From Clostridiaceae bacterium (GTDB taxonomy: Bacteria > Bacillota > Clostridia > Lachnospirales > Lachnospiraceae), in NCBI GenBank assembly GCA_910574345.1, contig CAJSZV010000004.1, forward strand, positions 1 to 64,000: a DNA stretch of 64,000 bases. The letters are read 5' to 3'. The position numbers were made by a program, and so were the translations under genes. This document shows, piece by piece, positions 1 to 64,000 of the stretch (position 1 is its first letter; every line of letters begins with the position of its first letter). Under the pieces are notes generated by a model. The model searched no databases. It was given only the letters and a program-made list of their open reading frames with translations, and was not told the origin of the DNA.

Positions 1-20
1 TATCTGTATCATAGTCCACC

Positions 21-68
21 TCTGCTTTAGTATATAATGAAAATCCCCATTCATTATAGCAGATTTTT
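21..68 (+). terminator. Rho-independent terminator of a gene left of the window
   Basis: A 9-bp perfect stem (33-41 with 50-58, TATAATGAA/TTCATTATA) has an 8-base loop. It is extended by TCTGC/GCAGA across a small bulge and followed by five T's at 64-68. It most likely ends transcription entering from the left, which isolates nadE. Confidence 0.5.
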
Positions 69-113
69 CAGGACTTAGCTAAAAGACTTATTGAAGCTTT
101 CTCATGAAATCTC

Positions 114-142
114 TTGCTTTTCCCTCCGTATGGGGATACAAT
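114..142 (+). promoter_or_regulatory. Candidate promoter of nadE
   Basis: TTGCTT (114-119), a 17-base spacer and TACAAT (137-142) fit a sigma-A promoter about 75 bases upstream of the nadE start. Assigned by eye only. Confidence 0.4.
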
Positions 143-216
143 ACACGTAATTGTATATGATAAACATGAAAAAGTAAACGCCTATTTTCCATAACAGACA
201 AAGGAGAGCCTTCCAT

Positions 217-2139
217 ATGAATCAAGGATTTATACGGGTTGCCGCTGCAACCCCCAAGATTAAAGTAGCTGACCCGGAATACAATGCAGGAGAAATCTTA
301 AAACTCATGTCCCAGGGGGCGGCTGATCATACAAAGGTCATGGTATTCCCCGAACTTTCTATAACCGGTTATACCTGCGGCGACTTGTTTTTACAGAACA
401 GCCTCATTGCCGGCGCGAAAGAACAGCTTAAGGTGATACTGGAACAGTCCAGGGATTATGATATGATATCGTTTGTGGGCCTTCCGTGGCAGCACAGGGG
501 AAAGCTCTACAATACTGCCGCTGTAATCTGCAGGGGAGAGCTGTTAGGACTTGTACCAAAAACCCATATCCCCAACTATTCCGAATTTTACGAGCTTCGG
601 CATTTTACTCCGGGCCGGCAGACGGTAACCCTGATTGACTGGGAGGGGAAACTGATTCCTATGGGAACGAACCTTTTGTTTGCCTGCACTACCATACCGG
701 ATCTGATTCTGGCAGCGGAGATCTGCGAGGATGTATGGGCGTGCTGTCCCCCCAGTATCAGTCATGCATGTGCAGGCGCCACGGTTATCGCCAACTGTTC
801 CGCCAGTGATGAGACTGTGGGGAAAGACAGCTATCGGGATTCTCTGATCTGCGGCCAGTCCGCCCGCCTGGTGTGCGGCTATATCTACGCCAATGCAGGA
901 GAGGGCGAGTCGACCCAGGATTTGGTGTTCGGAGGCCACAATATAATTGCGGAAAACGGAACCAGACTTTCCGTGAGCAGACGGTTCGGCCACGAGACCA
1001 TTTACGCGGATATGGACCTGGAGAGGCTTGCAGGTGAACGGCGCCGCATGACCACATACCCGGCCCGCGCCATGATTTCCCCTGTCTCCTATACATCGGT
1101 GGAGTTTTCTCTCAATCGGGAACCTCTTAAATTGCGCCGCTTCATTGATCCCGCCCCCTTCGTTCCCAGGGATTCTGGAGAACGAAACAGGCGGTGCGAG
1201 GAGATCTTATCCATACAGGCCATGGGTCTGAAAAAGCGTCTGGAACATACGGGAATCACCCATGCTGTACTTGGCATCTCCGGCGGCCTTGACTCCACTC
1301 TGGCACTTCTGGTGACTGCCAGAGCTTTCGACATGCTTAGGATACCAAGAGATCATATTCTTGCCATTACCATGCCCTGTTTCGGAACCACGGACAGGAC
1401 TTACCATAACGCCTGCATTATGACTGAGAGGCTGGGAGCTAAGCTGCGGGAGATTGATATCAAAGAATCCGTGCTCAGCCATTTTAGAGATATCGGCCAT
1501 GACCCTGACAACCGGGATGTGACCTATGAAAACAGCCAGGCAAGGGAGAGAACCCAGATTCTTATGGACGCGGCCAATCAGGTAAACGGTCTGGTCATCG
1601 GAACGGGAGACATGTCGGAACTGGCATTGGGATGGGCCACTTACAACGGAGACCACATGTCCATGTACGGGGTCAATGTGTCTGTGCCAAAGACCCTGGT
1701 GCGCCACCTTGTCCGCTATTATGCCGATACATGCAGGGAGGACGAACTGAAAGCCGTTCTTCTGGACGTGCTTGATACTCCGGTAAGTCCGGAGCTTCTG
1801 CCGCCGGACGGCGGAGTCATCTCCCAGAAGACGGAGGACCTGGTAGGTCCCTATGAACTTCACGATTTCTTCCTCTATTACATTTTGCGCTTCGGCTACA
1901 GCCCTGCTAAAATTTACCGGATGGCAAACCATGCTTTTGGAGAAGAATATGAGAAAGAAACCATCCTCAAATGGCTGAAGGTGTTTTACCACCGCTTCTT
2001 CACCCAGCAGTTTAAGCGTTCCTGCCTTCCTGACGGCCCCAAAGTAGGATCTGTGGCGGTTTCTCCAAGAGGCGACTTGAGAATGCCAAGCGATGCCTCA
2101 AGCCGTCTGTGGCTTAAGGAACTGGAGGAGCTGTCATGA
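217..2139 (+). CDS. nadE: Glutamine-dependent NAD(+) synthetase
   Basis: The enzyme makes NAD from deamido-NAD, ATP and glutamine, the last step of NAD synthesis in the cytoplasm. At 640 aa it has the usual two-domain length. The N-terminal nitrilase-like glutaminase (about residues 1-280) shows the Glu of FPELSITGY, Lys in VPKTHIPNYSEF and Cys in AAEICEDVW, giving the E-K-C triad. The C-terminal synthetase has the ATP loop GISGGLDSTLALL (about 350) and the GTGDMSELALGWATYNGD segment. The ATG follows AAGGAGAG at good spacing. Its stop overlaps the next start (ATGA), so the two genes are translationally coupled. Confidence 0.95.
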   Translation: MNQGFIRVAAATPKIKVADPEYNAGEILKLMSQGAADHTKVMVFPELSITGYTCGDLFLQNSLIAGAKEQLKVILEQSRDYDMISFVGLPWQHRGKLYNTAAVICRGELLGLVPKTHIPNYSEFYELRHFTPGRQTVTLIDWEGKLIPMGTNLLFACTTIPDLILAAEICEDVWACCPPSISHACAGATVIANCSASDETVGKDSYRDSLICGQSARLVCGYIYANAGEGESTQDLVFGGHNIIAENGTRLSVSRRFGHETIYADMDLERLAGERRRMTTYPARAMISPVSYTSVEFSLNREPLKLRRFIDPAPFVPRDSGERNRRCEEILSIQAMGLKKRLEHTGITHAVLGISGGLDSTLALLVTARAFDMLRIPRDHILAITMPCFGTTDRTYHNACIMTERLGAKLREIDIKESVLSHFRDIGHDPDNRDVTYENSQARERTQILMDAANQVNGLVIGTGDMSELALGWATYNGDHMSMYGVNVSVPKTLVRHLVRYYADTCREDELKAVLLDVLDTPVSPELLPPDGGVISQKTEDLVGPYELHDFFLYYILRFGYSPAKIYRMANHAFGEEYEKETILKWLKVFYHRFFTQQFKRSCLPDGPKVGSVAVSPRGDLRMPSDASSRLWLKELEELS

Positions 2140-2924
2140 TTACCAGCGCTTCCAATTCCAGAGTAAAGCATATTGCGGCTCTGGGGAAAAAAGCCAGATA
2201 CAGAAAAGAGACCGGCCTTTTCCTTGTGGAGGGCCCTAAAATGGCGGCGGAACTGCCAAAAGACAGGGTGGAAGAGGTCTATGTCACTGAAAAGTTTTTA
2301 AAAGATCCTGCGAACCAAAAGGTCCTGGCCTCTGTTGATCACATAGAGACCGTGACGGAAGAAGTGCTGAAAGCCATGTCTGACACCCAGACCCCTCAGG
2401 GAGTACTGGCGGTGGTCAGACAGCACAGGTATTCCATGGCTGACTTAAAATCCCCTGCCGCCCCGGCCCTTTTTATGGTCCTGGAGACCATCCAGGACCC
2501 CGGCAATCTGGGAACAATCTTAAGGGCAGGGGAAGGCGCGGGGATCACCGGAATCATTATGGACCAAAACACAGCTGATATCTACAACCCCAAAGTGATT
2601 CGGTCCACCATGGGTTCGGTCTTCCGCGTTCCCTTTCTCTACACCCATGATCTGCACGGGACACTGAAAGACTTAAAGAAACAAGGCCTCCGCCTCTATG
2701 CCGCCCACCTGGAGGGAAAGACAGACTACGACCAGGAAGACTACACAAAAGACACGGCATTCCTCATCGGCAATGAAGCCAGGGGACTGACGGTTGGGAC
2801 GGCCGCCTTAACGGACACCTATATCAAAATCCCCATGTCCGGCCAGGTGGAATCCCTCAACGCCGCCATAGCCTCCTCCCTCCTCATGTACGAAGCCGCC
2901 CGACAACGCCGTAGAAAGACATAA
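2136..2924 (+). CDS. TrmH/SpoU-family RNA 2'-O-methyltransferase
   Basis: A predicted SAM-dependent ribose methylase of tRNA or rRNA with the trefoil-knot SPOUT fold. The N-terminal substrate-binding part (about residues 1-95) is followed by the three SpoU motifs: the NLGTILRAGEGAG region, GNEARGL near 213, and IPMSGQVESLNAAIASS near 230. The length of 262 aa is normal for the RlmB/TsnR-like group. It overlaps nadE by four bases. The exact target nucleotide cannot be read from sequence, so no symbol is given. Confidence 0.9.
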   Translation: MITSASNSRVKHIAALGKKARYRKETGLFLVEGPKMAAELPKDRVEEVYVTEKFLKDPANQKVLASVDHIETVTEEVLKAMSDTQTPQGVLAVVRQHRYSMADLKSPAAPALFMVLETIQDPGNLGTILRAGEGAGITGIIMDQNTADIYNPKVIRSTMGSVFRVPFLYTHDLHGTLKDLKKQGLRLYAAHLEGKTDYDQEDYTKDTAFLIGNEARGLTVGTAALTDTYIKIPMSGQVESLNAAIASSLLMYEAARQRRRKT

Positions 2925-2967
2925 AGCCCCATATGAAAATCTTAATACTCTTTTCATAAACCGGCAG

Positions 2968-2996
2968 TTGAACAAATCACAAATTTTGAGTATAAT
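2968..2996 (+). promoter_or_regulatory. Promoter of the nfeD-SPFH pair
   Basis: TTGAAC (2968-2973), a 17-base spacer and a perfect TATAAT (2991-2996) lie 50 bases before the NfeD start, in the 121-base gap after the methylase gene. Confidence 0.65.
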
Positions 2997-3045
2997 AGAC
3001 ATAACCGGAACATAAAGTTTCACACAGGAGAAAAGGAGGGATCAT

Positions 3046-3486
3046 ATGGAATCTGCATACTGGCTTATAGCGTTCGTTGTTTTGGCGGGAATTGAGGCGG
3101 CTACCATGGCGCTCACTACCGTATGGTTTGCCGGCGGTGCTATAGCGGCGTTTTTTGTGTCACAGGCAGGGGCCGGCGTCAATGCTCAGCTGACGGTGTT
3201 TGTTGTGGTCTCTTTTATCCTTTTATTTTTCACCAGGCCATGGGCCCTGCGTCATGTGAACCGCCATGCGGTGAAGACCAACGCTGACAGCCTTGTGGGA
3301 AGGCAGGCAAGAGTCACGGCGGAGGTGAATAATACGCTGGGGACCGGATGCGCTGTGGTGAACGGGCAGGAGTGGACAGCAAGGGCGGAGAAAGATGAGG
3401 ACATCTATCCTCCGGACACAGTAGTGGAGATCAGCGCCATACAGGGAGTGAAACTCATCGTTAAGAGATTACAGGAGGAACAATAA
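3046..3486 (+). CDS. NfeD-like membrane protein
   Basis: A 146-aa short NfeD protein. It has two or three hydrophobic segments between about residues 5 and 75, then a soluble OB-fold-like tail starting at DSLVGRQARVTAEV. Short NfeD proteins are regularly encoded beside SPFH/stomatin genes and are thought to work with them in membrane microdomain organisation. That pairing is seen here, with the SPFH gene starting two bases after this stop. AAGGAGG precedes the ATG. The biochemical role is unproven for the family. Confidence 0.85.
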   Translation: MESAYWLIAFVVLAGIEAATMALTTVWFAGGAIAAFFVSQAGAGVNAQLTVFVVVSFILLFFTRPWALRHVNRHAVKTNADSLVGRQARVTAEVNNTLGTGCAVVNGQEWTARAEKDEDIYPPDTVVEISAIQGVKLIVKRLQEEQ

Positions 3487-3487
3487 T

Positions 3488-4429
3488 ATGAACGGATTTG
3501 GATTTTTAATGGGATTTACGGGATTTATCATTTTGATGATCATTCTTTTGATTATCTTGTCTTCCTGTGTGAAGATCGTTCCCCAGGCTCAGGCCATGGT
3601 GGTGGAGCGTCTGGGCGCTTACAGGGAGACCTGGTCCGTAGGGCTTCATGTGAAGGCTCCCTTTATTGACAGGGTGGCAAAGCGGGTGATTCTGAAAGAA
3701 CAGGTGGTGGATTTTGCGCCTCAGCCGGTTATCACCAAAGATAACGTAACCATGCGCATTGATACAGTGGTGTTTTTCCAGATTACAGACCCGAAGCTGT
3801 TCACCTACGGTGTGGAGAATCCCATTATGGCTATCGAGAATCTGACAGCCACCACTCTGCGCAACATTATCGGCGACTTGGAACTGGACCAGACTCTGAC
3901 TTCCAGAGAGACCATTAACACCAAGATGAGGGCTTCCCTGGATGTGGCCACAGACCCCTGGGGCATTAAGGTGAACCGGGTGGAACTTAAGAATATTATT
4001 CCGCCTGCCGCCATTCAGGATGCTATGGAGAAGCAGATGAAGGCAGAGCGCGAACGGCGCGAGGCCATTCTTCGGGCGGAAGGAGAAAAGAAGTCCACCA
4101 TTCTGGTGGCGGAAGGCAAGAAGGAGTCCGTGATTCTGGATGCAGAGGCGGATAAGCAGTCTGCCATTCTCAGAGCGGAAGCGGAGAAGGAAAAGAGAAT
4201 CAAGGAAGCAGAAGGCCAGGCCGAGGCTATCTTAAAGATTCAGCAGGCTACGGCGGAAGGCATTCGATATATTAAGGAAGCCGGCGCTGACGATGCAGTG
4301 CTTCAGCTCAAAGGGCTGGAAGCATTTGCCAAGGCAGCGGATGGCAAAGCCACCAAGATCATCATCCCGTCGGAACTTCAGGGTCTGGCAGGACTGGTAA
4401 CATCTGTGAAGGAACTTGCAAAGGATTAA
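3488..4429 (+). CDS. SPFH/band 7 (paraslipin-type) membrane protein
   Basis: The 313-aa protein has one N-terminal membrane segment (about residues 5-27) and then the SPFH domain, recognised by VPQAQAMVVERLGAYRETW and NVTMRIDTVVFFQITDP. A long charged coiled coil of Lys/Glu/Ala-rich repeats (about 175-250) follows. The family forms oligomeric scaffolds in the membrane, often linked with FtsH-type proteolysis. The gene forms a two-gene unit with the NfeD gene and is closed by a strong terminator. Confidence 0.9.
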   Translation: MNGFGFLMGFTGFIILMIILLIILSSCVKIVPQAQAMVVERLGAYRETWSVGLHVKAPFIDRVAKRVILKEQVVDFAPQPVITKDNVTMRIDTVVFFQITDPKLFTYGVENPIMAIENLTATTLRNIIGDLELDQTLTSRETINTKMRASLDVATDPWGIKVNRVELKNIIPPAAIQDAMEKQMKAERERREAILRAEGEKKSTILVAEGKKESVILDAEADKQSAILRAEAEKEKRIKEAEGQAEAILKIQQATAEGIRYIKEAGADDAVLQLKGLEAFAKAADGKATKIIIPSELQGLAGLVTSVKELAKD

Positions 4430-4435
4430 GGGAGA

Positions 4436-4457
4436 GGCGCCTGATCAGGCGCCTTTT
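4436..4457 (+). terminator. Terminator after the SPFH gene
   Basis: A perfect 18-base palindrome (GGCGCC TGATCA GGCGCC, 4436-4453) is followed by TTTT. It separates the SPFH gene from the patatin gene. Confidence 0.75.
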
Positions 4458-4497
4458 CAGGCTTTTTAGAATCTTTCATTCAGGAGGAAGAGACGTC

Positions 4498-5634
4498 TTG
4501 GAACTGAAGCTTGACCTGACGAAAGAGTATGGCCTGGTGCTGGAAGGCGGAGGCGCCAAGGGTTCTTATCAGATCGGAGCATGGAAGGCTCTTCGGGAAG
4601 CCAAAGTTCGTATCAAAGGCATCTCCGGCGCTTCTGTGGGAGCCCTCAACGGCGCCATGATTGCCATGGACGATCTGGCCACAGCAGAGTATATATGGGA
4701 TCACATCAGTTATTCCAGAGTGATGGATGTTGACGATACGGTTATGGAGCATGTGCAGAGACGGGAATTTAAGTCCGCCGGCATGACTCTGCTGGCAGCC
4801 GAGGCCAAAAAGGTACTGAAGGAAAAGGGATTGGATATTACTCCTTTAAGAGAACTTATCGAATCCACCATTGACGAGGAAAAGATACGCACGTCCGGCA
4901 GGGAACTGTATATCACAGCCTATTCCGTCAGTGACAGATGTCTTCTTACTATGGATGTCAGGGATATCAGAGAGGGAGACATAGGGGATATGCTCATGGC
5001 AAGCGCATACCTTCCCCTGTTCAAATCGGAGAAGCTGGGAGGGAAAAGATACCTGGACGGAGGCGGCTGGGATAATGTTCCCATCAGCGCCCTGCTGGAC
5101 AGGGGATATGAGGATATTATCGTCCTTCGAATCTATGGTCTGGGTTTTGACTCGGAAAAAGTGACCAGGATTCCTGAGGGTGTCCATGTCTGCCATATCG
5201 CACCCCGTCAGAGTCTTGGAGGACTTTTAAAGTTTGACAAAAGGCAGGCTCATAAGAATATGAAGCTGGGATACTATGACGGTCTGCGGATGCTTTACGG
5301 ACTGAAAGGCCGATGGTATTATCTTGACGCGCCGGAACCGGAAGAATACTATATGAATCTGCTTGTGAAACAGACGGAGATCATAACTGGTCTGCTTCCC
5401 TGTGAACTCACAGCCGGTCAGGACAGGGAAAAGGGGGTATCAGGCCTTCGCTATTATACGGAGTTTCTCTATCCCAGGCTTGCCAAAAAGTGGAAGATGA
5501 AAGACGGCTGGGATTATAAGGATATGTATCTGGGAATCCTGGAGTACGCAGCCAGAAGGCGCAGGATCAACCGGTTTAAGGTCTACAGGGCCCATGAGCT
5601 TCTGGAGAAAATATGCTTGCATGATTATGTATAA
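4498..5634 (+). CDS. Patatin-like phospholipase
   Basis: A predicted serine lipid acyl hydrolase of 378 aa. All patatin landmarks are near the N-terminus: the oxyanion loop GGGAKGSYQIGAW (about residue 17), the nucleophile elbow GASVGALNGA (about 43) and the catalytic Asp in DGGGWDNVP (about 196). There is no signal peptide, so it is probably cytoplasmic or membrane-associated. The start is a TTG, chosen because AGGAGG lies 10 bases upstream and the reading frame opens directly into family-like sequence. The C-terminal 150 residues are less conserved. Substrate unknown. Confidence 0.85.
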   Translation: MELKLDLTKEYGLVLEGGGAKGSYQIGAWKALREAKVRIKGISGASVGALNGAMIAMDDLATAEYIWDHISYSRVMDVDDTVMEHVQRREFKSAGMTLLAAEAKKVLKEKGLDITPLRELIESTIDEEKIRTSGRELYITAYSVSDRCLLTMDVRDIREGDIGDMLMASAYLPLFKSEKLGGKRYLDGGGWDNVPISALLDRGYEDIIVLRIYGLGFDSEKVTRIPEGVHVCHIAPRQSLGGLLKFDKRQAHKNMKLGYYDGLRMLYGLKGRWYYLDAPEPEEYYMNLLVKQTEIITGLLPCELTAGQDREKGVSGLRYYTEFLYPRLAKKWKMKDGWDYKDMYLGILEYAARRRRINRFKVYRAHELLEKICLHDYV

Positions 5635-5645
5635 CACACTATAAT
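5617..5645 (+). promoter_or_regulatory. Promoter of argF
   Basis: TTGCAT (5617-5622), 17 bases, then a perfect TATAAT (5640-5645). The -35 lies inside the 3' end of the patatin gene and the -10 just after its stop, 39 bases before the argF ATG. Confidence 0.6.
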
Positions 5646-5683
5646 TCTGTATAAAAATACAAAAGTTGAAAGGGAGGCAGGAC

Positions 5684-6667
5684 ATGAATTTAAAGGGAAG
5701 AAGTTTTCTGACACTTAAGGATTACAGCCGGGAGGAGATAACGTATCTGCTGGATCTGGCGGCGGAATTAAAGGAAAAGAAGAAAAAGGGAATACATGTT
5801 GATATGCACAGAGGGAAGAATGTGGCTCTGATCTTTGAGAAAACCAGCACAAGAACCCGATGTTCTTTTGAGGTGGCGGCCCATGATCTGGGTATGGGAA
5901 CCACTTATCTGGAGCCAGCCAGCTCCCAGATCGGCAAGAAGGAGAGCATTGCGGACACGGCCAGAGTTCTTGGGCGCATGTATGAGGGAATTGAATACCG
6001 CGGATATGGCCAGGAGATTGTGGAAGAGCTGGCAAAATATGCCGGCGTGCCGGTGTGGAACGGCCTGACCAATGAATACCATCCCACCCAGATGCTGGCG
6101 GATCTGCTGACCATAAGGGAGCATTTCGGAACGTTGGAAGGGATAAAGCTGGTATATATGGGAGACGCCAGGTATAATATGGGCAACTCCCTGATGGTAG
6201 CCTGTGCCAAGATGGGCCTCGATTTTACGGCCTGCGCTCCCAAGGCATATTTCCCCTGCGAGGAGCTGGTAGAACAGTGCAGGGAATACGGGGCGCAGTC
6301 AGGTTCTTCCATCACATTGACGGAGGATGTGGCAGAGGGGACCAAAGGGGCTCATGTGATCTACACCGATGTGTGGGTTTCTATGGGAGAGCCGGATGAA
6401 GTGTGGGAAGAGAGAATCCGGGAGCTGACTCCCTACAAGGTAACGAAAGAAGTCATGGAGAATGCAGGGCCCCAGGCTATTTTTCTTCACTGCCTTCCGG
6501 CGTTCCACGACTTAAAGACAAAGATCGGGAAGGAAATGGGGGCCCGGTTTGCAATCAAAGATATGGAAGTGACAGACGAGGTTTTTGAATCTGCTCAGTC
6601 AAAGGTATTTGATGAGGCGGAGAACCGCATGCACACCATCAAGGCGGTCATGGCTGCCACATTGTGA
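5684..6667 (+). CDS. argF: Ornithine carbamoyltransferase
   Basis: It joins carbamoyl phosphate and ornithine to give citrulline, either for arginine synthesis or reversed in the deiminase pathway. The carbamoyl phosphate loop is STRTRCSF (about residue 50) and the ornithine loop ends in HCLPAFHD (about 266). The carbamoyl phosphate-binding HPTQ motif is also present (about 129). Length is 327 aa from the ATG at 5684, preferred over an upstream in-frame TTG because GGGAGG sits correctly before it. No other arginine gene is adjacent, so direction of use cannot be inferred. Confidence 0.95.
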
Positions 6668-6695
6668 CAGTACGGGAATCCAGAGAGGAGGAAAT

Positions 6696-7007
6696 ATGAG
6701 ATACGGGCAGCAGGGGAGAAGGAGAAGCCCCAGAAATACCACATTGATACTGGACTGGCTGCATATTGTCATAGGCGTCTGTGTTGTGGTGATGGCGGTG
6801 ATCGCATTTATTAATCCGGAAAATAATATGATTCTGTTTCCGTTCATTTTTTTTCTGGCTGCCGTGCTGAACATCGTTAACGGCGTTTACCGATACAGGC
6901 AGAGCGGACGCAATAAAAAGAAAAAGTTCTTAAGCGCAGGACTTCTCTTGGCTGCGGTGTTTCTTCTGGCGGTGACGGTAATCAGCGCCATCAGTATCTG
7001 GAGGTAG
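6696..7007 (+). CDS. Small membrane protein, function unknown
   Basis: A 103-aa protein with a basic N-terminus (about 15 residues) and three predicted hydrophobic segments (about residues 20-40, 44-62 and 78-101). It looks like the family of small uncharacterised membrane proteins common in Lachnospiraceae. The ATG at 6696 follows GAGAGGAGGAAAT, a better start than the more upstream in-frame codon lying inside argF. It ends three bases before birA, so the two are probably cotranscribed. Confidence 0.7.
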   Translation: MRYGQQGRRRSPRNTTLILDWLHIVIGVCVVVMAVIAFINPENNMILFPFIFFLAAVLNIVNGVYRYRQSGRNKKKKFLSAGLLLAAVFLLAVTVISAISIWR

Positions 7008-7010
7008 TAT

Positions 7011-7991
7011 ATGAAGGCGGAGATTATCAGGCTCCTGAAAGAATGTGACGGCTATCTGTCCGGTCAGGAACTGTGTGAGAGACTTGGGGTGTCCAGAACC
7101 GCTGTGTGGAAAGTGATCAAACAGCTTGAGAAGGAAGGATACGAGATTGAGGCAGTGAGAAACCGGGGATATCGTCTGATAGAAGGCGGTGACGTGATGA
7201 CAGAGGCGGAGATAAAAAGCTGTCTGGATAAGGGATTCATGGACTGGAACGTAGTCTGTTATGAGGAGACGGATTCCACCAATATCAGAGCCAAGCACCT
7301 GGCTGAGGAAGGTGCCGGGGAGGGAACTCTTGTAGTGGCGGAGCGGCAGAATGCGGGGAAGGGAAGGAGAGGCAGGGGCTGGGTGTCCCCTTGTGGAACA
7401 GGTATCTGGATGAGCCTGATCTTAAGACCGGATATTGCCCCCTCCCAGGCTTCCATGGTCACCCTGGTGGCTGCCCTTGGCGTTTCCCAGGGGATCCTTC
7501 GCTCAACGGGAATAAAGACAGAGATAAAATGGCCCAATGACATTGTGCTGAACGGGAAAAAGATTTGCGGAATCCTGACAGAGATGTCAACGGAGCTGGA
7601 AACCATCCAATATGTGGTGGTGGGAATCGGAATCAATGTAAACATCAAAGAATTTCCGGAGGAACTGTCCTCATCGGCCACCTCCCTTTTTCTGGAGACA
7701 AAAGGGACGCACAAGAGGGCTCCTGTCATCGGCGCCGTGGCGGCGGCTTTTGAGAGTTACTATAAGAATTTTCTTAAGACCGGAGACTTGTCCCTCCTTA
7801 AGCAGGAATACGAGAGCCGCCTGGCCAACAGGAACCGCTCTGTGACCGTTCTTTCCCCCACAGAACCTTTTGAGGGAATCTGCCGGGGAATTGACGACCA
7901 GGGAGAACTGCTTGTGGAGAGGGAAAGCGGAGAACTATGCCATGTCCTTTCCGGTGAGGTGTCGGTTCGGGGGCTCTATGGATATGTGTGA
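7011..7991 (+). CDS. birA: Bifunctional biotin ligase and biotin repressor
   Basis: It activates biotin to biotinyl-AMP and attaches it to acceptor proteins such as acyl-CoA carboxylases. With the effector bound, it can repress biotin genes. The N-terminal winged helix (about residues 1-60, LCERLGVSRTAVWKVIKQLE) is followed by the ligase domain, with the GKGRRGRGWVSP adenylate loop near 117 and KWPNDI near 170. A small C-terminal SH3-like domain ends the 326-aa protein. The DNA-binding domain makes this the group II, regulatory type. No biotin synthesis gene lies nearby. Confidence 0.93.
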   Translation: MKAEIIRLLKECDGYLSGQELCERLGVSRTAVWKVIKQLEKEGYEIEAVRNRGYRLIEGGDVMTEAEIKSCLDKGFMDWNVVCYEETDSTNIRAKHLAEEGAGEGTLVVAERQNAGKGRRGRGWVSPCGTGIWMSLILRPDIAPSQASMVTLVAALGVSQGILRSTGIKTEIKWPNDIVLNGKKICGILTEMSTELETIQYVVVGIGINVNIKEFPEELSSSATSLFLETKGTHKRAPVIGAVAAAFESYYKNFLKTGDLSLLKQEYESRLANRNRSVTVLSPTEPFEGICRGIDDQGELLVERESGELCHVLSGEVSVRGLYGYV

Positions 7992-8053
7992 GATGGTTGT
8001 GATGTGCCGGTCATGGGATCGGCACTTTCTGCAGAGCAGGGGAGAGAACAGGT

Positions 8054-9163
8054 ATGGAACAATGGTATGAAGGGCTGCAGATTCTGGAACATGAATCGCA
8101 GCCGTTAACCCCTATGGAACGGTTGAAAGCCATAAATGGCCCTTTGCTTTCCTGGTATAAAGGACATGCCCGCATGCTGCCCTGGAGGGAGAGACCGGAG
8201 CCTTACCGAGTATGGATATCAGAGATTATGCTGCAGCAGACCAGAGTGGAGGCGGTGAAACCTTATTTTGCCCGGTTTATGGAGGTCTTTCCCGACGTGA
8301 AAGCACTGGCGGAAGCAGATGATGAACGGCTTTTGAAGGTATGGGAAGGGCTGGGCTATTATAACCGGGCGAGAAATCTTAAGAAGGCAGCCGGAATTAT
8401 GGCGGAGTCCTATGGAGGCCAGCTTCCTCCTTCTTACGAAGAGCTTATGAAGCTTCCGGGAATCGGCAGTTACACGGCAGGAGCCATCGCCTCCATTGCC
8501 TACGGCATCCGGGTGCCGGCTGTGGACGGCAATGTTCTGCGTGTCATCTCCCGGATACTGGCAAGCAGGGAGGATATCCTGAAAGCTTCCGTGAAGAAAA
8601 AGACAGAAAAAGATTTGATGGAAACCATGCCAGAGGACAGAGCCGGCGAATTTAATCAGGGCCTTATGGAAATCGGAGCCATGGTGTGCGTTCCAAATGG
8701 TCAGCCAAGGTGCGGCCAATGCCCTTTTTCTTCTCTGTGTCTGGCAAGAAAGCATGGACTTTTGGACTCCATTCCCTATAAAGCGCAAAAAAAGCCCCGC
8801 CGTGTGGAGGAGCGGACAGTACTGCTTTTGGAATATGACCATGAGATCGCCATTGAGAAAAGGCCGGATAAGGGGCTTTTGGCTTCTCTGTACCAATTTC
8901 CCAATCTGGAAGGCCATGCAGATTCCCATACTGTCTGCCGCATCTTAAGGGAACAGGGGGCGGAGATAGCAAAGATCGAGACGGCGGGAGAGGCAAAACA
9001 TATTTTCAGTCACGTGGAATGGCATATGAAGGGTTACCGCATTTTATTAAAAGGAAAGATGCCGGAAGGGTATTATTTTGTGGACAGACAGGAAATCCGG
9101 ACAAAATATCCCCTCCCCAACGCATTTTCGGCGTATATAAAAGTATTAAATGGAGAATCATAA
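8054..9163 (+). CDS. mutY: A/G-specific adenine DNA glycosylase
   Basis: It removes adenine mispaired with 8-oxoguanine. The catalytic Glu is in SEIMLQQTRV (about residue 57), the helix-hairpin-helix is LPGIGSYTAGAIA (about 134) and the catalytic Asp is in VDGNVLRV. The 4Fe-4S loop follows the C-x6-C-x2-C-x5-C pattern starting at CVPNGQPRC. A C-terminal NUDIX-like domain recognises 8-oxoG. At 369 aa the length is normal. The last 14 codons run past the region where the next gene's ribosome binding site begins. Confidence 0.93.
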   Translation: MEQWYEGLQILEHESQPLTPMERLKAINGPLLSWYKGHARMLPWRERPEPYRVWISEIMLQQTRVEAVKPYFARFMEVFPDVKALAEADDERLLKVWEGLGYYNRARNLKKAAGIMAESYGGQLPPSYEELMKLPGIGSYTAGAIASIAYGIRVPAVDGNVLRVISRILASREDILKASVKKKTEKDLMETMPEDRAGEFNQGLMEIGAMVCVPNGQPRCGQCPFSSLCLARKHGLLDSIPYKAQKKPRRVEERTVLLLEYDHEIAIEKRPDKGLLASLYQFPNLEGHADSHTVCRILREQGAEIAKIETAGEAKHIFSHVEWHMKGYRILLKGKMPEGYYFVDRQEIRTKYPLPNAFSAYIKVLNGES

Positions 9164-9179
9164 ACTTGGAGGAAAGCCT

Positions 9180-10088
9180 ATGGGAAGACTGCTTTTTATC
9201 GTAAATCCCCGCGCCGGAAAGGCGCAGATCAGTTCTCGTCTGTTGGAAATCGTGGATATTTTTGTAAAATACGGCTGGGAGGTGGAGATTCACACGACCC
9301 AGGCCCCCTTTGATGCTTTAGAGACGGCAAAAGCCAGAGGACAGGCGGCGGATATGGTAGTGTGCAGCGGCGGTGACGGCACCTTAAGCGAGACCATATC
9401 AGGTATGATGAATCTTGATAATCCGCCTCTTTTGGGATATATCCCTGCAGGCTCCACCAACGATTTCGCGTCCAGCTTAAAGATCCCGTCCCAGATGGAG
9501 AAGGCGGCCATGCTGGCAGTGACCGGGAATCCCTATCCTGTGGATATCGGACAGTTCTGCAGAGAGAGGCATTTTGTATATGTGGCGGCTTTCGGTCTGT
9601 TCACGGAGGTATCCTATATGACGCCTCAGGAGAAGAAAAATCTGCTGGGACATCAGGCATATATGCTGGAGGGCGTGAAAAGCCTTGCCAATATTAAGTC
9701 GGTTCCCTTAAGTCTGGAATCGGAGGAAATGTGCCTGGAGGGGGATTTTGTCTTTGGCATGGTGACCAATACGGTCAGCGTAGGAGGATTCAAAGGCTTA
9801 GTGAAGAATGATGTGGCCCTCAACGACGGACTGTTCGAGGTTCTTATGATCCGCACGCCGAGAACGCTGCCGGAGCTTAAGGATATTTTCTCTTCCATGA
9901 TCCTCAAAGAGGAACAGAGCGAGTATGTGTACCGGTTTAAGACGTCAAAGCTTTCGATCAAGTCCCGGATTCCCGTTGACTGGGTGCTGGACGGGGAGTT
10001 TGGCGGTTCCCGGACCGAAGTTGACATCGAAAATCACAGCCGCAGAATCCGCATCGTGACAAGTCTGGAAGAGCAGAGCCCTCTTTGA
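9180..10088 (+). CDS. Diacylglycerol kinase family lipid kinase
   Basis: A predicted soluble lipid kinase of the DagK/YegS family, which phosphorylates diacylglycerol or a related lipid. It has the N-terminal VNPRAGKAQ motif, the nucleotide loop CSGGDGTLSETISG near residue 63, the PAGSTNDFA motif near 90 and the C-terminal DGEFGG motif. Length is 302 aa from the ATG at 9180, chosen because GGAGG is 8 bases upstream; the in-frame ATG at 9150 lies inside mutY without such a site. The exact lipid substrate is unknown. Confidence 0.88.
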   Translation: MGRLLFIVNPRAGKAQISSRLLEIVDIFVKYGWEVEIHTTQAPFDALETAKARGQAADMVVCSGGDGTLSETISGMMNLDNPPLLGYIPAGSTNDFASSLKIPSQMEKAAMLAVTGNPYPVDIGQFCRERHFVYVAAFGLFTEVSYMTPQEKKNLLGHQAYMLEGVKSLANIKSVPLSLESEEMCLEGDFVFGMVTNTVSVGGFKGLVKNDVALNDGLFEVLMIRTPRTLPELKDIFSSMILKEEQSEYVYRFKTSKLSIKSRIPVDWVLDGEFGGSRTEVDIENHSRRIRIVTSLEEQSPL

Positions 10089-10151
10089 AATGCCGGCCCA
10101 TGGATAATATGACGATTTTTAGAAAATTCTAGAAGTTTTTGCAAAAAGAAG

Positions 10152-10180
10152 TTGAAAAAAAAACTATTGTAGTATATAAT
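10152..10180 (+). promoter_or_regulatory. Promoter of rpoD
   Basis: TTGAAA (10152-10157), 17 bases, then a perfect TATAAT (10175-10180), in the AT-rich 140-base gap before the sigma factor gene. One of the clearest promoters in the window. Confidence 0.75.
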
Positions 10181-10228
10181 AAATTAGTTATATAGCAGCT
10201 TACGAAACCATGAACGAAAGGGCGTTGT

Positions 10229-11359
10229 TTGGTGGAAAAAAATATTTTTTTAGAAAAACTGGGCAAACTTGTTGAGTTTGCAAAGGGAAAGCACAATGCG
10301 CTTGACGTAACGGAGATCAACAATTTCTTTACAGGTGATGATCTTTCCACAGAACAGATGGAGCAGATATATTCCTATCTGGAAAAAAGAGGAATCGACG
10401 TTGTTCCTGTGATTGATGAGAGTATTCTCAACGAAGAGTCACTGCTTATCGATGATGATGTGGACGACAGCTTCATGAAGGATGCAGAGGAAGAGGATAT
10501 TGATCTGGATGCCATTGATCTGTTGGAAGGAATCGGTACGGAGGATCCTGTCCGCATGTACCTGAAAGAGATCGGTACAGTACCCCTTCTCACGGCTGAT
10601 GAAGAGCTGGAACTGGCCAAGAAGAAGGCCGATGGAGACGAACATGCCAAGGACCGTCTGATCGAAGCCAACTTAAGACTGGTGGTCAGCATAGCCAAGC
10701 GGTATACGGGGCGGGGAATGAGCTTTCTGGATCTTGTTCAGGAAGGGAATCTGGGCCTGATCAAGGGCGTGGAAAAGTTTGATTATACCAAAGGATATAA
10801 GCTAAGTACATATGCAACCTGGTGGATTCGCCAGTCAGTGACCAGAGCCCTGGCAGACCAGGCCAGAACCATTCGAGTTCCGGTGCATATGGTAGAGACG
10901 ATCAATAAGATGTCCAAGATGCAGAGAAAACTGACCTTGGAATTGGGATATGAGCCATCCGTGGTGGAGCTTGCCGAAGCCCTGGAGATGTCTGAGGATA
11001 AGGTGATGGAGATCATGCAGATCGCCAGGGAACCGGCGTCCTTGGAGACTCCTATCGGTGAGGAGGACGACTCCAACCTAGGCGATTTTGTGGCGGACAA
11101 CAACGTGCTGACTCCCGAAGGCAATGTGGAGTCCGTTATGCTCAAGGAACATATTGAGGCTCTTCTTGGAGACTTGAAGGAGAGGGAGCGCCAGGTTATC
11201 GTACTGCGGTTCGGACTGGAGGACGGACATCCGCGGACACTGGAGGAAGTGGGCAAGGCCTTCAATGTCACCAGAGAGAGAATCCGGCAGATCGAAGCCA
11301 AGGCGTTGAGAAAGCTGAGGAATCCGGTGAGAAGCAAGAGGATTCGGGATTTTCTGTAG
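10229..11359 (+). CDS. rpoD: Primary sigma factor of RNA polymerase
   Basis: The housekeeping sigma-70 (sigma-A) factor. The 376-aa protein has an acidic region 1.1, region 1.2 at [16 protein letters not shown] (about 110), region 2 including [20 protein letters not shown] and [14 protein letters not shown] (about 197), region 3, and region 4 with the helix-turn-helix [19 protein letters not shown] near the C-terminus. Translation starts at TTG 10229 or GTG 10232; GAAAGGG lies upstream and supports either. dnaG, its usual partner, is not upstream here. Confidence 0.95.
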
Positions 11360-11455
11360 ATGAGACAAAAGGAAAAAGCCTGTAGTCAAATGTTTGTAAA
11401 GGATGAGGCAGAGAGGGAGTGTGAGGCACTTCCTTTTTGTCGTTGGAGGAAAGGC

Positions 11456-12064
11456 ATGAATCAGAGAAACTATCAAAAGGAACTGGATCAGCTGATTGAG
11501 ACTAATGAGAGAGAGGGAAAGGTTCCCAGACTTTTGCTGCACAGCTGCTGTGCGCCCTGCAGCAGTTATGTGCTGGAGTATCTGTCGAAGTATTTTGAGA
11601 TAACGGTGCTGTATTATAATCCCAATATCTATCCGCCTGAGGAGTATGCCTTAAGGGAACAGGAGGAGGAGGAGCTTATCAGGCAAATGCCCTTTGTCCA
11701 TAAGGTTCAAATGGTCCGGGGAAGGTATGAGCCGGATGAGTTCTATGAGGCGGTGAAAGGCCTTGAGAGGGAGCCGGAAGGAGGGAGAAGGTGTGAAAAG
11801 TGTTATGAACTCAGGCTTAGGGAGGCCGCACGGCAGGCCAGAGACGGGGGATTCGACTTTTTTGCCACTACCCTGACTATCAGTCCTTTAAAACCGGCAG
11901 GAAAGCTGAACGAGATCGGGGAGCAGGCGGGAAAAGAGTACAAAGCAGCTTATCTTCCGTCGGATTTTAAGAAAAAAAACGGTTACAAAAGGTCTGTCGA
12001 GCTGTCTGGGGAGTACGGCCTTTACAGACAAAATTATTGTGGCTGTATCTATTCTCATACTTGA
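11456..12064 (+). CDS. queH: Epoxyqueuosine reductase QueH
   Basis: It catalyses the last step of queuosine synthesis, reducing epoxyqueuosine on tRNA. This is the non-homologous replacement of QueG. At 202 aa it shows the N-terminal HSCCAPCSSYVLEYL motif, the middle RCEKCYELRL motif and the C-terminal YCGCIYS motif. These cysteines are proposed to bind the Fe-S cluster and second metal. The ATG at 11456 follows TTGGAGGAAA and is preferred over the in-frame ATG directly abutting the rpoD stop, which would add 32 poorly conserved residues. Confidence 0.9.
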   Translation: MNQRNYQKELDQLIETNEREGKVPRLLLHSCCAPCSSYVLEYLSKYFEITVLYYNPNIYPPEEYALREQEEEELIRQMPFVHKVQMVRGRYEPDEFYEAVKGLEREPEGGRRCEKCYELRLREAARQARDGGFDFFATTLTISPLKPAGKLNEIGEQAGKEYKAAYLPSDFKKKNGYKRSVELSGEYGLYRQNYCGCIYSHT

Positions 12065-12089
12065 CACTGATGAGGAATTGTACTAAAAT
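12061..12089 (+). promoter_or_regulatory. Promoter of the HPr-like gene
   Basis: A perfect TTGACA (12061-12066), overlapping the queH stop codon, then 17 bases and TAAAAT (12084-12089), 50 bases before the HPr start. Confidence 0.7.
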
Positions 12090-12138
12090 TTAAATACGAG
12101 GGTTGTATCAAAATAAGGATAAGAAGGAGAATGATATT

Positions 12139-12405
12139 ATGCTTTCAAAGACATTAACAGTAGTTAACCCATCCGGTCTTCACTTAAGACCAGCAGGAGT
12201 ATTATCCCAGACCGCTATGAAGTTCAAGTGTGACGTTATCATTGAGTGCGGTGAGAAGAGAGTCATTGCCAAGAGCGTGTTGAACGTTATGGCTGCAGGC
12301 ATTAAGTGCGGTACAGAGATCAACCTGATCTGTGACGGTGAGGATGAGGCTGATGCTATGGAGACCATCTCCAAGGCAATTGAGAGCGGTTTAGGAGAGA
12401 TGTAA
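12139..12405 (+). CDS. ptsH: HPr-family phosphocarrier protein
   Basis: An 88-aa protein of the sugar phosphotransferase system. GLHLRPA (residues 13-19) holds the phosphorylatable active-site His, and Ser in AKSVLNVMAAGI corresponds to the regulatory Ser46 of Gram-positive HPr. After the His, canonical HPr has an Ala-rich helix (RPAtxfvq); here it reads RPAGVLSQ. The regulatory helix is KSVLNV rather than KSIMGV, so this may be the main HPr or a Crh-like paralogue. The ATG at 12139 follows AAGAAGGAGA. A monocistronic gene with its own promoter and terminator. Confidence 0.85.
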   Translation: MLSKTLTVVNPSGLHLRPAGVLSQTAMKFKCDVIIECGEKRVIAKSVLNVMAAGIKCGTEINLICDGEDEADAMETISKAIESGLGEM

Positions 12406-12430
12406 TCTCTAAGTACTTAAGGATTTAAAG

Positions 12431-12478
12431 AGGTTGCTGCGACGCGGATGCAGGTCTGCGAAGCAGCAGCTTTTTTGT
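12431..12478 (+). terminator. Terminator after the HPr-like gene
   Basis: A TTGCTGC/GCAGCAG stem with a second internal GC-rich pairing is followed by a run of six T's at about 12472-12477. Confidence 0.6.
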
Positions 12479-12567
12479 TTCATGGGAATTTGCGTTCGAT
12501 AAACTTGCTGTAAACTGTGTGAACGGCAGCGCCTTTTTATGTATCGCAGAAAAGCACTCTGTAATCC

Positions 12568-12596
12568 TTGTGCTCTTCCTGAAAATGTAGTAGAAT
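12568..12596 (+). promoter_or_regulatory. Candidate promoter of the his cluster
   Basis: TTGTGC (12568-12573), 17 bases, then TAGAAT (12591-12596), 56 bases upstream of hisZ. No T-box specifier structure was recognised in the short leader. Confidence 0.45.
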
Positions 12597-12651
12597 GGAG
12601 AAAGTTCATGAGACGAATCTATATGGACAGAGAAATGACAGGAGAACATAG

Positions 12652-13896
12652 ATGGCAGCAAGTTTATTACATACCCCGGAGGGAGTCCGGGATCTCTATA
12701 ATGGAGAATGTGCCAGAAAACTGGCGGTGCAGGAGAAGATCAGCCATGTGTTTCATCTGTATGGCTATGAGGATATTGAGACTCCTACCTTCGAATATTT
12801 TGATATTTTTAACAAGGAGCGGGGAAGCGTGACTTCCCAGGAGATGTTTAAATTCTTTGACCGGGATAATAACACCCTGGTGCTGCGCCCGGACATGACT
12901 CCGGCCATTGCACGGTGCGTGTGCAAATATTTTTTTGACGAGGCTGTGCCGGTGAGACTGTGCTACCGGGAGAGAACTTTTACCAACAATTCCAGCTACC
13001 AGGGGCGGTTAAAGGAGATTACCCAGACAGGAGTGGAGCTTATCGGTGAGGACGCCAGCGGGGCGGACGCGGAGATGATCGCCATGGTCATCGATTCTTT
13101 AAAGGCTGCAGGACTTAAGGAGTTTCAGGTGGAACTGGGACAGGTGGAGTTTTTCAGAGGGCTGGCAGAGGAAGCCGGCATGGAAGATGAGACCCAGGAG
13201 ATTTTGCGGGAACTGATTGAGAATAAGAATTATTTCGGCGTTGAGGAATTAATCTTAAAAAGGAACATGGAGGAATCTCTCAGGGAATTGTTTTTAAAGC
13301 TTCCGGAACTGTTCGGAACCATGGAACAACTCAGTCAGGTGAAATCCCTGGTTCACAACAAGCGGTCTCTGGCAGCCATTGAACGCCTGGAAAAGGTTCA
13401 GACTATTCTTGAATCTTATGGTCTGGCGGACTATGTGTCCTATGACTTAGGCATGCTCAGCAAGTATCAGTATTATACAGGGATTATTTTCAAGGCCTAT
13501 ACCTATGGAACCGGGGAATATATTGTCACCGGCGGCCGGTATGACAAGCTGCTGACTCAGTTCGGAAAAGATGTTCCGGCAATCGGCTTTGCCATTGTCA
13601 TCGATCAGCTCATGCTTGCTATGTCCAGACAGGACATTGACATAGAGACAAAGCCCATGGACATTATGGTGCTCTACGATGTCAAAGCCCAGGACAGGGC
13701 AGTGAAAACAGCCCGGAAGTTTCGTGAGAATCAGAAGAGGACCATGCTGGTGAGAAAGTCGTCCAGGATCAGTGTGGAGCAGTATCAGTCCTATGGAGCC
13801 CGGAAAGGATTTGACCGCCTTCTGTGGATGAAAGAGAATGGGGAGGACTGTTCTCTTGAGATCCGCGGAGACGGGGAGCAGGGCATATGGCGATAG
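12652..13896 (+). CDS. hisZ: ATP phosphoribosyltransferase regulatory subunit
   Basis: A catalytically inactive relative of histidyl-tRNA synthetase that pairs with the short form of HisG and is needed for its activity and histidine feedback. The 414-aa protein carries the class II synthetase motifs 1-3 in relaxed form (YEDIETPTFEYFDIF; VLRPDMTPAIARCV; GTGEYIVTGGRYDKLLTQFG). Its position immediately before a 216-aa HisG supports HisZ rather than HisS. The ATG has only a weak upstream purine stretch (AGGAGAACATAG). Confidence 0.93.
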   Translation: MAASLLHTPEGVRDLYNGECARKLAVQEKISHVFHLYGYEDIETPTFEYFDIFNKERGSVTSQEMFKFFDRDNNTLVLRPDMTPAIARCVCKYFFDEAVPVRLCYRERTFTNNSSYQGRLKEITQTGVELIGEDASGADAEMIAMVIDSLKAAGLKEFQVELGQVEFFRGLAEEAGMEDETQEILRELIENKNYFGVEELILKRNMEESLRELFLKLPELFGTMEQLSQVKSLVHNKRSLAAIERLEKVQTILESYGLADYVSYDLGMLSKYQYYTGIIFKAYTYGTGEYIVTGGRYDKLLTQFGKDVPAIGFAIVIDQLMLAMSRQDIDIETKPMDIMVLYDVKAQDRAVKTARKFRENQKRTMLVRKSSRISVEQYQSYGARKGFDRLLWMKENGEDCSLEIRGDGEQGIWR

Positions 13897-13920
13897 TACA
13901 CAGAGAAGGAGAAGGGCTTA

Positions 13921-14571
13921 ATGAGATATCTGACCATAGCCTTGACTAAAGGCAGACTGGCATATACCACATTGGAACTGCTGGAAAAGGTGGGGATCAC
14001 CTGTGACGAGATGAAAGATAAGAGTTCCAGAAAATTGATTTTTACCAACGAGGAACTGGGGGTCCGATTCTTCTTAGCCAAGGCTAACGATGTGCCTACT
14101 TACGTGGAATACGGGGCTGCGGACATAGGGATCTGCGGCAAAGATACCATTCTGGAAGAAGGAAGAAAGCTTTACGAAGTCATGGATTTGGGATTCGGCA
14201 GGTGCCGCATGTGCGTCTGCGGTCCGGAATCTGCCAGGGAGCGGTTAAAGCATCATGAGCTGATCCGTGTAGCCACCAAGTATCCCGGCATTGCCAAGGA
14301 TTATTTTTACAACAAAAAGCATCAGACTGTGGAGATCATCAAGCTGAACGGCTCCATTGAGCTGGCGCCTTTGGTGGGGCTTTCGGAAGTCATCGTGGAT
14401 ATTGTGGAGACCGGCTCCACGCTGAGGGAGAACGGCCTTGAGGTTCTGGAGGAGATCTGTGATCTGTCCGCCAGGGTCATCATCAACCAGGTCAGTATGA
14501 AACGGGAAAACGGGCGGATCGCCAAATTGATTAAAGATTTAAAATACGAAATAGACAGAGAGCGGAGGTAG
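13921..14571 (+). CDS. hisG: ATP phosphoribosyltransferase, short form
   Basis: First step of histidine synthesis: ATP plus PRPP gives phosphoribosyl-ATP. At 216 aa it lacks the C-terminal regulatory domain of long HisG, so it must work in a complex with HisZ, encoded just upstream. The PRPP loop near residue 154 reads DIVETGSTLRENGL, and the N-terminal TIALTKGRL motif is clear. AAGGAGAAG precedes the ATG. It is followed four bases later by hisD. Confidence 0.95.
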   Translation: MRYLTIALTKGRLAYTTLELLEKVGITCDEMKDKSSRKLIFTNEELGVRFFLAKANDVPTYVEYGAADIGICGKDTILEEGRKLYEVMDLGFGRCRMCVCGPESARERLKHHELIRVATKYPGIAKDYFYNKKHQTVEIIKLNGSIELAPLVGLSEVIVDIVETGSTLRENGLEVLEEICDLSARVIINQVSMKRENGRIAKLIKDLKYEIDRERR

Positions 14572-14575
14572 GCCA

Positions 14576-15886
14576 ATGAGGATTGTCACATTAGATGCAT
14601 CAGCCAGGGAGAATATTCTGTCCAGCCTTTTAAAGAGGGATCCCAATAATTATGAAAGCTACACGGCGGCGGTTCAGGAGATTGTGGACAGGGTAAAAGA
14701 AGAGGGAGACGCAGCTGTCTTTGCCTACACAAAAAAGTTCGACGGGGCGGACATAGACAGCTCTACCATTCGGGTGACTGAGGAGGAGATCGAGGAAGCA
14801 AAGGCTTCCGTAGAACCAAAGCTTCTTGAGATCATGAAAAAAGCCATGAAGAATATCCGTGATTATCATCAGATGCAGCTTAAGCGCAGCTGGTTTGACA
14901 GCAAGCCCGACGGAACGATTCTGGGGCAGAAAGTGACGGCCCTGGAAAGCGCAGGCGTCTATGTACCCGGCGGCAAAGCAGCTTACCCTTCCTCTGTACT
15001 CATGAATATTATCCCCGCCAAGGTGGCAGGCGTGAAGAGAATCGTCATGGTGACGCCGCCGGGAAAGGACGGGAAAGTGAACCCGGTAACTCTGACGGCC
15101 GCCCGTCTGGCAGGGGCCACGGAGGTCTATAAGGCAGGCGGCGCTCAGGCCGTGGCCGCTCTGGCTTTCGGTACGGAGTCTGTGCCCAGGGTGAATAAGA
15201 TCGTGGGACCGGGGAATATTTTTGTGGCTCTGGCTAAAAAGGCGGTCTACGGTCATGTGAGTATCGACAGCATCGCCGGTCCCAGCGAGATTCTTGTTCT
15301 GGCCGACGAAACAGCCAATCCTAAGTTCGTGGCGGCTGATCTTTTGTCTCAGGCGGAGCATGACGAGCTGGCGTCGGCCATTCTTGTGACTACCAGCCGG
15401 GAGCTGGCAGAGAAGGTTGCCGCAGAGGTGGACATGTTTGTGAAGGAACTTTCCAGAAAGGAGATTCTTGAGAAATCCCTTGAGAACTTCGGGTATATTC
15501 TGGTGGCTGAGACCATGGAGGAGGCCATTGACACAGCCAATGCCATCGCCTCGGAACACTTGGAGATTGTCACAAAGAATCCCTTTGAGGTCATGACGAA
15601 GATTCAGAATGCAGGAGCCATCTTTATCGGAGAGTACAGCAGCGAGCCCCTGGGGGATTATTTTGCAGGGCCTAATCATGTGCTTCCCACCAACGGAACG
15701 GCTAAGTTTTTCTCACCCTTAAGCGTAGATGATTTTATTAAAAAATCCAGTATTATCTACTATTCCAGGGATGCCCTGGAACGGATTCATAAAGACATTA
15801 TCGCATTTGCCAGGGCGGAGCATCTCACGGCCCATGCAAACTCCATAGCGGTGAGATTTGCCGGGGATAAGGAAGGGGGAGACTGA
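14576..15886 (+). CDS. hisD: Histidinol dehydrogenase
   Basis: The last two steps of histidine synthesis: NAD-dependent oxidation of histidinol to histidine through the aldehyde. At 436 aa the length is typical. The sequence contains the signature around residues 231-260 (SIAGPSEILVLADE, ADLLSQAEHDE), including the zinc ligands Gln and His of SQAEHD, and the C-terminal GPNHVLPTNGTA segment. Closely packed between hisG and hisB. Confidence 0.96.
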   Translation: MRIVTLDASARENILSSLLKRDPNNYESYTAAVQEIVDRVKEEGDAAVFAYTKKFDGADIDSSTIRVTEEEIEEAKASVEPKLLEIMKKAMKNIRDYHQMQLKRSWFDSKPDGTILGQKVTALESAGVYVPGGKAAYPSSVLMNIIPAKVAGVKRIVMVTPPGKDGKVNPVTLTAARLAGATEVYKAGGAQAVAALAFGTESVPRVNKIVGPGNIFVALAKKAVYGHVSIDSIAGPSEILVLADETANPKFVAADLLSQAEHDELASAILVTTSRELAEKVAAEVDMFVKELSRKEILEKSLENFGYILVAETMEEAIDTANAIASEHLEIVTKNPFEVMTKIQNAGAIFIGEYSSEPLGDYFAGPNHVLPTNGTAKFFSPLSVDDFIKKSSIIYYSRDALERIHKDIIAFARAEHLTAHANSIAVRFAGDKEGGD

Positions 15887-15887
15887 G

Positions 15888-16490
15888 ATGGAACGTACCG
15901 GGACAGGGAGGATCAGCCTTCAGGAGCGGGAGACCAATGAGACGAAGATTCGTCTGACTCTGAATCTGGACGGTTCGGGACAGGCTCATATCCATACGGG
16001 AATCGGATTCTTTGACCATATGCTTAAGGGATTTGTAAGGCACGGCCTCTTTGATATGGATCTCACAGTGGAGGGGGATCTGGAAGTGGATACCCACCAC
16101 ACCGTTGAGGATACGGGAATCGTCCTGGGAAAAGCCATTAGGGAGGCAGTGGGGGACAAGAAAGGGATAGTCCGCTATGGTTCCAGGATACTTCCTATGG
16201 ACGATGCCCTGATTTTGTGTGCTCTTGACTTGTGCAAGAGACCCTATCTGTGTTATGACCTAAAGCTTGACCGGGAAAAAGTGGGAGAACTGGAGACGGA
16301 GATGATTCGGGAGTTCTTCTATGCCGTGTCTTACGGCGGGGAGATGAACCTTCACTTAAAACAGCTGGACGGCATCAACAATCATCATATCATCGAAGGA
16401 GCTTTCAAGGCTTTTGCCAAAGCGCTGGATGACGCGACCCGATATGATGAGAGAATCACAGGGGTTCTTTCCACGAAAGGGACTTTATAG
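15888..16490 (+). CDS. hisB: Imidazoleglycerol-phosphate dehydratase
   Basis: It dehydrates imidazole glycerol phosphate to imidazole acetol phosphate. The monofunctional 200-aa form has no fused histidinol phosphatase. The metal-binding signatures are visible: FFDHMLKGFVRHG (about residue 43), DTHHTVEDTG (about 70) and NNHHIIEGAFKAFAKAL near the end. The ATG at 15888 follows GGGGGAGACTGAG and directly follows the hisD stop. An upstream in-frame codon lies inside hisD. Histidinol-phosphatase and HisC must be encoded elsewhere. Confidence 0.95.
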   Translation: MERTGTGRISLQERETNETKIRLTLNLDGSGQAHIHTGIGFFDHMLKGFVRHGLFDMDLTVEGDLEVDTHHTVEDTGIVLGKAIREAVGDKKGIVRYGSRILPMDDALILCALDLCKRPYLCYDLKLDREKVGELETEMIREFFYAVSYGGEMNLHLKQLDGINNHHIIEGAFKAFAKALDDATRYDERITGVLSTKGTL

Positions 16491-16507
16491 GGAAAGGTGA
16501 CAAAGTT

Positions 16508-18511
16508 ATGAAGATTACTAATTTGCAGTGTCCCTCCTGCGGCGGCAAGCTGGTGCCTATGGAGAAGAATCCGAAGATCGTGGTCTGCGAATTCTGCAAC
16601 AGCGAATTTATGCTGGAAGAAGATCAGACCATCAATTATCATATCCATCAGTATCCCGAAGGTCCCGCTCCCTCTGCAGCGCTTGGGGGAAGGGGAAAGG
16701 ATACAACAAGGGAGGATTCCTCTGTAGGTCCCGTTCTTGCGGTGGGAATGATGCTGGCTTTTCTTGTGGTAGCCATCGGAGGCGGTATTTTTGCAGGAAG
16801 TCTTCGTCAGGGAAATTCAGGGCGAAGTTCTACAGCTTCGGTGAGAGCTGAGGCAGGGGACCGGTACGGCAAGGAATTTCCTTTGGCGGAGGAAGAGAAA
16901 GAGGATGAGGAAGGCGCCAGGGCGGGAAGCAGCCCTCTCTATGAGGCCATAGCGGAGGGGATATTCGGAAAGGACCTGGCTCGGATTACAGAAGAAGACT
17001 TGGAGAAGGTAACTTACTTAAAGATTTCCAGGGGCAGTGATACTGTTGATGTGGAATATGGTTACGGCGATCCTTATGGAGAGGGGTTTCAGACGGAAAG
17101 TCTGACTCTGGAGCCCCTGACCTGGAGCGGCGACAGTCTGGGATTTTTTACAGGACTTCAGAAAGTGGATATGGAATATGCCGGCGGTCTGGGATCCCTT
17201 AAAAGCCTGACCCGGCTAAAAGGGCTTTCATGTACAGGCCTGGAACTTGCCCAGATTGAGGAACTTCTCTCTTCCCCGGAACAGATAGTGGAACTGAGCT
17301 TAAAAAGACCGGAAAGCCTGGAGGGAATCGGAGCTTTTTTCAATCTGGAAAGCCTGACCGTCGAAGACATTAAAGCTCCTGACCTGAAACAGCTTGTGCC
17401 CTTAAAAAAACTGGTCAGCCTGACCCTTGTGGAGGACGTGGATTATGACCCCTTTGCCGGCTCCGATGCATCCCGAACACTCACGGATTATTCGGCGCTC
17501 TCTGTTCTTACGAATCTGGAAAGCTTAAGCATCGAATCGCCGGCTTTGAGGGAGTTTAGTTTCTTAAAGTCCCTTACAAACCTGACTTCCCTGTCTCTGT
17601 GCGACACGGAAGCCATCAGTGTGGAGCCTGTGGGGGAGCTTACCCAGTTAAAGAGCTTAAGCCTTGTAGACAACGATTCGGTAAAGGATTACAGCCCTGT
17701 CAGCGGGCTTACGGGCCTTACCAGTCTGACACTCAATAAGGGAACGGGGCAGGAGGACCCTGATCTTTCCGGCCTTGTCAGCTTGGAAAAGCTGGATATG
17801 AACGGGTTTCTCTCCATATCCTTTATGAGAAATATGGGGAATCTGAAAGAGCTGATTCTTCACGGCTGCAATATAGATGAGATCGGCGCCCTGTCCGGCC
17901 TGACCGGGCTGGAGCGTCTGACCTGCTATTCCGTGTGGACCTATGCGGTGCCCTTAAAGCATGTGGATTTTATTGACAATATGCCCAATTTAAAGTTTTT
18001 GGACTTCTGCGGAATCAGCCAGGGAAGCGGCTGGGGAGGATATCAGAGAAATACGGAGATTCTTGGGGATATTTCCAATGTGTTCAATCACCAGGGGTTG
18101 GAAGAGCTGTACTTAAATAACTGTATGTTTGAATTGGCCTTTGGAAACCTGAGAGAGAATCCCACCTTAAGGGTTCTTGAGATGCGGGAGGTGGGGCTGA
18201 AGGAGAATTTCTATGTTGAGACGTACAACGGCATGACGGATCTGTGGTATGATGATGTGGCTTTGGACGGACATACAGATTTCCTTGCCAATTATCCGAA
18301 CCTGGAAAAACTTTATCTGGACGGGAATCAGCTGACGGATATCGGATTCGCGGCATCTTTAAAGAATCTGACTCATCTGGGACTTAACAATAACTATGTG
18401 ACAGAACTGTCGCCCTTAAACCAGGCCGAGAGTTTAAAATATCTGGATATTCGCAGCAACCCCATAAGCAGCACCATAGAAACCGACGAAAAGGTGCAGA
18501 TCTTAAGATAG
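16508..18511 (+). CDS. Membrane protein with N-terminal zinc ribbon and leucine-rich repeats
   Basis: A 667-aa protein of unknown function. Residues 5-37 form a zinc ribbon (CPSC, then CEFC). A Gly/charged linker and one hydrophobic segment (about 74-98) follow, then an acidic stretch (about 125-140). From about 190 to the end there are many LxxLxxLxLxxN-type repeats, ending YLDGNQLTDIGFAASLKNL and LGLNNNYVTEL. The ribbon would lie in the cytoplasm and the repeats outside if the single segment is membrane-spanning, but orientation is inferred. A protein-interaction role is likely. It interrupts the histidine cluster 17 bases after hisB. Confidence 0.75.
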   Translation: MKITNLQCPSCGGKLVPMEKNPKIVVCEFCNSEFMLEEDQTINYHIHQYPEGPAPSAALGGRGKDTTREDSSVGPVLAVGMMLAFLVVAIGGGIFAGSLRQGNSGRSSTASVRAEAGDRYGKEFPLAEEEKEDEEGARAGSSPLYEAIAEGIFGKDLARITEEDLEKVTYLKISRGSDTVDVEYGYGDPYGEGFQTESLTLEPLTWSGDSLGFFTGLQKVDMEYAGGLGSLKSLTRLKGLSCTGLELAQIEELLSSPEQIVELSLKRPESLEGIGAFFNLESLTVEDIKAPDLKQLVPLKKLVSLTLVEDVDYDPFAGSDASRTLTDYSALSVLTNLESLSIESPALREFSFLKSLTNLTSLSLCDTEAISVEPVGELTQLKSLSLVDNDSVKDYSPVSGLTGLTSLTLNKGTGQEDPDLSGLVSLEKLDMNGFLSISFMRNMGNLKELILHGCNIDEIGALSGLTGLERLTCYSVWTYAVPLKHVDFIDNMPNLKFLDFCGISQGSGWGGYQRNTEILGDISNVFNHQGLEELYLNNCMFELAFGNLRENPTLRVLEMREVGLKENFYVETYNGMTDLWYDDVALDGHTDFLANYPNLEKLYLDGNQLTDIGFAASLKNLTHLGLNNNYVTELSPLNQAESLKYLDIRSNPISSTIETDEKVQILR

Positions 18512-18520
18512 GAGGCGGGT

Positions 18521-18835
18521 ATGATTCCCTATACGTGCGACCAGGTTTGGGAGATGGTAACGGACCATCAGGAGGAGGAATTTCTCACTTTAAAAGGGCT
18601 GCCCTTTACATACACTATCAAGGGCGGTGAATTATTCATCAGCCGGCGCAGCAAGTCCATTACAAAAAGCACCTTTGACGCCGCCTGGAAAAAGATCCAG
18701 GATCATCCTCATGAGATTACGGGTCCCAAGAAGCTGAATGTTTTCGGAGCTCCCTATCTGTGGGCGATTTTTCGGGCGCTGGGACTGGTGGGTCTGAGGG
18801 CAAAAAGTGAAGACAAGGAGGAATATATCAGGTGA
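18521..18835 (+). CDS. Small protein of unknown function
   Basis: A 104-aa soluble protein beginning IPYTCDQVWEMVTD. It has a hydroxyl/basic middle (SRRSKSITKSTFDAAWKK) and the segment GPKKLNVFGAPYLWAIFRALG. I do not recognise a characterised family. The gene sits nine bases after the LRR gene, is preceded by AGGAGGCGGGT, and overlaps topB by GTGA, which argues for a real, coupled gene. Confidence 0.65.
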   Translation: MIPYTCDQVWEMVTDHQEEEFLTLKGLPFTYTIKGGELFISRRSKSITKSTFDAAWKKIQDHPHEITGPKKLNVFGAPYLWAIFRALGLVGLRAKSEDKEEYIR

Positions 18836-21054
18836 AATCACTTGTCATTGCGGAGAAACCCTCCGTAGCCAGAGATATCGCCCGTGTTTTGTCCTGCAAA
18901 AAGCAGGGCAGCGGCGTCATAGAAGGCGACCGCTATATTATCACCTGGGGGTTAGGGCATCTGGTAACCTTAGCCGACCCGGAAGATTATGATAAAAGAT
19001 ATAAGGAGTGGAAGATGGAAGATCTTCCCATGATGCCGGAACACTTTCGGCTTGAAGTAATCAAACAGACATCCAGACAGTATCAGGCGGTGAAGGCACA
19101 GATTCACAGAAACGATGTGGATCAGATCATCATCGCCACAGATGCGGGAAGAGAGGGAGAACTGGTGGCCCGGCTCATTCTTAAAAAAGCGGGCAATGAC
19201 AAGCCTTTGCGCCGTCTGTGGATTTCATCTGTGACAGATAAAGCCATCAGAGAGGGATTTGCCCATTTAAAAGACGGGAAGGAATATGAACCCCTCTACG
19301 ATGCGGCCATGTGCAGGGCGGAGGCTGACTGGCTGGTTGGGATCAATGCCACCAGGGCTCTGACATGCAAATACAACGCTCAGCTTTCCTGCGGCAGGGT
19401 CCAGACTCCCACACTGGCCATGATTGCCAAGAGGGAGGAGCAGATCCGAAATTTTATTCCAAAGCCTTACTACGGCGTTCAGGCGAAAGGACAGGGCTTA
19501 ACCCTTGTATGGCAGGATAAAAAGTCAGGCAGTATGAGTACCTTTGACCGGAAGCGGGCGGAGGCCGTCCTTAACCAGTGCAGGGGAAGCGGGGCGAAGG
19601 TGGTCCAGGTGAAGAAGACGCCTAAGAAGACATTTCCTCCCCTGCTCTACGATCTCACGGAGCTTCAGCGAGAGGCCAGCAGGCGGTATGATTATTCGGC
19701 CAAGGAGACATTGAATCTGGTACAGCGGCTTTATGAAAATCATAAGGTCCTGACATATCCCAGAACAGATTCCAGATACCTTACATCGGATATGGTGCCC
19801 ACCTTGAAGGAACGGCTGAAAGCCTGCGCCGTTGGTCCTTACCGGAGCCTGGCAGGGCGCCTTATCAATCAGTCCCTGTCTGCCAGTCCCTTTTTTGTGG
19901 ATGACAAAAAAGTGGGAGATCATCACGCCATTATCCCTACAGAACAGTTTGTCCAGCTTGACCATATGACCATTGATGAGCGGAGAATCTATGACCTGGT
20001 AGTTCGCCGTTTCCTGGCGGTAATGTATCCCCCTTACGAGTACGAACAGACTGTCATTACAGTTCATGCGGGGGAGGAGATCTTTCTTGCCCGCGGCAAT
20101 GTAGTGAAGAATGCCGGATGGAAAGCCGTCTATGAAGAGAAGGAAGGGGATTTTGAGGATGATCCTGGCGAGGGTGAAGCAGAAAGCCTGCCCGGACAGA
20201 CATTAAAGAGCCAGAATCTTCCGGACTTAGGAATGGGGGCTGTGCTGAAAGACCTTGCCTATGTCATAACGGAGGGCAGGACCAGGCCTCCGGCCCGTTT
20301 TACGGAAGCTTCCCTTCTCTCCGCCATGGAAAGTCCTATGGCCTACATGGAATCACAGGATAAAGCCATGGCAAAGACTTTGGGGGAGACAGGAGGTCTT
20401 GGGACCGTGGCTACCAGGGCTGATATTATCGAGAAATTATTTTCCAGTTTCCTTTTGGAGAAGCGGGGAAAGGAACTGTTTTTGACCTCCAAGGCAAAAC
20501 AGCTTCTTGAACTGGTGCCGGAAGACTTAAAGAAGCCGGAACTGACGGCGGACTGGGAGATGAAACTGTCAAAGATTGCGGGGAAGACTCTGAAAAGAGA
20601 CGTATTTATGAAAGACATCCGTCAGTATTCAAAGAGTCTCATTGACCAGATTAAAGCAGGGGAAGGCAGTTTCCACCATGAAAACCTGACCAGCCATAAA
20701 TGCCCGGAGTGCGGCAGGCGTATGCTTCTTGTGAAGGGAAAGAACAGCGAAATGCTGGTGTGCCAGGACCGGGAATGCGGATACAGGGAGACCGTTTCCC
20801 GTACATCCAACGCCCGCTGCCCTAACTGCCATAAAAAAATGGAGCTAAGAGGAAAAGGAGACGGACAGATTTTTGTATGCCGGTGCGGCTACAAAGAAAA
20901 ACTGAAGGCATTCCAGGAACGTCGGAAAAAAGAGGGCGCCGGAGTGACGAAGCGGGACATAAACCGGTATCTGAACCAGCAGAGGAAAGAGGCAGCAGAG
21001 CCTGTTAACAATGCATTTGCCCAGGCGCTGGCAGAGCTTAAGCTGGAAGAGTGA
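18832..21054 (+). CDS. topB: DNA topoisomerase III (type IA)
   Basis: A decatenating type IA topoisomerase. The 740-aa protein starts with a Toprim domain (KSLVIAEKPSVARDIARVL; ATDAGREGELVARLI near 104). The catalytic Tyr is in VLTYPRTDSRYLT (about 308). The tail has two zinc-ribbon modules, CPEC...CQDRECGY and CPNC...CRCGY (about 624-690), and a short Lys/Gln-rich end. A GTG start overlaps the previous stop, with AAGGAGGAA upstream. Plasmid-borne TopB is common, but nothing mobile surrounds this copy. Confidence 0.93.
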   Translation: MKSLVIAEKPSVARDIARVLSCKKQGSGVIEGDRYIITWGLGHLVTLADPEDYDKRYKEWKMEDLPMMPEHFRLEVIKQTSRQYQAVKAQIHRNDVDQIIIATDAGREGELVARLILKKAGNDKPLRRLWISSVTDKAIREGFAHLKDGKEYEPLYDAAMCRAEADWLVGINATRALTCKYNAQLSCGRVQTPTLAMIAKREEQIRNFIPKPYYGVQAKGQGLTLVWQDKKSGSMSTFDRKRAEAVLNQCRGSGAKVVQVKKTPKKTFPPLLYDLTELQREASRRYDYSAKETLNLVQRLYENHKVLTYPRTDSRYLTSDMVPTLKERLKACAVGPYRSLAGRLINQSLSASPFFVDDKKVGDHHAIIPTEQFVQLDHMTIDERRIYDLVVRRFLAVMYPPYEYEQTVITVHAGEEIFLARGNVVKNAGWKAVYEEKEGDFEDDPGEGEAESLPGQTLKSQNLPDLGMGAVLKDLAYVITEGRTRPPARFTEASLLSAMESPMAYMESQDKAMAKTLGETGGLGTVATRADIIEKLFSSFLLEKRGKELFLTSKAKQLLELVPEDLKKPELTADWEMKLSKIAGKTLKRDVFMKDIRQYSKSLIDQIKAGEGSFHHENLTSHKCPECGRRMLLVKGKNSEMLVCQDRECGYRETVSRTSNARCPNCHKKMELRGKGDGQIFVCRCGYKEKLKAFQERRKKEGAGVTKRDINRYLNQQRKEAAEPVNNAFAQALAELKLEE

Positions 21055-21068
21055 AAGGGAGAAAGGCC

Positions 21069-21557
21069 ATGGAGAGAAGGGACAAAGTAAACTATTATCT
21101 GGATCTGGCGGACGTGGTGTCGAAAAGAGGAACATGTTTAAGGCGGCTTTACGGAGCAGTGATTGTGAAGAATGACGAGGTAATCTCCACAGGATATGTG
21201 GGAGCTCCCAGAGGGAGAAAGAACTGTTCAGATCTAGGGATCTGCATCCGCCAGAAGATGAATGTTCCCAGAGGGGAGCGCTATGAACTGTGCCGCAGTG
21301 TCCACGCGGAGGCCAATGCTATTATCAGTGCAGAGCGGGAGAGGATGATCGGAAGTTCCCTCTATCTGTCAGGAAGGGAAGTGGGCACAGGGAAGTATAT
21401 CGCCAACTCCAGCAGCTGCTCCATGTGCAAACGGATGATTATTAATGCGGGAATCGAGACTGTTTATATCAGGGATGATGAGGAACACTATCGTGTAGTG
21501 AAAGTCCGGGACTGGATTGAGGATGATGAATCTCTGGACGGGAGATTCGGGTACTGA
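21069..21557 (+). CDS. Deoxycytidylate (dCMP) deaminase family protein
   Basis: A zinc-dependent deaminase giving dUMP from dCMP. The signature HAEANAIISAERERM (about residue 79) and SSCSMCKRMIINAG (about 117) provide the His, catalytic Glu and two Cys of the CDA fold. An extra Cys region near 44-50 (RKNCSDLGICIR) matches the second structural site of ComEB-type enzymes. 162 aa from the ATG at 21069; an in-frame GTG 18 bases earlier overlaps topB but lacks better spacing. Confidence 0.88.
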   Translation: MERRDKVNYYLDLADVVSKRGTCLRRLYGAVIVKNDEVISTGYVGAPRGRKNCSDLGICIRQKMNVPRGERYELCRSVHAEANAIISAERERMIGSSLYLSGREVGTGKYIANSSSCSMCKRMIINAGIETVYIRDDEEHYRVVKVRDWIEDDESLDGRFGY

Positions 21558-21603
21558 AAAACACTTGTTAATGAATGGCTCGTTCACAATAGGAGGACAT
21601 CAT

Positions 21604-22278
21604 ATGGACCAGAATAATCAGCGGATCAAACGCATTGCTAATGCCGCATCCATTCTGTTTTTGGAACAGGGATATGCCAGAACACAGATCAGCCATATTG
21701 CAATGGCTGCCGGTATTTCTGTGGGAAGCATTTATCTGGATTTTGCCGGAAAAAAGGAGATCATGCATTTCAGCATAAAATGTTCTCTGGAACCGGGATT
21801 TGCAGACAGACAGTTTAAGCGCCCCATTACTGATGATCTTTTTACAGGACTTCAGGAAGAGGTTTTGGATGTGTTTATTTCCGGCGCGGAGGAATTCGAG
21901 AGACATTTGGGCAATACAGGAAGTTATGGGTTCGAGACTCTGCTTTCCGATTTGTTTGATCAGATGGCCCGGTATGCACAGGTGGGCCTGTTTGTCAAAA
22001 GAAACCGGGAGGAGTTTCCGATCTTAAGTCAGAATTATGATGCTCAGAGACGGCGGACCCTGTCGGCTTTGACCAGCTACATTACCCGCTATATAAGTCT
22101 GGGAACCGTGCGGAGAGTGGAAGACCCGGCGCTAACCGCCCTGTTTGTCCTTCAGACACTGGCCTGGTGGTCCATGGATATGCATGTCATATCTTACCAC
22201 AGAGATGAGATCTCTCTTGAAACAGCCAAAAAGGTGTGCATGGATAATCTTTTATTCGCCTATATGAGGCATCGGTAA
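21604..22278 (+). CDS. TetR-family transcriptional regulator
   Basis: A 224-aa regulator. The N-terminal helix-turn-helix is clear: IANAASILFLEQGYART, then ISHIAMAAGISVGSIYLDFAGKKEI (residues about 9-55). The C-terminal ligand domain is unique, as usual. The ATG at 21604 follows AATAGGAGGACATC. The ligand and targets cannot be read; nearby ybaK and dus genes share its strand and may merely be cotranscribed. Confidence 0.85.
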   Translation: MDQNNQRIKRIANAASILFLEQGYARTQISHIAMAAGISVGSIYLDFAGKKEIMHFSIKCSLEPGFADRQFKRPITDDLFTGLQEEVLDVFISGAEEFERHLGNTGSYGFETLLSDLFDQMARYAQVGLFVKRNREEFPILSQNYDAQRRRTLSALTSYITRYISLGTVRRVEDPALTALFVLQTLAWWSMDMHVISYHRDEISLETAKKVCMDNLLFAYMRHR

Positions 22279-22308
22279 CAGGCAAGGGAAGCGGGAGGAA
22301 AAAGGAGC

Positions 22309-22800
22309 ATGGAAGAAAAAACCAATGTAATGCGTCTTCTGGACCAGAAAAAAATTCCTTATAAAAGCCATACTTACTCCGGCCAGGAGGCTGTCTCCGG
22401 TGAGGAGGTGGCTGCGGTATTGGGGCAGGATCCCCGCAAGGTATTTAAGACTCTGGTGACAGTGGCGAAAAGCAGGCAGAATTATGTGTTTGTGATTCCG
22501 GTAGCCGAGGAGCTGGACTTAAAAAAAGCGGCAAAAGCAGTGGGAGAAAAATCTGTGGAGATGCTGAAAGCAAAAGAACTGCTTCCTCTCACAGGTTACA
22601 TTCACGGCGGCTGTTCTCCTATTGGGATGAAGAAGTTTTTTAAGACAACCATTGATACGAGCGTCTTAACCTGTGAAACCTTTTGTTTCAGCGCAGGGAA
22701 AATAGGATACCAGGTGGAACTTGCTCCAGGTGATCTTGGCAGGATCATAAGGTATCAGACTGCGGATCTGACGGTCAGAGACACCGGGAGCACCCTGTGA
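22309..22800 (+). CDS. ybaK: Cys-tRNA(Pro) deacylase, YbaK/EbsC type
   Basis: A trans-editing enzyme that hydrolyses Cys-tRNA(Pro) mis-charged by prolyl-tRNA synthetase. The 163-aa protein has the family's KTLVTVAKSRQNYVFVIPVAEELDLKKAAKA segment with the conserved editing Lys (about residue 45), and GGCSPIGMKK near 100. The stop is followed one base later by the dihydrouridine synthase gene, so the two tRNA-quality genes appear coupled. Confidence 0.88.
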   Translation: MEEKTNVMRLLDQKKIPYKSHTYSGQEAVSGEEVAAVLGQDPRKVFKTLVTVAKSRQNYVFVIPVAEELDLKKAAKAVGEKSVEMLKAKELLPLTGYIHGGCSPIGMKKFFKTTIDTSVLTCETFCFSAGKIGYQVELAPGDLGRIIRYQTADLTVRDTGSTL

Positions 22801-22801
22801 T

Positions 22802-23755
22802 ATGAAGTACTATCTGGCCCCTATGGAGGGAATTACGGGTTATATATTCCGCAGAGTCTATGACCGCTGTTTTCCCAAAATGGATAAATACTTTACCCCA
22901 TTTCTTTCCCCCAATCAGACAGGCAGGTTAAGTCCGAAGGAGCAGAAGGATGTGGATCCGGCGAATAACAAAGGGATCCGCCTTATTCCTCAGATTCTTA
23001 CCAACAGCAGCGAAGATTTCATAAGAACGGCAAAGACCCTGAAGGCCATGGGGTATTGTGAGGTGAACCTGAATCTGGGCTGTCCATCGGGAACCGTGGT
23101 TTCCAAAAAGAGGGGAGCCGGTTTTCTGGCTTACCCGTCTGAGGTGGATGGCTGTCTCTATGACATATTTTCCCGTCTGGACATGAAGATTTCCGTGAAG
23201 ACAAGGCTGGGAAAGGAAGCCCCGGAAGAATTTGAGGAACTGCTTTCCATCTACAACCGCTATCCTTTAGAGGAATTGATTGTCCATCCAAGAATTCAGA
23301 AGGATTACTATAGAAACCGGCCCCGTATGGAGTTTTTTAAGACGGCTTCAAAAGCCAGCTTAAATCCCCTGTGTTATAATGGGGATCTCTTTAAGAAGGA
23401 AGATGCGGAGGCGCTGGAGCAGGAGTTTCCCGGTCTTCCTGCCATGATGATGGGGCGGGGAATCCTGGCGAACCCCGGACTCTTGTGCCCGGTGCAGGAA
23501 AAAGAGAGGGTAAAAGAATTTCACGACTGTCTGTATGACGCCTACTGCCGGGAATATCTCATAGAGGCGGGACAAAAAGTAGTGCTGTTTAAGATGAAAG
23601 AAATCTGGTGTTATCTTATGAATACCTTTGAGAATGGGAAAAAATATGGAAAGAAGATTAAAAAGTCCCAGTCTCTTACGGATTATGAGACTGCAGTGGC
23701 AGCATTGTTTCGGGAATGCCAGCTGATTCCCGGCGGCTATGAGGGAACACCTTAA
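22802..23755 (+). CDS. tRNA-dihydrouridine synthase family protein
   Basis: A flavin-dependent reductase of tRNA uridines. The N-terminal LAPMEGITGYIFRRVY is the FMN-binding start of the barrel, and NLNLGCPSGTVV carries the catalytic Cys at residue 94. VHPRIQKDYYRNRP is the HxR motif region and MMGRGILANPGL the phosphate grip. At 317 aa it matches the Dus length; its tRNA position is not predictable. Confidence 0.88.
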   Translation: MKYYLAPMEGITGYIFRRVYDRCFPKMDKYFTPFLSPNQTGRLSPKEQKDVDPANNKGIRLIPQILTNSSEDFIRTAKTLKAMGYCEVNLNLGCPSGTVVSKKRGAGFLAYPSEVDGCLYDIFSRLDMKISVKTRLGKEAPEEFEELLSIYNRYPLEELIVHPRIQKDYYRNRPRMEFFKTASKASLNPLCYNGDLFKKEDAEALEQEFPGLPAMMMGRGILANPGLLCPVQEKERVKEFHDCLYDAYCREYLIEAGQKVVLFKMKEIWCYLMNTFENGKKYGKKIKKSQSLTDYETAVAALFRECQLIPGGYEGTP

Positions 23756-23808
23756 AAGACCCATGGAAGGGGGCATCTGCCCATACATAATACAGAGGAG
23801 GAGCGAAT

Positions 23809-24540
23809 ATGCAGTTATATCCGGCTATTGATATGAAGGATGGAAAATGTGTCCGTCTGACTCAGGGACTGTTTGACGACATGAAAGTATATGGCCATAA
23901 CCCCTGCGATATGGCGAAGCTGTGGGTGTCAAAGGGAGCGACCTTTCTCCATGTGGTGGATCTGGACGGGGCTTTAGCGGGACGCACTGTAAATGAATCA
24001 GTCATTCAGGAACTTGTGCGCTCGGTGGATATTCCCATTCAGCTGGGCGGCGGGATCAGAAGCCGCCAGGCAGTTGAATATATGCTGAACCTGGGAATCA
24101 GCCGCGTTATCATCGGCACGAAGGCAGTCAAAGAACCGGAATTCATCAGGGGACTGGTGGAAGAGTTCGGCGCGGAGCGGATTGTAATAGGCGTGGATGC
24201 AAAAGACGGTATGGCGGCGGCGGAAGGCTGGGAGGAAGTGAGCGCCTTGACGGCTTTAAAGCTTTGTCAGATTATGAAAGGTTATGGAGTACGCCATGTG
24301 GTTTACACGGATATTGGGCGGGACGGCATGCTTTCCGGCCCCAATGTGGCGGCGACGAAGAAACTGACTGATGAGACGGGGATGGATATTATTGCCTCAG
24401 GCGGGGTCTCCTGTATGGAAGATCTGCAGGAACTTTATGAACACAACATAAAGGGAGCCATCATCGGAAAAGCTCTTTATGAGAAGCGCCTTGAGCTGGA
24501 GGAAGCGATCCTGCGGTTTGAAGGGAGGAAAGACAGATGA
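23809..24540 (+). CDS. hisA: Phosphoribosylformimino-5-aminoimidazole carboxamide ribotide isomerase
   Basis: An Amadori-type isomerase of the histidine pathway. The 243-aa TIM barrel has the first catalytic Asp in [13 protein letters not shown] (residue 8), the second in [11 protein letters not shown], and the two phosphate loops [14 protein letters not shown] and [20 protein letters not shown] precedes the ATG and the stop overlaps hisIE by ATGA. It resumes the histidine cluster 7.3 kb downstream of hisB. Confidence 0.95.
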
Positions 24541-25829
24541 TCTGCAAAAAATTGATTCCCAGCTTTGGATGCCGGGAAGGCCAGGCGATTATACTGGATG
24601 AGGGCCAGGAGTATTTCAGCAATGATATCCTGTCTCTTTGCCGTTATTACAGCGACAACGGGGCGGATGAACTTCTGATCCATGATTTGTCGGAGACGGA
24701 TGAGGATCATGAACGTACCATTCTGCTCATAAAAGAGGTGGCGCGGGAGATTGATATTCCTATTATCACCGGCGGTCATGTGAAGCGTCTGGAGGATATT
24801 AAAAAATATCTCTATGCCGGGGCAAAGGCAGTGTTCCTTGATGTGGCTGACGACAACCATGTGGATCTGATCAAGGAAGGTTCCCACCGGTTCGGAAGTG
24901 AAAAAATCTATGGCTATCTGTCAGAGCTGTCTTATCTTAAGCGGGCGGAGGAGTATGAACAGCTGGGAGCCAGTGCTTTGGTGATTGACTGTCATTGTCA
25001 GAGCGCAGAGGATCAGGCTCTTCTTTCTGCGTGCGGAATGCCTGTGATTTTATTTTGTGATGAGGATACGCCTCAGGCTTTGGCGTCATTTTTAAAATTT
25101 CCCAGGGTGGAGGGAGTCCTTCTCACGGTTCCCGAAGAGTATGAGGGAAACTGCATGAATCTTAAGCAGGAGCTGAAAAAGCGCGGAATCCCTGTAGATA
25201 CTTTTGAGAGTTCTGTTAGTTGGGAGGATTTCAAACTGAATTCCCAGGGAATGATTCCGGTGATCACCCAGGATTATAAGACCTCCCAGGTGCTGATGCT
25301 GGCCTACATGAACAGGGAGGCTTTTGAAAAGACTCTTCACACGGGAAAGATGACCTACTACAGCCGCAGCCGGCAGAAGCTTTGGCTAAAAGGCGAGACT
25401 TCCGGCCACTACCAGTATGTGAAATCCCTGCATCTGGACTGTGACAATGACACCATTCTTGCCAAAGTAAAACAGATCGGCAGTGCCTGCCATACTGGGG
25501 CCCGGTCCTGCTTTTTTAAGACCCTGGCCAGGAAAGAGTACAGGGACACCAATCCTTTAAAGGTATTTGAGGATGTATTTGCCGTGATCCTTGACAGAAA
25601 GGAACACCCGAAAGAGGGGTCCTACACCAATTACCTGTTTGACAAGGGCCTTGATAAGATCCTTAAGAAGCTGGGAGAGGAGGCCACGGAGATCGTCATT
25701 GCCGCCAAGAATCCGAATCCTGAGGAGATCAAATATGAGATCTCCGATTTTCTCTACCATATGATGGTGCTTATGGCGGACAGGGGGATTACCTGGGAAG
25801 AGATCATGGAGGAACTGGCCAGCCGGTAG
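24537..25829 (+). CDS. hisIE: HisIE with an N-terminal degenerate HisF-like barrel
   Basis: The C-terminal half carries phosphoribosyl-AMP cyclohydrolase (HisI, about residues 225-325, with DCDNDT and [10 protein letters not shown] metal sites) and phosphoribosyl-ATP pyrophosphatase (HisE, about 330-430, with [14 protein letters not shown] and [11 protein letters not shown]). The first 215 residues align with HisF/HisA barrels ([32 protein letters not shown]), but the HisF catalytic Asp of the CLDV motif is Gly here (SFGC), and the second Asp motif (AIDA in HisF) is lost. It is therefore probably structural or regulatory. The 430-aa length is about twice a normal HisIE. Confidence 0.93.
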
Positions 25830-25855
25830 ACATTTTGAAAGGACAGTGCTATACT
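25827..25855 (+). promoter_or_regulatory. Candidate promoter of pepT
   Basis: TAGACA (25827-25832), 17 bases, then TATACT (25850-25855), starting at the hisIE stop and 58 bases before pepT. Confidence 0.5.
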
Positions 25856-25913
25856 AGCCACAGAAGAAGAATCCGCACTGCTTAAGACAGTGCTTTCGGT
25901 GAAGGAGGTAAAG

Positions 25914-27161
25914 ATGGAGACAACAGTATTAGAACGTTTTCTCAAGTACATCGCTGTGGACACCATGTCCCAGCTGGAGAAAGAGAGTATTCCCAGTACG
26001 GAAAAACAGAAAAATCTGGCAAGGATTCTGGAAGAAGAATTAAAGGCCATGGGGGCCAGTGACGTGAAGGCCGATGATCATGCCTATGTTTACGCCACCA
26101 TTCCCGCCACTACGGACAAGAAGATTCCCACTGTAGGTTTTATCGCCCATATAGATACATCGCCGGCTTATTCTGACGAGAATGTGAAACCACAGTTTTA
26201 TAAGAATTATGACGGAGGCCGGATCGTCATGAACCGGGAGACAGGCCTTTCCATGGGACCGGAGGAGTACCCGGAGCTGCTTAATTATGTGGGACAGGAT
26301 GTGATCACCACAGACGGAACCACGCTTTTGGGGGCTGACGACAAAGCGGGGATCGCAGAGATCATGGCTCTTGCCGAGTATCTGCTAAAGCATCCTGAGA
26401 TTCCCCACGGAACCATCAAAGTCGGGTTCACGCCGGACGAGGAAGTGGGACGGGGAGCGGATCTGTTCGATGTGGAAGGGTTTCATGCGGATGTGGCTTA
26501 TACGGTAGACGGCGGCGCTTTGGGCGAACTGGAATATGAGAACTTCAATGCCGCCTCCGGAAAAGTGGTGGTCCACGGTCTCAGCATTCATACCGGTTCC
26601 TCCAAGGGAAAGATGAAGAATGCCATCCTTATGGCCATGGAATTCCAGAACATGCTCCCTGTATTTGACAACCCTATGTACACGGAAGAGTATGAGGGAT
26701 TTTTCCACCTGGACACCATCTCCGGATGCGTGGAGACTGTGGTGATGGACTACATTATCCGCGACCATGATATGGATAAGTTTCAGAAAAAGAAAGCCTA
26801 TATGGAGCGGGCGGCAGCTTACATGAACCAAAAATACGGCGATGGAACCATTGAGCTGACCTTAAAGGACTCTTACTACAATATGAAGGAAAAACTTGCG
26901 GACCATATGTATCTGATTGATATTGCCAAGGACGCCATGAAGGAGCTGGGAATCGAGCCCATTGTCGTTCCCATCCGCGGAGGCACAGACGGGGCAAGAC
27001 TTTCCTATATGGGACTTCCCTGTCCAAATCTCTGTACGGGGGGCCACAACTTCCACGGGAAGTTTGAGTATATTACGGTTCAGGCTCTTGAGAGGACCAC
27101 AGAGCTTCTGTTTACCATTGTGAAAAAATTTGAAGCCGGAACTCTGGCTGGGGACCGCTGA
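25914..27161 (+). CDS. pepT: Peptidase T (tripeptide aminopeptidase)
   Basis: An M20-family dizinc aminopeptidase releasing N-terminal residues from tripeptides in the cytoplasm. At 415 aa the length is normal. Metal and catalytic sites are visible in [13 protein letters not shown] (about residue 76), [35 protein letters not shown] (catalytic Glu pair) and YTVDGG. The final His is in [12 protein letters not shown]. The ATG at 25914 has AAGGAGG at 25902-25908; an in-frame GTG 24 bases upstream lacks one. Confidence 0.95.
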
Positions 27162-27190
27162 AAACTATGACAACGGCAGTCATCGGAAAA

Positions 27191-27242
27191 GGAGCCATTG
27201 CGCCCCGGATGAGAAATTATCCAGGGCGCCATGGCTCCCCTT
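27191..27242. terminator. Bidirectional terminator between convergent genes
   Basis: A 15-bp stem with one mismatch (27191-27205 with 27224-27238) is flanked by AAAA on the left and CCTTT on the right. It therefore works as a terminator for both pepT and the minus-strand CCG protein gene. Confidence 0.65.
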
Positions 27243-27246
27243 TATG

Positions 27247-27888
27247 TCAGTCATAGGTGCCCATCATCAGTTCCATGAGATGCACCCCTTTGCCTCCGGC
27301 CATCCGAATGCCTGCCGTGCAGCGGTTGCAGCAGGTGACTGCCGGCTCACAGGGGAACTTTTCAACCTGTTCCCTCATGAATCGGAGCTGTACCTCTTTG
27401 GGCATGTGGGAAATGGTTTTGTCATCCTGTTTTGCCAGCAGGGATGCGTTTTGGGGATCTTTCGGTTCAAAATGGAGCGTGCCGCAGTAGACGCTGCGTG
27501 CTTTATTTTCTTCCATTTCCACCACGGAAACACGCATCTTTTCCAGGGCCGTCCGCACTGCCTCAAAAATTTCCGGATGATCCCGGTCACGCCAGCAGTC
27601 CTGGACCGTGGCCGTAAGCCCGCTGTAATCAGGCCAGGGAAAGGCGGAGTCCTTTGTCAGATAGACAAATAAGTTCTGCAGTGTGAATTGCTCCGGCACC
27701 CGTGTTTGCAGGGTCTCCCGGCATGCCTGACAGAAGTACAGGGCTGTACTGCCCTTGGTGTAATTCAGCTTGTCTATGCGGCAGCAGCCTGCCACAGGCA
27801 TCCGCTCCTTCAGATACGCCCGAATCCGTCTGGCGGCCTCAGGGCTGTCCTTGGTAAAATTGCAGCTGGGAAAATAGATTTCATTCAT
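27247..27888 (-). CDS. Cysteine-rich CCG-domain-like protein
   Basis: A 213-aa soluble protein resembling a compact version of the CCG Fe-S domains of HdrB, GlpC and LutA. The N-terminal half has C9, the pair C35-C36 and C53-x2-C56, i.e. a C...CC...CxxC pattern. The second half has VQDCWRD, VYCGT and the cluster TCCNRCTAG. It may bind an iron-sulfur cluster or act as a redox partner. The start at 27888 is preferred over 27918 because AAGGGTGA precedes it. It lies 19 bases downstream of an amidohydrolase gene on the same strand. Confidence 0.65.
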   Translation of the reverse strand: MNEIYFPSCNFTKDSPEAARRIRAYLKERMPVAGCCRIDKLNYTKGSTALYFCQACRETLQTRVPEQFTLQNLFVYLTKDSAFPWPDYSGLTATVQDCWRDRDHPEIFEAVRTALEKMRVSVVEMEENKARSVYCGTLHFEPKDPQNASLLAKQDDKTISHMPKEVQLRFMREQVEKFPCEPAVTCCNRCTAGIRMAGGKGVHLMELMMGTYD

Positions 27889-27907
27889 AAAAATCACCCT
27901 TCTTTCA

Positions 27908-29137
27908 TCAGTACCCAAAGGTTTTGTCCGTGGTCATCCTTGCCGCAGAACATGGGATATATTCTTTCTCAAACACCACTTCTCCGCCAAGCACGGTCAT
28001 TGCGCAGTTTAAGAGTTCGTTGATATCATCCAGAGGATTCTTCTCAAATACGGCAAAATCGGCTCTCTTCCCCACAGTAACGGAACCATGGGTTTTGTCA
28101 ACCCGCAGCAGTTGGGCAGCATGGATGGTGCCGCACTGAACAGCCTCCATGGGAGTCATGCCGTTCTCAACCATGAGGACTGCCTCAAAGGCCGTCTTGT
28201 CATAGTGATTAAAGGGGGTTCCCGCATCGGTCCCCAGGGCAATCTTCACTCCGGCCTTGTGAGCCTTGCGGAAAGTAGCCTTATGGGCTTCTATGGTATT
28301 CTCCACTTTGCGAACCATGTAATCCGGAATTCCTGCATCTGTTCCATAGACTTTGATCCAGTAAGGGGCAGCCAGAGTGGGAACATAGAATACATTGTGC
28401 TCCTTCATCCAGTCAAAGCACCAGTCATCCATGAAGAAACCGTGCTCAATGGAATCCACACCGGCTCTGAGAGCGTTCTTGATGCCTTCCATTCCCTGGG
28501 CATGGGTAAAGGTCCTGGCACCGGCCTTGTGCGCTTCCTCGATGGCGGCCCGAAGTTCTTCTTCCGTCAGCTGAGGGGAACCGGGCTCCACGCCTTTTGT
28601 CATAACGCCGCCGGTAGCCATGACCTTGATCCAGTCAGCCCCTGCTTTCAGTTGTTCCCTGGCTGCTTTGCGGCAGTCGTCCGGACCATCGGCTTCCCGT
28701 CCCTCTGTGTGTCCGTGTCCTCCGGTCATGCAGATGCAGCGGCATGCGGTCTGCATCTGAGGAGCCATGATGGTCCCCGCAATCTGGGCGCTGTGGAGGT
28801 CCACGTCGATATAGTCAGGCGTCCCTGCATCTCGTATGTAGGTGACGCCGGAATGCAAAAGAGTCTTTAGATTGGTAATGGCACGGATAGTCTGGGCTGC
28901 CTGGCTTATATGCTCTCTGACACCTGTTCCGGCATCAGAACACATGTGGACGTGACAGTTGAAAAGGCCGGGAAGAAGAGTCTTTCCCTGCAAGTCGATT
29001 ATTTTGGCATCCTGAGGGACAGATACATCCCTTCCTGCCGCCGTGATAATGCCGTCTTCCACCAATATGGAACTGTCCGGAATGAGAGCTGCGCCGATTA
29101 CGTCTGCTATATTGGCATGGATAAATGCTGTTGTCAT
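27908..29137 (-). CDS. Metal-dependent amidohydrolase (imidazolonepropionase-like group)
   Basis: A predicted cytoplasmic amidohydrolase of 409 aa acting on a C-N bond of a cyclic or amide substrate. Metal ligands of the amidohydrolase barrel are visible: GLFNCHVHMC (first HxH), a Lys in ADWIKVMATGGV (probable bridging Lys), His in TFTHAQG, His in DSIEHGFFMDDW and Asp in ALGTDAGTPFNHYD. The family includes prolidase-like and Xaa-Pro/Arg carboxypeptidases, so substrate is open. AAAGGAGTACAG precedes the ATG. It is cotranscribed with the CCG-like gene. Confidence 0.85.
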   Translation of the reverse strand: MTTAFIHANIADVIGAALIPDSSILVEDGIITAAGRDVSVPQDAKIIDLQGKTLLPGLFNCHVHMCSDAGTGVREHISQAAQTIRAITNLKTLLHSGVTYIRDAGTPDYIDVDLHSAQIAGTIMAPQMQTACRCICMTGGHGHTEGREADGPDDCRKAAREQLKAGADWIKVMATGGVMTKGVEPGSPQLTEEELRAAIEEAHKAGARTFTHAQGMEGIKNALRAGVDSIEHGFFMDDWCFDWMKEHNVFYVPTLAAPYWIKVYGTDAGIPDYMVRKVENTIEAHKATFRKAHKAGVKIALGTDAGTPFNHYDKTAFEAVLMVENGMTPMEAVQCGTIHAAQLLRVDKTHGSVTVGKRADFAVFEKNPLDDINELLNCAMTVLGGEVVFEKEYIPCSAARMTTDKTFGY

Positions 29138-29178
29138 AATCTGTACTCCTTTTGTATTTTTCTATAAGTATGTCGTTA

Positions 29179-29258
29179 GTGTCCAGACACAGTATATCAT
29201 AGAAAAAGAAAATTTACTATAAAATATCATGGGATAAAGGCGAAAGATGTGGTATAAT
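29179..29258. promoter_or_regulatory. Divergent promoter region, amidohydrolase and GH13 gene
   Basis: The 206-base gap holds an extended -10, TGG-TATAAT (29253-29258), for the + strand GH13 gene. Read on the minus strand, TGA-TATACT ends near 29195 for the amidohydrolase. A short inverted repeat GTGTC-CA-GACAC (29179-29190) lies just downstream of the minus-strand -10 and could be an operator. Confidence 0.4.
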
Positions 29259-29343
29259 TAGGGCATGACGCACACAGGCCTCCGCGCTGACGGACGCTGA
29301 CATTGCTTAATACAAATTTATGCATCAGGGAGGAATTTACTTT

Positions 29344-31182
29344 ATGGCATGGTATGATGAAGCCGTATTTTATCACATTTATCCTCTTGGGCTGACAGGA
29401 GCGCCCAAAACCAATTCTTATGGGAAGCCGGAACATCGGTTAAACACATTGCAGCCCTGGATTGGACATATTAGGGAGATCGGCTGCAACGCCCTTTATA
29501 TCGGTCCGCTGTTTGAATCCGTAGGCCATGGTTATGAGACCACGGATTATAAAAAGCTGGACAGCCGTCTTGGAACCAACGAAGATTTGACTGCTTTTGT
29601 GGAAGAGTGCCACAGACAGGGGATCAGGGTAATACTGGACGGTGTGTTTAACCATACAGGCAGGGATTTCTTTGCCTTCCAGGACATTAAGAAAAACCGG
29701 GAGAATTCTCCTTACAAAGACTGGTACTGCAATGTAAATTTCTGGGGGAATAATGAATACAATGACGGCTTTTCTTATGAGAATTGGGGAGGCTATGATC
29801 TTCTTATAAAACTGAATCAGCATAATCCGGCTGTGAAAGAGTATATCTGTGATGTGATCCGCTTCTGGGCCAATGAGTTTAAGATTGACGGAATCCGTCT
29901 TGATGCCGCCGATGTGCTGGACTTCGGATATATGCAGGCCCTGAGGCAGACGGCAAATGAGATCGGGCCGGATTTCTGGCTTATGGGAGAAGTGATCCAT
30001 GGTGATTACACCCGCTGGGTTAATGAGGGGACCCTTCATTCCGTCACCAACTATCATCTGCACAAGGCTCTTTATTCAGGGCACAATGACCATAATTATT
30101 TTGAGATTGCCCACACTGTAAGACGTCTCTACGAGATGGGAGGCAATCGTCCTGACGGACTGAAGCTGTATAATTTTGTGGACAACCATGACGTGGAGAG
30201 GATTTACACCAAGCTTACAAACAAGGCCCATTTTGTGCCGGTCCATATCCTTCTGTATACCCTTCCCGGAGTGCCATCTGTCTATTATGGCTCTGAGTTC
30301 GGAATAGAGGGAAAGAAGGAACAGTATTCCGACGATTCCCTGCGTCCCAGTCTGTCTCTTAAGGATTATGAAAGCGCCCTTGAGGACAATGTCTGCACCA
30401 GACTGATTGCCGGACTTGGGAAGGTGCGCCAGAGGGTCAAGGCCCTTTCCTATGGGGATTATAAAGAGCTGGTGCTGACAAACCGCCAGTATGGGTTTGC
30501 CAGGAATTATTGTGGAGAAAGCGTCCTTGTGGCGGTCAATAATGATGAGAATGAGGCTGCCATGAGCCTTCCGGCAAGTAATGTCCCACAGTACCGGGAG
30601 ATGCTTTCCGGTGAGACGGCAAACGTGACAGACGGACATATCAATATCCGTATCCCGGCATGCAGCGGCGGAATCTGGGTTCCGGCAGGCGGAGACGTAA
30701 AGACAGAAAGCGCAGAAGAAACTTTGGCAGCGGACAAAGAGGTTCTTGTTCTGTCCAGGCCTGTAAAGCCTGCAGAATCAGAAAAATACCCGCAGGGAAA
30801 GCCGGCAGAGCCAAAACCTGTAAAGGATAACGGGATGAAGCAGACACAGAAGGAACCAGTGAAATCTGCCATATGGGAAAAACAGGACAACGTAAAAAAG
30901 GCAGAGCCGGAGAAAACAGGTTCAAAAAAGCCAGGGAACCGGCAAAAAGAGAAGATGGAGAAGACTGCTTCGGAGACCGGGACAAAGGAGAAAATAACTG
31001 CTGACAAAAAAGCGATTCCAGCAGAGCCGAAGCCGTATGAAGAGATGGATATTGAGGAGCTTCAGCAGGCGATTCTGGACAGAATGGCAAAGAACGGTCC
31101 TGTAACCGACAGGATGCGACAGGATGTTATGGAAAATGTGTACCACGATTCTCTCGTGAACTGGATTAAGAGTTTTCGGTAA
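29344..31182 (+). CDS. GH13 alpha-amylase family enzyme with a charged C-terminal tail
   Basis: A predicted alpha-glucan hydrolase or transferase, probably intracellular because no signal peptide is present. The catalytic barrel shows DGVFNHTGRDF, the nucleophile in GIRLDAADVL (D187), the acid/base in MGEVIHGD (E216) and FVDNHDVERI. After about residue 455 comes a long Lys/Glu/Pro-rich, low-complexity stretch of roughly 100 residues. A helical end follows (EEMDIEELQQAILDRMAKNG to the stop). Length is 612 aa from the ATG at 29344; an in-frame ATG 24 bases earlier precedes the AGGGAGG site. The tail is unusual for GH13 and may mediate docking. Confidence 0.85.
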   Translation: MAWYDEAVFYHIYPLGLTGAPKTNSYGKPEHRLNTLQPWIGHIREIGCNALYIGPLFESVGHGYETTDYKKLDSRLGTNEDLTAFVEECHRQGIRVILDGVFNHTGRDFFAFQDIKKNRENSPYKDWYCNVNFWGNNEYNDGFSYENWGGYDLLIKLNQHNPAVKEYICDVIRFWANEFKIDGIRLDAADVLDFGYMQALRQTANEIGPDFWLMGEVIHGDYTRWVNEGTLHSVTNYHLHKALYSGHNDHNYFEIAHTVRRLYEMGGNRPDGLKLYNFVDNHDVERIYTKLTNKAHFVPVHILLYTLPGVPSVYYGSEFGIEGKKEQYSDDSLRPSLSLKDYESALEDNVCTRLIAGLGKVRQRVKALSYGDYKELVLTNRQYGFARNYCGESVLVAVNNDENEAAMSLPASNVPQYREMLSGETANVTDGHINIRIPACSGGIWVPAGGDVKTESAEETLAADKEVLVLSRPVKPAESEKYPQGKPAEPKPVKDNGMKQTQKEPVKSAIWEKQDNVKKAEPEKTGSKKPGNRQKEKMEKTASETGTKEKITADKKAIPAEPKPYEEMDIEELQQAILDRMAKNGPVTDRMRQDVMENVYHDSLVNWIKSFR

Positions 31183-31201
31183 ATGGAGAGCATAATCGAA
31201 A

Positions 31202-31230
31202 AGAGAGGGTCCGCGCAGCGGGCCCTCTGT
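31202..31230. terminator. Hairpin between the GH13 and Rpn-like genes
   Basis: GAGGGTCCGC-GCA-GCGGGCCCTC forms a near-perfect stem (one wobble). On the minus strand it is followed by TCTTTT, so it fits best as the terminator of the minus-strand nuclease gene, with possible use in the other direction. Confidence 0.55.
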
Positions 31231-31234
31231 GACA

Positions 31235-32221
31235 TTACAGATACTTTTGAGATGCTTCGGGACTTAAATGGTATTCCTCCTGAATCTTGGCAAGGATTGT
31301 CTGTGATGGAACACCTAAATTTTTTAATATGGAAACGGTGCCCATAATTCCCTGCTCAATGCCTTCTTTTATGCCTTCCTTAATGCCTTCCTTAATGCCT
31401 TCCTTAATGCCTTCTTTTATGCCTTCTTTTTTGATTGTTTTTGCTTCATATTCCAGAAGTTTTCCACCCATAACCGCTTTCACTCCTTCCCTGACAGAAT
31501 TATATTTTATGGCAATATGCTCCAATACTTTATTAGACATATCAATAATGGTACATCGTGTATATTCGCTTATTGATCCCTGGTTCAAAAGTTCTTCCAG
31601 GTTATTTTTGATCTGTTCATATTCCGCTTGCAATTCCCTTAGCTGTGTTTGATCTTTCTCATACTCCTCGAAGCGTGTTTCATGAGAAAAAATATAAAAG
31701 GGGATTAGCAGCAAAAGGTTTTTCTTAAAAATATCTTCTAAAGAGTATTGCTGGGACTTCATCACCGGAATATTATATTCTACGGTTCCTCCCGGTGTCA
31801 CCATTCGGATTTTCAGAGTATCAGGTGTCGATGTATGGTGTCTTAAAAACAATACGGCGGAATGCGGTAATGTTACTATAAGGATATTGCCTCGGATTTG
31901 TCCGTCATCAAGTGCAATCTGCGTATCGTATTCAAAGAAGCGGATCAGCATACTGTTGTCGGTGCTGCTTTGACATTCCAAATGATATTTTTTTGTGCAT
32001 TTCCCTTCTATCTTAAAGCTGGTATCTGTGATCCGTTCATCCTCGTTTCCGCCTTGTTGATTAAGGAAGTGTTCATTTGGTGAGAAGATGATGGTTTCCT
32101 GACCGGAATAATGTTCTCCAAACATCTCGTTTATTACAGGAAGGATCAAAGAACTGCAATCGTTCAGCAAGGTACGAAACACATCATCATAAGGTGTGTT
32201 GGTTATTTTTATATGCTCCAT
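31235..32221 (-). CDS. Rpn-family PD-(D/E)XK nuclease/putative transposase-like protein
   Basis: A 328-aa protein of the family often annotated as Rpn recombination-promoting nuclease or PD-(D/E)XK transposase. The N-terminal TPYDDVFRTLLNDC, an Asp region and YHLECQS fit the degraded nuclease core (D...ExQ). A Leu/charged region follows, then near residue 275 a perfect KEGI tetrapeptide is repeated about six times, ending EQGI. Members of this family spread as many diverged chromosomal copies, and activity is not assured. Isolated gene with its own terminator. Confidence 0.75.
   Translation of the reverse strand: MEHIKITNTPYDDVFRTLLNDCSSLILPVINEMFGEHYSGQETIIFSPNEHFLNQQGGNEDERITDTSFKIEGKCTKKYHLECQSSTDNSMLIRFFEYDTQIALDDGQIRGNILIVTLPHSAVLFLRHHTSTPDTLKIRMVTPGGTVEYNIPVMKSQQYSLEDIFKKNLLLLIPFYIFSHETRFEEYEKDQTQLRELQAEYEQIKNNLEELLNQGSISEYTRCTIIDMSNKVLEHIAIKYNSVREGVKAVMGGKLLEYEAKTIKKEGIKEGIKEGIKEGIKEGIKEGIEQGIMGTVSILKNLGVPSQTILAKIQEEYHLSPEASQKYL
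31363..31437. repeat. Twelve-base tandem repeat encoding KEGI units
   Basis: About six head-to-tail copies of a 12-base unit (ATGCCTTCCTTA or ATGCCTTCTTTT on the + strand) lie inside the Rpn-like gene. The unit length keeps frame, so copy-number change adds or removes one KEGI tetrapeptide at a time. Confidence 0.85.
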
Positions 32222-32323
32222 TAGTCATTACCTCCCTTTATCATATTTTATCATATCGTCCCAATTTACTCAATAAGAAAACCGTTTAAAAGGAGACAGG
32301 GTTAATCAAACAGCAGAATGCTA

Positions 32324-32352
32324 TTGTCCGGGAGGAAGAAAGAGATTATAAT
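32324..32352 (+). promoter_or_regulatory. Promoter of the ThrE-like exporter genes
   Basis: TTGTCC (32324-32329), 17 bases, then TATAAT (32347-32352), 36 bases before the GTG start. Confidence 0.55.
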
Positions 32353-32387
32353 TACGGTAAACGTATGGAAGATTGGAGGAGAGGGCA

Positions 32388-33185
32388 GTGGCAAAAGAAG
32401 AGCTGGATGAAAAAGAGGAAAAAGAGGTTATGGAGACGGCTATTATGGCCGGGCACATTCTTCTGGAAAACGGAGCTGAAATTTTTCGGGTAGAGGAGAC
32501 CATTGACCGTGTCTGCCGCCACTATGGAGTAAAGTCAGGGAACGCTTTTGTTTTGAGCAACGGGATCTTTACCACGGCTGGCAATGAGCGTGAGGGATAC
32601 TTTGCCAAAGTACAGCACATTCCCGTAGGCGGAACCCACTTAAACCGGGTGGCAGCGGTGAATCAGCTGTCCAGAGAGATGGAGGAGGGGCTCTATACCA
32701 TAAAAGAACTGAGAGCTGCTCTGGAAAGCATTAAAACCATGCCTGGGAAACGTCCCATAACCCAGATTTTTGCTTCTGGGGTGGGAAGCGCGGCTTTCTG
32801 CTGTCTGTTTGGCGGGGATGTATGGGATATGGGAGCGGCGTTTTTGGCAGGATTGCTTCTATATGCCTATGTATTGTTCGTCAGCGCTCCCCATTTGTCA
32901 AAAATCGTGGGAAATATCGGGGGCGGAGCTTTGGTTACCTTTGTCTGTGCTTTCTGTTATTTTGGGGGGCTTGGAAATCACCTGAATTTTATGATTATCG
33001 GCTCCATAACGCCCCTTATTCCGGGCGTGGCTTTTACCAATGGGATTCGTGATATTGCTGACGGAGATTATATCTCAGGCTCTGTCCGCATGCTGGACGC
33101 CATTCTTGTATTTTTCTGTATTGCCATCGGTGTAGGTATGGCATTTTCTCTGTTGTCAGGGATAGGAGGGGGGATTCCTTTATGA
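32388..33185 (+). CDS. Threonine/serine exporter family, large subunit (ThrE N-terminal half)
   Basis: A membrane protein of 265 aa. The soluble first half (residues 1-130) has the DUF1212 signature ILLENGAEIFRVEETIDRVC and TAGNEREGYFAKV. It is followed by about five hydrophobic segments. In ThrE this half is fused to a second membrane domain; here that domain is the next gene, overlapping by four bases. Such split exporters are thought to export threonine and serine. The start chosen is GTG 32388, which follows GGAGGAGAGG; an in-frame TTG 15 bases earlier overlaps that site. Confidence 0.82.
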   Translation: MAKEELDEKEEKEVMETAIMAGHILLENGAEIFRVEETIDRVCRHYGVKSGNAFVLSNGIFTTAGNEREGYFAKVQHIPVGGTHLNRVAAVNQLSREMEEGLYTIKELRAALESIKTMPGKRPITQIFASGVGSAAFCCLFGGDVWDMGAAFLAGLLLYAYVLFVSAPHLSKIVGNIGGGALVTFVCAFCYFGGLGNHLNFMIIGSITPLIPGVAFTNGIRDIADGDYISGSVRMLDAILVFFCIAIGVGMAFSLLSGIGGGIPL

Positions 33186-33634
33186 TCGGCGAAATCTTGG
33201 CGGCAATGGTGGGAACCGTGGCGTTCTCTCTTCTCTTCGGTGTTCCAAGGAGGTATTATCCTTACTGCGGTCTCATCGGCGGCGCCGGCTGGTGGGTGTA
33301 CTCTATGGCCGCCTCCCGGTGGGAGCCGGAGCTGGCAGCTCTTGTGGCTACTATGGTGGTGATTCTCCTGTCCCGAACGACAGCTGTCTGGCAGCGGTGC
33401 CCTGTGACAGTTTTTTTGATCTCCGGCATCTTTCCCCTGGTTCCAGGTGCAGGAATTTACTGGACTTCCTACTATATTGTGACGGACCAGCTGAATCTGG
33501 CTCTGCACACAGGCTATGAGGCGGTGAAGACTGCAGTCGCCATTGTGCTGGGAATTGTCTTTGTCTTTGAGATACCACAGAAAGTATTCAGAGCAGGACG
33601 AAAACAACATGAGGTCACTCCCCGCCAACTATAA
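33182..33634 (+). CDS. Threonine/serine exporter family, small subunit (DUF3815)
   Basis: A 150-aa membrane protein with about four hydrophobic segments, corresponding to the second half of ThrE-type exporters. The ATG overlaps the previous stop (ATGA) within GGGGGGATTCCTTT, so the two halves are made in equal amounts and probably associate. Hallmark segments are FGVPRRYYPYCGLIGGAGWWVY and ISGIFPLVPGAGIYWTSYYI (only the length and glycine pattern are noted). Confidence 0.8.
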   Translation: MIGEILAAMVGTVAFSLLFGVPRRYYPYCGLIGGAGWWVYSMAASRWEPELAALVATMVVILLSRTTAVWQRCPVTVFLISGIFPLVPGAGIYWTSYYIVTDQLNLALHTGYEAVKTAVAIVLGIVFVFEIPQKVFRAGRKQHEVTPRQL

Positions 33635-33679
33635 CGGAACAGTCTCTATGGAGGAATAGAAAATTTTATATAGGTATGG

Positions 33680-33685
33680 TAGAAT
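33680..33685 (+). promoter_or_regulatory. Candidate extended -10 before the phosphorylase gene
   Basis: TGG-TAGAAT forms an extended -10 about 55 bases before the phosphorylase ATG. No convincing -35 is seen. Confidence 0.35.
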
Positions 33686-33739
33686 AGGAAGCGAAAATGA
33701 GGGTATAAGTCATAAGAGGCTTGAGAAAGGAGAAGATTT

Positions 33740-34528
33740 ATGACAATTTTAGAAGAATTTGACAACAGCCGACAGGCCATCGTGAACCCGACCGATGTGA
33801 TAAAACCTATCCCTGACATGCCAAAAGCTGTGGTTTCCTGCTTTGCAAGGGAGACCTTTGAGCGCATGGTTAAAAGCTTTGGAGGGGAAAAGATAGGAGA
33901 GACATGGCAGGCCAATATGGTAATTCCTGTGTACAAGACAAGCTACAAGGGGAGCCCTGTGGGGATGTATATGTCGCCTGTAGGGGCTCCGGCCTGTGTG
34001 GCGGCGGCAGAAGAGATCTATGCCATGGGTGCAGAGACCATCATTCTCTTCGGAACCTGCGGAGTATTAGACGGTGCTATTGAGGACTGTTCCGTTATCA
34101 TACCTGACAGGGCCCTTCGTGATGAAGGAACCAGCTTCCACTATGCGCCTGCCTCTGATGAGATCAGGGTGAACCTTAAGTATAGGGAAGTTTTTACAGA
34201 AATTCTGGAGAAATTAAGCTGCCGATATACCATAGGGAAGACCTGGACGACCGATGGTATTTACCGGGAAACCAGAGAAAAGGCAGCCCGTAGAAGAACG
34301 TCCGGCTGTGTCTGTGTGGATATGGAGTGTGCCTCTATGGCCGCCATGGCGGATTTTCGGGGAAAGGAACTGTTTCAGTTCTTTTATGCTGCCGATAACT
34401 TAGCCGGGGAATCCTGGGATATCCGCAGTCTGGCCAATGATGCCAATCTGTCAGAGAAAGATAAGATCGCAGGACTGGCCATGGAGCTGGCGAGTAAGGT
34501 TTATACCATGGACGATTCACGGTGCTGA
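33740..34528 (+). CDS. Nucleoside phosphorylase (uridine phosphorylase-like)
   Basis: A cytoplasmic phosphorolytic enzyme of the PNP/UDP superfamily, 262 aa. The phosphate and base regions are visible: MSPVGAPACVAAAEEIYAMGA, LFGTCGVLDGAIEDCSVIIPDRALRDEG, and CVCVDMECASMAAMADFRG, with the EMES-like motif (here DMECAS) that binds the ribose. The N-terminal 60 residues are diverged, so its nucleoside preference is uncertain. GGAGAAG precedes the ATG. Confidence 0.82.
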   Translation: MTILEEFDNSRQAIVNPTDVIKPIPDMPKAVVSCFARETFERMVKSFGGEKIGETWQANMVIPVYKTSYKGSPVGMYMSPVGAPACVAAAEEIYAMGAETIILFGTCGVLDGAIEDCSVIIPDRALRDEGTSFHYAPASDEIRVNLKYREVFTEILEKLSCRYTIGKTWTTDGIYRETREKAARRRTSGCVCVDMECASMAAMADFRGKELFQFFYAADNLAGESWDIRSLANDANLSEKDKIAGLAMELASKVYTMDDSRC

Positions 34529-34602
34529 TTAGCATGGGCTGATTCAGTTATGGAGGCAGCATTGGCTATGTGTAGCAGCATGTTGGGAAGAAGGGATAAT
34601 AA

Positions 34603-35158
34603 ATGGCCAGAACTGTAGGAATCGGAATCCAGAGTTTTGAGAAAATCATAGTAAATAATTATTTCTATATCGACAAAACAGATTTCATCAAAGAATGGTG
34701 GGAAAACGGAGATGACGTAACCTTGATTACCCGCCCCAGAAGATTTGGAAAAACCTTGAATATGAATATGCTGGAACGCTTTCTTTCCGTTAAATATAAA
34801 GGTCAGGGAGAGATATTTGAGGGGATGTCTATATGGAAGGAGGAAAAGTACCGCAGGCTCCAGGGAACGTATCCTGTGATCTTCCTCAGCTTTGCTGATA
34901 TAAAGGAATCGACAGCTTTTGGTACGAAAAAAAGAATCTGTCAGATTATAGAAGAGAAGCGAGGATGATGCCATGATCCTGGAATTTAAGGTTCATGATC
35001 CGGATGATGAAAAAAACCTGGAGGACACGGTGAAGGCAGCCTTGAAGCAGATTGAGGATATGGATTATAAGGAAGCCCTGGTAGCAGAAGGAATCTGTGA
35101 GGAACGGATCCGAAGCTATGGATTTGGATTCGAGGGAAAACGGGTGCTTATTGGGTAA
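34603..35158 (+). pseudogene. Truncated AAA-ATPase-like/PD-(D/E)XK nuclease gene
   Basis: Two pieces of one gene remain. Bases 34603-34968 encode about 110 residues typical of the AAA-ATPase-like N-terminus, including FYIDKTDFIKEWW and the nucleotide loop RPRRFGKTLNMNML. Bases 34973-35158 are in another frame and encode the C-terminal nuclease end (ILEFKV, with the ExK, then QIEDMDY and GICEERIRSYGFGFEGK). Full-length relatives are about 500-600 aa, so roughly 350 internal residues are missing and the join is out of frame. Probably non-functional; the upstream RBS and ATG survive. Confidence 0.75.
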
Positions 35159-35431
35159 AACAGGCCTGTCTATGACAGCGACAATGTGGGGCTGTGGAGG
35201 ATACAGCAGTAACGTCCGTTTTTCGGTTTACAATGAGAGGTTATGCTATTTGAAATTAGCCTCCAGGGCAAAATACGTCCGGGGTGGCAACCCGCAGCCC
35301 CGAAATGGCAAAGTAATTGGCCACATCATCGACTATGTTTATGTGCCGTTGGAAGAAAAGTCTTGTGTGGAACTGCCGGCTGCAATGGCGGCAGTTCCAC
35401 GCAAGACTGGCGCACATCCATAATGCTGCCG
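35159..35431. other. Gap of about 270 bases with no recognised gene
   Basis: It separates the broken AAA-ATPase gene from the convergent sulfatase. Short open frames on both strands show no recognisable protein. The only structure seen is the 19-bp inverted repeat at 35360-35407. It is probably decayed sequence left by rearrangement. Confidence 0.5.
35352..35407 (-). terminator. Long inverted repeat, likely sulfatase terminator
   Basis: Arms at 35360-35378 and 35389-35407 pair over 19 bp with a single mismatch (G-U in RNA) and a 10-base loop. On the minus strand the stem begins 24 bases after the sulfatase stop and is followed by TTTTCTT, so it fits a strong terminator. Confidence 0.65.
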
Positions 35432-36901
35432 TCAGCCCCATGCCTCAGGATGAGGAACCGGGCAGTCCATCATATCCGTCCTATATTCCGCGATGCCGAG
35501 GTGATCCTTCATTCTTCTCTGAAACTCCTTCGCCCTTGCATCCGCCTCATGGGGATCGCATACAGAGAGCAGTCTTTCATGGCACTGCCGGACAATTTCC
35601 CCTGCCTCAGCAGATGAGGGGAAGAAAATATTCTGTTTTTTATCCATATAAAGTTCTTGAGAATCCTGAGAAATCTCAAGAAGGTTATGATTCTCGCCCG
35701 GATCATGTTCCAGGTCAAAGAGCTGAGGACTGTCAGAACAGTAGTACACATACTTGTACTGCTTAAAACGGATCATGAACATGGCGTGGGGGATGCCGTG
35801 GGCATGGTATTCGCTGAAGGAAAAGTCCTGATGGCCGGGATTTTCTCCTGTTTCCATGAAGGGGCGCAGGCTTTGTCCGTCCAGACTTCCGGGAATAGGA
35901 AGCCCCATATAGTCGCAGACCGTAGGGAACCAGTCTGTCAGGTTCACCGGCGCTTCTACGCGGCGGGACTTCCCGCCCGGAAGCCGGACGATCATGGGCA
36001 CATGGGCGGATTCCTCAAACATGCAGCATTTCCACCAAAGGCCGTGATAGCCCAGCTGTTCTCCGTGATCGCTGGTATAACAGAAGATTACCTGATCCTT
36101 AAGTCCCAGGGCGTCCACCTTGTCAAGAAGGATCCCCAGACGCTCGTCCAGCTGGGCGATGGCGCAGTGGTAGCCGATGAGAAGTTTCCTTACTGTATCC
36201 TCCGGCAGGCTTTCACACTTAAAATAGGTGCGAAGCCAGTCCAGGGATTCATTGAGGGAAGAAAAAGGAGGCTTTAAGGCGTCAGGTATTTCCGGGATCT
36301 GCTTTTCATAATAGTCCCAGTATTCTTTTTTTACATAGAAGGGAAAGTGAGGGTCCAAAAATCCCAGGTAGAGATACCAGTCCTTTTCCCTGCCATGTTC
36401 TTCCAGCCAGGAAAGTCCTGACGCCAGAACCTTATCGTCATGACTTTCCTCTGTCTTTAATCCGATCTTTTCAAACCTTTTCTCGGCACCGATCCGTCCT
36501 GTTTTTTGGTCACGGAAAAAACAGCCGATATCCGCATGTTCCATAAACCCTTCCTGTCTCTGAAAAGTGAACCCATAAGAGCCCTGGGGATGAAAGTGAG
36601 TTTTGCCGATATTGATATAGGGAATTCCAAAACCGGTCAGATACTGGGACAGGCCCAGAACTTTTCCGTCATAGGGAGTGGAATTGTCCCAGGTTCCCGT
36701 GCGGTGCACATACCGCCCGGAGATAAAACTTCCTCTGGCCGGAGCGCATAGGGGACAGGGAGTGTAGCAGCTGTCAAAAACCGTGCTTTCCGCTGCCAGC
36801 CTGTCCAAGTTGGGAGTTTTTAGGACGGAGTTTCGAAAGCTCTTGACAAAGCTCATCATGTGGAAAGAGTGTTCATCTGACATTACGGTTATGATTTTCA
36901 T
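35432..36901 (-). CDS. Sulfatase, choline-sulfatase-like group
   Basis: A predicted arylsulfatase-superfamily enzyme of 489 aa without signal peptide. The formylglycine motif is C52-A-P-A-R, so the Cys-type enzyme needs an anaerobic maturase (anSME) that is not in the window. Metal ligands are in VMSDEHS at the start and in TSDHGEQLGYHGLW (about residue 280). The order WWKCCMFEESAHVPMIV is like that of choline sulfatase and N-sulfoglucosamine sulfohydrolase-like groups. Divergently placed to a sugar-import operon with its own sulfatase and GH88, so it probably removes sulfate from imported glycan fragments. GGAGGTCC precedes the ATG. Confidence 0.88.
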   Translation of the reverse strand: MKIITVMSDEHSFHMMSFVKSFRNSVLKTPNLDRLAAESTVFDSCYTPCPLCAPARGSFISGRYVHRTGTWDNSTPYDGKVLGLSQYLTGFGIPYINIGKTHFHPQGSYGFTFQRQEGFMEHADIGCFFRDQKTGRIGAEKRFEKIGLKTEESHDDKVLASGLSWLEEHGREKDWYLYLGFLDPHFPFYVKKEYWDYYEKQIPEIPDALKPPFSSLNESLDWLRTYFKCESLPEDTVRKLLIGYHCAIAQLDERLGILLDKVDALGLKDQVIFCYTSDHGEQLGYHGLWWKCCMFEESAHVPMIVRLPGGKSRRVEAPVNLTDWFPTVCDYMGLPIPGSLDGQSLRPFMETGENPGHQDFSFSEYHAHGIPHAMFMIRFKQYKYVYYCSDSPQLFDLEHDPGENHNLLEISQDSQELYMDKKQNIFFPSSAEAGEIVRQCHERLLSVCDPHEADARAKEFQRRMKDHLGIAEYRTDMMDCPVPHPEAWG

Positions 36902-36928
36902 AAAGGGACCTCCAAAGTTTATATCTTA

Positions 36929-36957
36929 ATCATCTATGGAATTCCTTATTCCGTCAA
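36929..36957 (-). promoter_or_regulatory. Candidate promoter of the minus-strand sulfatase
   Basis: On the minus strand TTGACG (36957-36952) and GATGAT (36934-36929) are 17 bases apart, 28 bases before the sulfatase start. Confidence 0.4.
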
Positions 36958-37032
36958 TAGTACAATTCCCATATAAATGTTTAAAAAACCATATAAAAAC
37001 AGAGAATATTAATATAATAACATAATCTAAAA

Positions 37033-37069
37033 AATCAAAAATTGTATTTTTGATTCTAAAACGTATAAT
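37033..37069 (+). promoter_or_regulatory. Promoter of the importer operon with overlapping palindromic operator
   Basis: A perfect inverted repeat, AATCAAAAAT-TGT-ATTTTTGATT (37033-37055), spans the -35 element TTGTAT (37042-37047). A 16-base spacer and a perfect TATAAT (37064-37069) follow. Palindrome over a -35 suggests repressor or activator control, most simply by the AraC-type regulator encoded at the operon end or the LacI-type regulator further right. Which one is not shown. Confidence 0.6.
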
Positions 37070-37132
37070 AAAGTCAGCTCATGGAAGAAAAACTATAAAC
37101 AATGCACAACAACAAAAAAGGAGGACGTATTC

Positions 37133-38704
37133 ATGAAAAAAAACGGAAATATTAAGAGAGCGGCAGCGGGTATGATGGCAGCCTGTATGATAGCAGGAGC
37201 CCTGGCCGGATGCAGCGGCAGAAAAGGAAGCGAGAATAAGAGCGATCCGGCTCCGTCCCAGACAGCAGGCAGTGAGGCGGCAAAAACCGGGGAGAGCGCA
37301 GGCGGTCAGACAGCGGAAAATACGGCGGAGGAACCGGCCCATCTGAAACTGTTCCTTACCAATAAGAATATTGTGGACGGCTCCTATGCAAAACAGATGA
37401 TCGAGGAAGCCACCAACACCAAACTGGAGATCATTCAGGTTCCCACGAAGGAGCTGGATAACAAGCTGAACATTCTGCTGGCATCCGGCGACCGCCCGGA
37501 TATTATCCAGTGCGAGACAGAGACCATGGAGAGCCAGCTTTTGTCCTCAGGAATTCTTCTTCCCTTAAATGAATATTGGGACAATTACCCCAATATCAAA
37601 AACGGCAGGGATGAGGCTACCTGGAATCTTATGAGATACACTGACGGCAACGTCTACTCCATCGGTATCAAGAACCCTAACCCTCTTTCCATCATCGCCT
37701 ACAGAAAGGACTGGCTGGACAAGTTCGGGCTGGAGGTTCCCACTACACTGGATGAGTACTATGAGGTGGCAAAGGCGGTGGCGACTCAGGATCCGGACGG
37801 CAACGGAGCAGACGATACCTTTGCCTTCGGCGGTTATCAGAATGTGGATACCACCTGGTTTGATCATATCTTCGGCGCTTACGGAGCTCTTCCCAACTAC
37901 TGGATGGTAAAGGACGGACACATAGTCAACGGTTCCACTCAGCCGGCCATGAAAGATGCCCTGATCTATCTGAATAAGATGTACCAGGATGGCCTCATCG
38001 ACCCGGAATTCGTCACGGACGATGCAAAGAGATGGCAGCAGAAGGTAAAATCCGGTATCTACGGCGCCGGTGTTACCAAGATTCATATTTTTGACCACAA
38101 CAACTGGTCCAACTACTACGAACCCTTTATCCAGGCATATCCGGAAGGAGAGCATGTGTACGGCCCTGTGCTTACAGGCGGATGCGACAATCCCGTAGGA
38201 ATCCGTATGGCCAGCGAGAGAGGATGGCTGAGGACCTTTGTATCCAAGGACTCCAAGAATATTGACGCCTGCCTGAGGCTCATTGACTATCTCATGTCCG
38301 AGGAGGGCAACCGCTTTGCCCAGTACGGCGTGGAGGGCGAGCACTACAAATGGGAAGGCGACATGCTGGTAAGGCTCATTGACGATCAGCAGACCAATGA
38401 TCTGGACTTAAACAAGTTCTTCATCGGCAATACGGTGCTGTTTGACCATTCCTCTCCGGAGCTCTTTGACGCCTTTGAATATTCCCATACCACCTGCCTG
38501 GCAAACCCGGTAGACGGAATCTTTATTGACGAGTTAAATGAGCTGTATCCCAAGTTAAAGGAGATCACCAACACCAGATACATTGAGATGATCGTAGGCG
38601 AGACCCCTATTGAGGGCGGTTTTGAAAGCTTTGTGGAAGAGTGGAATTCCAGAGGCGGCCAGGAACTTACCAAGGCCCTGGATGAGGCATATCAGGCAAA
38701 ATAG
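37133..38704 (+). CDS. Sugar ABC transporter substrate-binding lipoprotein
   Basis: An extracellular solute-binding protein of 523 aa, of the family that serves LplB/YtcP permeases and usually binds oligosaccharides. A lipoprotein signal peptide ends with GALAGC (lipid-anchored Cys27). A Ser/Glu/Gly/Ala-rich linker (about 30-70) precedes the binding domain that starts at AHLKLFLTNKNIVDG. AAGGAGGACG precedes the ATG. The genes following it encode intracellular sulfatase and GH88, so its ligand is probably an unsaturated acidic oligosaccharide. Confidence 0.9.
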   Translation: MKKNGNIKRAAAGMMAACMIAGALAGCSGRKGSENKSDPAPSQTAGSEAAKTGESAGGQTAENTAEEPAHLKLFLTNKNIVDGSYAKQMIEEATNTKLEIIQVPTKELDNKLNILLASGDRPDIIQCETETMESQLLSSGILLPLNEYWDNYPNIKNGRDEATWNLMRYTDGNVYSIGIKNPNPLSIIAYRKDWLDKFGLEVPTTLDEYYEVAKAVATQDPDGNGADDTFAFGGYQNVDTTWFDHIFGAYGALPNYWMVKDGHIVNGSTQPAMKDALIYLNKMYQDGLIDPEFVTDDAKRWQQKVKSGIYGAGVTKIHIFDHNNWSNYYEPFIQAYPEGEHVYGPVLTGGCDNPVGIRMASERGWLRTFVSKDSKNIDACLRLIDYLMSEEGNRFAQYGVEGEHYKWEGDMLVRLIDDQQTNDLDLNKFFIGNTVLFDHSSPELFDAFEYSHTTCLANPVDGIFIDELNELYPKLKEITNTRYIEMIVGETPIEGGFESFVEEWNSRGGQELTKALDEAYQAK

Positions 38705-38727
38705 GAAATAAAAATCAGGAGGTTGAC

Positions 38728-39678
38728 ATGGCAGGAGCGAAAGTGAAGGCATTGCAGGGAAATCGGGGAAAAGGCGGGAAGATGTGGAAAGCGGTGAGAG
38801 AGCACAGGACTCTCTATCTGCTCATGGTTCCCGGACTCTTATATTTTATATTGTTTCGTTACCTGCCTATGTTTGGCCTGGTAATCGCTTTCAAAGATTA
38901 TAATATTTTTAAAGGCATTTGGGCCAGCGACTGGGTGGGCCTTGAAAATTTCAGAGAACTGATCCGCTCCAGGGATTTCTGGAATGTTATGAAAAATACC
39001 TTGAGAATCAGTTTTACCAAGATTCTCATCAGCTTTCCGATTCCCATTCTTCTGGCCATTTTGTTAAATGAGATCAGACAGGTGCGGTTTCGCAAGGTGA
39101 TACAGACCTGCATTTATCTGCCCCACTTCCTATCCTGGGTGGTCATCGGCGGAATCATGCTGAATCTGTTTTCTCCCGTGTTCGGTCTGGCAGGACAGTT
39201 TTTTAAGGCCACGGGAATGGAGGCCGTGAATATAATGGCAAAGAAGAACACGATTTTCTGGGTGGTGATCTTCTCGGATATCTGGAAGGAGGCAGGATGG
39301 AGCACCATTGTCTTCCTGGCGGCCCTGACTCAGGTGGATTTAAATCTCTACGAGGCTGCAAGGATGGACGGCGCCAACAAACTGGAGCAGATGATTCACA
39401 TCACGCTGCCGGCCATCTCATCCATTGTCATCGTCATGCTGATTCTCAGAATCGGAAAGATCATGAATGCCGGATTCGAACAGATACTGGTTTTGCAGAA
39501 TCCCATAACAAGAGACACCATTGATATTTTCGATACCTATGTGTACCGGGAAGGACTGGGGCGGGGAAGCTACAGCTTTGCGGCCACAGTGGATATGTTT
39601 AAATCCGTCATTGCCCTGATTCTCGTAGGCAGCGCCAACAAGATCAGCAAGTGGTTCGGAGAGGAGGGCATTGTGTGA
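38728..39678 (+). CDS. Sugar ABC transporter permease, LplB type
   Basis: A six-helix permease of 316 aa. A basic N-terminal tail (about 30 residues) precedes the first membrane helix at LYLLMVPGLLYFILFRYLPMF. The cytoplasmic EAA loop reads EAARMDGANKLEQMIHI (about residue 210), where the ATPase docks. No ATPase is encoded in this operon, so it must share a common MsmX-like ATPase, as other CUT1 importers of Firmicutes do. The stop overlaps the next start by one base. Confidence 0.92.
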   Translation: MAGAKVKALQGNRGKGGKMWKAVREHRTLYLLMVPGLLYFILFRYLPMFGLVIAFKDYNIFKGIWASDWVGLENFRELIRSRDFWNVMKNTLRISFTKILISFPIPILLAILLNEIRQVRFRKVIQTCIYLPHFLSWVVIGGIMLNLFSPVFGLAGQFFKATGMEAVNIMAKKNTIFWVVIFSDIWKEAGWSTIVFLAALTQVDLNLYEAARMDGANKLEQMIHITLPAISSIVIVMLILRIGKIMNAGFEQILVLQNPITRDTIDIFDTYVYREGLGRGSYSFAATVDMFKSVIALILVGSANKISKWFGEEGIV

Positions 39679-40541
39679 TGAACAGAGGAAGAAAGAAAAT
39701 ACATACAGCCACGGTTTTGAATTACCTGCTGTTTCTTGTCATCGGCATTATCATGGTGTATCCCTTCTGGTATGTGGTCATGTATTCCTTAAGCGTGCCC
39801 TCCCAGAGCTCCCTGGATCATCTGTACCTGTGGCCGGCAGGATTCACACTGGACAATTACAGGTACGCGTTTTCCAAGAAAATCCTGTTCAGCGGGTTCT
39901 TTAACTCCGTGTTTCTCACCGTGGTGGGAACCGTGGTGAATATGATCCTTACCATTATGCTGGCTTATCCTCTTTCCAGGGAAAAGCTGCCGGGCAAAGG
40001 GTTTTTCTCCGCCTTTGTGGTGTTTCCCATGCTGTTTAGCGGGGGCATGATCCCCACTTATCTGGTCATCAAGCAGTTCGGTCTCATGGACAGTTTGTGG
40101 TCACTGATCACTTCCATGGCGGTCAATGTGTACAATCTGCTGATTCTGACCAAGTTTTTTAAGAGTATTCCTGACAGTCTCATAGAAGCTGCCAGAATCG
40201 ACGGATGCGGGGATGTTCTGACACTGGTCAAGATCGTGCTGCCTCTGTCCAAGGCGTCCTTAGCCACCATCTCCCTGTTTTATGCGGTGCAGCACTGGAA
40301 CGAGTTTCTTCATGCCACCATTTACATCAACACGGATTCCAAATGGCCTCTCCAGGTGGTGCTTCGCAACATCATCGACATGTTGGCCAACGATTTAAAC
40401 AACAGCGGCGAGGTGTTCATGAACCCGGAAAACTTTAAGATGGCCACCATTGTAATTACGGTTCTGCCTATTATGTGCGTGTACCCGTTTTTGCAGAAGT
40501 ACTTTACTCAGGGAGTCATGATGGGTTCCGTAAAGGGTTAA
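39678..40541 (+). CDS. Sugar ABC transporter permease, YtcP type
   Basis: The second CUT1 permease, 287 aa with six predicted helices, starting after the basic stretch MNRGRKKIHTAT. The EAA loop is EAARIDGCGDVLTLVKI (about residue 170). It pairs with the LplB-type permease and the binding lipoprotein just upstream. The ATG at 39678 is taken from the TGATG overlap with GAGGAGGGC upstream; a more upstream start in the same frame lies inside the preceding gene. Confidence 0.92.
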   Translation: MNRGRKKIHTATVLNYLLFLVIGIIMVYPFWYVVMYSLSVPSQSSLDHLYLWPAGFTLDNYRYAFSKKILFSGFFNSVFLTVVGTVVNMILTIMLAYPLSREKLPGKGFFSAFVVFPMLFSGGMIPTYLVIKQFGLMDSLWSLITSMAVNVYNLLILTKFFKSIPDSLIEAARIDGCGDVLTLVKIVLPLSKASLATISLFYAVQHWNEFLHATIYINTDSKWPLQVVLRNIIDMLANDLNNSGEVFMNPENFKMATIVITVLPIMCVYPFLQKYFTQGVMMGSVKG

Positions 40542-40556
40542 AAGGAGAGAAAAATC

Positions 40557-41945
40557 GTGGATCAGAGACTAAATATTCTGCTTTTTATGACAGATCATCA
40601 GAGAGATGATATGATAGGAATGGTACAGTGCCAAAGAGAGGTCACTCCCAATCTCAATAGGCTGGCAGAGGAGGGAGTCCGGTTTGAGAGGGCATATGAT
40701 ACATGCCCTCTCTGCGTTCCTGCACGAACTGCCCTGGCTACCGGAATTTATCCTACGAGAAACGGCGTGGTATACAATGACTGGCAGGGGAAGACGGCAA
40801 GAGAACTGGAGCCCATACATAGGACACTGAAAAAAGCCGGATACCGGGTGGGCCATGTGGGCGTGGACCACATTAAGGTGAAGCCTTCCATGAGGGATCA
40901 GGGGCTGGACTTTTTTGTAAGCCAGGAAGACTATGAACAGTGGGCGAAAAGCCGTGGCATTGACACCAAACGCTCCCCGGACCAGCTTACATGGGTGGAA
41001 GAGGAGATCGAGGGAGCCTGTGTGAAAAAGAAGTACAGCGGTCATAAGGTAAGACGGTGGGAGGAACCTTTGGAACACTTTAAGGATCACTACTTTATGA
41101 CTAAAGCCCTGGAGTTTTTAAGAGAGACGAAAGAGGAGCCCTTTGCCCTGTTTGTCTACCTGTGGGCCCCTCATCCGCCTCTCACAGTGCCGGAGCCATA
41201 TTATAGCATGTACGATCCGCAATCCATCGTTCTGCCGGACAATGTGGGACGAGCCTCAAAAGGGGAACCCTCTCTCAGGCGCAGGGGAACACCGGCGCAG
41301 ATGGCGGAAGGGGTCAGCCTTAATGAGTGGAAAAGGGCTTGGGCAGCCCACCTGGGCCTTACCACCATGGCTGATGCGTGCTTTGGACGTCTGGTGAGAG
41401 CCTTAAAAGACCAGGGAGTCTACGACCGAACCTGTATTCTGTACACTTCCGATCACGGGGATCATCTGGGCCAGCACAGCATGTATCAGAAGATGGAGAT
41501 GTATGAGGAGGCGGTCCATGTTCCCTTTGTCTTTAAGGTTCCGGGAGAGCTGCCGGGAACCGTGAAGGAGGTCATCTCTCATCTGGATATTTACCCTACC
41601 TTCTGTCAGATAGGGGGAGCGGAGAAAAAAGGCACAGACGGCATATGCCTGCTTCCTGCAGTCAGAGACAAGAAGGGAGAGAAAGACCGGATAGTCTGTG
41701 TTCAGTATTCCGGCAATCCCGGATACGGCACCATACGGAGAGCAGCCGTTTGCGAAAGGTACAAATATGTGTATGATGGAAGCGGCGAGGCGGAGCTTTA
41801 TGACCTGAAGCTGGATCCGGGGGAGATGAACAATGTGGCCGGAGAAGAAGAGTACAGAGAGGTTGTCACAAGAATGCATGAAGCCTGCAGAAACTACCAT
41901 GAAGGACAGGAGGATTTTATTCAATGGAACAAAGGGCGGAAGTAA
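40557..41945 (+). CDS. Sulfatase, second copy in the locus
   Basis: A 462-aa sulfatase-superfamily enzyme without signal peptide. The formylglycine motif is C53-V-P-A-R. DHQRDDMIG at the N-terminus and YTSDHGDHLGQHSMYQKMEMYEEAVHVPF (only YTSDHGDHLGQH is the metal motif) are characteristic. It differs clearly from the 35432-36901 sulfatase, so the pair probably attacks different sulfate positions. The start is a GTG preceded by AAAGGAGAG. Its last 22 bases overlap the GH88 gene, which indicates tight coupling of desulfation and glycosidic cleavage. Confidence 0.88.
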   Translation: MDQRLNILLFMTDHQRDDMIGMVQCQREVTPNLNRLAEEGVRFERAYDTCPLCVPARTALATGIYPTRNGVVYNDWQGKTARELEPIHRTLKKAGYRVGHVGVDHIKVKPSMRDQGLDFFVSQEDYEQWAKSRGIDTKRSPDQLTWVEEEIEGACVKKKYSGHKVRRWEEPLEHFKDHYFMTKALEFLRETKEEPFALFVYLWAPHPPLTVPEPYYSMYDPQSIVLPDNVGRASKGEPSLRRRGTPAQMAEGVSLNEWKRAWAAHLGLTTMADACFGRLVRALKDQGVYDRTCILYTSDHGDHLGQHSMYQKMEMYEEAVHVPFVFKVPGELPGTVKEVISHLDIYPTFCQIGGAEKKGTDGICLLPAVRDKKGEKDRIVCVQYSGNPGYGTIRRAAVCERYKYVYDGSGEAELYDLKLDPGEMNNVAGEEEYREVVTRMHEACRNYHEGQEDFIQWNKGRK

Positions 41946-43057
41946 GTGCCGGGTGGGCGGACCAGGCTTTGGAGCTGTGCCTGAAAAGGACAGGCCGCAA
42001 TATTGAGAGCATAGGGGAACATTTTCCTCATGTGGCTTATGATGGCGTCTACAATGATCAGGGACCGGAGTTTTGGGTGTCCGGATTCTGGCCGGGACTT
42101 TTGTGGCTTTACTACGGAGAGACCGGGGACGAGAGGGCCTTGCACCTGGCAAGAAGGCTGGAAGACAGGATGGATCAGGTACTGGACGGCTTTGTCACCC
42201 TCCATCACGACGTGGGATTTATGTGGCTTCCCTCGGCTGTGGCTGACTACAAGTTTACAGGAAACCGGGCTTCCAGAGTCCGGGGGCTGAAGGCCGCCAG
42301 CCATCTTGCAGGCCGGTTCAACTTGGCAGGCCGGTTTATCCGGGCATGGACCGACGAGGTGGATCCTCATTCCACAGGCTGGGCCATTATCGACAGCCTC
42401 ATGAACCTTCCCCTTCTGTTCTGGGCATCCAAGGAGATGAAGGATCCCAGGTTTTATCACATAGCCAAGGCTCATGCGGATACGGTGCTTCGGTGCTTTG
42501 TGAGACCCGATCACACTACGGCTCATATCGTAAGCTTTGATCCCTTTACCGGGGAGAAGATTGAGAACCTGGGCGGTCAGGGAAAGGGGCCGGATTCCGC
42601 CTGGGCGAGAGGACAGGCATGGCTGATCTACGGTATGGCCATCGCCTTCCGTGAGACAGGGGATAAGGTCTTCCTGGAAGCTGCCGGGAACGCGGCGGAC
42701 TATTTTCTGGAGCATCTTCCTGAGGATCAGGTGCCATGGTGGGATTTTTGCGCGGACCCTGAGGACCGGTTTGTTCTGGACTCTTCGGCCTCCGCCTGCA
42801 CGGCATCCGGGCTTTTGGAGATCAGCTCCATGGAAGAGTCAGAAGAGAAACGGGATTTTTATTATGGAAAGGCTCTGCAGATCCTTAAGGGGCTCTGTGA
42901 GCACCACTGGGATGAGCGGGAGAAAAGTCAGTCCATGCTCCTTCACGGCACAGTGAACTATGCGAAGAAAAAACATGTGAATGTGCCCATTATTTACGGG
43001 GACTACTATTTTATGGAAGCGCTGATCAAGTTAAGACACAGTGTGAAGATTTTTTAA
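41924..43057 (+). CDS. GH88 unsaturated glucuronyl hydrolase
   Basis: It removes the 4,5-unsaturated uronic acid that polysaccharide lyases leave on oligosaccharides from glycosaminoglycans and other uronic acid polymers. The 377-aa (alpha/alpha)6 barrel has both catalytic Asp of this family: D96 in HHDVGFMWLPSA and D157 in TGWAIIDSLMNLPLLFWAS. Their spacing of 61 residues equals that of D88 and D149 in the Bacillus GL1 enzyme (from memory). SAWARGQAW lies in the substrate cleft. Its presence indicates that imported substrate has been cut by a lyase. The protein lacks a signal peptide. Confidence 0.92.
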   Translation: MEQRAEVSAGWADQALELCLKRTGRNIESIGEHFPHVAYDGVYNDQGPEFWVSGFWPGLLWLYYGETGDERALHLARRLEDRMDQVLDGFVTLHHDVGFMWLPSAVADYKFTGNRASRVRGLKAASHLAGRFNLAGRFIRAWTDEVDPHSTGWAIIDSLMNLPLLFWASKEMKDPRFYHIAKAHADTVLRCFVRPDHTTAHIVSFDPFTGEKIENLGGQGKGPDSAWARGQAWLIYGMAIAFRETGDKVFLEAAGNAADYFLEHLPEDQVPWWDFCADPEDRFVLDSSASACTASGLLEISSMEESEEKRDFYYGKALQILKGLCEHHWDEREKSQSMLLHGTVNYAKKKHVNVPIIYGDYYFMEALIKLRHSVKIF

Positions 43058-43104
43058 GGCTGTGGTTCTGACAGACCGTTCGGCGGATATTTAGGAGGAA
43101 CAGG

Positions 43105-44607
43105 ATGAACATTTATTTTGGCGATTTACACAACCACTGTGGAATTACCTACGGATTCGGAAGTCTGGAAAATGCCATTGCCAGAGCCAAAAGCCAGCTG
43201 GACTTTGCGGCTTTCACTGGACATGCCATGTGGCCGGACATGTATGCGAAAGCTCCGGAGACAGAGTTTGTGGTAAACTTTCACGAGGTGGGATTTGAAA
43301 AGCTTAGACAGAACTGGGAGAAGATTCGAAAGACCATAGCAGAGGCCAACACAAAGGATTTTGTGACCTTCCAGGGCTATGAGATTCATTCCCGGCAATA
43401 CGGGGACCATCACCTGGTTTCCATAGACGATGATCTGAAACTGGTCTATATGGATTCTCCTGGTGAACTGGTGCGTGACTGCGGCGCAGAGGCCATTGCC
43501 GTTCCTCATCATATCGGCTACACGCCGGACTACCGGGGAATCAACTGGGACAAATTTGACGAAGCCCTGTCCCCTGTGGTGGAAGTGTACTCCAAGCACG
43601 GCTGTTCCATGAGCGAGGACGCGGACTATCCGTATTACCACAACATGGGGCCTAGGGACACCAGAAATATGGTGGACGAGGGACTTCGCAGAGGAAAAAA
43701 ATTCGGATTTGTAGCTTCCACGGATCACCACGCCGGTTTTCCGGGCTCCTACGGGGACGGCATGGCGGCAGTGGCGGCCCGGTCTCTGACAAGAGAAAGT
43801 CTGTGGGAGGCCATAAAGGCACGCCGGACCTATGGAGTGACGGGAGACCGGATCCTGTGCGAGTTTAAGGTCAACGACGCGTGGATGGGCAGCGAGATTA
43901 CGGCCAATCACCGCCGGATTACGGCCCGTATCGAGACGGAAGGGACACTGAACAAGATCGTGGTGTACAAAAACGGAAAGCCCTTCCATGTCATCAACGG
44001 GGAGAGCAGTCAGGAAGTGAACCGTGAAGGATACTATAAGCTTCGTGTGGAAATGGGCTGGGGGAACCAGAATCTGTACCGCTGGAACGGCGTGATGACC
44101 GTGGAAAACGGGGAGATCGAGAGCTACAATACGTATTTCAGAGGAAGAAGCGTTCTGGCTCCGTCCAAGGATGAGACCTACGACGAGAACACCATCAATG
44201 ATATCTGCACGCAGTCCTCCCTTGACAGTTTAAGGCAGCTGTCCTGGGCCTGCGATACGGTGGGGAACAAGTCCACCCTTCATCCCTCCACCTCGTCTTT
44301 CGTGGTGAAGATAAAGGGAAACCTGGATACAAAGGTTACGGTAACCCTTAACGGAAAGACATATACCGCTTTAGTCGGGGAGCTTTTGGAGTACGGATAC
44401 ACCACGCATATGGAGTACTATCACTCTCAGGCCTTTAAGATCTACAAAGCGGTTCCTGAGACAAAGTATTTGTTCTGTCTGGACCTGGAAGATGACAAGC
44501 CGGAGACGGACTGTGACTATTACCACATGGAAGTGTCCCAGAACAACCGTCAGTGGGCCTTTGTATCGCCGGTATTCGTGAAAAAAGAGGGGGAAGGGAA
44601 TGTATAA
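43105..44607 (+). CDS. DUF3604/PHP-like metallohydrolase
   Basis: A 500-aa protein starting with the PHP-type metal motif GDLHNHCGITYG, followed by further metal ligand candidates in TGHAMWPD, YGDHHLVS, PHHIGYTPDY and STDHHAG. The C-terminal half (from about residue 250) looks like one or two beta-sandwich modules. DUF3604 proteins are uncharacterised. In a sulfatase/GH88 operon this one may be a hydrolase or phosphatase/sulfatase-type esterase on the glycan, but the reaction cannot be read. AGGAGGAACAGG precedes the ATG. It overlaps the next gene by 8 bases. Confidence 0.75.
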   Translation: MNIYFGDLHNHCGITYGFGSLENAIARAKSQLDFAAFTGHAMWPDMYAKAPETEFVVNFHEVGFEKLRQNWEKIRKTIAEANTKDFVTFQGYEIHSRQYGDHHLVSIDDDLKLVYMDSPGELVRDCGAEAIAVPHHIGYTPDYRGINWDKFDEALSPVVEVYSKHGCSMSEDADYPYYHNMGPRDTRNMVDEGLRRGKKFGFVASTDHHAGFPGSYGDGMAAVAARSLTRESLWEAIKARRTYGVTGDRILCEFKVNDAWMGSEITANHRRITARIETEGTLNKIVVYKNGKPFHVINGESSQEVNREGYYKLRVEMGWGNQNLYRWNGVMTVENGEIESYNTYFRGRSVLAPSKDETYDENTINDICTQSSLDSLRQLSWACDTVGNKSTLHPSTSSFVVKIKGNLDTKVTVTLNGKTYTALVGELLEYGYTTHMEYYHSQAFKIYKAVPETKYLFCLDLEDDKPETDCDYYHMEVSQNNRQWAFVSPVFVKKEGEGNV

Positions 44608-46483
44608 TAAGGGCATAAAAGACAATCCTCTTAAGACAAGGGAAGACGTAAGAGCCCTGGCCCGGACCATGATTGATTCTGCCCTGGCCCGGTTCGGTCA
44701 GGGAGACTTGTCTGTATGCGAGGGGGAGACCGGTGCAAAATACTCCCACAAGACAGCCTGGATAGAGGGATTTCTCCGCCCTCTCTTCGGGCTTGTTCCC
44801 CTTTGCGCAGGCGGTTTTTCAAGTGATCTGTGGGAAGTTTACAGACAAAGAATCGCGGCGGGAACAGACCCGGACTCAGAGGAATACTGGGGAGAGCTTG
44901 AGGGAAAAGATCAGAAGATTGTGGAGATGGCGTCCCTTGGCCTGGGGCTTGCCCTGGCGCCGGAGTTTCTCTGGGAGCCCTTTTCCAAAAAGGAAAGGGA
45001 GAATCTGGCCGGCTGGCTTCGGCAGGTAAATGAGGCCCCTCTGGCAGCCAACAACTGGCTGTTTTTCCCGGTGATTGTGAACCTGGGACTGAAAAAAGCG
45101 GGGGCTTCCTACAGCCAGGAGATAATGGATGAGGCCCTTTCGAGAATAGAAGACAACTATCTGGGAGAGGGATGGTACTCTGACGGTCCTGCGCCTCAGA
45201 GAGATTACTATATCCCTTTTGCCATGCATTTTTATGGTCTGATCTATGCAGGGCTTATGGAGGATGAAGACCAAGAGCGCTGCCGTCTCTATAAGGAGCG
45301 CGCCGCCTTGTTTGCAAAGGACTTTATCTTCTGGTTCGGAGGGGAGGGGGACGGCCTGCCCTTTGGGCGCAGCCTTACCTACCGTTTTGCCATGTCCGCC
45401 TTCTGGGGAGCCTTGGCTTTTGCAGGCGTGGAAGTTTTCCCCTGGGGTGTGGTGAAAGGACTCCTTCTTCGAAACATCCGGTGGTGGATGAGGCGTCCCA
45501 TCTGGGACGAGGGCGGTGTCATGACCATAGGGTATGGATATCCCAATCTGAAGATGGCGGAATTTTACAATGCCCCCGGTTCCCCGGCATGGGCCATGAA
45601 ATCTTTTCTCGCTCTGGCCCTTCCGGACACACACCCCTTCTGGCAGGCGAAGGAGGAAGAACTTCCGGCTCTTCCCCGCCTTTCCCTGCAGCCCCATCCC
45701 TTTATGCTGATTATGAGGGGGGAGGAGGGAAGACATGTGCAGGCTCTGACCTCCGGCCAGTATGCCCGGTTCGAGCCCACCTTCATGTCGGCCAAATACG
45801 AAAAATTTGCCTACTCCAATGTGTTTGGATTCAGTGTTCCGGGAGGAGAATACGGATATGATCAGGGAGCCTTTGACTCCACGCTGGCCCTGTGCGAACA
45901 GGGAGACGATCTGTACCGGGTCCGCAGGAAGTGTGAGTGGGTCAGGGTGTCCTATGAGGGGATTGTAAGTCTGTGGAAACCCTGGCCGGACGTAAGGGTC
46001 TGCACCTGGCTCATCCCCTGGGGCTCCTGGCATGTGCGGGTTCACAAAATAACCGGCAGCCGGCTTTTAAAAGGAGGAGAAGGCGCTTACGCAGTGGGAT
46101 GCGACGGCGGCTTTTCCCATGAGACGGTGCTGGAAGATCAGAACGAGTCTATGGCAAGGGCCTGGTATCCCAAAGGCTGCACGGCTGTTCTCAATCTGGA
46201 GGGAGTAAGAAAGGGCCAGGTGGTTGTGCCCCATCCCAATACCAATGTGCTCTATTCCCGGACAAAGCTGCCTGTACTTACCGGCGATCTGCTTTTGGGG
46301 GAGACATGGCTGGCCTGCGGCGTTCTGGGCACAAGAACCCTTTTTGAGGCCGAGAAAGAATGGGAGCATCCCCCGGTTTACACAAGAGACGATCATGGAT
46401 TTTGCGTCTCCGGAAAAGGAAAATCTCTGACCTGGCGTTTTGACACGGAAGAATGGAGGATGGACGGTGAAGGAGACATGTGA
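44600..46483 (+). CDS. DUF2264 domain protein
   Basis: A 627-aa cytoplasmic protein. The first 380 residues form the DUF2264 domain, predicted as an (alpha/alpha)6 toroid (WIEGFLRPLFGLVPL, NNWLFFPVIVNLGLKK, DGPAPQRDYYIPFAMHFYGL). A C-terminal beta-rich part follows (MLIMRGEEGRHVQAL onward). Domains of this fold are glycosidases or lyases acting on uronic acid-containing glycans. No catalytic residues are assigned here with confidence. It sits in the import/desulfation operon, so an accessory depolymerising role is likely. Confidence 0.72.
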   Translation: MYNKGIKDNPLKTREDVRALARTMIDSALARFGQGDLSVCEGETGAKYSHKTAWIEGFLRPLFGLVPLCAGGFSSDLWEVYRQRIAAGTDPDSEEYWGELEGKDQKIVEMASLGLGLALAPEFLWEPFSKKERENLAGWLRQVNEAPLAANNWLFFPVIVNLGLKKAGASYSQEIMDEALSRIEDNYLGEGWYSDGPAPQRDYYIPFAMHFYGLIYAGLMEDEDQERCRLYKERAALFAKDFIFWFGGEGDGLPFGRSLTYRFAMSAFWGALAFAGVEVFPWGVVKGLLLRNIRWWMRRPIWDEGGVMTIGYGYPNLKMAEFYNAPGSPAWAMKSFLALALPDTHPFWQAKEEELPALPRLSLQPHPFMLIMRGEEGRHVQALTSGQYARFEPTFMSAKYEKFAYSNVFGFSVPGGEYGYDQGAFDSTLALCEQGDDLYRVRRKCEWVRVSYEGIVSLWKPWPDVRVCTWLIPWGSWHVRVHKITGSRLLKGGEGAYAVGCDGGFSHETVLEDQNESMARAWYPKGCTAVLNLEGVRKGQVVVPHPNTNVLYSRTKLPVLTGDLLLGETWLACGVLGTRTLFEAEKEWEHPPVYTRDDHGFCVSGKGKSLTWRFDTEEWRMDGEGDM

Positions 46484-48239
46484 GGATTTGCTGCGCTCAT
46501 GGTGCGGCGGACTTTTAAAGCTGCAGCTTCAAAACCGAAAAGAGCCATCCCTTCAGGGCGGGATCCTGTGTCCGGCCTGCGGGATGATCCATGGCAGATG
46601 TTTTGACGCCATCTATCCTTTTTTGTATCTGGCTGATGCAGACCATGACGACACATACAAAAAAGGAGCCGAGCTTTTGTTTCAGTGGGCGGAACACACC
46701 GTATCCCGCTCCGACGGCTCCTATGTCAACGACATCAATTCCCCGTGGAAGGGAACCACGGTTTTTTCCGTCATTCAGTTAATTGAGGCCCTGACTTTTC
46801 ACGGCCATGTGCTGGGGAAGGATACCTTTGAGCAGTGGAAGGCGCGGGTGAAGAAGGCGGCGGACTTTCTGGCCGGATTTAAGGAGTTTGAAGTGTGCAA
46901 TGTAAATTACCGCATTGCCTGCAGCCTTGCCATGGAGCTGTGCGCCGATTTCCTGGGAGAAGAACGCTACCGTATCCGGGCCAAGGAGCTTTCTGCACTT
47001 GCCCTGCCCCAGCTGACTGAGGACGGACTTCTGGCGGGAGAAGGACGGCCCACAGACGGCTTTAGCCCCAGAGGATGCCGTCCCGTGGATATCGGGTATA
47101 ATCTGGAAGAGTCTCTTCCTTCTTTTTTGCAGTACACGTTGAAAACAGGAAACGCTTCTCTAAAGGAGCAGGTGATCCGGGTTTTGAAAAGACATCTTCT
47201 CTTTATGCTGGACGACGGAGGAATGGACAACAGTTTCGGAACCAGGAATTACAAGTGGACTTACTGGGGCAGCCGGACCAGCGACGGGTGCGTCCTTGGC
47301 TGTCTTTTAGCTGCCTCCGGGGAGCCGGAGCTGGGAACGGCAGCTTTTAGGAATCTGTCTCTTTTAAAAGCCTGTACTTTTGACGGGCTTCTCTACGGAG
47401 GTCTCCATATGCGTGACATGGGGGAGCCTCCCTGCGTCCATCACACCTTTGCCCACGCCAAAGTTCTGGCAGGGATTTTAGATCAGGAACTTTGGCCGTA
47501 TTTTTGCCGGGGAGAGCTTCCCAGAAGCCGGATGAAAGCACCGGAATATATGAAGGAGCTGGATACCTGGGTGATTCCGGGGAGAGAGTACACGGCTACG
47601 GTTACGGCCTATGACTGGGAATACGGAGGGCTGCCAAAGGGCCATCCAGGAGGAGGAACCTTGTCTCTTCTGTGGCACAAAAAGGCAGGGCTCACCTTGT
47701 GCTCCAGCATGGGAACATATTCGTTAAAAGAGCCTTATAATATGACCATGCCCCGTTTTGATTGCCATGAGTGTCTGACTCCCAGACTTGAGATGACAGA
47801 GGAGGGAAGGGTTTATTCCAGTCTGTATGACCACAGGTGCAGGATGGTGCAGACGGGGGAGCCGGGCCCTGTGACGGTCATAGAGGTAAGGGGCTGCATG
47901 ACAAGTCAGGAAGGCCGCAGGGAAGAGGGCAGAGAATATGCCATACGTTATATCTTTGAGCCGGACCGGATCCGTGTTTTGGGAGAGATGCCGGAAAAAA
48001 CCAGGTGGATTCTGCCTGTGGTCTCCGGGCGTGAGGAAGAAGTCATGGTCCATGAACAGCAGGTAACCGTGAAAAAAGGGGAAACTTATGTAACCCTTAT
48101 GGGAGAGCAGGGGAAACTGTCCCTGCCCCATGGCACCCGGCGGATCTACAACCTGGTTCCGGGAGCAGAAGCCCTTCGCCTTGATCTTAAGGAGGAAAAG
48201 GGGCGGGCGGCCTTTTCTCTCTCCTTTCGTCAGAGCTGA
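46467..48239 (+). CDS. Unassigned lyase/hydrolase-like protein of the glycan locus
   Basis: A 590-aa protein I cannot place with certainty. The first 380 residues are alpha-helical with repeated aromatic and acidic positions (NYRIACSLAMELCADFLG, RPVDIGYNLEESLPSFLQYTL, DDGGMDNSFGTRNYKWTYWGSR), which suggests an (alpha/alpha)n toroid. From about residue 385 a beta-sandwich seems to follow (WVIPGREYTATVTAYDWEYGG). This order resembles heparinase II/III-like or GH-type uronate enzymes. A GTG start (46467) with GGAGG seven bases upstream is preferred over the in-frame TTG at 46440. It overlaps the DUF2264 gene end. Confidence 0.6.
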   Translation: MKETCEDLLRSWCGGLLKLQLQNRKEPSLQGGILCPACGMIHGRCFDAIYPFLYLADADHDDTYKKGAELLFQWAEHTVSRSDGSYVNDINSPWKGTTVFSVIQLIEALTFHGHVLGKDTFEQWKARVKKAADFLAGFKEFEVCNVNYRIACSLAMELCADFLGEERYRIRAKELSALALPQLTEDGLLAGEGRPTDGFSPRGCRPVDIGYNLEESLPSFLQYTLKTGNASLKEQVIRVLKRHLLFMLDDGGMDNSFGTRNYKWTYWGSRTSDGCVLGCLLAASGEPELGTAAFRNLSLLKACTFDGLLYGGLHMRDMGEPPCVHHTFAHAKVLAGILDQELWPYFCRGELPRSRMKAPEYMKELDTWVIPGREYTATVTAYDWEYGGLPKGHPGGGTLSLLWHKKAGLTLCSSMGTYSLKEPYNMTMPRFDCHECLTPRLEMTEEGRVYSSLYDHRCRMVQTGEPGPVTVIEVRGCMTSQEGRREEGREYAIRYIFEPDRIRVLGEMPEKTRWILPVVSGREEEVMVHEQQVTVKKGETYVTLMGEQGKLSLPHGTRRIYNLVPGAEALRLDLKEEKGRAAFSLSFRQS

Positions 48240-48280
48240 AAAGGGACGGCAAAACCGGATGTGAAGTTTTAGGAGGTCAG

Positions 48281-50461
48281 ATGATGAAGGAACGACGGCA
48301 GGCATCGAAGAGCACGGTGTTTTATCAATTATATATTGTGAATATCATTATAATTGTTTTATTTATCTGTATGATTGCGGCTGTCTGCAGCGTATACAGC
48401 ACCAGGCTGATTCTGAAATCCATGACCACATTCAACGAGACCATGCTGGAAGAAAAACGTCAGTCCATGGATGAGCGGGTACGGCAATTGGATGAGACGG
48501 TGTACCTGATTCTCGGAGACAGGAACGTGTTCAACCTGATCATGACCAGCGAGGCATATAACGGAAGGCCTATGGCCCTCTTAAACATTATCCGCCATTT
48601 CCAGAATGTGTGTTCCAACAACAGCCTGATCAAGGGGATTGAGCTGGTGGATCTGCAGAGGGGAATCTCCGTTACGGAGAAAGCCAAGACCACTGTCCAG
48701 TCAGACGGGCTTCAGGTGGATTTTTCCTCAAAAAGCTTTTTTATGATCCGGGAAGAGGAAGGAGAGCAGAAGCTGGAGCTGATTCAGCGGCTGGAACCCA
48801 TTCAGGGAGAGAAGATCGTTTACCTGATCCTTACAGTGGATCTGGCGGCATTCACAGACAATATCCTTATGGGAAACGAATCGGGAATGGTGAGGAGCTG
48901 TCTCATGGCGGATGAGGGCGGAATTGTCATAGGCGGCGACCGCAGTCAGGAGGAGGTGGATGAACACTTAAAGATTCAGGAGGCTGCGGCGGAGCAGTTC
49001 GAGAGCAGAGGCCGCCGGTTTATGCTGTATAAAAAGAAGTCGGAGCTCTCCAACCTGGCCATGGGAACGGTTCAGGACTATACCTATCTTACCAAAGAGA
49101 GCAGCCAGGTAAGGCGCAGGATTATTATGGTAAGCCTTTTGGTCATCGGCGCGGCATCGGTGATTATCTACGGGTTTGCCTTGTATTTCTACAGACCCTT
49201 AAAACGCTTGGGGAGCAAGCTTGCCATCATGGCCGTGCAGGATAAACCTGATATGGTTAAAAACGAATATATGCTGATTGAGAATGTGGTAAAGGAGCTT
49301 CAGACGGACAAGGAGTACGGCCTGCCCTCCGTAGTCAGGGATTCCGTGGGGAAACTGGTGACCGAGGTCTTTGACCAGGAACGGTTTGAACATCTGAAAC
49401 GCCTGCTGCGCCAGAACATGGATTTTGTGTGGTATGTCCTTATAGTGGTGGAATGCGACAATGAGGAGGACCGCCGGCAGGCACAGGCCGCCTGGCAGGA
49501 GCTGATTGCCAGAGAGGAGATGGTGGACGGACTTCTGGCAGGGCTGACTCAGACTAGGCTGGTGGGAATCTTCAACACCGATCTTTCCTATGAAGATTTT
49601 CTGGAGATGGCAAAGGAGCAGAAGCAGGAACTGGAAGAGTGCCAGGGGATTCTGTGTACCTGCTGTGTCAGCCAGGAATTTCAGAATCCGGAGAACATGA
49701 GCCTGATTTATTCAGCCACTCTGCGGACCCTGGAGAAAACATTTTTTAAGGGAAAAAATACGCTGATTCATGAGAACGCGCCGGCTGCGGAGTTCAAGCA
49801 CGAATGCTATAAGAAGGAGACACAGAAGCAGTTAAACCGGCTGGTGCGGGAGGGAAAAGAGGAGGAAGCCCTTGAGACCCTTCACGGCCTTACGAAGGAC
49901 TTAAGCGTAAAGGCCACGGACATTCAGTATACCCGGCTTTTGTATTTTCAGATATGCAGCAATCTTATCGAAAATGTTCTGGAACTGGGCTGCCAGATGC
50001 CTAAGGAGTACAGCGAGCGGGCCGTGTTCCAAAGGATTTTCAAGGCCAGGGATCTGATGGAACTGGAGCAGGTGTCAGAGAAGATTCTCATGGCCTGCGT
50101 GGAGAAGTTCAGAAGAAAAGACCAGGCCTATTCCCCCAACGTGGAGAAGGCCATCGGATATATTATGTCCAATTATGAGAAGGATCTGTCTCTGGACGAT
50201 GTGGCGGGAAGCGTATTTTTGTCCTCCGGTTATCTGAGCATTATCTTTAAGGAGGAGACGGGATACACGGTTTTGGAGTACATTACCTACATTCGGATGC
50301 AGAAGGCCAAGGAGCTGATTCTCCAGGCGCCTGCCCTGAAAGTGAAGGATATCGCCGAGCGTCTGGGGTATAACAACGTTCAAAGCTTTATCCGATATTT
50401 TAAGAAATATTACGGGGAAACCCCTATGGCCTTTCGCAAAAAATCGGGATATGGGGGATGA
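48281..50461 (+). CDS. Membrane AraC-type regulator with extracellular sensor
   Basis: A 726-aa one-component regulator. Membrane helices lie at about residues 15-38 and 286-305, enclosing an extracellular Cache-like ligand domain. A cytoplasmic part (about 340-620) with no clear motif follows, then two AraC helix-turn-helix motifs at the end (LSLDDVAGSVFLSSGYLSIIFKEE, LKVKDIAERLGYNNVQSFIRYFKKYYGE). Regulators of this build commonly sit beside LplB/YtcP importers and are thought to sense the binding protein or its sugar. It probably activates the operon starting at 37133. The next gene is on the other strand. Confidence 0.85.
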   Translation: MMKERRQASKSTVFYQLYIVNIIIIVLFICMIAAVCSVYSTRLILKSMTTFNETMLEEKRQSMDERVRQLDETVYLILGDRNVFNLIMTSEAYNGRPMALLNIIRHFQNVCSNNSLIKGIELVDLQRGISVTEKAKTTVQSDGLQVDFSSKSFFMIREEEGEQKLELIQRLEPIQGEKIVYLILTVDLAAFTDNILMGNESGMVRSCLMADEGGIVIGGDRSQEEVDEHLKIQEAAAEQFESRGRRFMLYKKKSELSNLAMGTVQDYTYLTKESSQVRRRIIMVSLLVIGAASVIIYGFALYFYRPLKRLGSKLAIMAVQDKPDMVKNEYMLIENVVKELQTDKEYGLPSVVRDSVGKLVTEVFDQERFEHLKRLLRQNMDFVWYVLIVVECDNEEDRRQAQAAWQELIAREEMVDGLLAGLTQTRLVGIFNTDLSYEDFLEMAKEQKQELEECQGILCTCCVSQEFQNPENMSLIYSATLRTLEKTFFKGKNTLIHENAPAAEFKHECYKKETQKQLNRLVREGKEEEALETLHGLTKDLSVKATDIQYTRLLYFQICSNLIENVLELGCQMPKEYSERAVFQRIFKARDLMELEQVSEKILMACVEKFRRKDQAYSPNVEKAIGYIMSNYEKDLSLDDVAGSVFLSSGYLSIIFKEETGYTVLEYITYIRMQKAKELILQAPALKVKDIAERLGYNNVQSFIRYFKKYYGETPMAFRKKSGYGG

Positions 50462-50466
50462 GGGCC

Positions 50467-50511
50467 AAAAAGAGCAGAACAGATGGAAAGACCATTGGTT
50501 CTGCTCTTTTT
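50467..50511. terminator. Bidirectional terminator between the glycan locus and the LacI gene
   Basis: Perfect 14-bp arms, AAAAAGAGCAGAAC (50467-50480) and GTTCTGCTCTTTTT (50498-50511), with A- and T-rich ends suited to termination in both directions. Confidence 0.8.
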
Positions 50512-50533
50512 GTATGGTTGTCCATTTTTAATG

Positions 50534-51580
50534 TTATGAGATGGACTTGCTTCTTATGCCGCAGCTTCCGCAGCTCTCCCGCCCGGCAACATAATACGGA
50601 AGGCTGATCTTCACAGGCAGGGAATGGCCGCCCTCAATCCGGTCAATGAGAATCTTGGCCGTCATCTGCCCCATCTCTTCCACAGGAATGTGGATGGTGG
50701 TCAGCATAGGCGTTAAGTACTGCGCCGTGTCGATATCGTCAATGCTGATGAGAGAAATATCATGTGGGATAGACTTCCCGTGGTCTTTAATGGCCCGCAT
50801 GGCGCCGATGGCAGTGATATCGTTGGGACAGAAGACGGCACTAACAGGCACATTCCTCTTTAAAATCGCATCAGTCCCCCGGTATCCCCCCTCTGACGAC
50901 AGAGGAACATCGGCTGTCAGCTCCCGGCAGAAAGAAAGTCCGGCCTGAGACAGGGCCGCCAGATATCCATGGTAGCGGTTTTCGCTGTTTGTTTCCCCCA
51001 CATAGGCGATTCTTTGATGTCCCAGCTTGAAAAGATGTTCCATAGCGGTAATGGCCGCCTGATATCCGTCACAGATGATCTGGTCGTAATTGGCCTCCAG
51101 ACTGTTGAGGCCTGTATATGCCACATAACGGAAATACTGTTTTAAAAATTTTAGAAGCTGTTTGTTGCACCGCCCCAGAACTGCAACTCCGTCTACATGG
51201 TTATCCGAGATCAGACGGAAGATGCCGGGGTCATTCACATCAAAGGCGGTAAAGGTGTACTTTACAATATATCCGTGCTTAAAGGCTTCTTTTTCAATGC
51301 CTCGGGCCAGCGAAGTAAAAAATATATCTGTCTGTTCCTGATGAATCCTGGCGAAGAGGCAGGCGATGGACCGGGAGGGAACCTGGGAATCCGTGGGGCT
51401 GCCCATCTTCAGCTGACGGGCGCTGGTGTTGGGGATATAACCGGTGCGGCGCACGATCTCCCAGATCCGGTCCTGAATCTCCTGGCTGGCCGGCGCCTTG
51501 GTGCTTTTGTTGATGACACGGGAAACCGTGGAGATGGAAACCCCTGCCTCAGCGGCGATCTCTTTCAAAGTCATAATCAT
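50534..51580 (-). CDS. LacI-family transcriptional regulator
   Basis: A 348-aa regulator. The helix-turn-helix and hinge are typical (TLKEIAAEAGVSISTVSRVIN, then YIPNTSARQL), followed by a periplasmic-binding-like effector domain (about residues 65-340). The ligand is unknown. It is divergent from the sulfonate-type ABC genes, with a perfect CAAACGTTTG palindrome between them that fits a LacI-type operator. The start may be either of two nearby ATGs (51580 or 51574). Confidence 0.9.
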   Translation of the reverse strand: MIMTLKEIAAEAGVSISTVSRVINKSTKAPASQEIQDRIWEIVRRTGYIPNTSARQLKMGSPTDSQVPSRSIACLFARIHQEQTDIFFTSLARGIEKEAFKHGYIVKYTFTAFDVNDPGIFRLISDNHVDGVAVLGRCNKQLLKFLKQYFRYVAYTGLNSLEANYDQIICDGYQAAITAMEHLFKLGHQRIAYVGETNSENRYHGYLAALSQAGLSFCRELTADVPLSSEGGYRGTDAILKRNVPVSAVFCPNDITAIGAMRAIKDHGKSIPHDISLISIDDIDTAQYLTPMLTTIHIPVEEMGQMTAKILIDRIEGGHSLPVKISLPYYVAGRESCGSCGIRSKSIS

Positions 51581-51689
51581 GTTCCTTCCTGTAATGTCTT
51601 AAGATGTCCCCTGCATGTCAGTTCTCCCGGTTGGGGAGGTTATTTACCAATATATAGGATTTTCGCGGAAAATACTATGGTCAGATCGC

Positions 51690-51699
51690 CAAACGTTTG
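51690..51699. promoter_or_regulatory. Candidate LacI-type operator
   Basis: CAAACGTTTG is a perfect 10-base palindrome with the central CG typical of LacI/CcpA-family sites. A second close copy, AAAACGTTTG, lies at 54641-54650 before the histidine kinase gene. CcpA (cre) binding is the alternative. Confidence 0.45.
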
Positions 51700-51726
51700 A
51701 GGAAAAAATATAAGATTTGCCGCGCA

Positions 51727-51753
51727 AACAGTATGAAAATATTTCATACTGTT
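51727..51753. promoter_or_regulatory. Perfect 27-base inverted repeat before the ABC operon
   Basis: Arms AACAGTATGAAA (51727-51738) and TTTCATACTGTT (51742-51753) flank three bases. They lie about 81 bases before the permease start, so operator is likelier than terminator, although CTTTT follows. Confidence 0.5.
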
Positions 51754-51834
51754 CTTTTCAGCCCAACCCGGTTACACTTAAATATATAAAAGAATAGTGA
51801 CCGGACAGGTTGCAGGAAAGCAGGAGGGGTATAC

Positions 51835-52623
51835 ATGGAGACAAGAAAAAAAGACAAGTCTTTTTGGATGCAGATCCCTGACGGTGCGTGGATGGTGCTG
51901 TCGCTGGCAGCAGCGGTTCTTCTGTGGATTTTTATTGCTTCCACAGAGGCCGGCGGCGTAGTGTTCGCGGAACCGTGGGAGGTATTTGCAAAGCTGATGG
52001 ATAAGGTGTCCGACGGAACCTTGTGGCAACATACATACATCAGTTTGTTTCGGGTAATCGCAGGATTTTCGTTGGGATTTGTGATTTCCATCCCCATTGC
52101 GTTTCTTATGGGATGGTACGCGCCGTTTCGAAACGTGGTGGCGCCATGGGTGCAGTTTGTGCGGAATATTCCGCCTCTGGCTTATATCCCTCTGGTTATC
52201 ACCGGCGCAGGCGTTGGAGAGAAGGCAAAAGTCATCGTAATCTTTATCGCCTCCTTCCTGGTTTTAGTGGTTACCATATACCAGGGCGTGTGCAATGTGG
52301 ACGCCACTCTGATAAAGGCGGCAAGGGTATTAGGCGCGTCCGACAAGGATATTTTCTTTAAGGTCGTGATCCCCGCCTCCACCCCCTTTATTCTGGTAGG
52401 CGCCAGACTGGGACTTTCCGCTTCCCTTACCACTCTGGTGGCGGCGGAGCTGACCGGCGCTTCCAAGGGACTGGGAATGATGATTCAGAAAGCTCAGGGC
52501 TACTATGATATGGCCACGGTGCTTCTGGGAATTCTGATTATCGGAATTATCGGAATGTTGATGGAGCAGCTGGTTAAATTCTTAGAAAGGAAGCTGACAG
52601 GATGGCAGGAAACAGTGCAGTAA
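51835..52623 (+). CDS. ABC transporter permease, sulfonate/taurine/nitrate-type
   Basis: A 262-aa permease of the SsuC/TauC family with six predicted helices. The EAA-like loop near residue 160 reads AARVLGASDKDIFFKVVIP. The family transports aliphatic sulfonates, taurine, nitrate or thiamine precursors. Start ATG follows GGAGGGGTATAC. Its end overlaps the ATPase gene by 22 bases, so the two are coupled. Which ligand is used is not decidable from this gene. Confidence 0.88.
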   Translation: METRKKDKSFWMQIPDGAWMVLSLAAAVLLWIFIASTEAGGVVFAEPWEVFAKLMDKVSDGTLWQHTYISLFRVIAGFSLGFVISIPIAFLMGWYAPFRNVVAPWVQFVRNIPPLAYIPLVITGAGVGEKAKVIVIFIASFLVLVVTIYQGVCNVDATLIKAARVLGASDKDIFFKVVIPASTPFILVGARLGLSASLTTLVAAELTGASKGLGMMIQKAQGYYDMATVLLGILIIGIIGMLMEQLVKFLERKLTGWQETVQ

Positions 52624-53390
52624 AGGTAAAGATTGACAAGGTGGAGAAGGTATACAGCGGCCGCCACGGAGAAATGGTAGCTTTAAACGGCGTCAGTCTG
52701 GATATTATGGAAAATGAGTTCATCTGCGTGGTAGGCCCTTCGGGATGCGGAAAATCCACGCTGCTGAACGTGATTGCAGGTCTTTTGGAGCCTACGTCCG
52801 GGGCTGTCTACGTAGACGGGAAAGAGGTGCGGGGGCCGGGGCCGGAGCGGGGCGTAGTGTTTCAGCAATATGCGCTGTTTCCCTGGCTGACGGTGTTAAA
52901 GAACGTGCAGTTCGGGCTGAAGCTTAAGGGAGTCAGTGAGGCCCAGTCCAAAGAAACCGCCATGAAGTACTTGAAGATGGTGGATCTGGAGCAGTTTGCA
53001 GACTCCTACCCCAAGGAACTGTCCGGCGGCATGAAACAGAGAGTGGCCATAGCAAGGGCCTACGCAGTTAACCCCCAGGTGCTTTTGATGGATGAGCCTT
53101 TCGGCGCCCTGGATGCTCAGACCAGAACCCAGCTGCAGTCGGAACTGATTAAGACCTGGCAGGAGCAGAAAAAGACTTGCTTCTTTATCACCCATGATGT
53201 GGAGGAGGCCGTTATCCTGGCTACCAAGGTGATCATCATGAGTGCCAGACCGGGACGAATCAAGAAGATAGTGGATATCAACCTGCCTTACCCAAGGACC
53301 CAGGAGATGAAAATGGAGATGCCGTTTTTAGATCTTAAGAGTTATATCTGGGGAGAGGTATACCAGGAGTATCTGGAAGTTCGAAAGTAG
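52602..53390 (+). CDS. ABC transporter ATPase, sulfonate/taurine-type
   Basis: The nucleotide-binding subunit, 262 aa. Walker A is GPSGCGKSTLLN (about residue 46), the Q loop follows at FQQYALFPWLTV, the signature is LSGGMKQRVAIARAYA and Walker B is LLMDEPFGALD. An H-loop His is in FFITHDVEEAVIL. It belongs with the SsuB/TauB group. Partner of the preceding permease and the following lipoprotein. Confidence 0.92.
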   Translation: MAGNSAVKVKIDKVEKVYSGRHGEMVALNGVSLDIMENEFICVVGPSGCGKSTLLNVIAGLLEPTSGAVYVDGKEVRGPGPERGVVFQQYALFPWLTVLKNVQFGLKLKGVSEAQSKETAMKYLKMVDLEQFADSYPKELSGGMKQRVAIARAYAVNPQVLLMDEPFGALDAQTRTQLQSELIKTWQEQKKTCFFITHDVEEAVILATKVIIMSARPGRIKKIVDINLPYPRTQEMKMEMPFLDLKSYIWGEVYQEYLEVRK

Positions 53391-53461
53391 ACTTGCATGT
53401 GCCCGGAATCGGGACTTTTAAAGCAAAAACCACCGAAAAGGTGTAAAAGGAGGATATTTTT

Positions 53462-54583
53462 ATGAGAAAGACAATGAGTTTGGCATTGGCATCCCTTATG
53501 ACGGCCGCACTTCTGGCGGGCTGCGGAGGCGGCGGGTCTGCACCGGCTGCCACAGCGGCTCCCGAAACGACAAAGGCCCCTGAAACTACGGCGGCAGCGG
53601 CCCCTGAGACCACAAAAGTACCGGAATCCGCCGGTGAGACTCAGGCTCAGGCGGAGACCTTCGAGCCCGCCACACTCCGTGTGGCCTACATGCCCAACAT
53701 GGGAAGTGCATCTCTGGCGGTTACGGCCAGGGAGAAAGGATTCTTTGAGGAGATGGGCCTGAACGTGGAACTGGTGGAGTTCCAGGGCGGACCGGCTGAG
53801 ATCGCGGCCATGGCTTCCGGCGATATTGATATTTCCCAGATCGGCCATGGAGCCCATGCACTCTGTGCAGAGGGGGAAGCAGTGATCTTCCAGATTGACT
53901 GTACCAGTCTGGCTGACGCCGTTATGGGCAACAAAGACAAAGGTGTCAACAGCATCGCCGATCTCAAGGGCAAGAAAGTAGCTGCCACCAGCGGAACCTC
54001 GGCGGAGATCATCCTGAATCTGGCTTTGAAGCAGGAAGGCCTGACTGTTGACGATCTGGAACTTGTGGAGATGGATGCCAACGGTATCGTTACAGCTATG
54101 ATCAGCGGTAATGTGGACGCCTGCGCCACCTGGTCTCCGGGAACCATGACCATTGAACAGGCATTAAAGGACAAGACCGTATGGCTGGCGACGAATCAGG
54201 ATTATGTGAATCAGGTAACCTTCCCCTCCAGTTTTATCACCACTCAGAAGTTTGCTGACAGCAACCATGATGTGCTGGTTCGTTTCTCACGCGCTCTTCA
54301 GAAGGCCGCGGATTACCGCAACAGCAACATCGAGGAGGTAGCAGGCTGGGTGGCAAAGCAGTGCGAGGTGGACCAAGATACCATGAAGGCCACCGTAGGC
54401 GAGGGCAACTGGACCATTACCAGCGATTTCCTCAGCAAGGCTTTAGAGGACGGAACCATCAAAACCTACTACGAGAATCAGCAGCAGGTATTTATCGACG
54501 GCGGACGTCTGACAGAAAAGGTGGATGTCAATAATTATGTATTGTTTGATGTGATGAAAGAAGCCAACGAGGCCAATAAATAA
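53462..54583 (+). CDS. ABC transporter lipoprotein, sulfonate/NMT1-type
   Basis: A 373-aa substrate-binding protein. A lipoprotein signal ends at Cys21 (ALLAGC) and is followed by a Thr/Pro/Ala/Glu repeat linker (APETTKAPETT, then AAPETTKVPE, residues about 34-60). The binding domain begins at ATLRVAYMPNMGSASLAV and resembles SsuA/NMT1-like proteins (GDIDISQIGHGAHALCAEG). The ligand may be a sulfonate, taurine or another small anion. AAGGAGGAT precedes the ATG. It is separated from the ATPase gene by 71 bases with a small CCCG/CGGG hairpin that could set relative expression. Confidence 0.88.
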   Translation: MRKTMSLALASLMTAALLAGCGGGGSAPAATAAPETTKAPETTAAAAPETTKVPESAGETQAQAETFEPATLRVAYMPNMGSASLAVTAREKGFFEEMGLNVELVEFQGGPAEIAAMASGDIDISQIGHGAHALCAEGEAVIFQIDCTSLADAVMGNKDKGVNSIADLKGKKVAATSGTSAEIILNLALKQEGLTVDDLELVEMDANGIVTAMISGNVDACATWSPGTMTIEQALKDKTVWLATNQDYVNQVTFPSSFITTQKFADSNHDVLVRFSRALQKAADYRNSNIEEVAGWVAKQCEVDQDTMKATVGEGNWTITSDFLSKALEDGTIKTYYENQQQVFIDGGRLTEKVDVNNYVLFDVMKEANEANK

Positions 54584-54596
54584 TCATGTTATCTGG

Positions 54597-54625
54597 AAAG
54601 GGGCTTTAGGAGGCCCCTTTCTTTT
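54597..54625 (+). terminator. Terminator after the ABC operon
   Basis: AAAGGGGC (54597-54604) pairs with GCCCCTTT (54613-54620), followed by CTTTT. Confidence 0.7.
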
Positions 54626-54640
54626 ACCAATTCCAGGCGG

Positions 54641-54692
54641 AAAACGTTTGCTGAAATTGTACATGCTTTTTGCAGAAAACTTATGCTATAAT
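54641..54692 (+). promoter_or_regulatory. Promoter of the kinase/regulator genes with a CRE/LacI-like box
   Basis: An extended -10, TGC-TATAAT (TATAAT at 54687-54692), lacks a good -35. AAAACGTTTG at 54641-54650 lies about 45 bases upstream of the -10 and resembles the site at 51690-51699. Confidence 0.45.
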
Positions 54693-54733
54693 TTTTACAG
54701 AGATAAAAACGGTAATGAGAGGGGGAAAAAGGG

Positions 54734-56248
54734 ATGCTTTTGATTGTCCTTGTGTTCCTGGCCGTGTCCTCTGTGGCTCTCTTTTTTCTGAAGCGTGACC
54801 AGCAGACCATCTGGCTCTTAGGACTGTGTTTCAGCTTTATCTGCATGTTTGTGGGCATTACCATCTATCTGGCCAAGACAGGCGGATTGTCGCCGGAACA
54901 GAAAATGTTTTTGTTTTTTGACACCAGGATTCAGAGACGGCTTTCCTATCTGATGATTCCCTTAAGAAAACTGGGGTATATAATTGCCATCGGACGATAC
55001 CTGTTTCCCCTGTTTCTGCTTCTGACCGCCGTTCATTACAGTATGATTCCCGCAATCCTGCGTCTGCGTGCAAGGAGCCAGGCTGTCTTTGTTTTTCCTG
55101 TGCTCAGCCTGGTAGTCTACTATCCGGAGATTTTTTTCCGCCTGGTAAAGGGCAGGTTCCGTCTGCAGATGGCGCTCATGAATCTGACGCAGATTTGGAT
55201 CTTTGCCTATTTGGCAGGGGCGGTTATTCTGCTTGTCAGGGAGTACAGGGCCATAACCATTCCCTATTTAAAAAAGCAGTTCCGGTATATTATGGTATTT
55301 ATTCTGAATGTAACCATCCAGTATGCGGTCTACTGTACCCAGGACCCTCTCCAGGTATATCAGATCTATTCCGCGGAATATATGCGTTTCAGCGGCAGGC
55401 TGTATGCCAATTCTCTCATGAGTGTGGGAGGCTGGTATCTGTTTACAGGGTTTACTCTGGCTTCCGTGGTCATGGGATTCTGGAATCTTAAAAATTACAT
55501 GGTCATTGACTGGAAAGAAAATCAGCAGGATATGCGTGTCCGCAGAAAATTCGACACTGCCACTATGGGAGTATCCGTGTTTGTCCACAGCATTAAGAAC
55601 CAGCTGCTTTCCAACCGGGTGCTGTGCAAGAAGATCTACCGGGAGCTGGAAGAGGAACATCCGGATCTGGAGAAGCTGACCGGCTACGCAAGGATGCTGG
55701 AGGATGTGAACGAGAGTATGCTGGGGCGCATGGAAGAGCTGTACAAAAGCGTCCGGCAGAGCGGGATTTTCCTGTCTCCTGTCAGGGCCGGCCAGATCGT
55801 GGATACGGCTTTATGTCTGTTTCACAAAAAGTATCCGGAAGTGTCCGTGGAGGTGTCGGGCAGCCTGGTAGAATCCCTTTTGGCCGATGAGCAGCACTTA
55901 AGCGAGGCTCTCTGCAATCTGCTGACCAATGCCCATGAGGCCTTTGTCATGTCCGGGAAAAAGACGGAGCGGCTGGAGCTGGAGGTGTACGGGGAGCGGC
56001 TGTACGTAGGCTTTGAGGTCCGGGATAATGGTCCGGGGCTCACCAAACAGGAACAGCGAAAGATATTTGATCCCTTTTATACCAGTAAGAACACCAATAC
56101 CAACTGGGGTATGGGTCTTCACTATGTGAGGGAGATCGTAAAGAGTCATCTGGGGAAACTGAAGCTGGAAAGCCAGCCGGGAGAGGGGAGCAGTTTTTTT
56201 GTGGCTATTCCCCGCTATGAACCCAGGAAAGGAAAATCAGGTAGGTAA
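54734..56248 (+). CDS. Membrane sensor histidine kinase
   Basis: A 504-aa kinase. About seven hydrophobic segments fill the first 265 residues, with no large extracellular domain, so the signal may be sensed in or near the membrane. The phosphorylated His is H285 in VHSIKNQL. The ATPase half has EALCNLLTNAHEAF (N box), VRDNGPGL (G1), IFDPFYTSK (F) and NWGMGLHYV (G2). It is directly followed by a response regulator gene. It lies between the sulfonate-type transporter and the sugar operon, so it may regulate either. Confidence 0.88.
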   Translation: MLLIVLVFLAVSSVALFFLKRDQQTIWLLGLCFSFICMFVGITIYLAKTGGLSPEQKMFLFFDTRIQRRLSYLMIPLRKLGYIIAIGRYLFPLFLLLTAVHYSMIPAILRLRARSQAVFVFPVLSLVVYYPEIFFRLVKGRFRLQMALMNLTQIWIFAYLAGAVILLVREYRAITIPYLKKQFRYIMVFILNVTIQYAVYCTQDPLQVYQIYSAEYMRFSGRLYANSLMSVGGWYLFTGFTLASVVMGFWNLKNYMVIDWKENQQDMRVRRKFDTATMGVSVFVHSIKNQLLSNRVLCKKIYRELEEEHPDLEKLTGYARMLEDVNESMLGRMEELYKSVRQSGIFLSPVRAGQIVDTALCLFHKKYPEVSVEVSGSLVESLLADEQHLSEALCNLLTNAHEAFVMSGKKTERLELEVYGERLYVGFEVRDNGPGLTKQEQRKIFDPFYTSKNTNTNWGMGLHYVREIVKSHLGKLKLESQPGEGSSFFVAIPRYEPRKGKSGR

Positions 56249-56249
56249 C

Positions 56250-56918
56250 ATGATTCAAGTTGCAATTGTAGACGATTTTGAACTGCTCCGGGAGGATTTG
56301 CAGGAATTGATTGCAGGTCAGGAGGATATGGAAGTAGCGTGGCAGGCGGGAAGCGGCCGGGAGGCAGTGGAACTGGCGGGAGTGAAGGATACGGACATCA
56401 TTCTCATGGACATCGAGATGGAGACTGTCAACGCCGGAATCGTGGCTGCAGAGCGGATCGGAGATCAGGGGCGGGACCAGAAGATCATTTTTCTCACGGC
56501 TCATGAGACGAATCAGACCATTATTACCGCCATGGGCACCGGGGCCGTGGATTATGTGGTCAAAGGCTGTACGGATGAGGAGATCCTCAGGCATATCCGC
56601 AATGCCTATGTGGGAAAGCCGGTGATGGAATCGCGGATTCAGGAGACCATCATGAGGGAGTACAGCCGTCTGCAGAGGTCGGAGCAGAGTCTCTTGTTTT
56701 TTATAAACAACGTGTCTCAGCTGACTGCGGCGGAGAGGGAGCTTGTACGCCTTCTGCTGGAGGGAAACAAAGTGAAGGACATCGCCAGGATCCGCTGCGT
56801 GGAGATGATCACCGTAAAGACTCAGATCAAAGGGCTTCTGCGCAAGTTCGGATGCAGCAGAACAAAGGAGATCGTGTCCATGATTCAGGAGCTGAATATT
56901 TCTCATTTATTTTTGTAA
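56250..56918 (+). CDS. LuxR/NarL-type response regulator
   Basis: A 222-aa regulator. The receiver domain has Asp pair DDF at residues 8-9 and phospho-acceptor D54 in LMDIEME. The C-terminal helix-turn-helix has the LuxR form (LTAAERELVRLLLEGNKVKDIARI, then TVKTQIKGLLRKFG). The ATG at 56250 lies two bases after the kinase stop and is preceded by AGGTAGG. Its cognate kinase is the preceding gene and its targets probably include the sugar operon starting at 56984. Confidence 0.9.
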   Translation: MIQVAIVDDFELLREDLQELIAGQEDMEVAWQAGSGREAVELAGVKDTDIILMDIEMETVNAGIVAAERIGDQGRDQKIIFLTAHETNQTIITAMGTGAVDYVVKGCTDEEILRHIRNAYVGKPVMESRIQETIMREYSRLQRSEQSLLFFINNVSQLTAAERELVRLLLEGNKVKDIARIRCVEMITVKTQIKGLLRKFGCSRTKEIVSMIQELNISHLFL

Positions 56919-56983
56919 AAGCAACCGTAGATGCGGCACATGGCAAAGGACACGTGCCGGCAACCATGAAGGAGGAAATACAT

Positions 56984-57805
56984 ATGCGTCACGAATATTA
57001 TTCTTACAATAAGGAACAGCTGCTGACGGACCCCAAGCTTCCCCTGTTCTGTCTGAAAGACAATGACAGCGTCTTTCAGCAGATGGCAGAGCAGATGGTC
57101 CATGAAATTCAGGCTAATAATGCAAAAGGAGAAAAGACGGTCTTCATCTGTCCCGTTGGACCTGTAGGCCAGTACCCCTATTTCGTGGACATGGTCAACA
57201 GCCAAAACGTCAGTCTGAAGCAGGTGTGGTTTATCAATATGGATGAATATCTGGATGAGAATAAGCAGTGGATTCCCATGGATCACCCCTTAAGTTTCCG
57301 GGGCTTTATGGAGCGTACGGTGTACTCAAAGATCAAACCGGAGCTTTTGATGGGGGAGGATCAGAGAATATTCCCGGATCCTAACCATGTGGAGCAGATA
57401 CCGGAGCTTATCGAGAAACTGGGCGGCGTGGACATCGCCTTTGGCGGCATCGGAATCAATGGCCATGTGGCATTTAACGAGGCGGATTCGGAGATGAGCC
57501 CGGAAGAATTCCTGGCGCAGAAAACCAGAGTGCTTCCCATCAGCCCGGAGACCCGTGCAGCCAATGCCATCGGGGATTTCGGAGGGGCTTTGGAGGATAT
57601 GCCTGAGTATTGTGTGACCGTGGGAATCTATGAGATCGCCCATGCCAGGAAGATTCGCCTGGGGTGTTTTAGAAACTGGCATCGGGCTGTGGTGCGCCGT
57701 GCAGGACATGGAGATGTGACAACCGATTTCCCTGTCAGCCTTCTTCGTGACCATGAGGACATTACCCTGACTTTCACGGAATATGTGGGACGGCTGGAGG
57801 ATTAG
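56984..57805 (+). CDS. NagB-like sugar-phosphate isomerase/deaminase
   Basis: A 273-aa member of the glucosamine-6-phosphate deaminase/6-phosphogluconolactonase fold. The base is conserved (D87 in NMDEYL, like D72 of E. coli NagB), and H161 and E166 match H143 and E148. However, E. coli D141 is N159 here (GINGHVAFNE). The phosphate loop PTGGTP reads PVGPVG, and the C-terminal GSQK motif is replaced by CFRNWHRAVV. It may isomerise rather than deaminate, or use a different substrate. ATG at 56984 follows AAGGAGGAAA. Confidence 0.82.
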   Translation: MRHEYYSYNKEQLLTDPKLPLFCLKDNDSVFQQMAEQMVHEIQANNAKGEKTVFICPVGPVGQYPYFVDMVNSQNVSLKQVWFINMDEYLDENKQWIPMDHPLSFRGFMERTVYSKIKPELLMGEDQRIFPDPNHVEQIPELIEKLGGVDIAFGGIGINGHVAFNEADSEMSPEEFLAQKTRVLPISPETRAANAIGDFGGALEDMPEYCVTVGIYEIAHARKIRLGCFRNWHRAVVRRAGHGDVTTDFPVSLLRDHEDITLTFTEYVGRLED

Positions 57806-57855
57806 AGGCAAAGACAGGCAAAGGGTTCGAGTATACAGAAGGAGGTTATGGAGAG

Positions 57856-59013
57856 ATGGCAGTATTATTAAAGGGCGGAATGGTCTATCAGGGCCATGAG
57901 TTTGTGCGGGCCGATATACTTATGTCAGAGGGGGTTATCGCCGCTGTGGGAACAGGTCTGGCGGAAACAAACGCTCAGGTAACAGATGTGGCGGGAAAGC
58001 GGATTGTGCCGGGATTTCTGGACATTCATACCCACGGGGCAGTGGGGGTGGATGTCAATGGGGCAAGGGCAGAGGATTATGAGAAGATCTGCCGGTTCCA
58101 TGTAAGCCAGGGGACCACCGGGTGGCTCTGTTCCGTTCTCACGGATACCAGGGAGCAGACCCTGTGGTGTATAGAAGAATACAAGCGCTGGAAGAATCTG
58201 GAGCATGAAGGCTCCCGCCTTTTAGGCATTCACCTGGAAGGTCCCTTCTTAAGCCCGCAGTATAAGGGAGCTATGCCGGAATATCTTCTTCAGAAGCCAA
58301 ATCTGGATTTGGTGAGAGAATATCAGGAAGCTGCAGACGGGGAGATTCGCTATATCACCGTGTCCCCGGAGGTTGAGAGCATGGTGGATTTTATACCTGC
58401 CCTCTGCGAACTGGGAATGACCGTGTCCATCGGCCATTCCGGAGCGGACTACGAGACCTCCAGAAAGGCCATTGCAAACGGCGTCGCAGCGGCCACCCAC
58501 ACAGGCAATGTCATGCGGCTTCTGCACCAGCACGAGCCGGCTATCTGGGGAGCGGTTCTGGAGGATGATGAGGTCTACTGCGAGACCATCTGTGACGGCC
58601 GTCATCTTCATCCGGGAACCGTGCGCCTGATCTTAAAGACCAAGGGCACAGACCGGGTGGTGGCTGTCACAGATTCCATTATGGCCGCCGGACTGCCCGA
58701 CGGAAACTACAAGTTGGGAGTCAACGACGTAGTGGTCGTGGACGGAGACGCCAAGCTGACAGACGGAACCAGGGCCGGAAGCACTCTTACCTCAGGCCAG
58801 GCCCTTAAGAATCTTCTTGCCTTTACAGGGCGTCCATTGGAGGAGATTCTTCCTCTCCTGACAGAGAATCCGGCCAGACTCATCGGTGTCTATGACCGGG
58901 TAGGCTCCTTAGACGAGGGAAAGGACGCGGATCTTGTGATTCTTGATGAGGCCTGCTGCGTGGAGGCGGCTTACGTGAAGGGAGAACCCTGTTTTTCCCG
59001 GCAGGAGGCATAA
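57856..59013 (+). CDS. NagA-like N-acetyl-sugar-phosphate deacetylase
   Basis: A predicted amidohydrolase that removes acetyl from an N-acetyl-amino-sugar phosphate. At 385 aa it is the usual size. Metal and catalytic sites: HTHGAVGVD (HxH), HLEGPFLSPQYKGA (Glu), GHSGADYE and THTGNVM (His), with catalytic Asp in VTDSIMAAG. The substrate-binding segment that in NagA reads FNAMxPLxHREPG is THTGNVMRLLHQHEP here, so sugar preference (GlcNAc-6-P, GalNAc-6-P or another) is uncertain. AAGGAGGTTATGGAG precedes the ATG. Confidence 0.85.
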   Translation: MAVLLKGGMVYQGHEFVRADILMSEGVIAAVGTGLAETNAQVTDVAGKRIVPGFLDIHTHGAVGVDVNGARAEDYEKICRFHVSQGTTGWLCSVLTDTREQTLWCIEEYKRWKNLEHEGSRLLGIHLEGPFLSPQYKGAMPEYLLQKPNLDLVREYQEAADGEIRYITVSPEVESMVDFIPALCELGMTVSIGHSGADYETSRKAIANGVAAATHTGNVMRLLHQHEPAIWGAVLEDDEVYCETICDGRHLHPGTVRLILKTKGTDRVVAVTDSIMAAGLPDGNYKLGVNDVVVVDGDAKLTDGTRAGSTLTSGQALKNLLAFTGRPLEEILPLLTENPARLIGVYDRVGSLDEGKDADLVILDEACCVEAAYVKGEPCFSRQEA

Positions 59014-59015
59014 AC

Positions 59016-60281
59016 ATGGGAATTGCTTTTGATCTGAGCAGAGCCGAAACCTATCTCAGCAGAGAAGAGCTGGAGAGGGCAGGCGCAAAGGCTGCAGAGC
59101 TCTGCCGGACTCTGTATGAGAGAGAAGACACAGAAGGGGTGCTGGGCTGGCGGACCAAGGAGAAATCAGTTCTGCAGCTGGATGAGATAAAGGCCAAGGC
59201 GGAGGAGGTCAGGAAGAGGGCGGATGTGTTTGTCATCGTCGGCGTGGGAGGCTCCAACCAGGCGGCAAGAGCCCTCATCGAAGCCCTGCCAAGAAAAAAA
59301 AGACCAAAAATCATATATCTTGGCAACACCCTTTCCTCTTATACCATTACAAGGACACTGGAGGAACTGGAAGGAAAAAGCGTATACATCAATGTGATTG
59401 CCAAGAATTTTGGGACCCTGGAGCCAGGAAGCCATTTCCGGATTCTGCGGCAGTGGATGGCGGAGCGCTGCAGCAAAGAAGACATGGCAGACAGGATCAT
59501 TGTCACCGGCACCAAAGGTTCCCGGCTTCATGAGATAGCGCGGGAGAGGGGATACCTGTTTTTGCAGTTTCCCGTGCCCGTAGGCGGACGATACTCCGCT
59601 TTTACGCCTGTGTGCCTGTTCCCCATGGCGGCGGCGGGACTGGATGTGGATGAGTATCTGGCAGGCATGGAAAGCGCCTGTGAAGATTGTCAAAATCACC
59701 TGGAGGACAACCCGGCAGTCAGGTACGCAGCTCTAAGGCAGCTCCTCTACAGCCATGGATATGACATAGAGATGATGGTATCTTTTGAACCCCGATACGC
59801 CTTTTTTACAAAATGGTGGGTACAGCTTTTCGGGGAGAGCGAAGGAAAGGACAAGAAAGGCATCTTTCCCGCCGCCTCCATATACTCTGAGGATCTTCAT
59901 TCCATCGGGCAGTATATACAGGAGGGGAGGAGGAATCTTATGGAAACCTTTTTGTCCGTGAAAGAGCCGGGTCCCTCCCTTAAGGTGGAGCCCTGTCCGG
60001 AATACAAAGACGGCTTTGATTATCTGGACGGCATGGAATTTGGAGATATTAACCGGGCGGCAGAGGAAGCGACTCTTAATGCTCATGCCAAAGGAGGAGT
60101 TCCCTGCATCCGTTTTACGGCGGATTTGGTCTCGGAGAGAAGCTTTGGGGAATTGTATTATTATTTTATGGCGGCCTGCGCCGTGTCCGGGGAGATGATG
60201 GGGGTCAACCCATTTGACCAGGAAGGTGTGGAAGAGTACAAGAGAAGCATGTTTACAGCCCTTGGAAAAACAGATCCTTAA
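59016..60281 (+). CDS. Glucose-6-phosphate isomerase-like enzyme with altered phosphate loop
   Basis: A 421-aa SIS-fold sugar isomerase. The body is colinear with bacterial PGI: GVGGSNQAARALIEAL, VGGRYSAFTPV, the catalytic Glu in FGESEGKDKKG, DLHSIGQYIQEG, a His in NAHAKGGVP and Lys in NPFDQEGVEEYK. The phosphate-binding loop, ISKSGTTTEP in ordinary PGI (recalled), reads IAKNFGTLEP, which loses two Ser and two Thr. Substrate may therefore differ from an ordinary 6-phosphate sugar. It begins two bases after nagA-like and precedes the kinase gene. Confidence 0.85.
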   Translation: MGIAFDLSRAETYLSREELERAGAKAAELCRTLYEREDTEGVLGWRTKEKSVLQLDEIKAKAEEVRKRADVFVIVGVGGSNQAARALIEALPRKKRPKIIYLGNTLSSYTITRTLEELEGKSVYINVIAKNFGTLEPGSHFRILRQWMAERCSKEDMADRIIVTGTKGSRLHEIARERGYLFLQFPVPVGGRYSAFTPVCLFPMAAAGLDVDEYLAGMESACEDCQNHLEDNPAVRYAALRQLLYSHGYDIEMMVSFEPRYAFFTKWWVQLFGESEGKDKKGIFPAASIYSEDLHSIGQYIQEGRRNLMETFLSVKEPGPSLKVEPCPEYKDGFDYLDGMEFGDINRAAEEATLNAHAKGGVPCIRFTADLVSERSFGELYYYFMAACAVSGEMMGVNPFDQEGVEEYKRSMFTALGKTDP

Positions 60282-60311
60282 GGGGGCAGGCAAAGGAAAG
60301 GAGAATGAAAG

Positions 60312-61502
60312 TTGGCAAATGTATTGGTGGTACACGGAGGCGGTCCCACGGCGGTGATTAACGCTTCCCTGTACGGGGTAATCGCAGAGGCGGCAAAGCA
60401 TGAAGAGATCCGCCATGTATACGGAGCCATAGGAGGCAGCGAGGGAATCTTAAAGGAACGGTTCCTTAATCTCACATCTTTCCCGGAAGAAAAGTTAAAA
60501 CTGCTTCTGACCACGCCTGCCACAGCCATCGGCTCGTCAAGGTATGCCCTTGAGGCAGAGGACTATGAGGCCATGAGGGTAGTCTTTCAAAAACATGATA
60601 TCCGGTATGTACTGCTCAACGGCGGAAACGGAACCATGGACACCTGCGGAAAGATCCACCGGGTCTGCAGGGACTTTGGGATACATGTAGTGGGAATTCC
60701 CAAGACCGTGGACAATGATATCGCCGTAACAGACCACACGCCGGGCTACGGAAGCGCTGCCCGGTATCTGTCGGAGACCGTGGCTGAGGTGGGAGTGGAT
60801 GTGAAATCCCTTCCCATCCATGTGTGCATTGTGGAAGCCATGGGCCGCAACGCCGGGTGGATTACGGCAGCCTCGGCTCTGGCCAGGAAGAAGCCGGGAG
60901 ACGCTCCCCATCTTATCTATCTGCCGGAACGGGTCTTCCATGAGGATGAATTCTTGGAGGATGTTAAGAGACTCTATGAGGAAAAAGGCGGCGTGGTGGT
61001 AGTGGCAAGCGAAGGATTAAAGGGCGGGGACGGAAAGCCCATTGTACCGCCTGTATTCCAGACGGGAAGATCGGTTTACTACGGCGATGTAAGCGCCTAC
61101 CTGGCGGAACTGGTGATCAAGGGTCTGGGAATCAAAGCCAGAAGCGAGAAGCCGGGCATCTGCGGACGGGCCTCCATCAGTCTTCAGTCCCCGGTGGACC
61201 GGGACGAGGCGGTACTGGCAGGCCGAGAGGCTCTTAGAGCGGCTCTTCGGGGAGAAGGCGGAAAGATGGTGGGCTTTGTCCGGGAGGATATGCCGGATCA
61301 TACTTACAAGATTTCTGTCTCCATGGTTCCCATTGATGAGGTTATGCTCTATGAAAAGCCGGTTCCGGAAGCCTATATCAACGACAGGGGCAATGATGTG
61401 ACGGAGGACTTTGTCAGGTGGTGCAGACCTTTGACGGGAGCCGTGATCCCGGAGTACATTGATTTTCAGGAGCTGTACTGGGAAGCAGCGAAAAAAGAGT
61501 AA
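60312..61502 (+). CDS. 6-Phosphofructokinase-like kinase
   Basis: A 396-aa PFK-family enzyme. It begins HGGGPTAVINASLYGVI. The nucleotide/diphosphate motif reads NGGNGTMDT, and the catalytic Asp pair is in PKTVDNDI. EAMGRNAGW follows. The second position being Gly (GGNGT, not GGNDS) points to ATP as donor. The Lys in PKTVDND is usual in diphosphate-dependent forms but also occurs in ATP-dependent trypanosome-type PFK (established knowledge). The substrate may be fructose 6-phosphate or an analogue. TTG start with AAAGGAGA seven bases upstream. Confidence 0.82.
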   Translation: MANVLVVHGGGPTAVINASLYGVIAEAAKHEEIRHVYGAIGGSEGILKERFLNLTSFPEEKLKLLLTTPATAIGSSRYALEAEDYEAMRVVFQKHDIRYVLLNGGNGTMDTCGKIHRVCRDFGIHVVGIPKTVDNDIAVTDHTPGYGSAARYLSETVAEVGVDVKSLPIHVCIVEAMGRNAGWITAASALARKKPGDAPHLIYLPERVFHEDEFLEDVKRLYEEKGGVVVVASEGLKGGDGKPIVPPVFQTGRSVYYGDVSAYLAELVIKGLGIKARSEKPGICGRASISLQSPVDRDEAVLAGREALRAALRGEGGKMVGFVREDMPDHTYKISVSMVPIDEVMLYEKPVPEAYINDRGNDVTEDFVRWCRPLTGAVIPEYIDFQELYWEAAKKE

Positions 61503-61514
61503 AGGAGAACAGCC

Positions 61515-62351
61515 ATGAAACATATTTTTTTAAACCTGAAACGCTTTGATGTCCCCAGGGAGTTAGGGGGAGTCAACGGGATCGCTCCCATAGCCTCATG
61601 GGGAAGCTACATCATAGAACACACTCAGGAGCACCTGAAAGCTTATGACAAAGACCAGGTGGAGTTTGTCATGTATTTTCCTGAGGCTCATCTGATTCCC
61701 GCCCTGTCGGCCCTGTGTCCCCACAGTCCCGTGAAAGTGGGATGCCAGGGCGTGTACCGGGAGGACACAAGCACAGGCGGCAACTTCGGAGCCTTTACCA
61801 CCAACCGGACGGCCAACAGCGTGAAGGCTCTGGGGTGCACAGCTGTCATCATCGGCCACTGCGAGGAGCGCCGGGACAAGGCGGGAGTGCTGGCGGAGGC
61901 CGGGGTTACGGACACGGCGGCAGTGAACCGTCTGCTGAACAAGGAGATCGGAGCGGCAGTGAAGGCCGGACTTTCCGTGCTGTACTGCATCGGCGAGACT
62001 GCCGAGGAACAGCCAAGATGGCAGGAGGTCCTGGAGGAACAGCTGACAACAGGACTGAAAGGTGTGGACCGGACCAGGGTCACCATCGCCTATGAGCCTG
62101 TGTGGGCCATCGGGCCTGGGAAGGTGCCGCCGGATGAGGCCTACATTACCAAGATCGGAACCTTTGTGAAAGAGGTGACAGGAGGCATGGATGTGGTCTA
62201 CGGCGGAGGCTTAAAGACGGACAATGCCCGGATGCTTGCTTCTGTCCCGGTTATGGACGGCGGTCTCATCGCCCTGACCCGGTTTGCAGGAGAGATCGGA
62301 TATTACCCCGATGAGTATCTGGAGATTATAGGAACCTATATGGGAAAGTAA
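61515..62351 (+). CDS. Triosephosphate isomerase-like enzyme, divergent
   Basis: A 278-aa TIM barrel. Catalytic residues are conserved: Asn and Lys in FLNLKRF, His in GHCEERR and Glu in AYEPVWAIG. The phosphate loops are altered: loop 6 IGTGK is IGPGK, loop 7 YGGS is YGGGL, and loop 8 LVGGAS is LIALTRF. It is also longer than standard TIM (about 250). It may isomerise a different aldose/ketose pair, such as a tetrose or a sulfonated triose. The ATG follows AAAGGAGAAC. Confidence 0.82.
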   Translation: MKHIFLNLKRFDVPRELGGVNGIAPIASWGSYIIEHTQEHLKAYDKDQVEFVMYFPEAHLIPALSALCPHSPVKVGCQGVYREDTSTGGNFGAFTTNRTANSVKALGCTAVIIGHCEERRDKAGVLAEAGVTDTAAVNRLLNKEIGAAVKAGLSVLYCIGETAEEQPRWQEVLEEQLTTGLKGVDRTRVTIAYEPVWAIGPGKVPPDEAYITKIGTFVKEVTGGMDVVYGGGLKTDNARMLASVPVMDGGLIALTRFAGEIGYYPDEYLEIIGTYMGK

Positions 62352-62366
62352 AAGGAGGTATTTGAC

Positions 62367-63866
62367 ATGAAACTTTCATTTGAGTATGGCCAGGGGTTGA
62401 TGACGGCAGAACTGCCTGACACTACGGATGTGTTTATTCCCGGTGAGACCGTTCCCGACCCGCCCTGTATCCCGGAGGACCAGATCGAGGCGAAGACGTT
62501 GGAGTCCATCCGCAATCCCATGGGAATGGAGCCTCTCTCCAAGCTGGCCCGCAGGGGTTCCAAGGTTACCATCGTATTCCCGGACCGGGTAAAGGGAGGC
62601 GAACAGCCCACTTCCCACAGGAAAGTGTCCATTAAGCTGATTCTCAAAGAGCTTTATGACGCGGGAGTGGAGAAAAAGGATATTCTTCTCATCTGTTCCA
62701 ATGGTCTCCATCGCAAGAACACGGAGCAGGAGATAAGGGGCGTTCTGGGTGACGAGCTTTTCCATGAGTTCTGGCATACCCATCAGATCATCAACCACGA
62801 CAGCGAGGATTATGATCATCTGGTGGATCTGGGAACCACCCAAAGAGGGGATCCGGTTCTGATGAACAAGTATGTCTATGACAGCGATGTAGCCATCCTC
62901 ATCGGCCACACCCAGGGAAACCCCTACGGCGGATATTCCGGCGGCTACAAACACTGCGCCACGGGAATCACCCACTGGCGGTCCATTGCCTCCCATCATG
63001 TTCCTGAGGTAATGCACAGGCAGGACTTTACGCCCGTAAGCGGAACCTCTCTCATGCGCACCAAGTTCGACGAGATCGGCCAGCATATGGAAGCGTGCAT
63101 GGGAAAGAAGTTTTTCTGCTGTGACGCGGTGCTGGACACCAGGTCACGCCAGATCGAGATCAACAGCGGCTATGCCAAGGTGATGCAGCCCCATTCCTGG
63201 ATTGCGGCGGACAAGCGCACCTATGTGCCCTGGGCCGAGAAGAAATATGACGTGATGATATTCGGAATGCCTCAGTTTTTCCATTATGGAGAGGGCATGG
63301 GAACCAATCCCATTATGCTTATGCAGGCCATCTCCGCCCAGGTGATCCGCCACAAGAGGATTATGAGCGACCGCTGCGTGATCATCTGTTCTTCCATCTG
63401 CAACGGATACTTCCACGACGAACTGTGGCCCTACACACGGGAAATGTATGACATGTTCCAGAAGGATTACATGAACACCCTGCCGGATATGAACCGATAC
63501 GGAGAGTATTTTGCCACCAACCAGGAATATATCCGCAAATACCGCTACTGCAACGCCTTCCATCCCTTCCACGGCTTTTCCATGATCAGCTGCGGCCACA
63601 TCGCGGAGATGAATACATCGGCCATCTATCTGTGCGGCGCCCAGGAACCGGGCTTTGCCAGAGGCATGGGGCTGAAAACAAGAGCCACCATTGAGGAAGC
63701 CTTAGAAGATGCTAAAAAGAAGTTCGTAGGGCCAAATCCCAACATTTTAGCCCTTCCTAAGACCTTTAAGCTCAGCGCGGTCCATCTGATGATGAAGGAT
63801 GATGTGTATACCGGAAAAGGCGCAGAAGACTGCCATTGCATGGCCCACCAGCATATGCACGGATAG
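62367..63866 (+). CDS. LarA-like (DUF2088) racemase/epimerase domain protein
   Basis: A 499-aa protein of the nickel-pincer lactate racemase superfamily. NGLHRKNTEQE matches the LarA segment with a catalytic His. GGYSGGYKHCATG supplies the Lys (LarA K184), and 16 residues later HH (H200 position) in SIASHHVPE. It could racemise or epimerise an alpha-hydroxy acid. LarA homologues act on lactate, malate, gluconate-type acids and others. No larB, larC or larE is in the window, so the cofactor would come from elsewhere. AAAGGAGGTATTTGAC precedes the ATG. Confidence 0.78.
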   Translation: MKLSFEYGQGLMTAELPDTTDVFIPGETVPDPPCIPEDQIEAKTLESIRNPMGMEPLSKLARRGSKVTIVFPDRVKGGEQPTSHRKVSIKLILKELYDAGVEKKDILLICSNGLHRKNTEQEIRGVLGDELFHEFWHTHQIINHDSEDYDHLVDLGTTQRGDPVLMNKYVYDSDVAILIGHTQGNPYGGYSGGYKHCATGITHWRSIASHHVPEVMHRQDFTPVSGTSLMRTKFDEIGQHMEACMGKKFFCCDAVLDTRSRQIEINSGYAKVMQPHSWIAADKRTYVPWAEKKYDVMIFGMPQFFHYGEGMGTNPIMLMQAISAQVIRHKRIMSDRCVIICSSICNGYFHDELWPYTREMYDMFQKDYMNTLPDMNRYGEYFATNQEYIRKYRYCNAFHPFHGFSMISCGHIAEMNTSAIYLCGAQEPGFARGMGLKTRATIEEALEDAKKKFVGPNPNILALPKTFKLSAVHLMMKDDVYTGKGAEDCHCMAHQHMHG

Positions 63867-63896
63867 AATTTTTTCGAGAAAGAGAAGGAGGAGATT

Positions 63897-64000
63897 ATGC
63901 CATTAATTCCATTACGCCCCTTATTGGAGGCAACGGTTACATATGGGTTCGGCCAGGGAGCTTTTAATGTCAACGCCGTGGCCCAGGCAAAAGCAGCCAT
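63897..64000 (+). CDS. Class II fructose-bisphosphate aldolase-like protein (start only)
   Basis: The first 34 codons are in the window: an N-terminal PLIPLRPLLEATVTYG followed by GAFNVNAVAQAKAA, which is the start of class II (zinc) ketose-bisphosphate aldolases. The gene continues past the right edge. It completes the upper-glycolysis-like series of the operon. AGAAGGAGGAGATT precedes the ATG. The actual ketose substrate cannot be judged from this fragment. Confidence 0.75.
   Translation, partial: MPLIPLRPLLEATVTYGFGQGAFNVNAVAQAKAA

Follow-up and report, generated by a model that had tools for sequence, protein, structure and literature searches.

Background

Sulfated GlcNAc, GalNAc and Gal are abundant in mucin and glycosaminoglycans (GAGs), and natural 6-O-sulfated sugars are many, whereas known C-sulfonated sugars are few. 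According to a 2022 review, not one GAG locus of gut Firmicutes had been characterised (PMC9067506, excerpt). No route burning a sulfated monosaccharide without a sulfatase was found in searches of the open-access PMC literature or in excerpts of PMC13096917 (a mucin N-acetylhexosamine degrader), PMC11659886 (6-sulfo-GlcNAcases) and PMC11770544.

Among the closest described systems is the single-histidine subfamily of LarA, whose substrate is unknown and for which PGI, PFK, TIM, FBA and NagB neighbours have already been listed (Gatreddi 2025, PMC12611868, excerpts). According to the same excerpts, lactate racemisation was not detected for the member LarA_Sp, and carbohydrate metabolism is the sole role put forward; they name neither a pathway nor an anion for this subfamily, and connect it with no particular kind of transporter and with no sulfatases (PMC12611868).

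Here we describe a locus encoding an orthologue of LarA_Sp together with a parallel set of glycolysis-like enzymes. It lies in a window of 64,000 nucleotides (contig CAJSZV010000004.1, positions 1 to 64,000) from a Clostridiaceae bacterium (assembly GCA_910574345.1).

Genomic context of the operon

Seven adjacent, co-directional ORFs on the plus strand, separated by gaps of 2 to 50 bases, encode NagB-like (56984..57805), NagA-like (57856..59013), PGI-like (59016..60281), PFK-like (60312..61502, TTG start), TIM-like (61515..62351), LarA-like (62367..63866) and class II fructose-bisphosphate aldolase-like (63897..64000) proteins, which bears out the gene order given in the original prediction. 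Just the first 104 bases of the aldolase-like gene lie inside the window, and the gene ends at contig position 65045. The functional unit reaches upstream to position 50534 and comprises 13 module genes in all, starting with a divergent LacI-family regulator on the minus strand (50534..51580; PF00356, PF13377). This is followed on the plus strand by an SsuC-type ABC permease (51835..52623; PF00528), an SsuB-type ABC ATPase (52602..53390; family assigned by eye), a lipoprotein-like substrate-binding protein of the NMT1/SsuA/TauA superfamily (53462..54583; PF09084, E 2e-27), a histidine kinase (54734..56248; PF02518) and a LuxR-type response regulator (56199..56918; PF00072, PF00196). The original prediction had missed this wider upstream module, as well as the single-histidine LarA subfamily and the retention of the PFK arginines. 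Upstream in the window there are also a GH88-like gene and two sulfatases, each of which has an SGSH_C domain. Promoter-like sites were no more frequent than in shuffled sequence and terminator-like sites were not clearly commoner than in shuffles; the operon structure therefore rests on spacing and synteny.

The substrate-binding protein is closest to a mixed set of taurine-, nitrate- and sulfonate-named proteins. Its nearest solved relatives are 3qsl (unassigned, E 3e-15), the taurine-binding 6ssy (E 4e-13), 3e4r (E 8e-13), which bears the name of a nitrate transport protein, and SsuA 2x26 (E 7e-12).

Genome-wide profile searches identified a separate canonical TIM on contig C16 (317 bits versus 119 for the operon copy) and a separate canonical PGI on C8 (422 versus 49 bits). 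Because the genome has its own canonical TIM and PGI, the operon constitutes a parallel enzyme set, in agreement with the proposed duplication of central metabolism. Two further NagB-family genes are located on C23 and C1.

Altered phosphate-binding sites

The phosphate-holding residues of the NagB, NagA, PGI, PFK and TIM families are taken as commonly assigned. The residue counts given below include rows from duplicated contigs and leave out ORFs that are fragmentary or masked by long ORFs on the opposite strand; the comparators L001, L002 (second NagB-family gene) and L005 were left out of the comparison because of wrongly picked ORFs.

The TIM-like protein scores below the curated TIGR00419 cut-off (66 versus 131 bits) and retains the catalytic Lys, His and Glu in 40/40 sequences, but carries GGG and ALT in place of the GGS and VGGAS phosphate loops (40/40; the latter reads [IV]ALT[RKN]). 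The NagB-like protein, which has a predicted NagB fold, likewise falls below its cut-off (103 bits against TIGR00502, cut-off 237). Pfam assigned it no family and a genome search with PF01182 gave no match at that place, while NCBIfam, PDB sequence and fold searches all recovered NagB relatives. Its phosphate-binding S/T loop is shortened to PVGPxGQY, the canonical lysine position aligns with the His of an invariant FRxWH motif (15/15), and Arg, Trp and His are invariant in 15/15 sequences. In the NagA-like protein, which passes the curated TIGR00221 cut-off (295 versus 226 bits), the HHREPG-type motif of 2vhl is replaced by HQHxP[A/S] with the second His in 16/16 sequences, so that what we take to be the phosphate-site Arg is changed to His.

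The PGI-like protein (1b0z, E 2e-101) scores 417 bits against the Firmicutes-type PRK14097, under the curated cut-off of 443, and lacks the SKSGTT loop. Read from the alignment to 1b0z, SKSG is replaced by AKNF in 46/46 sequences; the MAFFT alignment of the family with the genome's longer canonical PGI was unreliable outside motifs. The phosphate site is altered only in part (S to A, S/T to N), as Ser80, Lys130 and Thr134 are kept in 46/46. Thus, the claim that NagB-, PGI- and TIM-like enzymes keep their catalytic residues and change those holding phosphate stands for TIM and NagB, applies to PGI only in part and extends to NagA.

The PFK-like protein belongs to the PRK14072 type of 1-kinases (411 bits, cut-off 273; PF00365; solved relative 3k2q). 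Arg277, Arg286 and Lys280 are present in 29/29 sequences, the two arginines presumably corresponding to R243 and R252 of the E. coli 6-phosphate site. Gly107 (28/29) occurs together with Lys131 (29/29), a combination with which the donor may be either ATP or PPi. The aldolase-like protein is a class II FBA by its solved relatives (3gak, E 2e-55).

As phosphate-site residues are swapped for the same residues in every aligned relative of TIM, PGI and NagB while the PFK arginines are kept, the anion pocket looks rebuilt rather than lost, and the PFK Arg277/Arg286/Lys280 set together with the NagB-like Arg, Trp and His suggests that it is still anionic. This reading comes from aligned residues rather than a docked pocket, and the TIM and PGI loops gain hydrophobic residues as well. 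These invariant substitutions within one recurrent gene set lend good support to the earlier idea that several enzymes changed in concert to suit substrates sharing an anion other than phosphate.

The LarA-like protein and its putative cofactor

The LarA-like protein is orthologous to the solved single-histidine subfamily (PDB 9q2u, E 9e-270; 9q3j, E 2e-260; 9q3k). The active-site residues Asp73, Lys76, His115, Asn185, Lys195, His211, His306 and Tyr307 of LarA_Sp have the same numbers in this protein. H115, N185, K195 and H211 occur in 32/32 sequences; the second catalytic position is changed from H to N, while the NPN lysine and the Ni-ligand histidine are kept. LarC and LarB are both encoded on C2 of the genome. 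LarC was present in 24/29 module carriers, and 10 carriers were searched for LarB; in the five of these 10 without LarC, LarB was absent or below the cut-off, which weakens the case for NPN-based chemistry. LarC was rejected as a module marker, since it was also found in 18/20 listed non-carriers.

Distribution and association with sulfatases

As had been proposed, the gene set was sought in other genomes together with its transporters. Other Clostridia, Mesobacillus and a spirochaete MAG carry the core as well, variously combined with the LacI regulator, a sulfonate/taurine-type ABC importer and the two-component system. Among 67 non-duplicate loci (L081 and L084 merged with L059 and L060, which share the same contigs; L092 and L093, with 17/28 probes in common, both retained), homologues of the LacI regulator (35-69% identity) were found in 19, of SsuC in 20 (identity 45% or higher), of SsuB in 22 (identity 55% or higher), and of the kinase and the response regulator in 13 each. 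Eighteen of the 22 SsuB loci also carry TIM or LarA. Weaker matches were set aside (SsuC in L039, L080 and L092, SsuB in L080; counting them gives 23 and 23), and one of the 28 non-own TIM-like matches (G164, near a contig end) was left out of the locus regions. A TauE/SafE homologue, assigned to this family through a PF01925 match of the L100 member, occurs in 10/67 loci. In seven loci (L044, L050, L051, L056, L076, L078 and L096) it follows LarA in the same orientation at a distance of no more than 350 bases; several of these are related Oscillospiraceae-type genomes; none was seen in the module of the window itself. Sulfatase-like ORFs occur in 11/67 loci, and NagA-, NagB-, PGI-, PMI- and GlmD/AgaS-like entry enzymes recur among the loci of relatives.

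Strong PF00884 matches (E<=1e-40) were found in 24/29 TIM-like-positive genomes versus 0/20 same-family negatives and 12/50 other negatives (24/29 versus 12/70 overall; Fisher p 1e-9, relatedness ignored), while plain PF00884 counts within the window's own family differ mildly (Mann-Whitney p 0.02). Among the 29 carriers, two lack any match to PF00884 and three more have weaker ones only, and sulfatase-rich negatives exist (e.g. G014, with 28 matches at E<=1e-40). Carriers are phylogenetically clustered, and a genome rich in sulfatases may simply reflect a lifestyle of polysaccharide degradation.

Proposed pathway and alternative explanations

We propose, with a probability of about 0.5, that the operon supplies the core catabolic steps of a conserved module for hexoses and hexosamines bearing a non-phosphate C6 anion, most likely a sulfate ester, e.g. 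GlcNAc-6-sulfate from glycosaminoglycans or mucin. We infer the sulfate and every reaction, above all the LarA step. The SsuABC-type transporter would import the sulfated sugar, the NagA-like enzyme would remove the acetyl group and the NagB-like enzyme would deaminate the product to fructose-6-sulfate, with PGI-, PMI- or GlmD/AgaS-like enzymes letting other sugars in. After phosphorylation of C1 by the PFK-like enzyme, the aldolase would yield glyceraldehyde-3-sulfate, which the TIM-like enzyme would isomerise, and DHAP, which would pass into ordinary glycolysis. The LarA-like protein would process the resulting C3 sulfate, and the TauE/SafE protein, where present, may export sulfate or a C3 compound.

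The importer type, the TauE/SafE genes that follow LarA at seven loci and the sulfatases favour a sulfate ester among the sulfonated, sulfated or acidic amino sugars suggested originally; the PMI-like and GlmD/AgaS-like entry enzymes of relatives point to several hexoses instead of a single amino sugar. Such a range of sugar types fits the many 6-O-sulfated sugars better than the few C-sulfonated ones. The sulfate reading is limited by the broad substrates of the NMT1/SsuA and TauE/SafE families and, where a cell already has sulfatases, its need for a route that bypasses them is not evident. It is possible, though doubtful, that a sulfatase-free glycolysis of 6-O-sulfated sugars ends in desulfation by the TIM-LarA pair, with sulfate expelled by a LarA-like nickel-pincer enzyme. 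The TIM-like enzyme would then equilibrate glyceraldehyde-3-sulfate and dihydroxyacetone sulfate, and the single histidine of LarA would serve a one-way hydride transfer with redox-neutral sulfate loss to methylglyoxal or lactate. This would explain the missing second histidine, because the second half-reaction would expel sulfate rather than protonate an alkoxide.

A new sulfo-EMP variant, in which a sugar sulfonated at C6 (either sulfoquinovose or a new amino analogue of it) is converted to DHAP and sulfolactaldehyde, the latter is processed by TIM-LarA and TauE exports sulfite or a C3 sulfonate, appears rather unlikely, even though sulfonate metabolism typically involves SsuABC-type and TauE genes. 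The Firmicutes sulfo-EMP2 pathway uses a kinase and an aldolase of the same families (PF00365 and PF01116; PMC9594981, excerpt), and TauE is the proposed sulfite exporter of the sulfofucose pathway (PMC12421959, excerpt). However, no SqvD, SqvB, sulfoquinovosidase or sulfolactaldehyde dehydrogenase/reductase was found among the 13 module genes, and such a route requires amino, manno and gluco C-sulfonates and leaves the sulfatase association unaccounted for. The sulfoquinovose marker DUF4867 (SqvB family) also shows no positive link to module carriers (13/29 versus 16/20 non-carriers; 5/9 versus 16/20 within the window's family, not significant) and lies on C12, not C4, in the window's genome.

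Carboxylates are improbable substrates. Uronic or N-acetyl-aminouronic acids, once isomerised or else deacetylated and deaminated, would receive a phosphate at C1 and be split into DHAP and tartronate semialdehyde, from which the TIM-like enzyme would form hydroxypyruvate. This would provide LarA with a 2-hydroxy acid, the type of compound on which its superfamily is known to act (PMC7583248, excerpt), and both the GH88-like gene and several entry enzymes, which also suit GlcA, ManA and aminouronates, agree with it; yet importer and TauE types indicate sulfur oxoanions, the module genes include no tartronate-semialdehyde reductase or glycerate kinase, and the second catalytic histidine is absent from LarA in 32/32 sequences. 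Similarly improbable is a specialised isozyme set that binds ordinary GlcNAc-6-P or F6P differently: PFK and NagA pass curated family cut-offs, PGI keeps part of its phosphate site, and PFK and class II aldolase still imply DHAP as product, but phosphate ligands are fixedly lost or changed in TIM, PGI, NagB and NagA, canonical TIM and PGI exist elsewhere, and the linked importer is an ABC system rather than a phosphorylating PTS. Free or 6-deoxy sugars without a C6 anion would accord with the hydrophobic residues gained in the TIM and PGI loops (L254, 40/40; F132, 46/46), but the invariant PFK arginines and NagB Arg/His, and an importer other than the expected CUT-type sugar ABC, make them very improbable.

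Comparison with known pathways

If the sulfate ester reading is correct, a gut-type bacterium would burn sulfated host sugars without prior sulfate removal, and a LarA that did desulfate would catalyse a class of reaction new to the NPN cofactor and cleave a sulfate ester in a manner not described before. The gene set also offers a handle on the use that gut Firmicutes make of sugars from GAGs and mucin. In the Bacteroides heparin/heparan route (GlcNAc-6-O-sulfatase BT4656), which starts from the same proposed source sugar GlcNAc6S, sulfate is taken off before cytoplasmic import (PMC9067506, excerpt), whereas the module would carry it through to C3. With GlcNAc-6-P catabolism (NagA, NagB) and the Embden-Meyerhof pathway the module shares enzyme families, the order of reaction types and kept catalytic residues; it differs in its altered phosphate ligands, in NagB, PGI and TIM scores under curated cut-offs and in running parallel to canonical TIM and PGI.

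The Gram-positive sulfo-EMP2 pathway (SqvD/SqiK/SqiA) follows a common logic of isomerisation, PfkA-family C1 phosphorylation and class II aldolase cleavage leaving a C3 oxoanion (PMC9594981, excerpt), and its kinase and aldolase families are present here (PF00365; class II FBA by solved relatives). The module isomerase, however, is PGI-like with NagA/NagB-like entry, TIM-like and LarA-like steps are added, and SqvD, SqvB, YihQ and a C3 dehydrogenase/reductase were not found among the module genes; unlike in sulfo-EMP2, the sulfatase association suggests an O-sulfate. Glycolysis-like neighbours of the single-histidine LarA were known beforehand (PMC12611868, excerpts), to which a candidate pathway, anion and sulfatase link are added here, and the operon suggests specific candidate substrates and reaction steps for this solved subfamily.

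Genomic context and distribution of the operon

The window spans bases 1-64000 of contig C4 in a genome of 5.6 Mb and 106 contigs. This contig contains seven co-directional genes for NagB- (from 56984), NagA-, PGI-, PFK-, TIM-, LarA- and class II aldolase-like proteins, separated by 2 to 50 bases, the last of which starts at 63897 on the same strand and ends at contig position 65045. The region immediately upstream encodes a divergent LacI regulator, an ABC transporter of SsuC-SsuB-SsuA type and a two-component pair of histidine kinase and response regulator (HK/RR). The same genome encodes a canonical TIM (contig C16), a canonical PGI (contig C8) and two further NagB-family proteins, so that the operon represents a parallel set, consistent with the original prediction that it duplicates central metabolism.

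A sample of 392 genomes of the order contained 29 with the TIM-like protein (E ≤ 1e-30), and a sample of 398 genomes of the phylum contained eight with the LarA-like protein (E ≤ 1e-80), the own genome being counted in both. We pooled 42 PGI-like loci in named genomes and 27 regions around TIM-like matches (27 of the 28 outside the own genome), yielding 67 loci once two duplicates were merged. Using tblastn, the core genes were detected in 49 (PGI), 46 (TIM), 43 (LarA), 30 (PFK), 30 (FBA), 24 (NagB) and 22 (NagA) loci, the PGI and TIM counts being inflated because loci were selected by one or the other. LacI was present in 19, HK/RR in 13, TauE in 10, a PMI-like gene in seven and a GlmD/AgaS-like gene in three. 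SsuC, SsuB and SsuA were found in 20, 22 and 19 loci with identity floors of 45, 55 and 38%, and in 23, 23 and 20 without. The proposed search for the gene set in other genomes recovered a recurring core, accompanied in part of the loci by genes of an SsuABC-type importer. LarA is also encoded in 41 of the 46 TIM loci; four of the other five are truncated at the locus edge and one (L087) contains TIM alone. L090 and L092-L094 contain the TIM-LarA pair without the remaining genes, and a PFK-like gene lies elsewhere in four of the five genomes from which L090-L094 come. Core genes beyond PGI occur in Hungatella, Mobilisporobacter, Anaerocolumna, Gemmiger, Mesobacillus, a spirochaete MAG and others. 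The operon and its upstream genes make up a genuine catabolic module, which is conserved and parallel to the canonical TIM and PGI.

Near the core, five loci (L062:2312-3193, L064:2559-3440, L080:6581-7474, L085:6132-7016 and L101:1666-2556) share ORFs of one conserved cluster that resemble aldose-1-epimerases by eye only. These ORFs adjoin LacI in three loci and FBA in L080, and may encode a mutarotase of the module. In six loci (L063, L067-L071) the PGI-like gene is more divergent (45-47% identity) and is accompanied by what look, by eye, like a GH3 enzyme and an ABC transporter of the oligopeptide type; five of them encode a sulfatase-like ORF, and the exception, L070, has TIM and LarA instead. 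In L048, L050, L056 and L078, very long antisense ORFs over the LarA and NagA/NagB genes mislead longest-ORF gene calling.

Sulfatases, importer and TauE/SafE-like genes

Strong PF00884 sulfatase matches (E ≤ 1e-40) were found in 24 of the 29 genomes with the TIM-like gene (carriers), in none of the 20 listed same-family genomes that lack it and in 12 of 50 genomes lacking it elsewhere in the order, which were picked by handle number (Fisher p = 1e-9 for all genomes, 2e-5 for the family alone and 5e-6 outside it, relatedness ignored). Some matches in the negatives are of LTA-synthase length. Within the family, the contrast in plain PF00884 counts is milder (p = 0.02, relatedness ignored). A sulfatase-like ORF is present in 11 of the 67 loci. 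Furthermore, the window contains a putative glycosaminoglycan-type degradation locus (35432-48239) encoding two SGSH_C-domain sulfatases, a GH88-like protein, a DUF2264 protein, a 599-aa protein without family assignment and what looks by eye like an ABC importer of the sugar type.

The importer of the module belongs to the NMT1/SsuA/TauA superfamily, and the nearest solved relatives of its binding protein are an unassigned one, followed by taurine-, nitrate- and sulfonate-named proteins. A TauE/SafE-like gene (family assigned by PF01925 on the L100 member) starts at most 350 bases downstream of LarA in L044, L050, L051, L056, L076, L078 and L096, seven loci that are not independent because three are from Gemmiger. 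In L059 it immediately follows PGI.

The LarA-like protein and its cofactor

Solved orthologues of the LarA-like protein are PDB 9q2u/9q3k (E = 9e-270) and 9q3j (E = 2e-260), which Gatreddi 2025 (PMC12611868) places in a single-histidine LarA subfamily. The LarA_Sp residues Asp73, Lys76, His115, Asn185, Lys195, His211, His306 and Tyr307 have identical numbering in the window's LarA, and all eight are kept in 32 of 32 aligned relatives. In the parts available, that study found no lactate racemisation by LarA_Sp and a 316.5 Da adduct of unidentified nature, and it noted glycolysis-like gene neighbours, suggesting carbohydrate metabolism. The LarA neighbourhood is therefore already in print, with no pathway for it described in those parts.

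LarC, required for synthesis of the nickel-pincer cofactor (NPN), was not found in five of the 29 carriers (G102, G180, G327, G094 and G181, the last merely 75% complete). Among 10 carriers tested, LarB was below cut-off or absent in these five and present in the remaining five. All five LarC-less carriers possess the LarA-like gene (L083, L085, L082, L086 and L106, respectively), and the intact ORFs of L082 and L085 retain the NPN lysine and the Ni-ligand histidine. Either the five hosts acquire the cofactor by other means or LarA functions without it, as if the single-histidine subfamily could work without host-made NPN; an NPN-based mechanism is thus the weakest link.

Homologues of LarB, LarC and/or LarE lie close to the module in L059, L060, L088, L098, L100, L101 and L105, some of which also contain, by eye, putative cobalt/nickel transporter genes. 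In L083 (6646-8300), LarA appears as two overlapping ORFs in different frames, and an additional ORF, epimerase-like by eye, lies between LarA and TIM.

Candidate substrate anions

The enzymes of the module most likely handle a common non-phosphate anion. The type of importer, the TauE/SafE-like genes and the association with sulfatases favour a sulfur oxoanion. Entry enzymes vary among the loci, comprising PGI, PMI, and NagA with NagB or a GlmD/AgaS-like deaminase. Many 6-O-sulfated sugars exist in nature, and to our knowledge two C6-sulfonated hexoses are known, so that this variety suits the former better than a sulfonate. Unlike sulfo-EMP2, the module contains neither SqvD nor SqvB, and it encodes no sulfoquinovosidase and no C3 dehydrogenase or reductase. 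DUF4867, the SqvB family, is rarer in carriers (13/29) than in non-carriers (16/20; p = 0.02), with no significant difference within the family (5/9 versus 16/20; p = 0.2), and is encoded on a different contig from the module in the own genome. We therefore consider a sulfate ester the best candidate for the anion, with a probability of about 0.5, and a sulfonate unlikely. A carboxylate appears more improbable still, and a neutral sugar without an anion at C6 the least plausible.

What speaks for a sulfonate is sulfo-EMP2 itself, which, in the available part of PMC9594981, works with kinase and aldolase families common to the module. These shared families thus provide a precedent for adapting both enzymes to a sulfur oxoanion.
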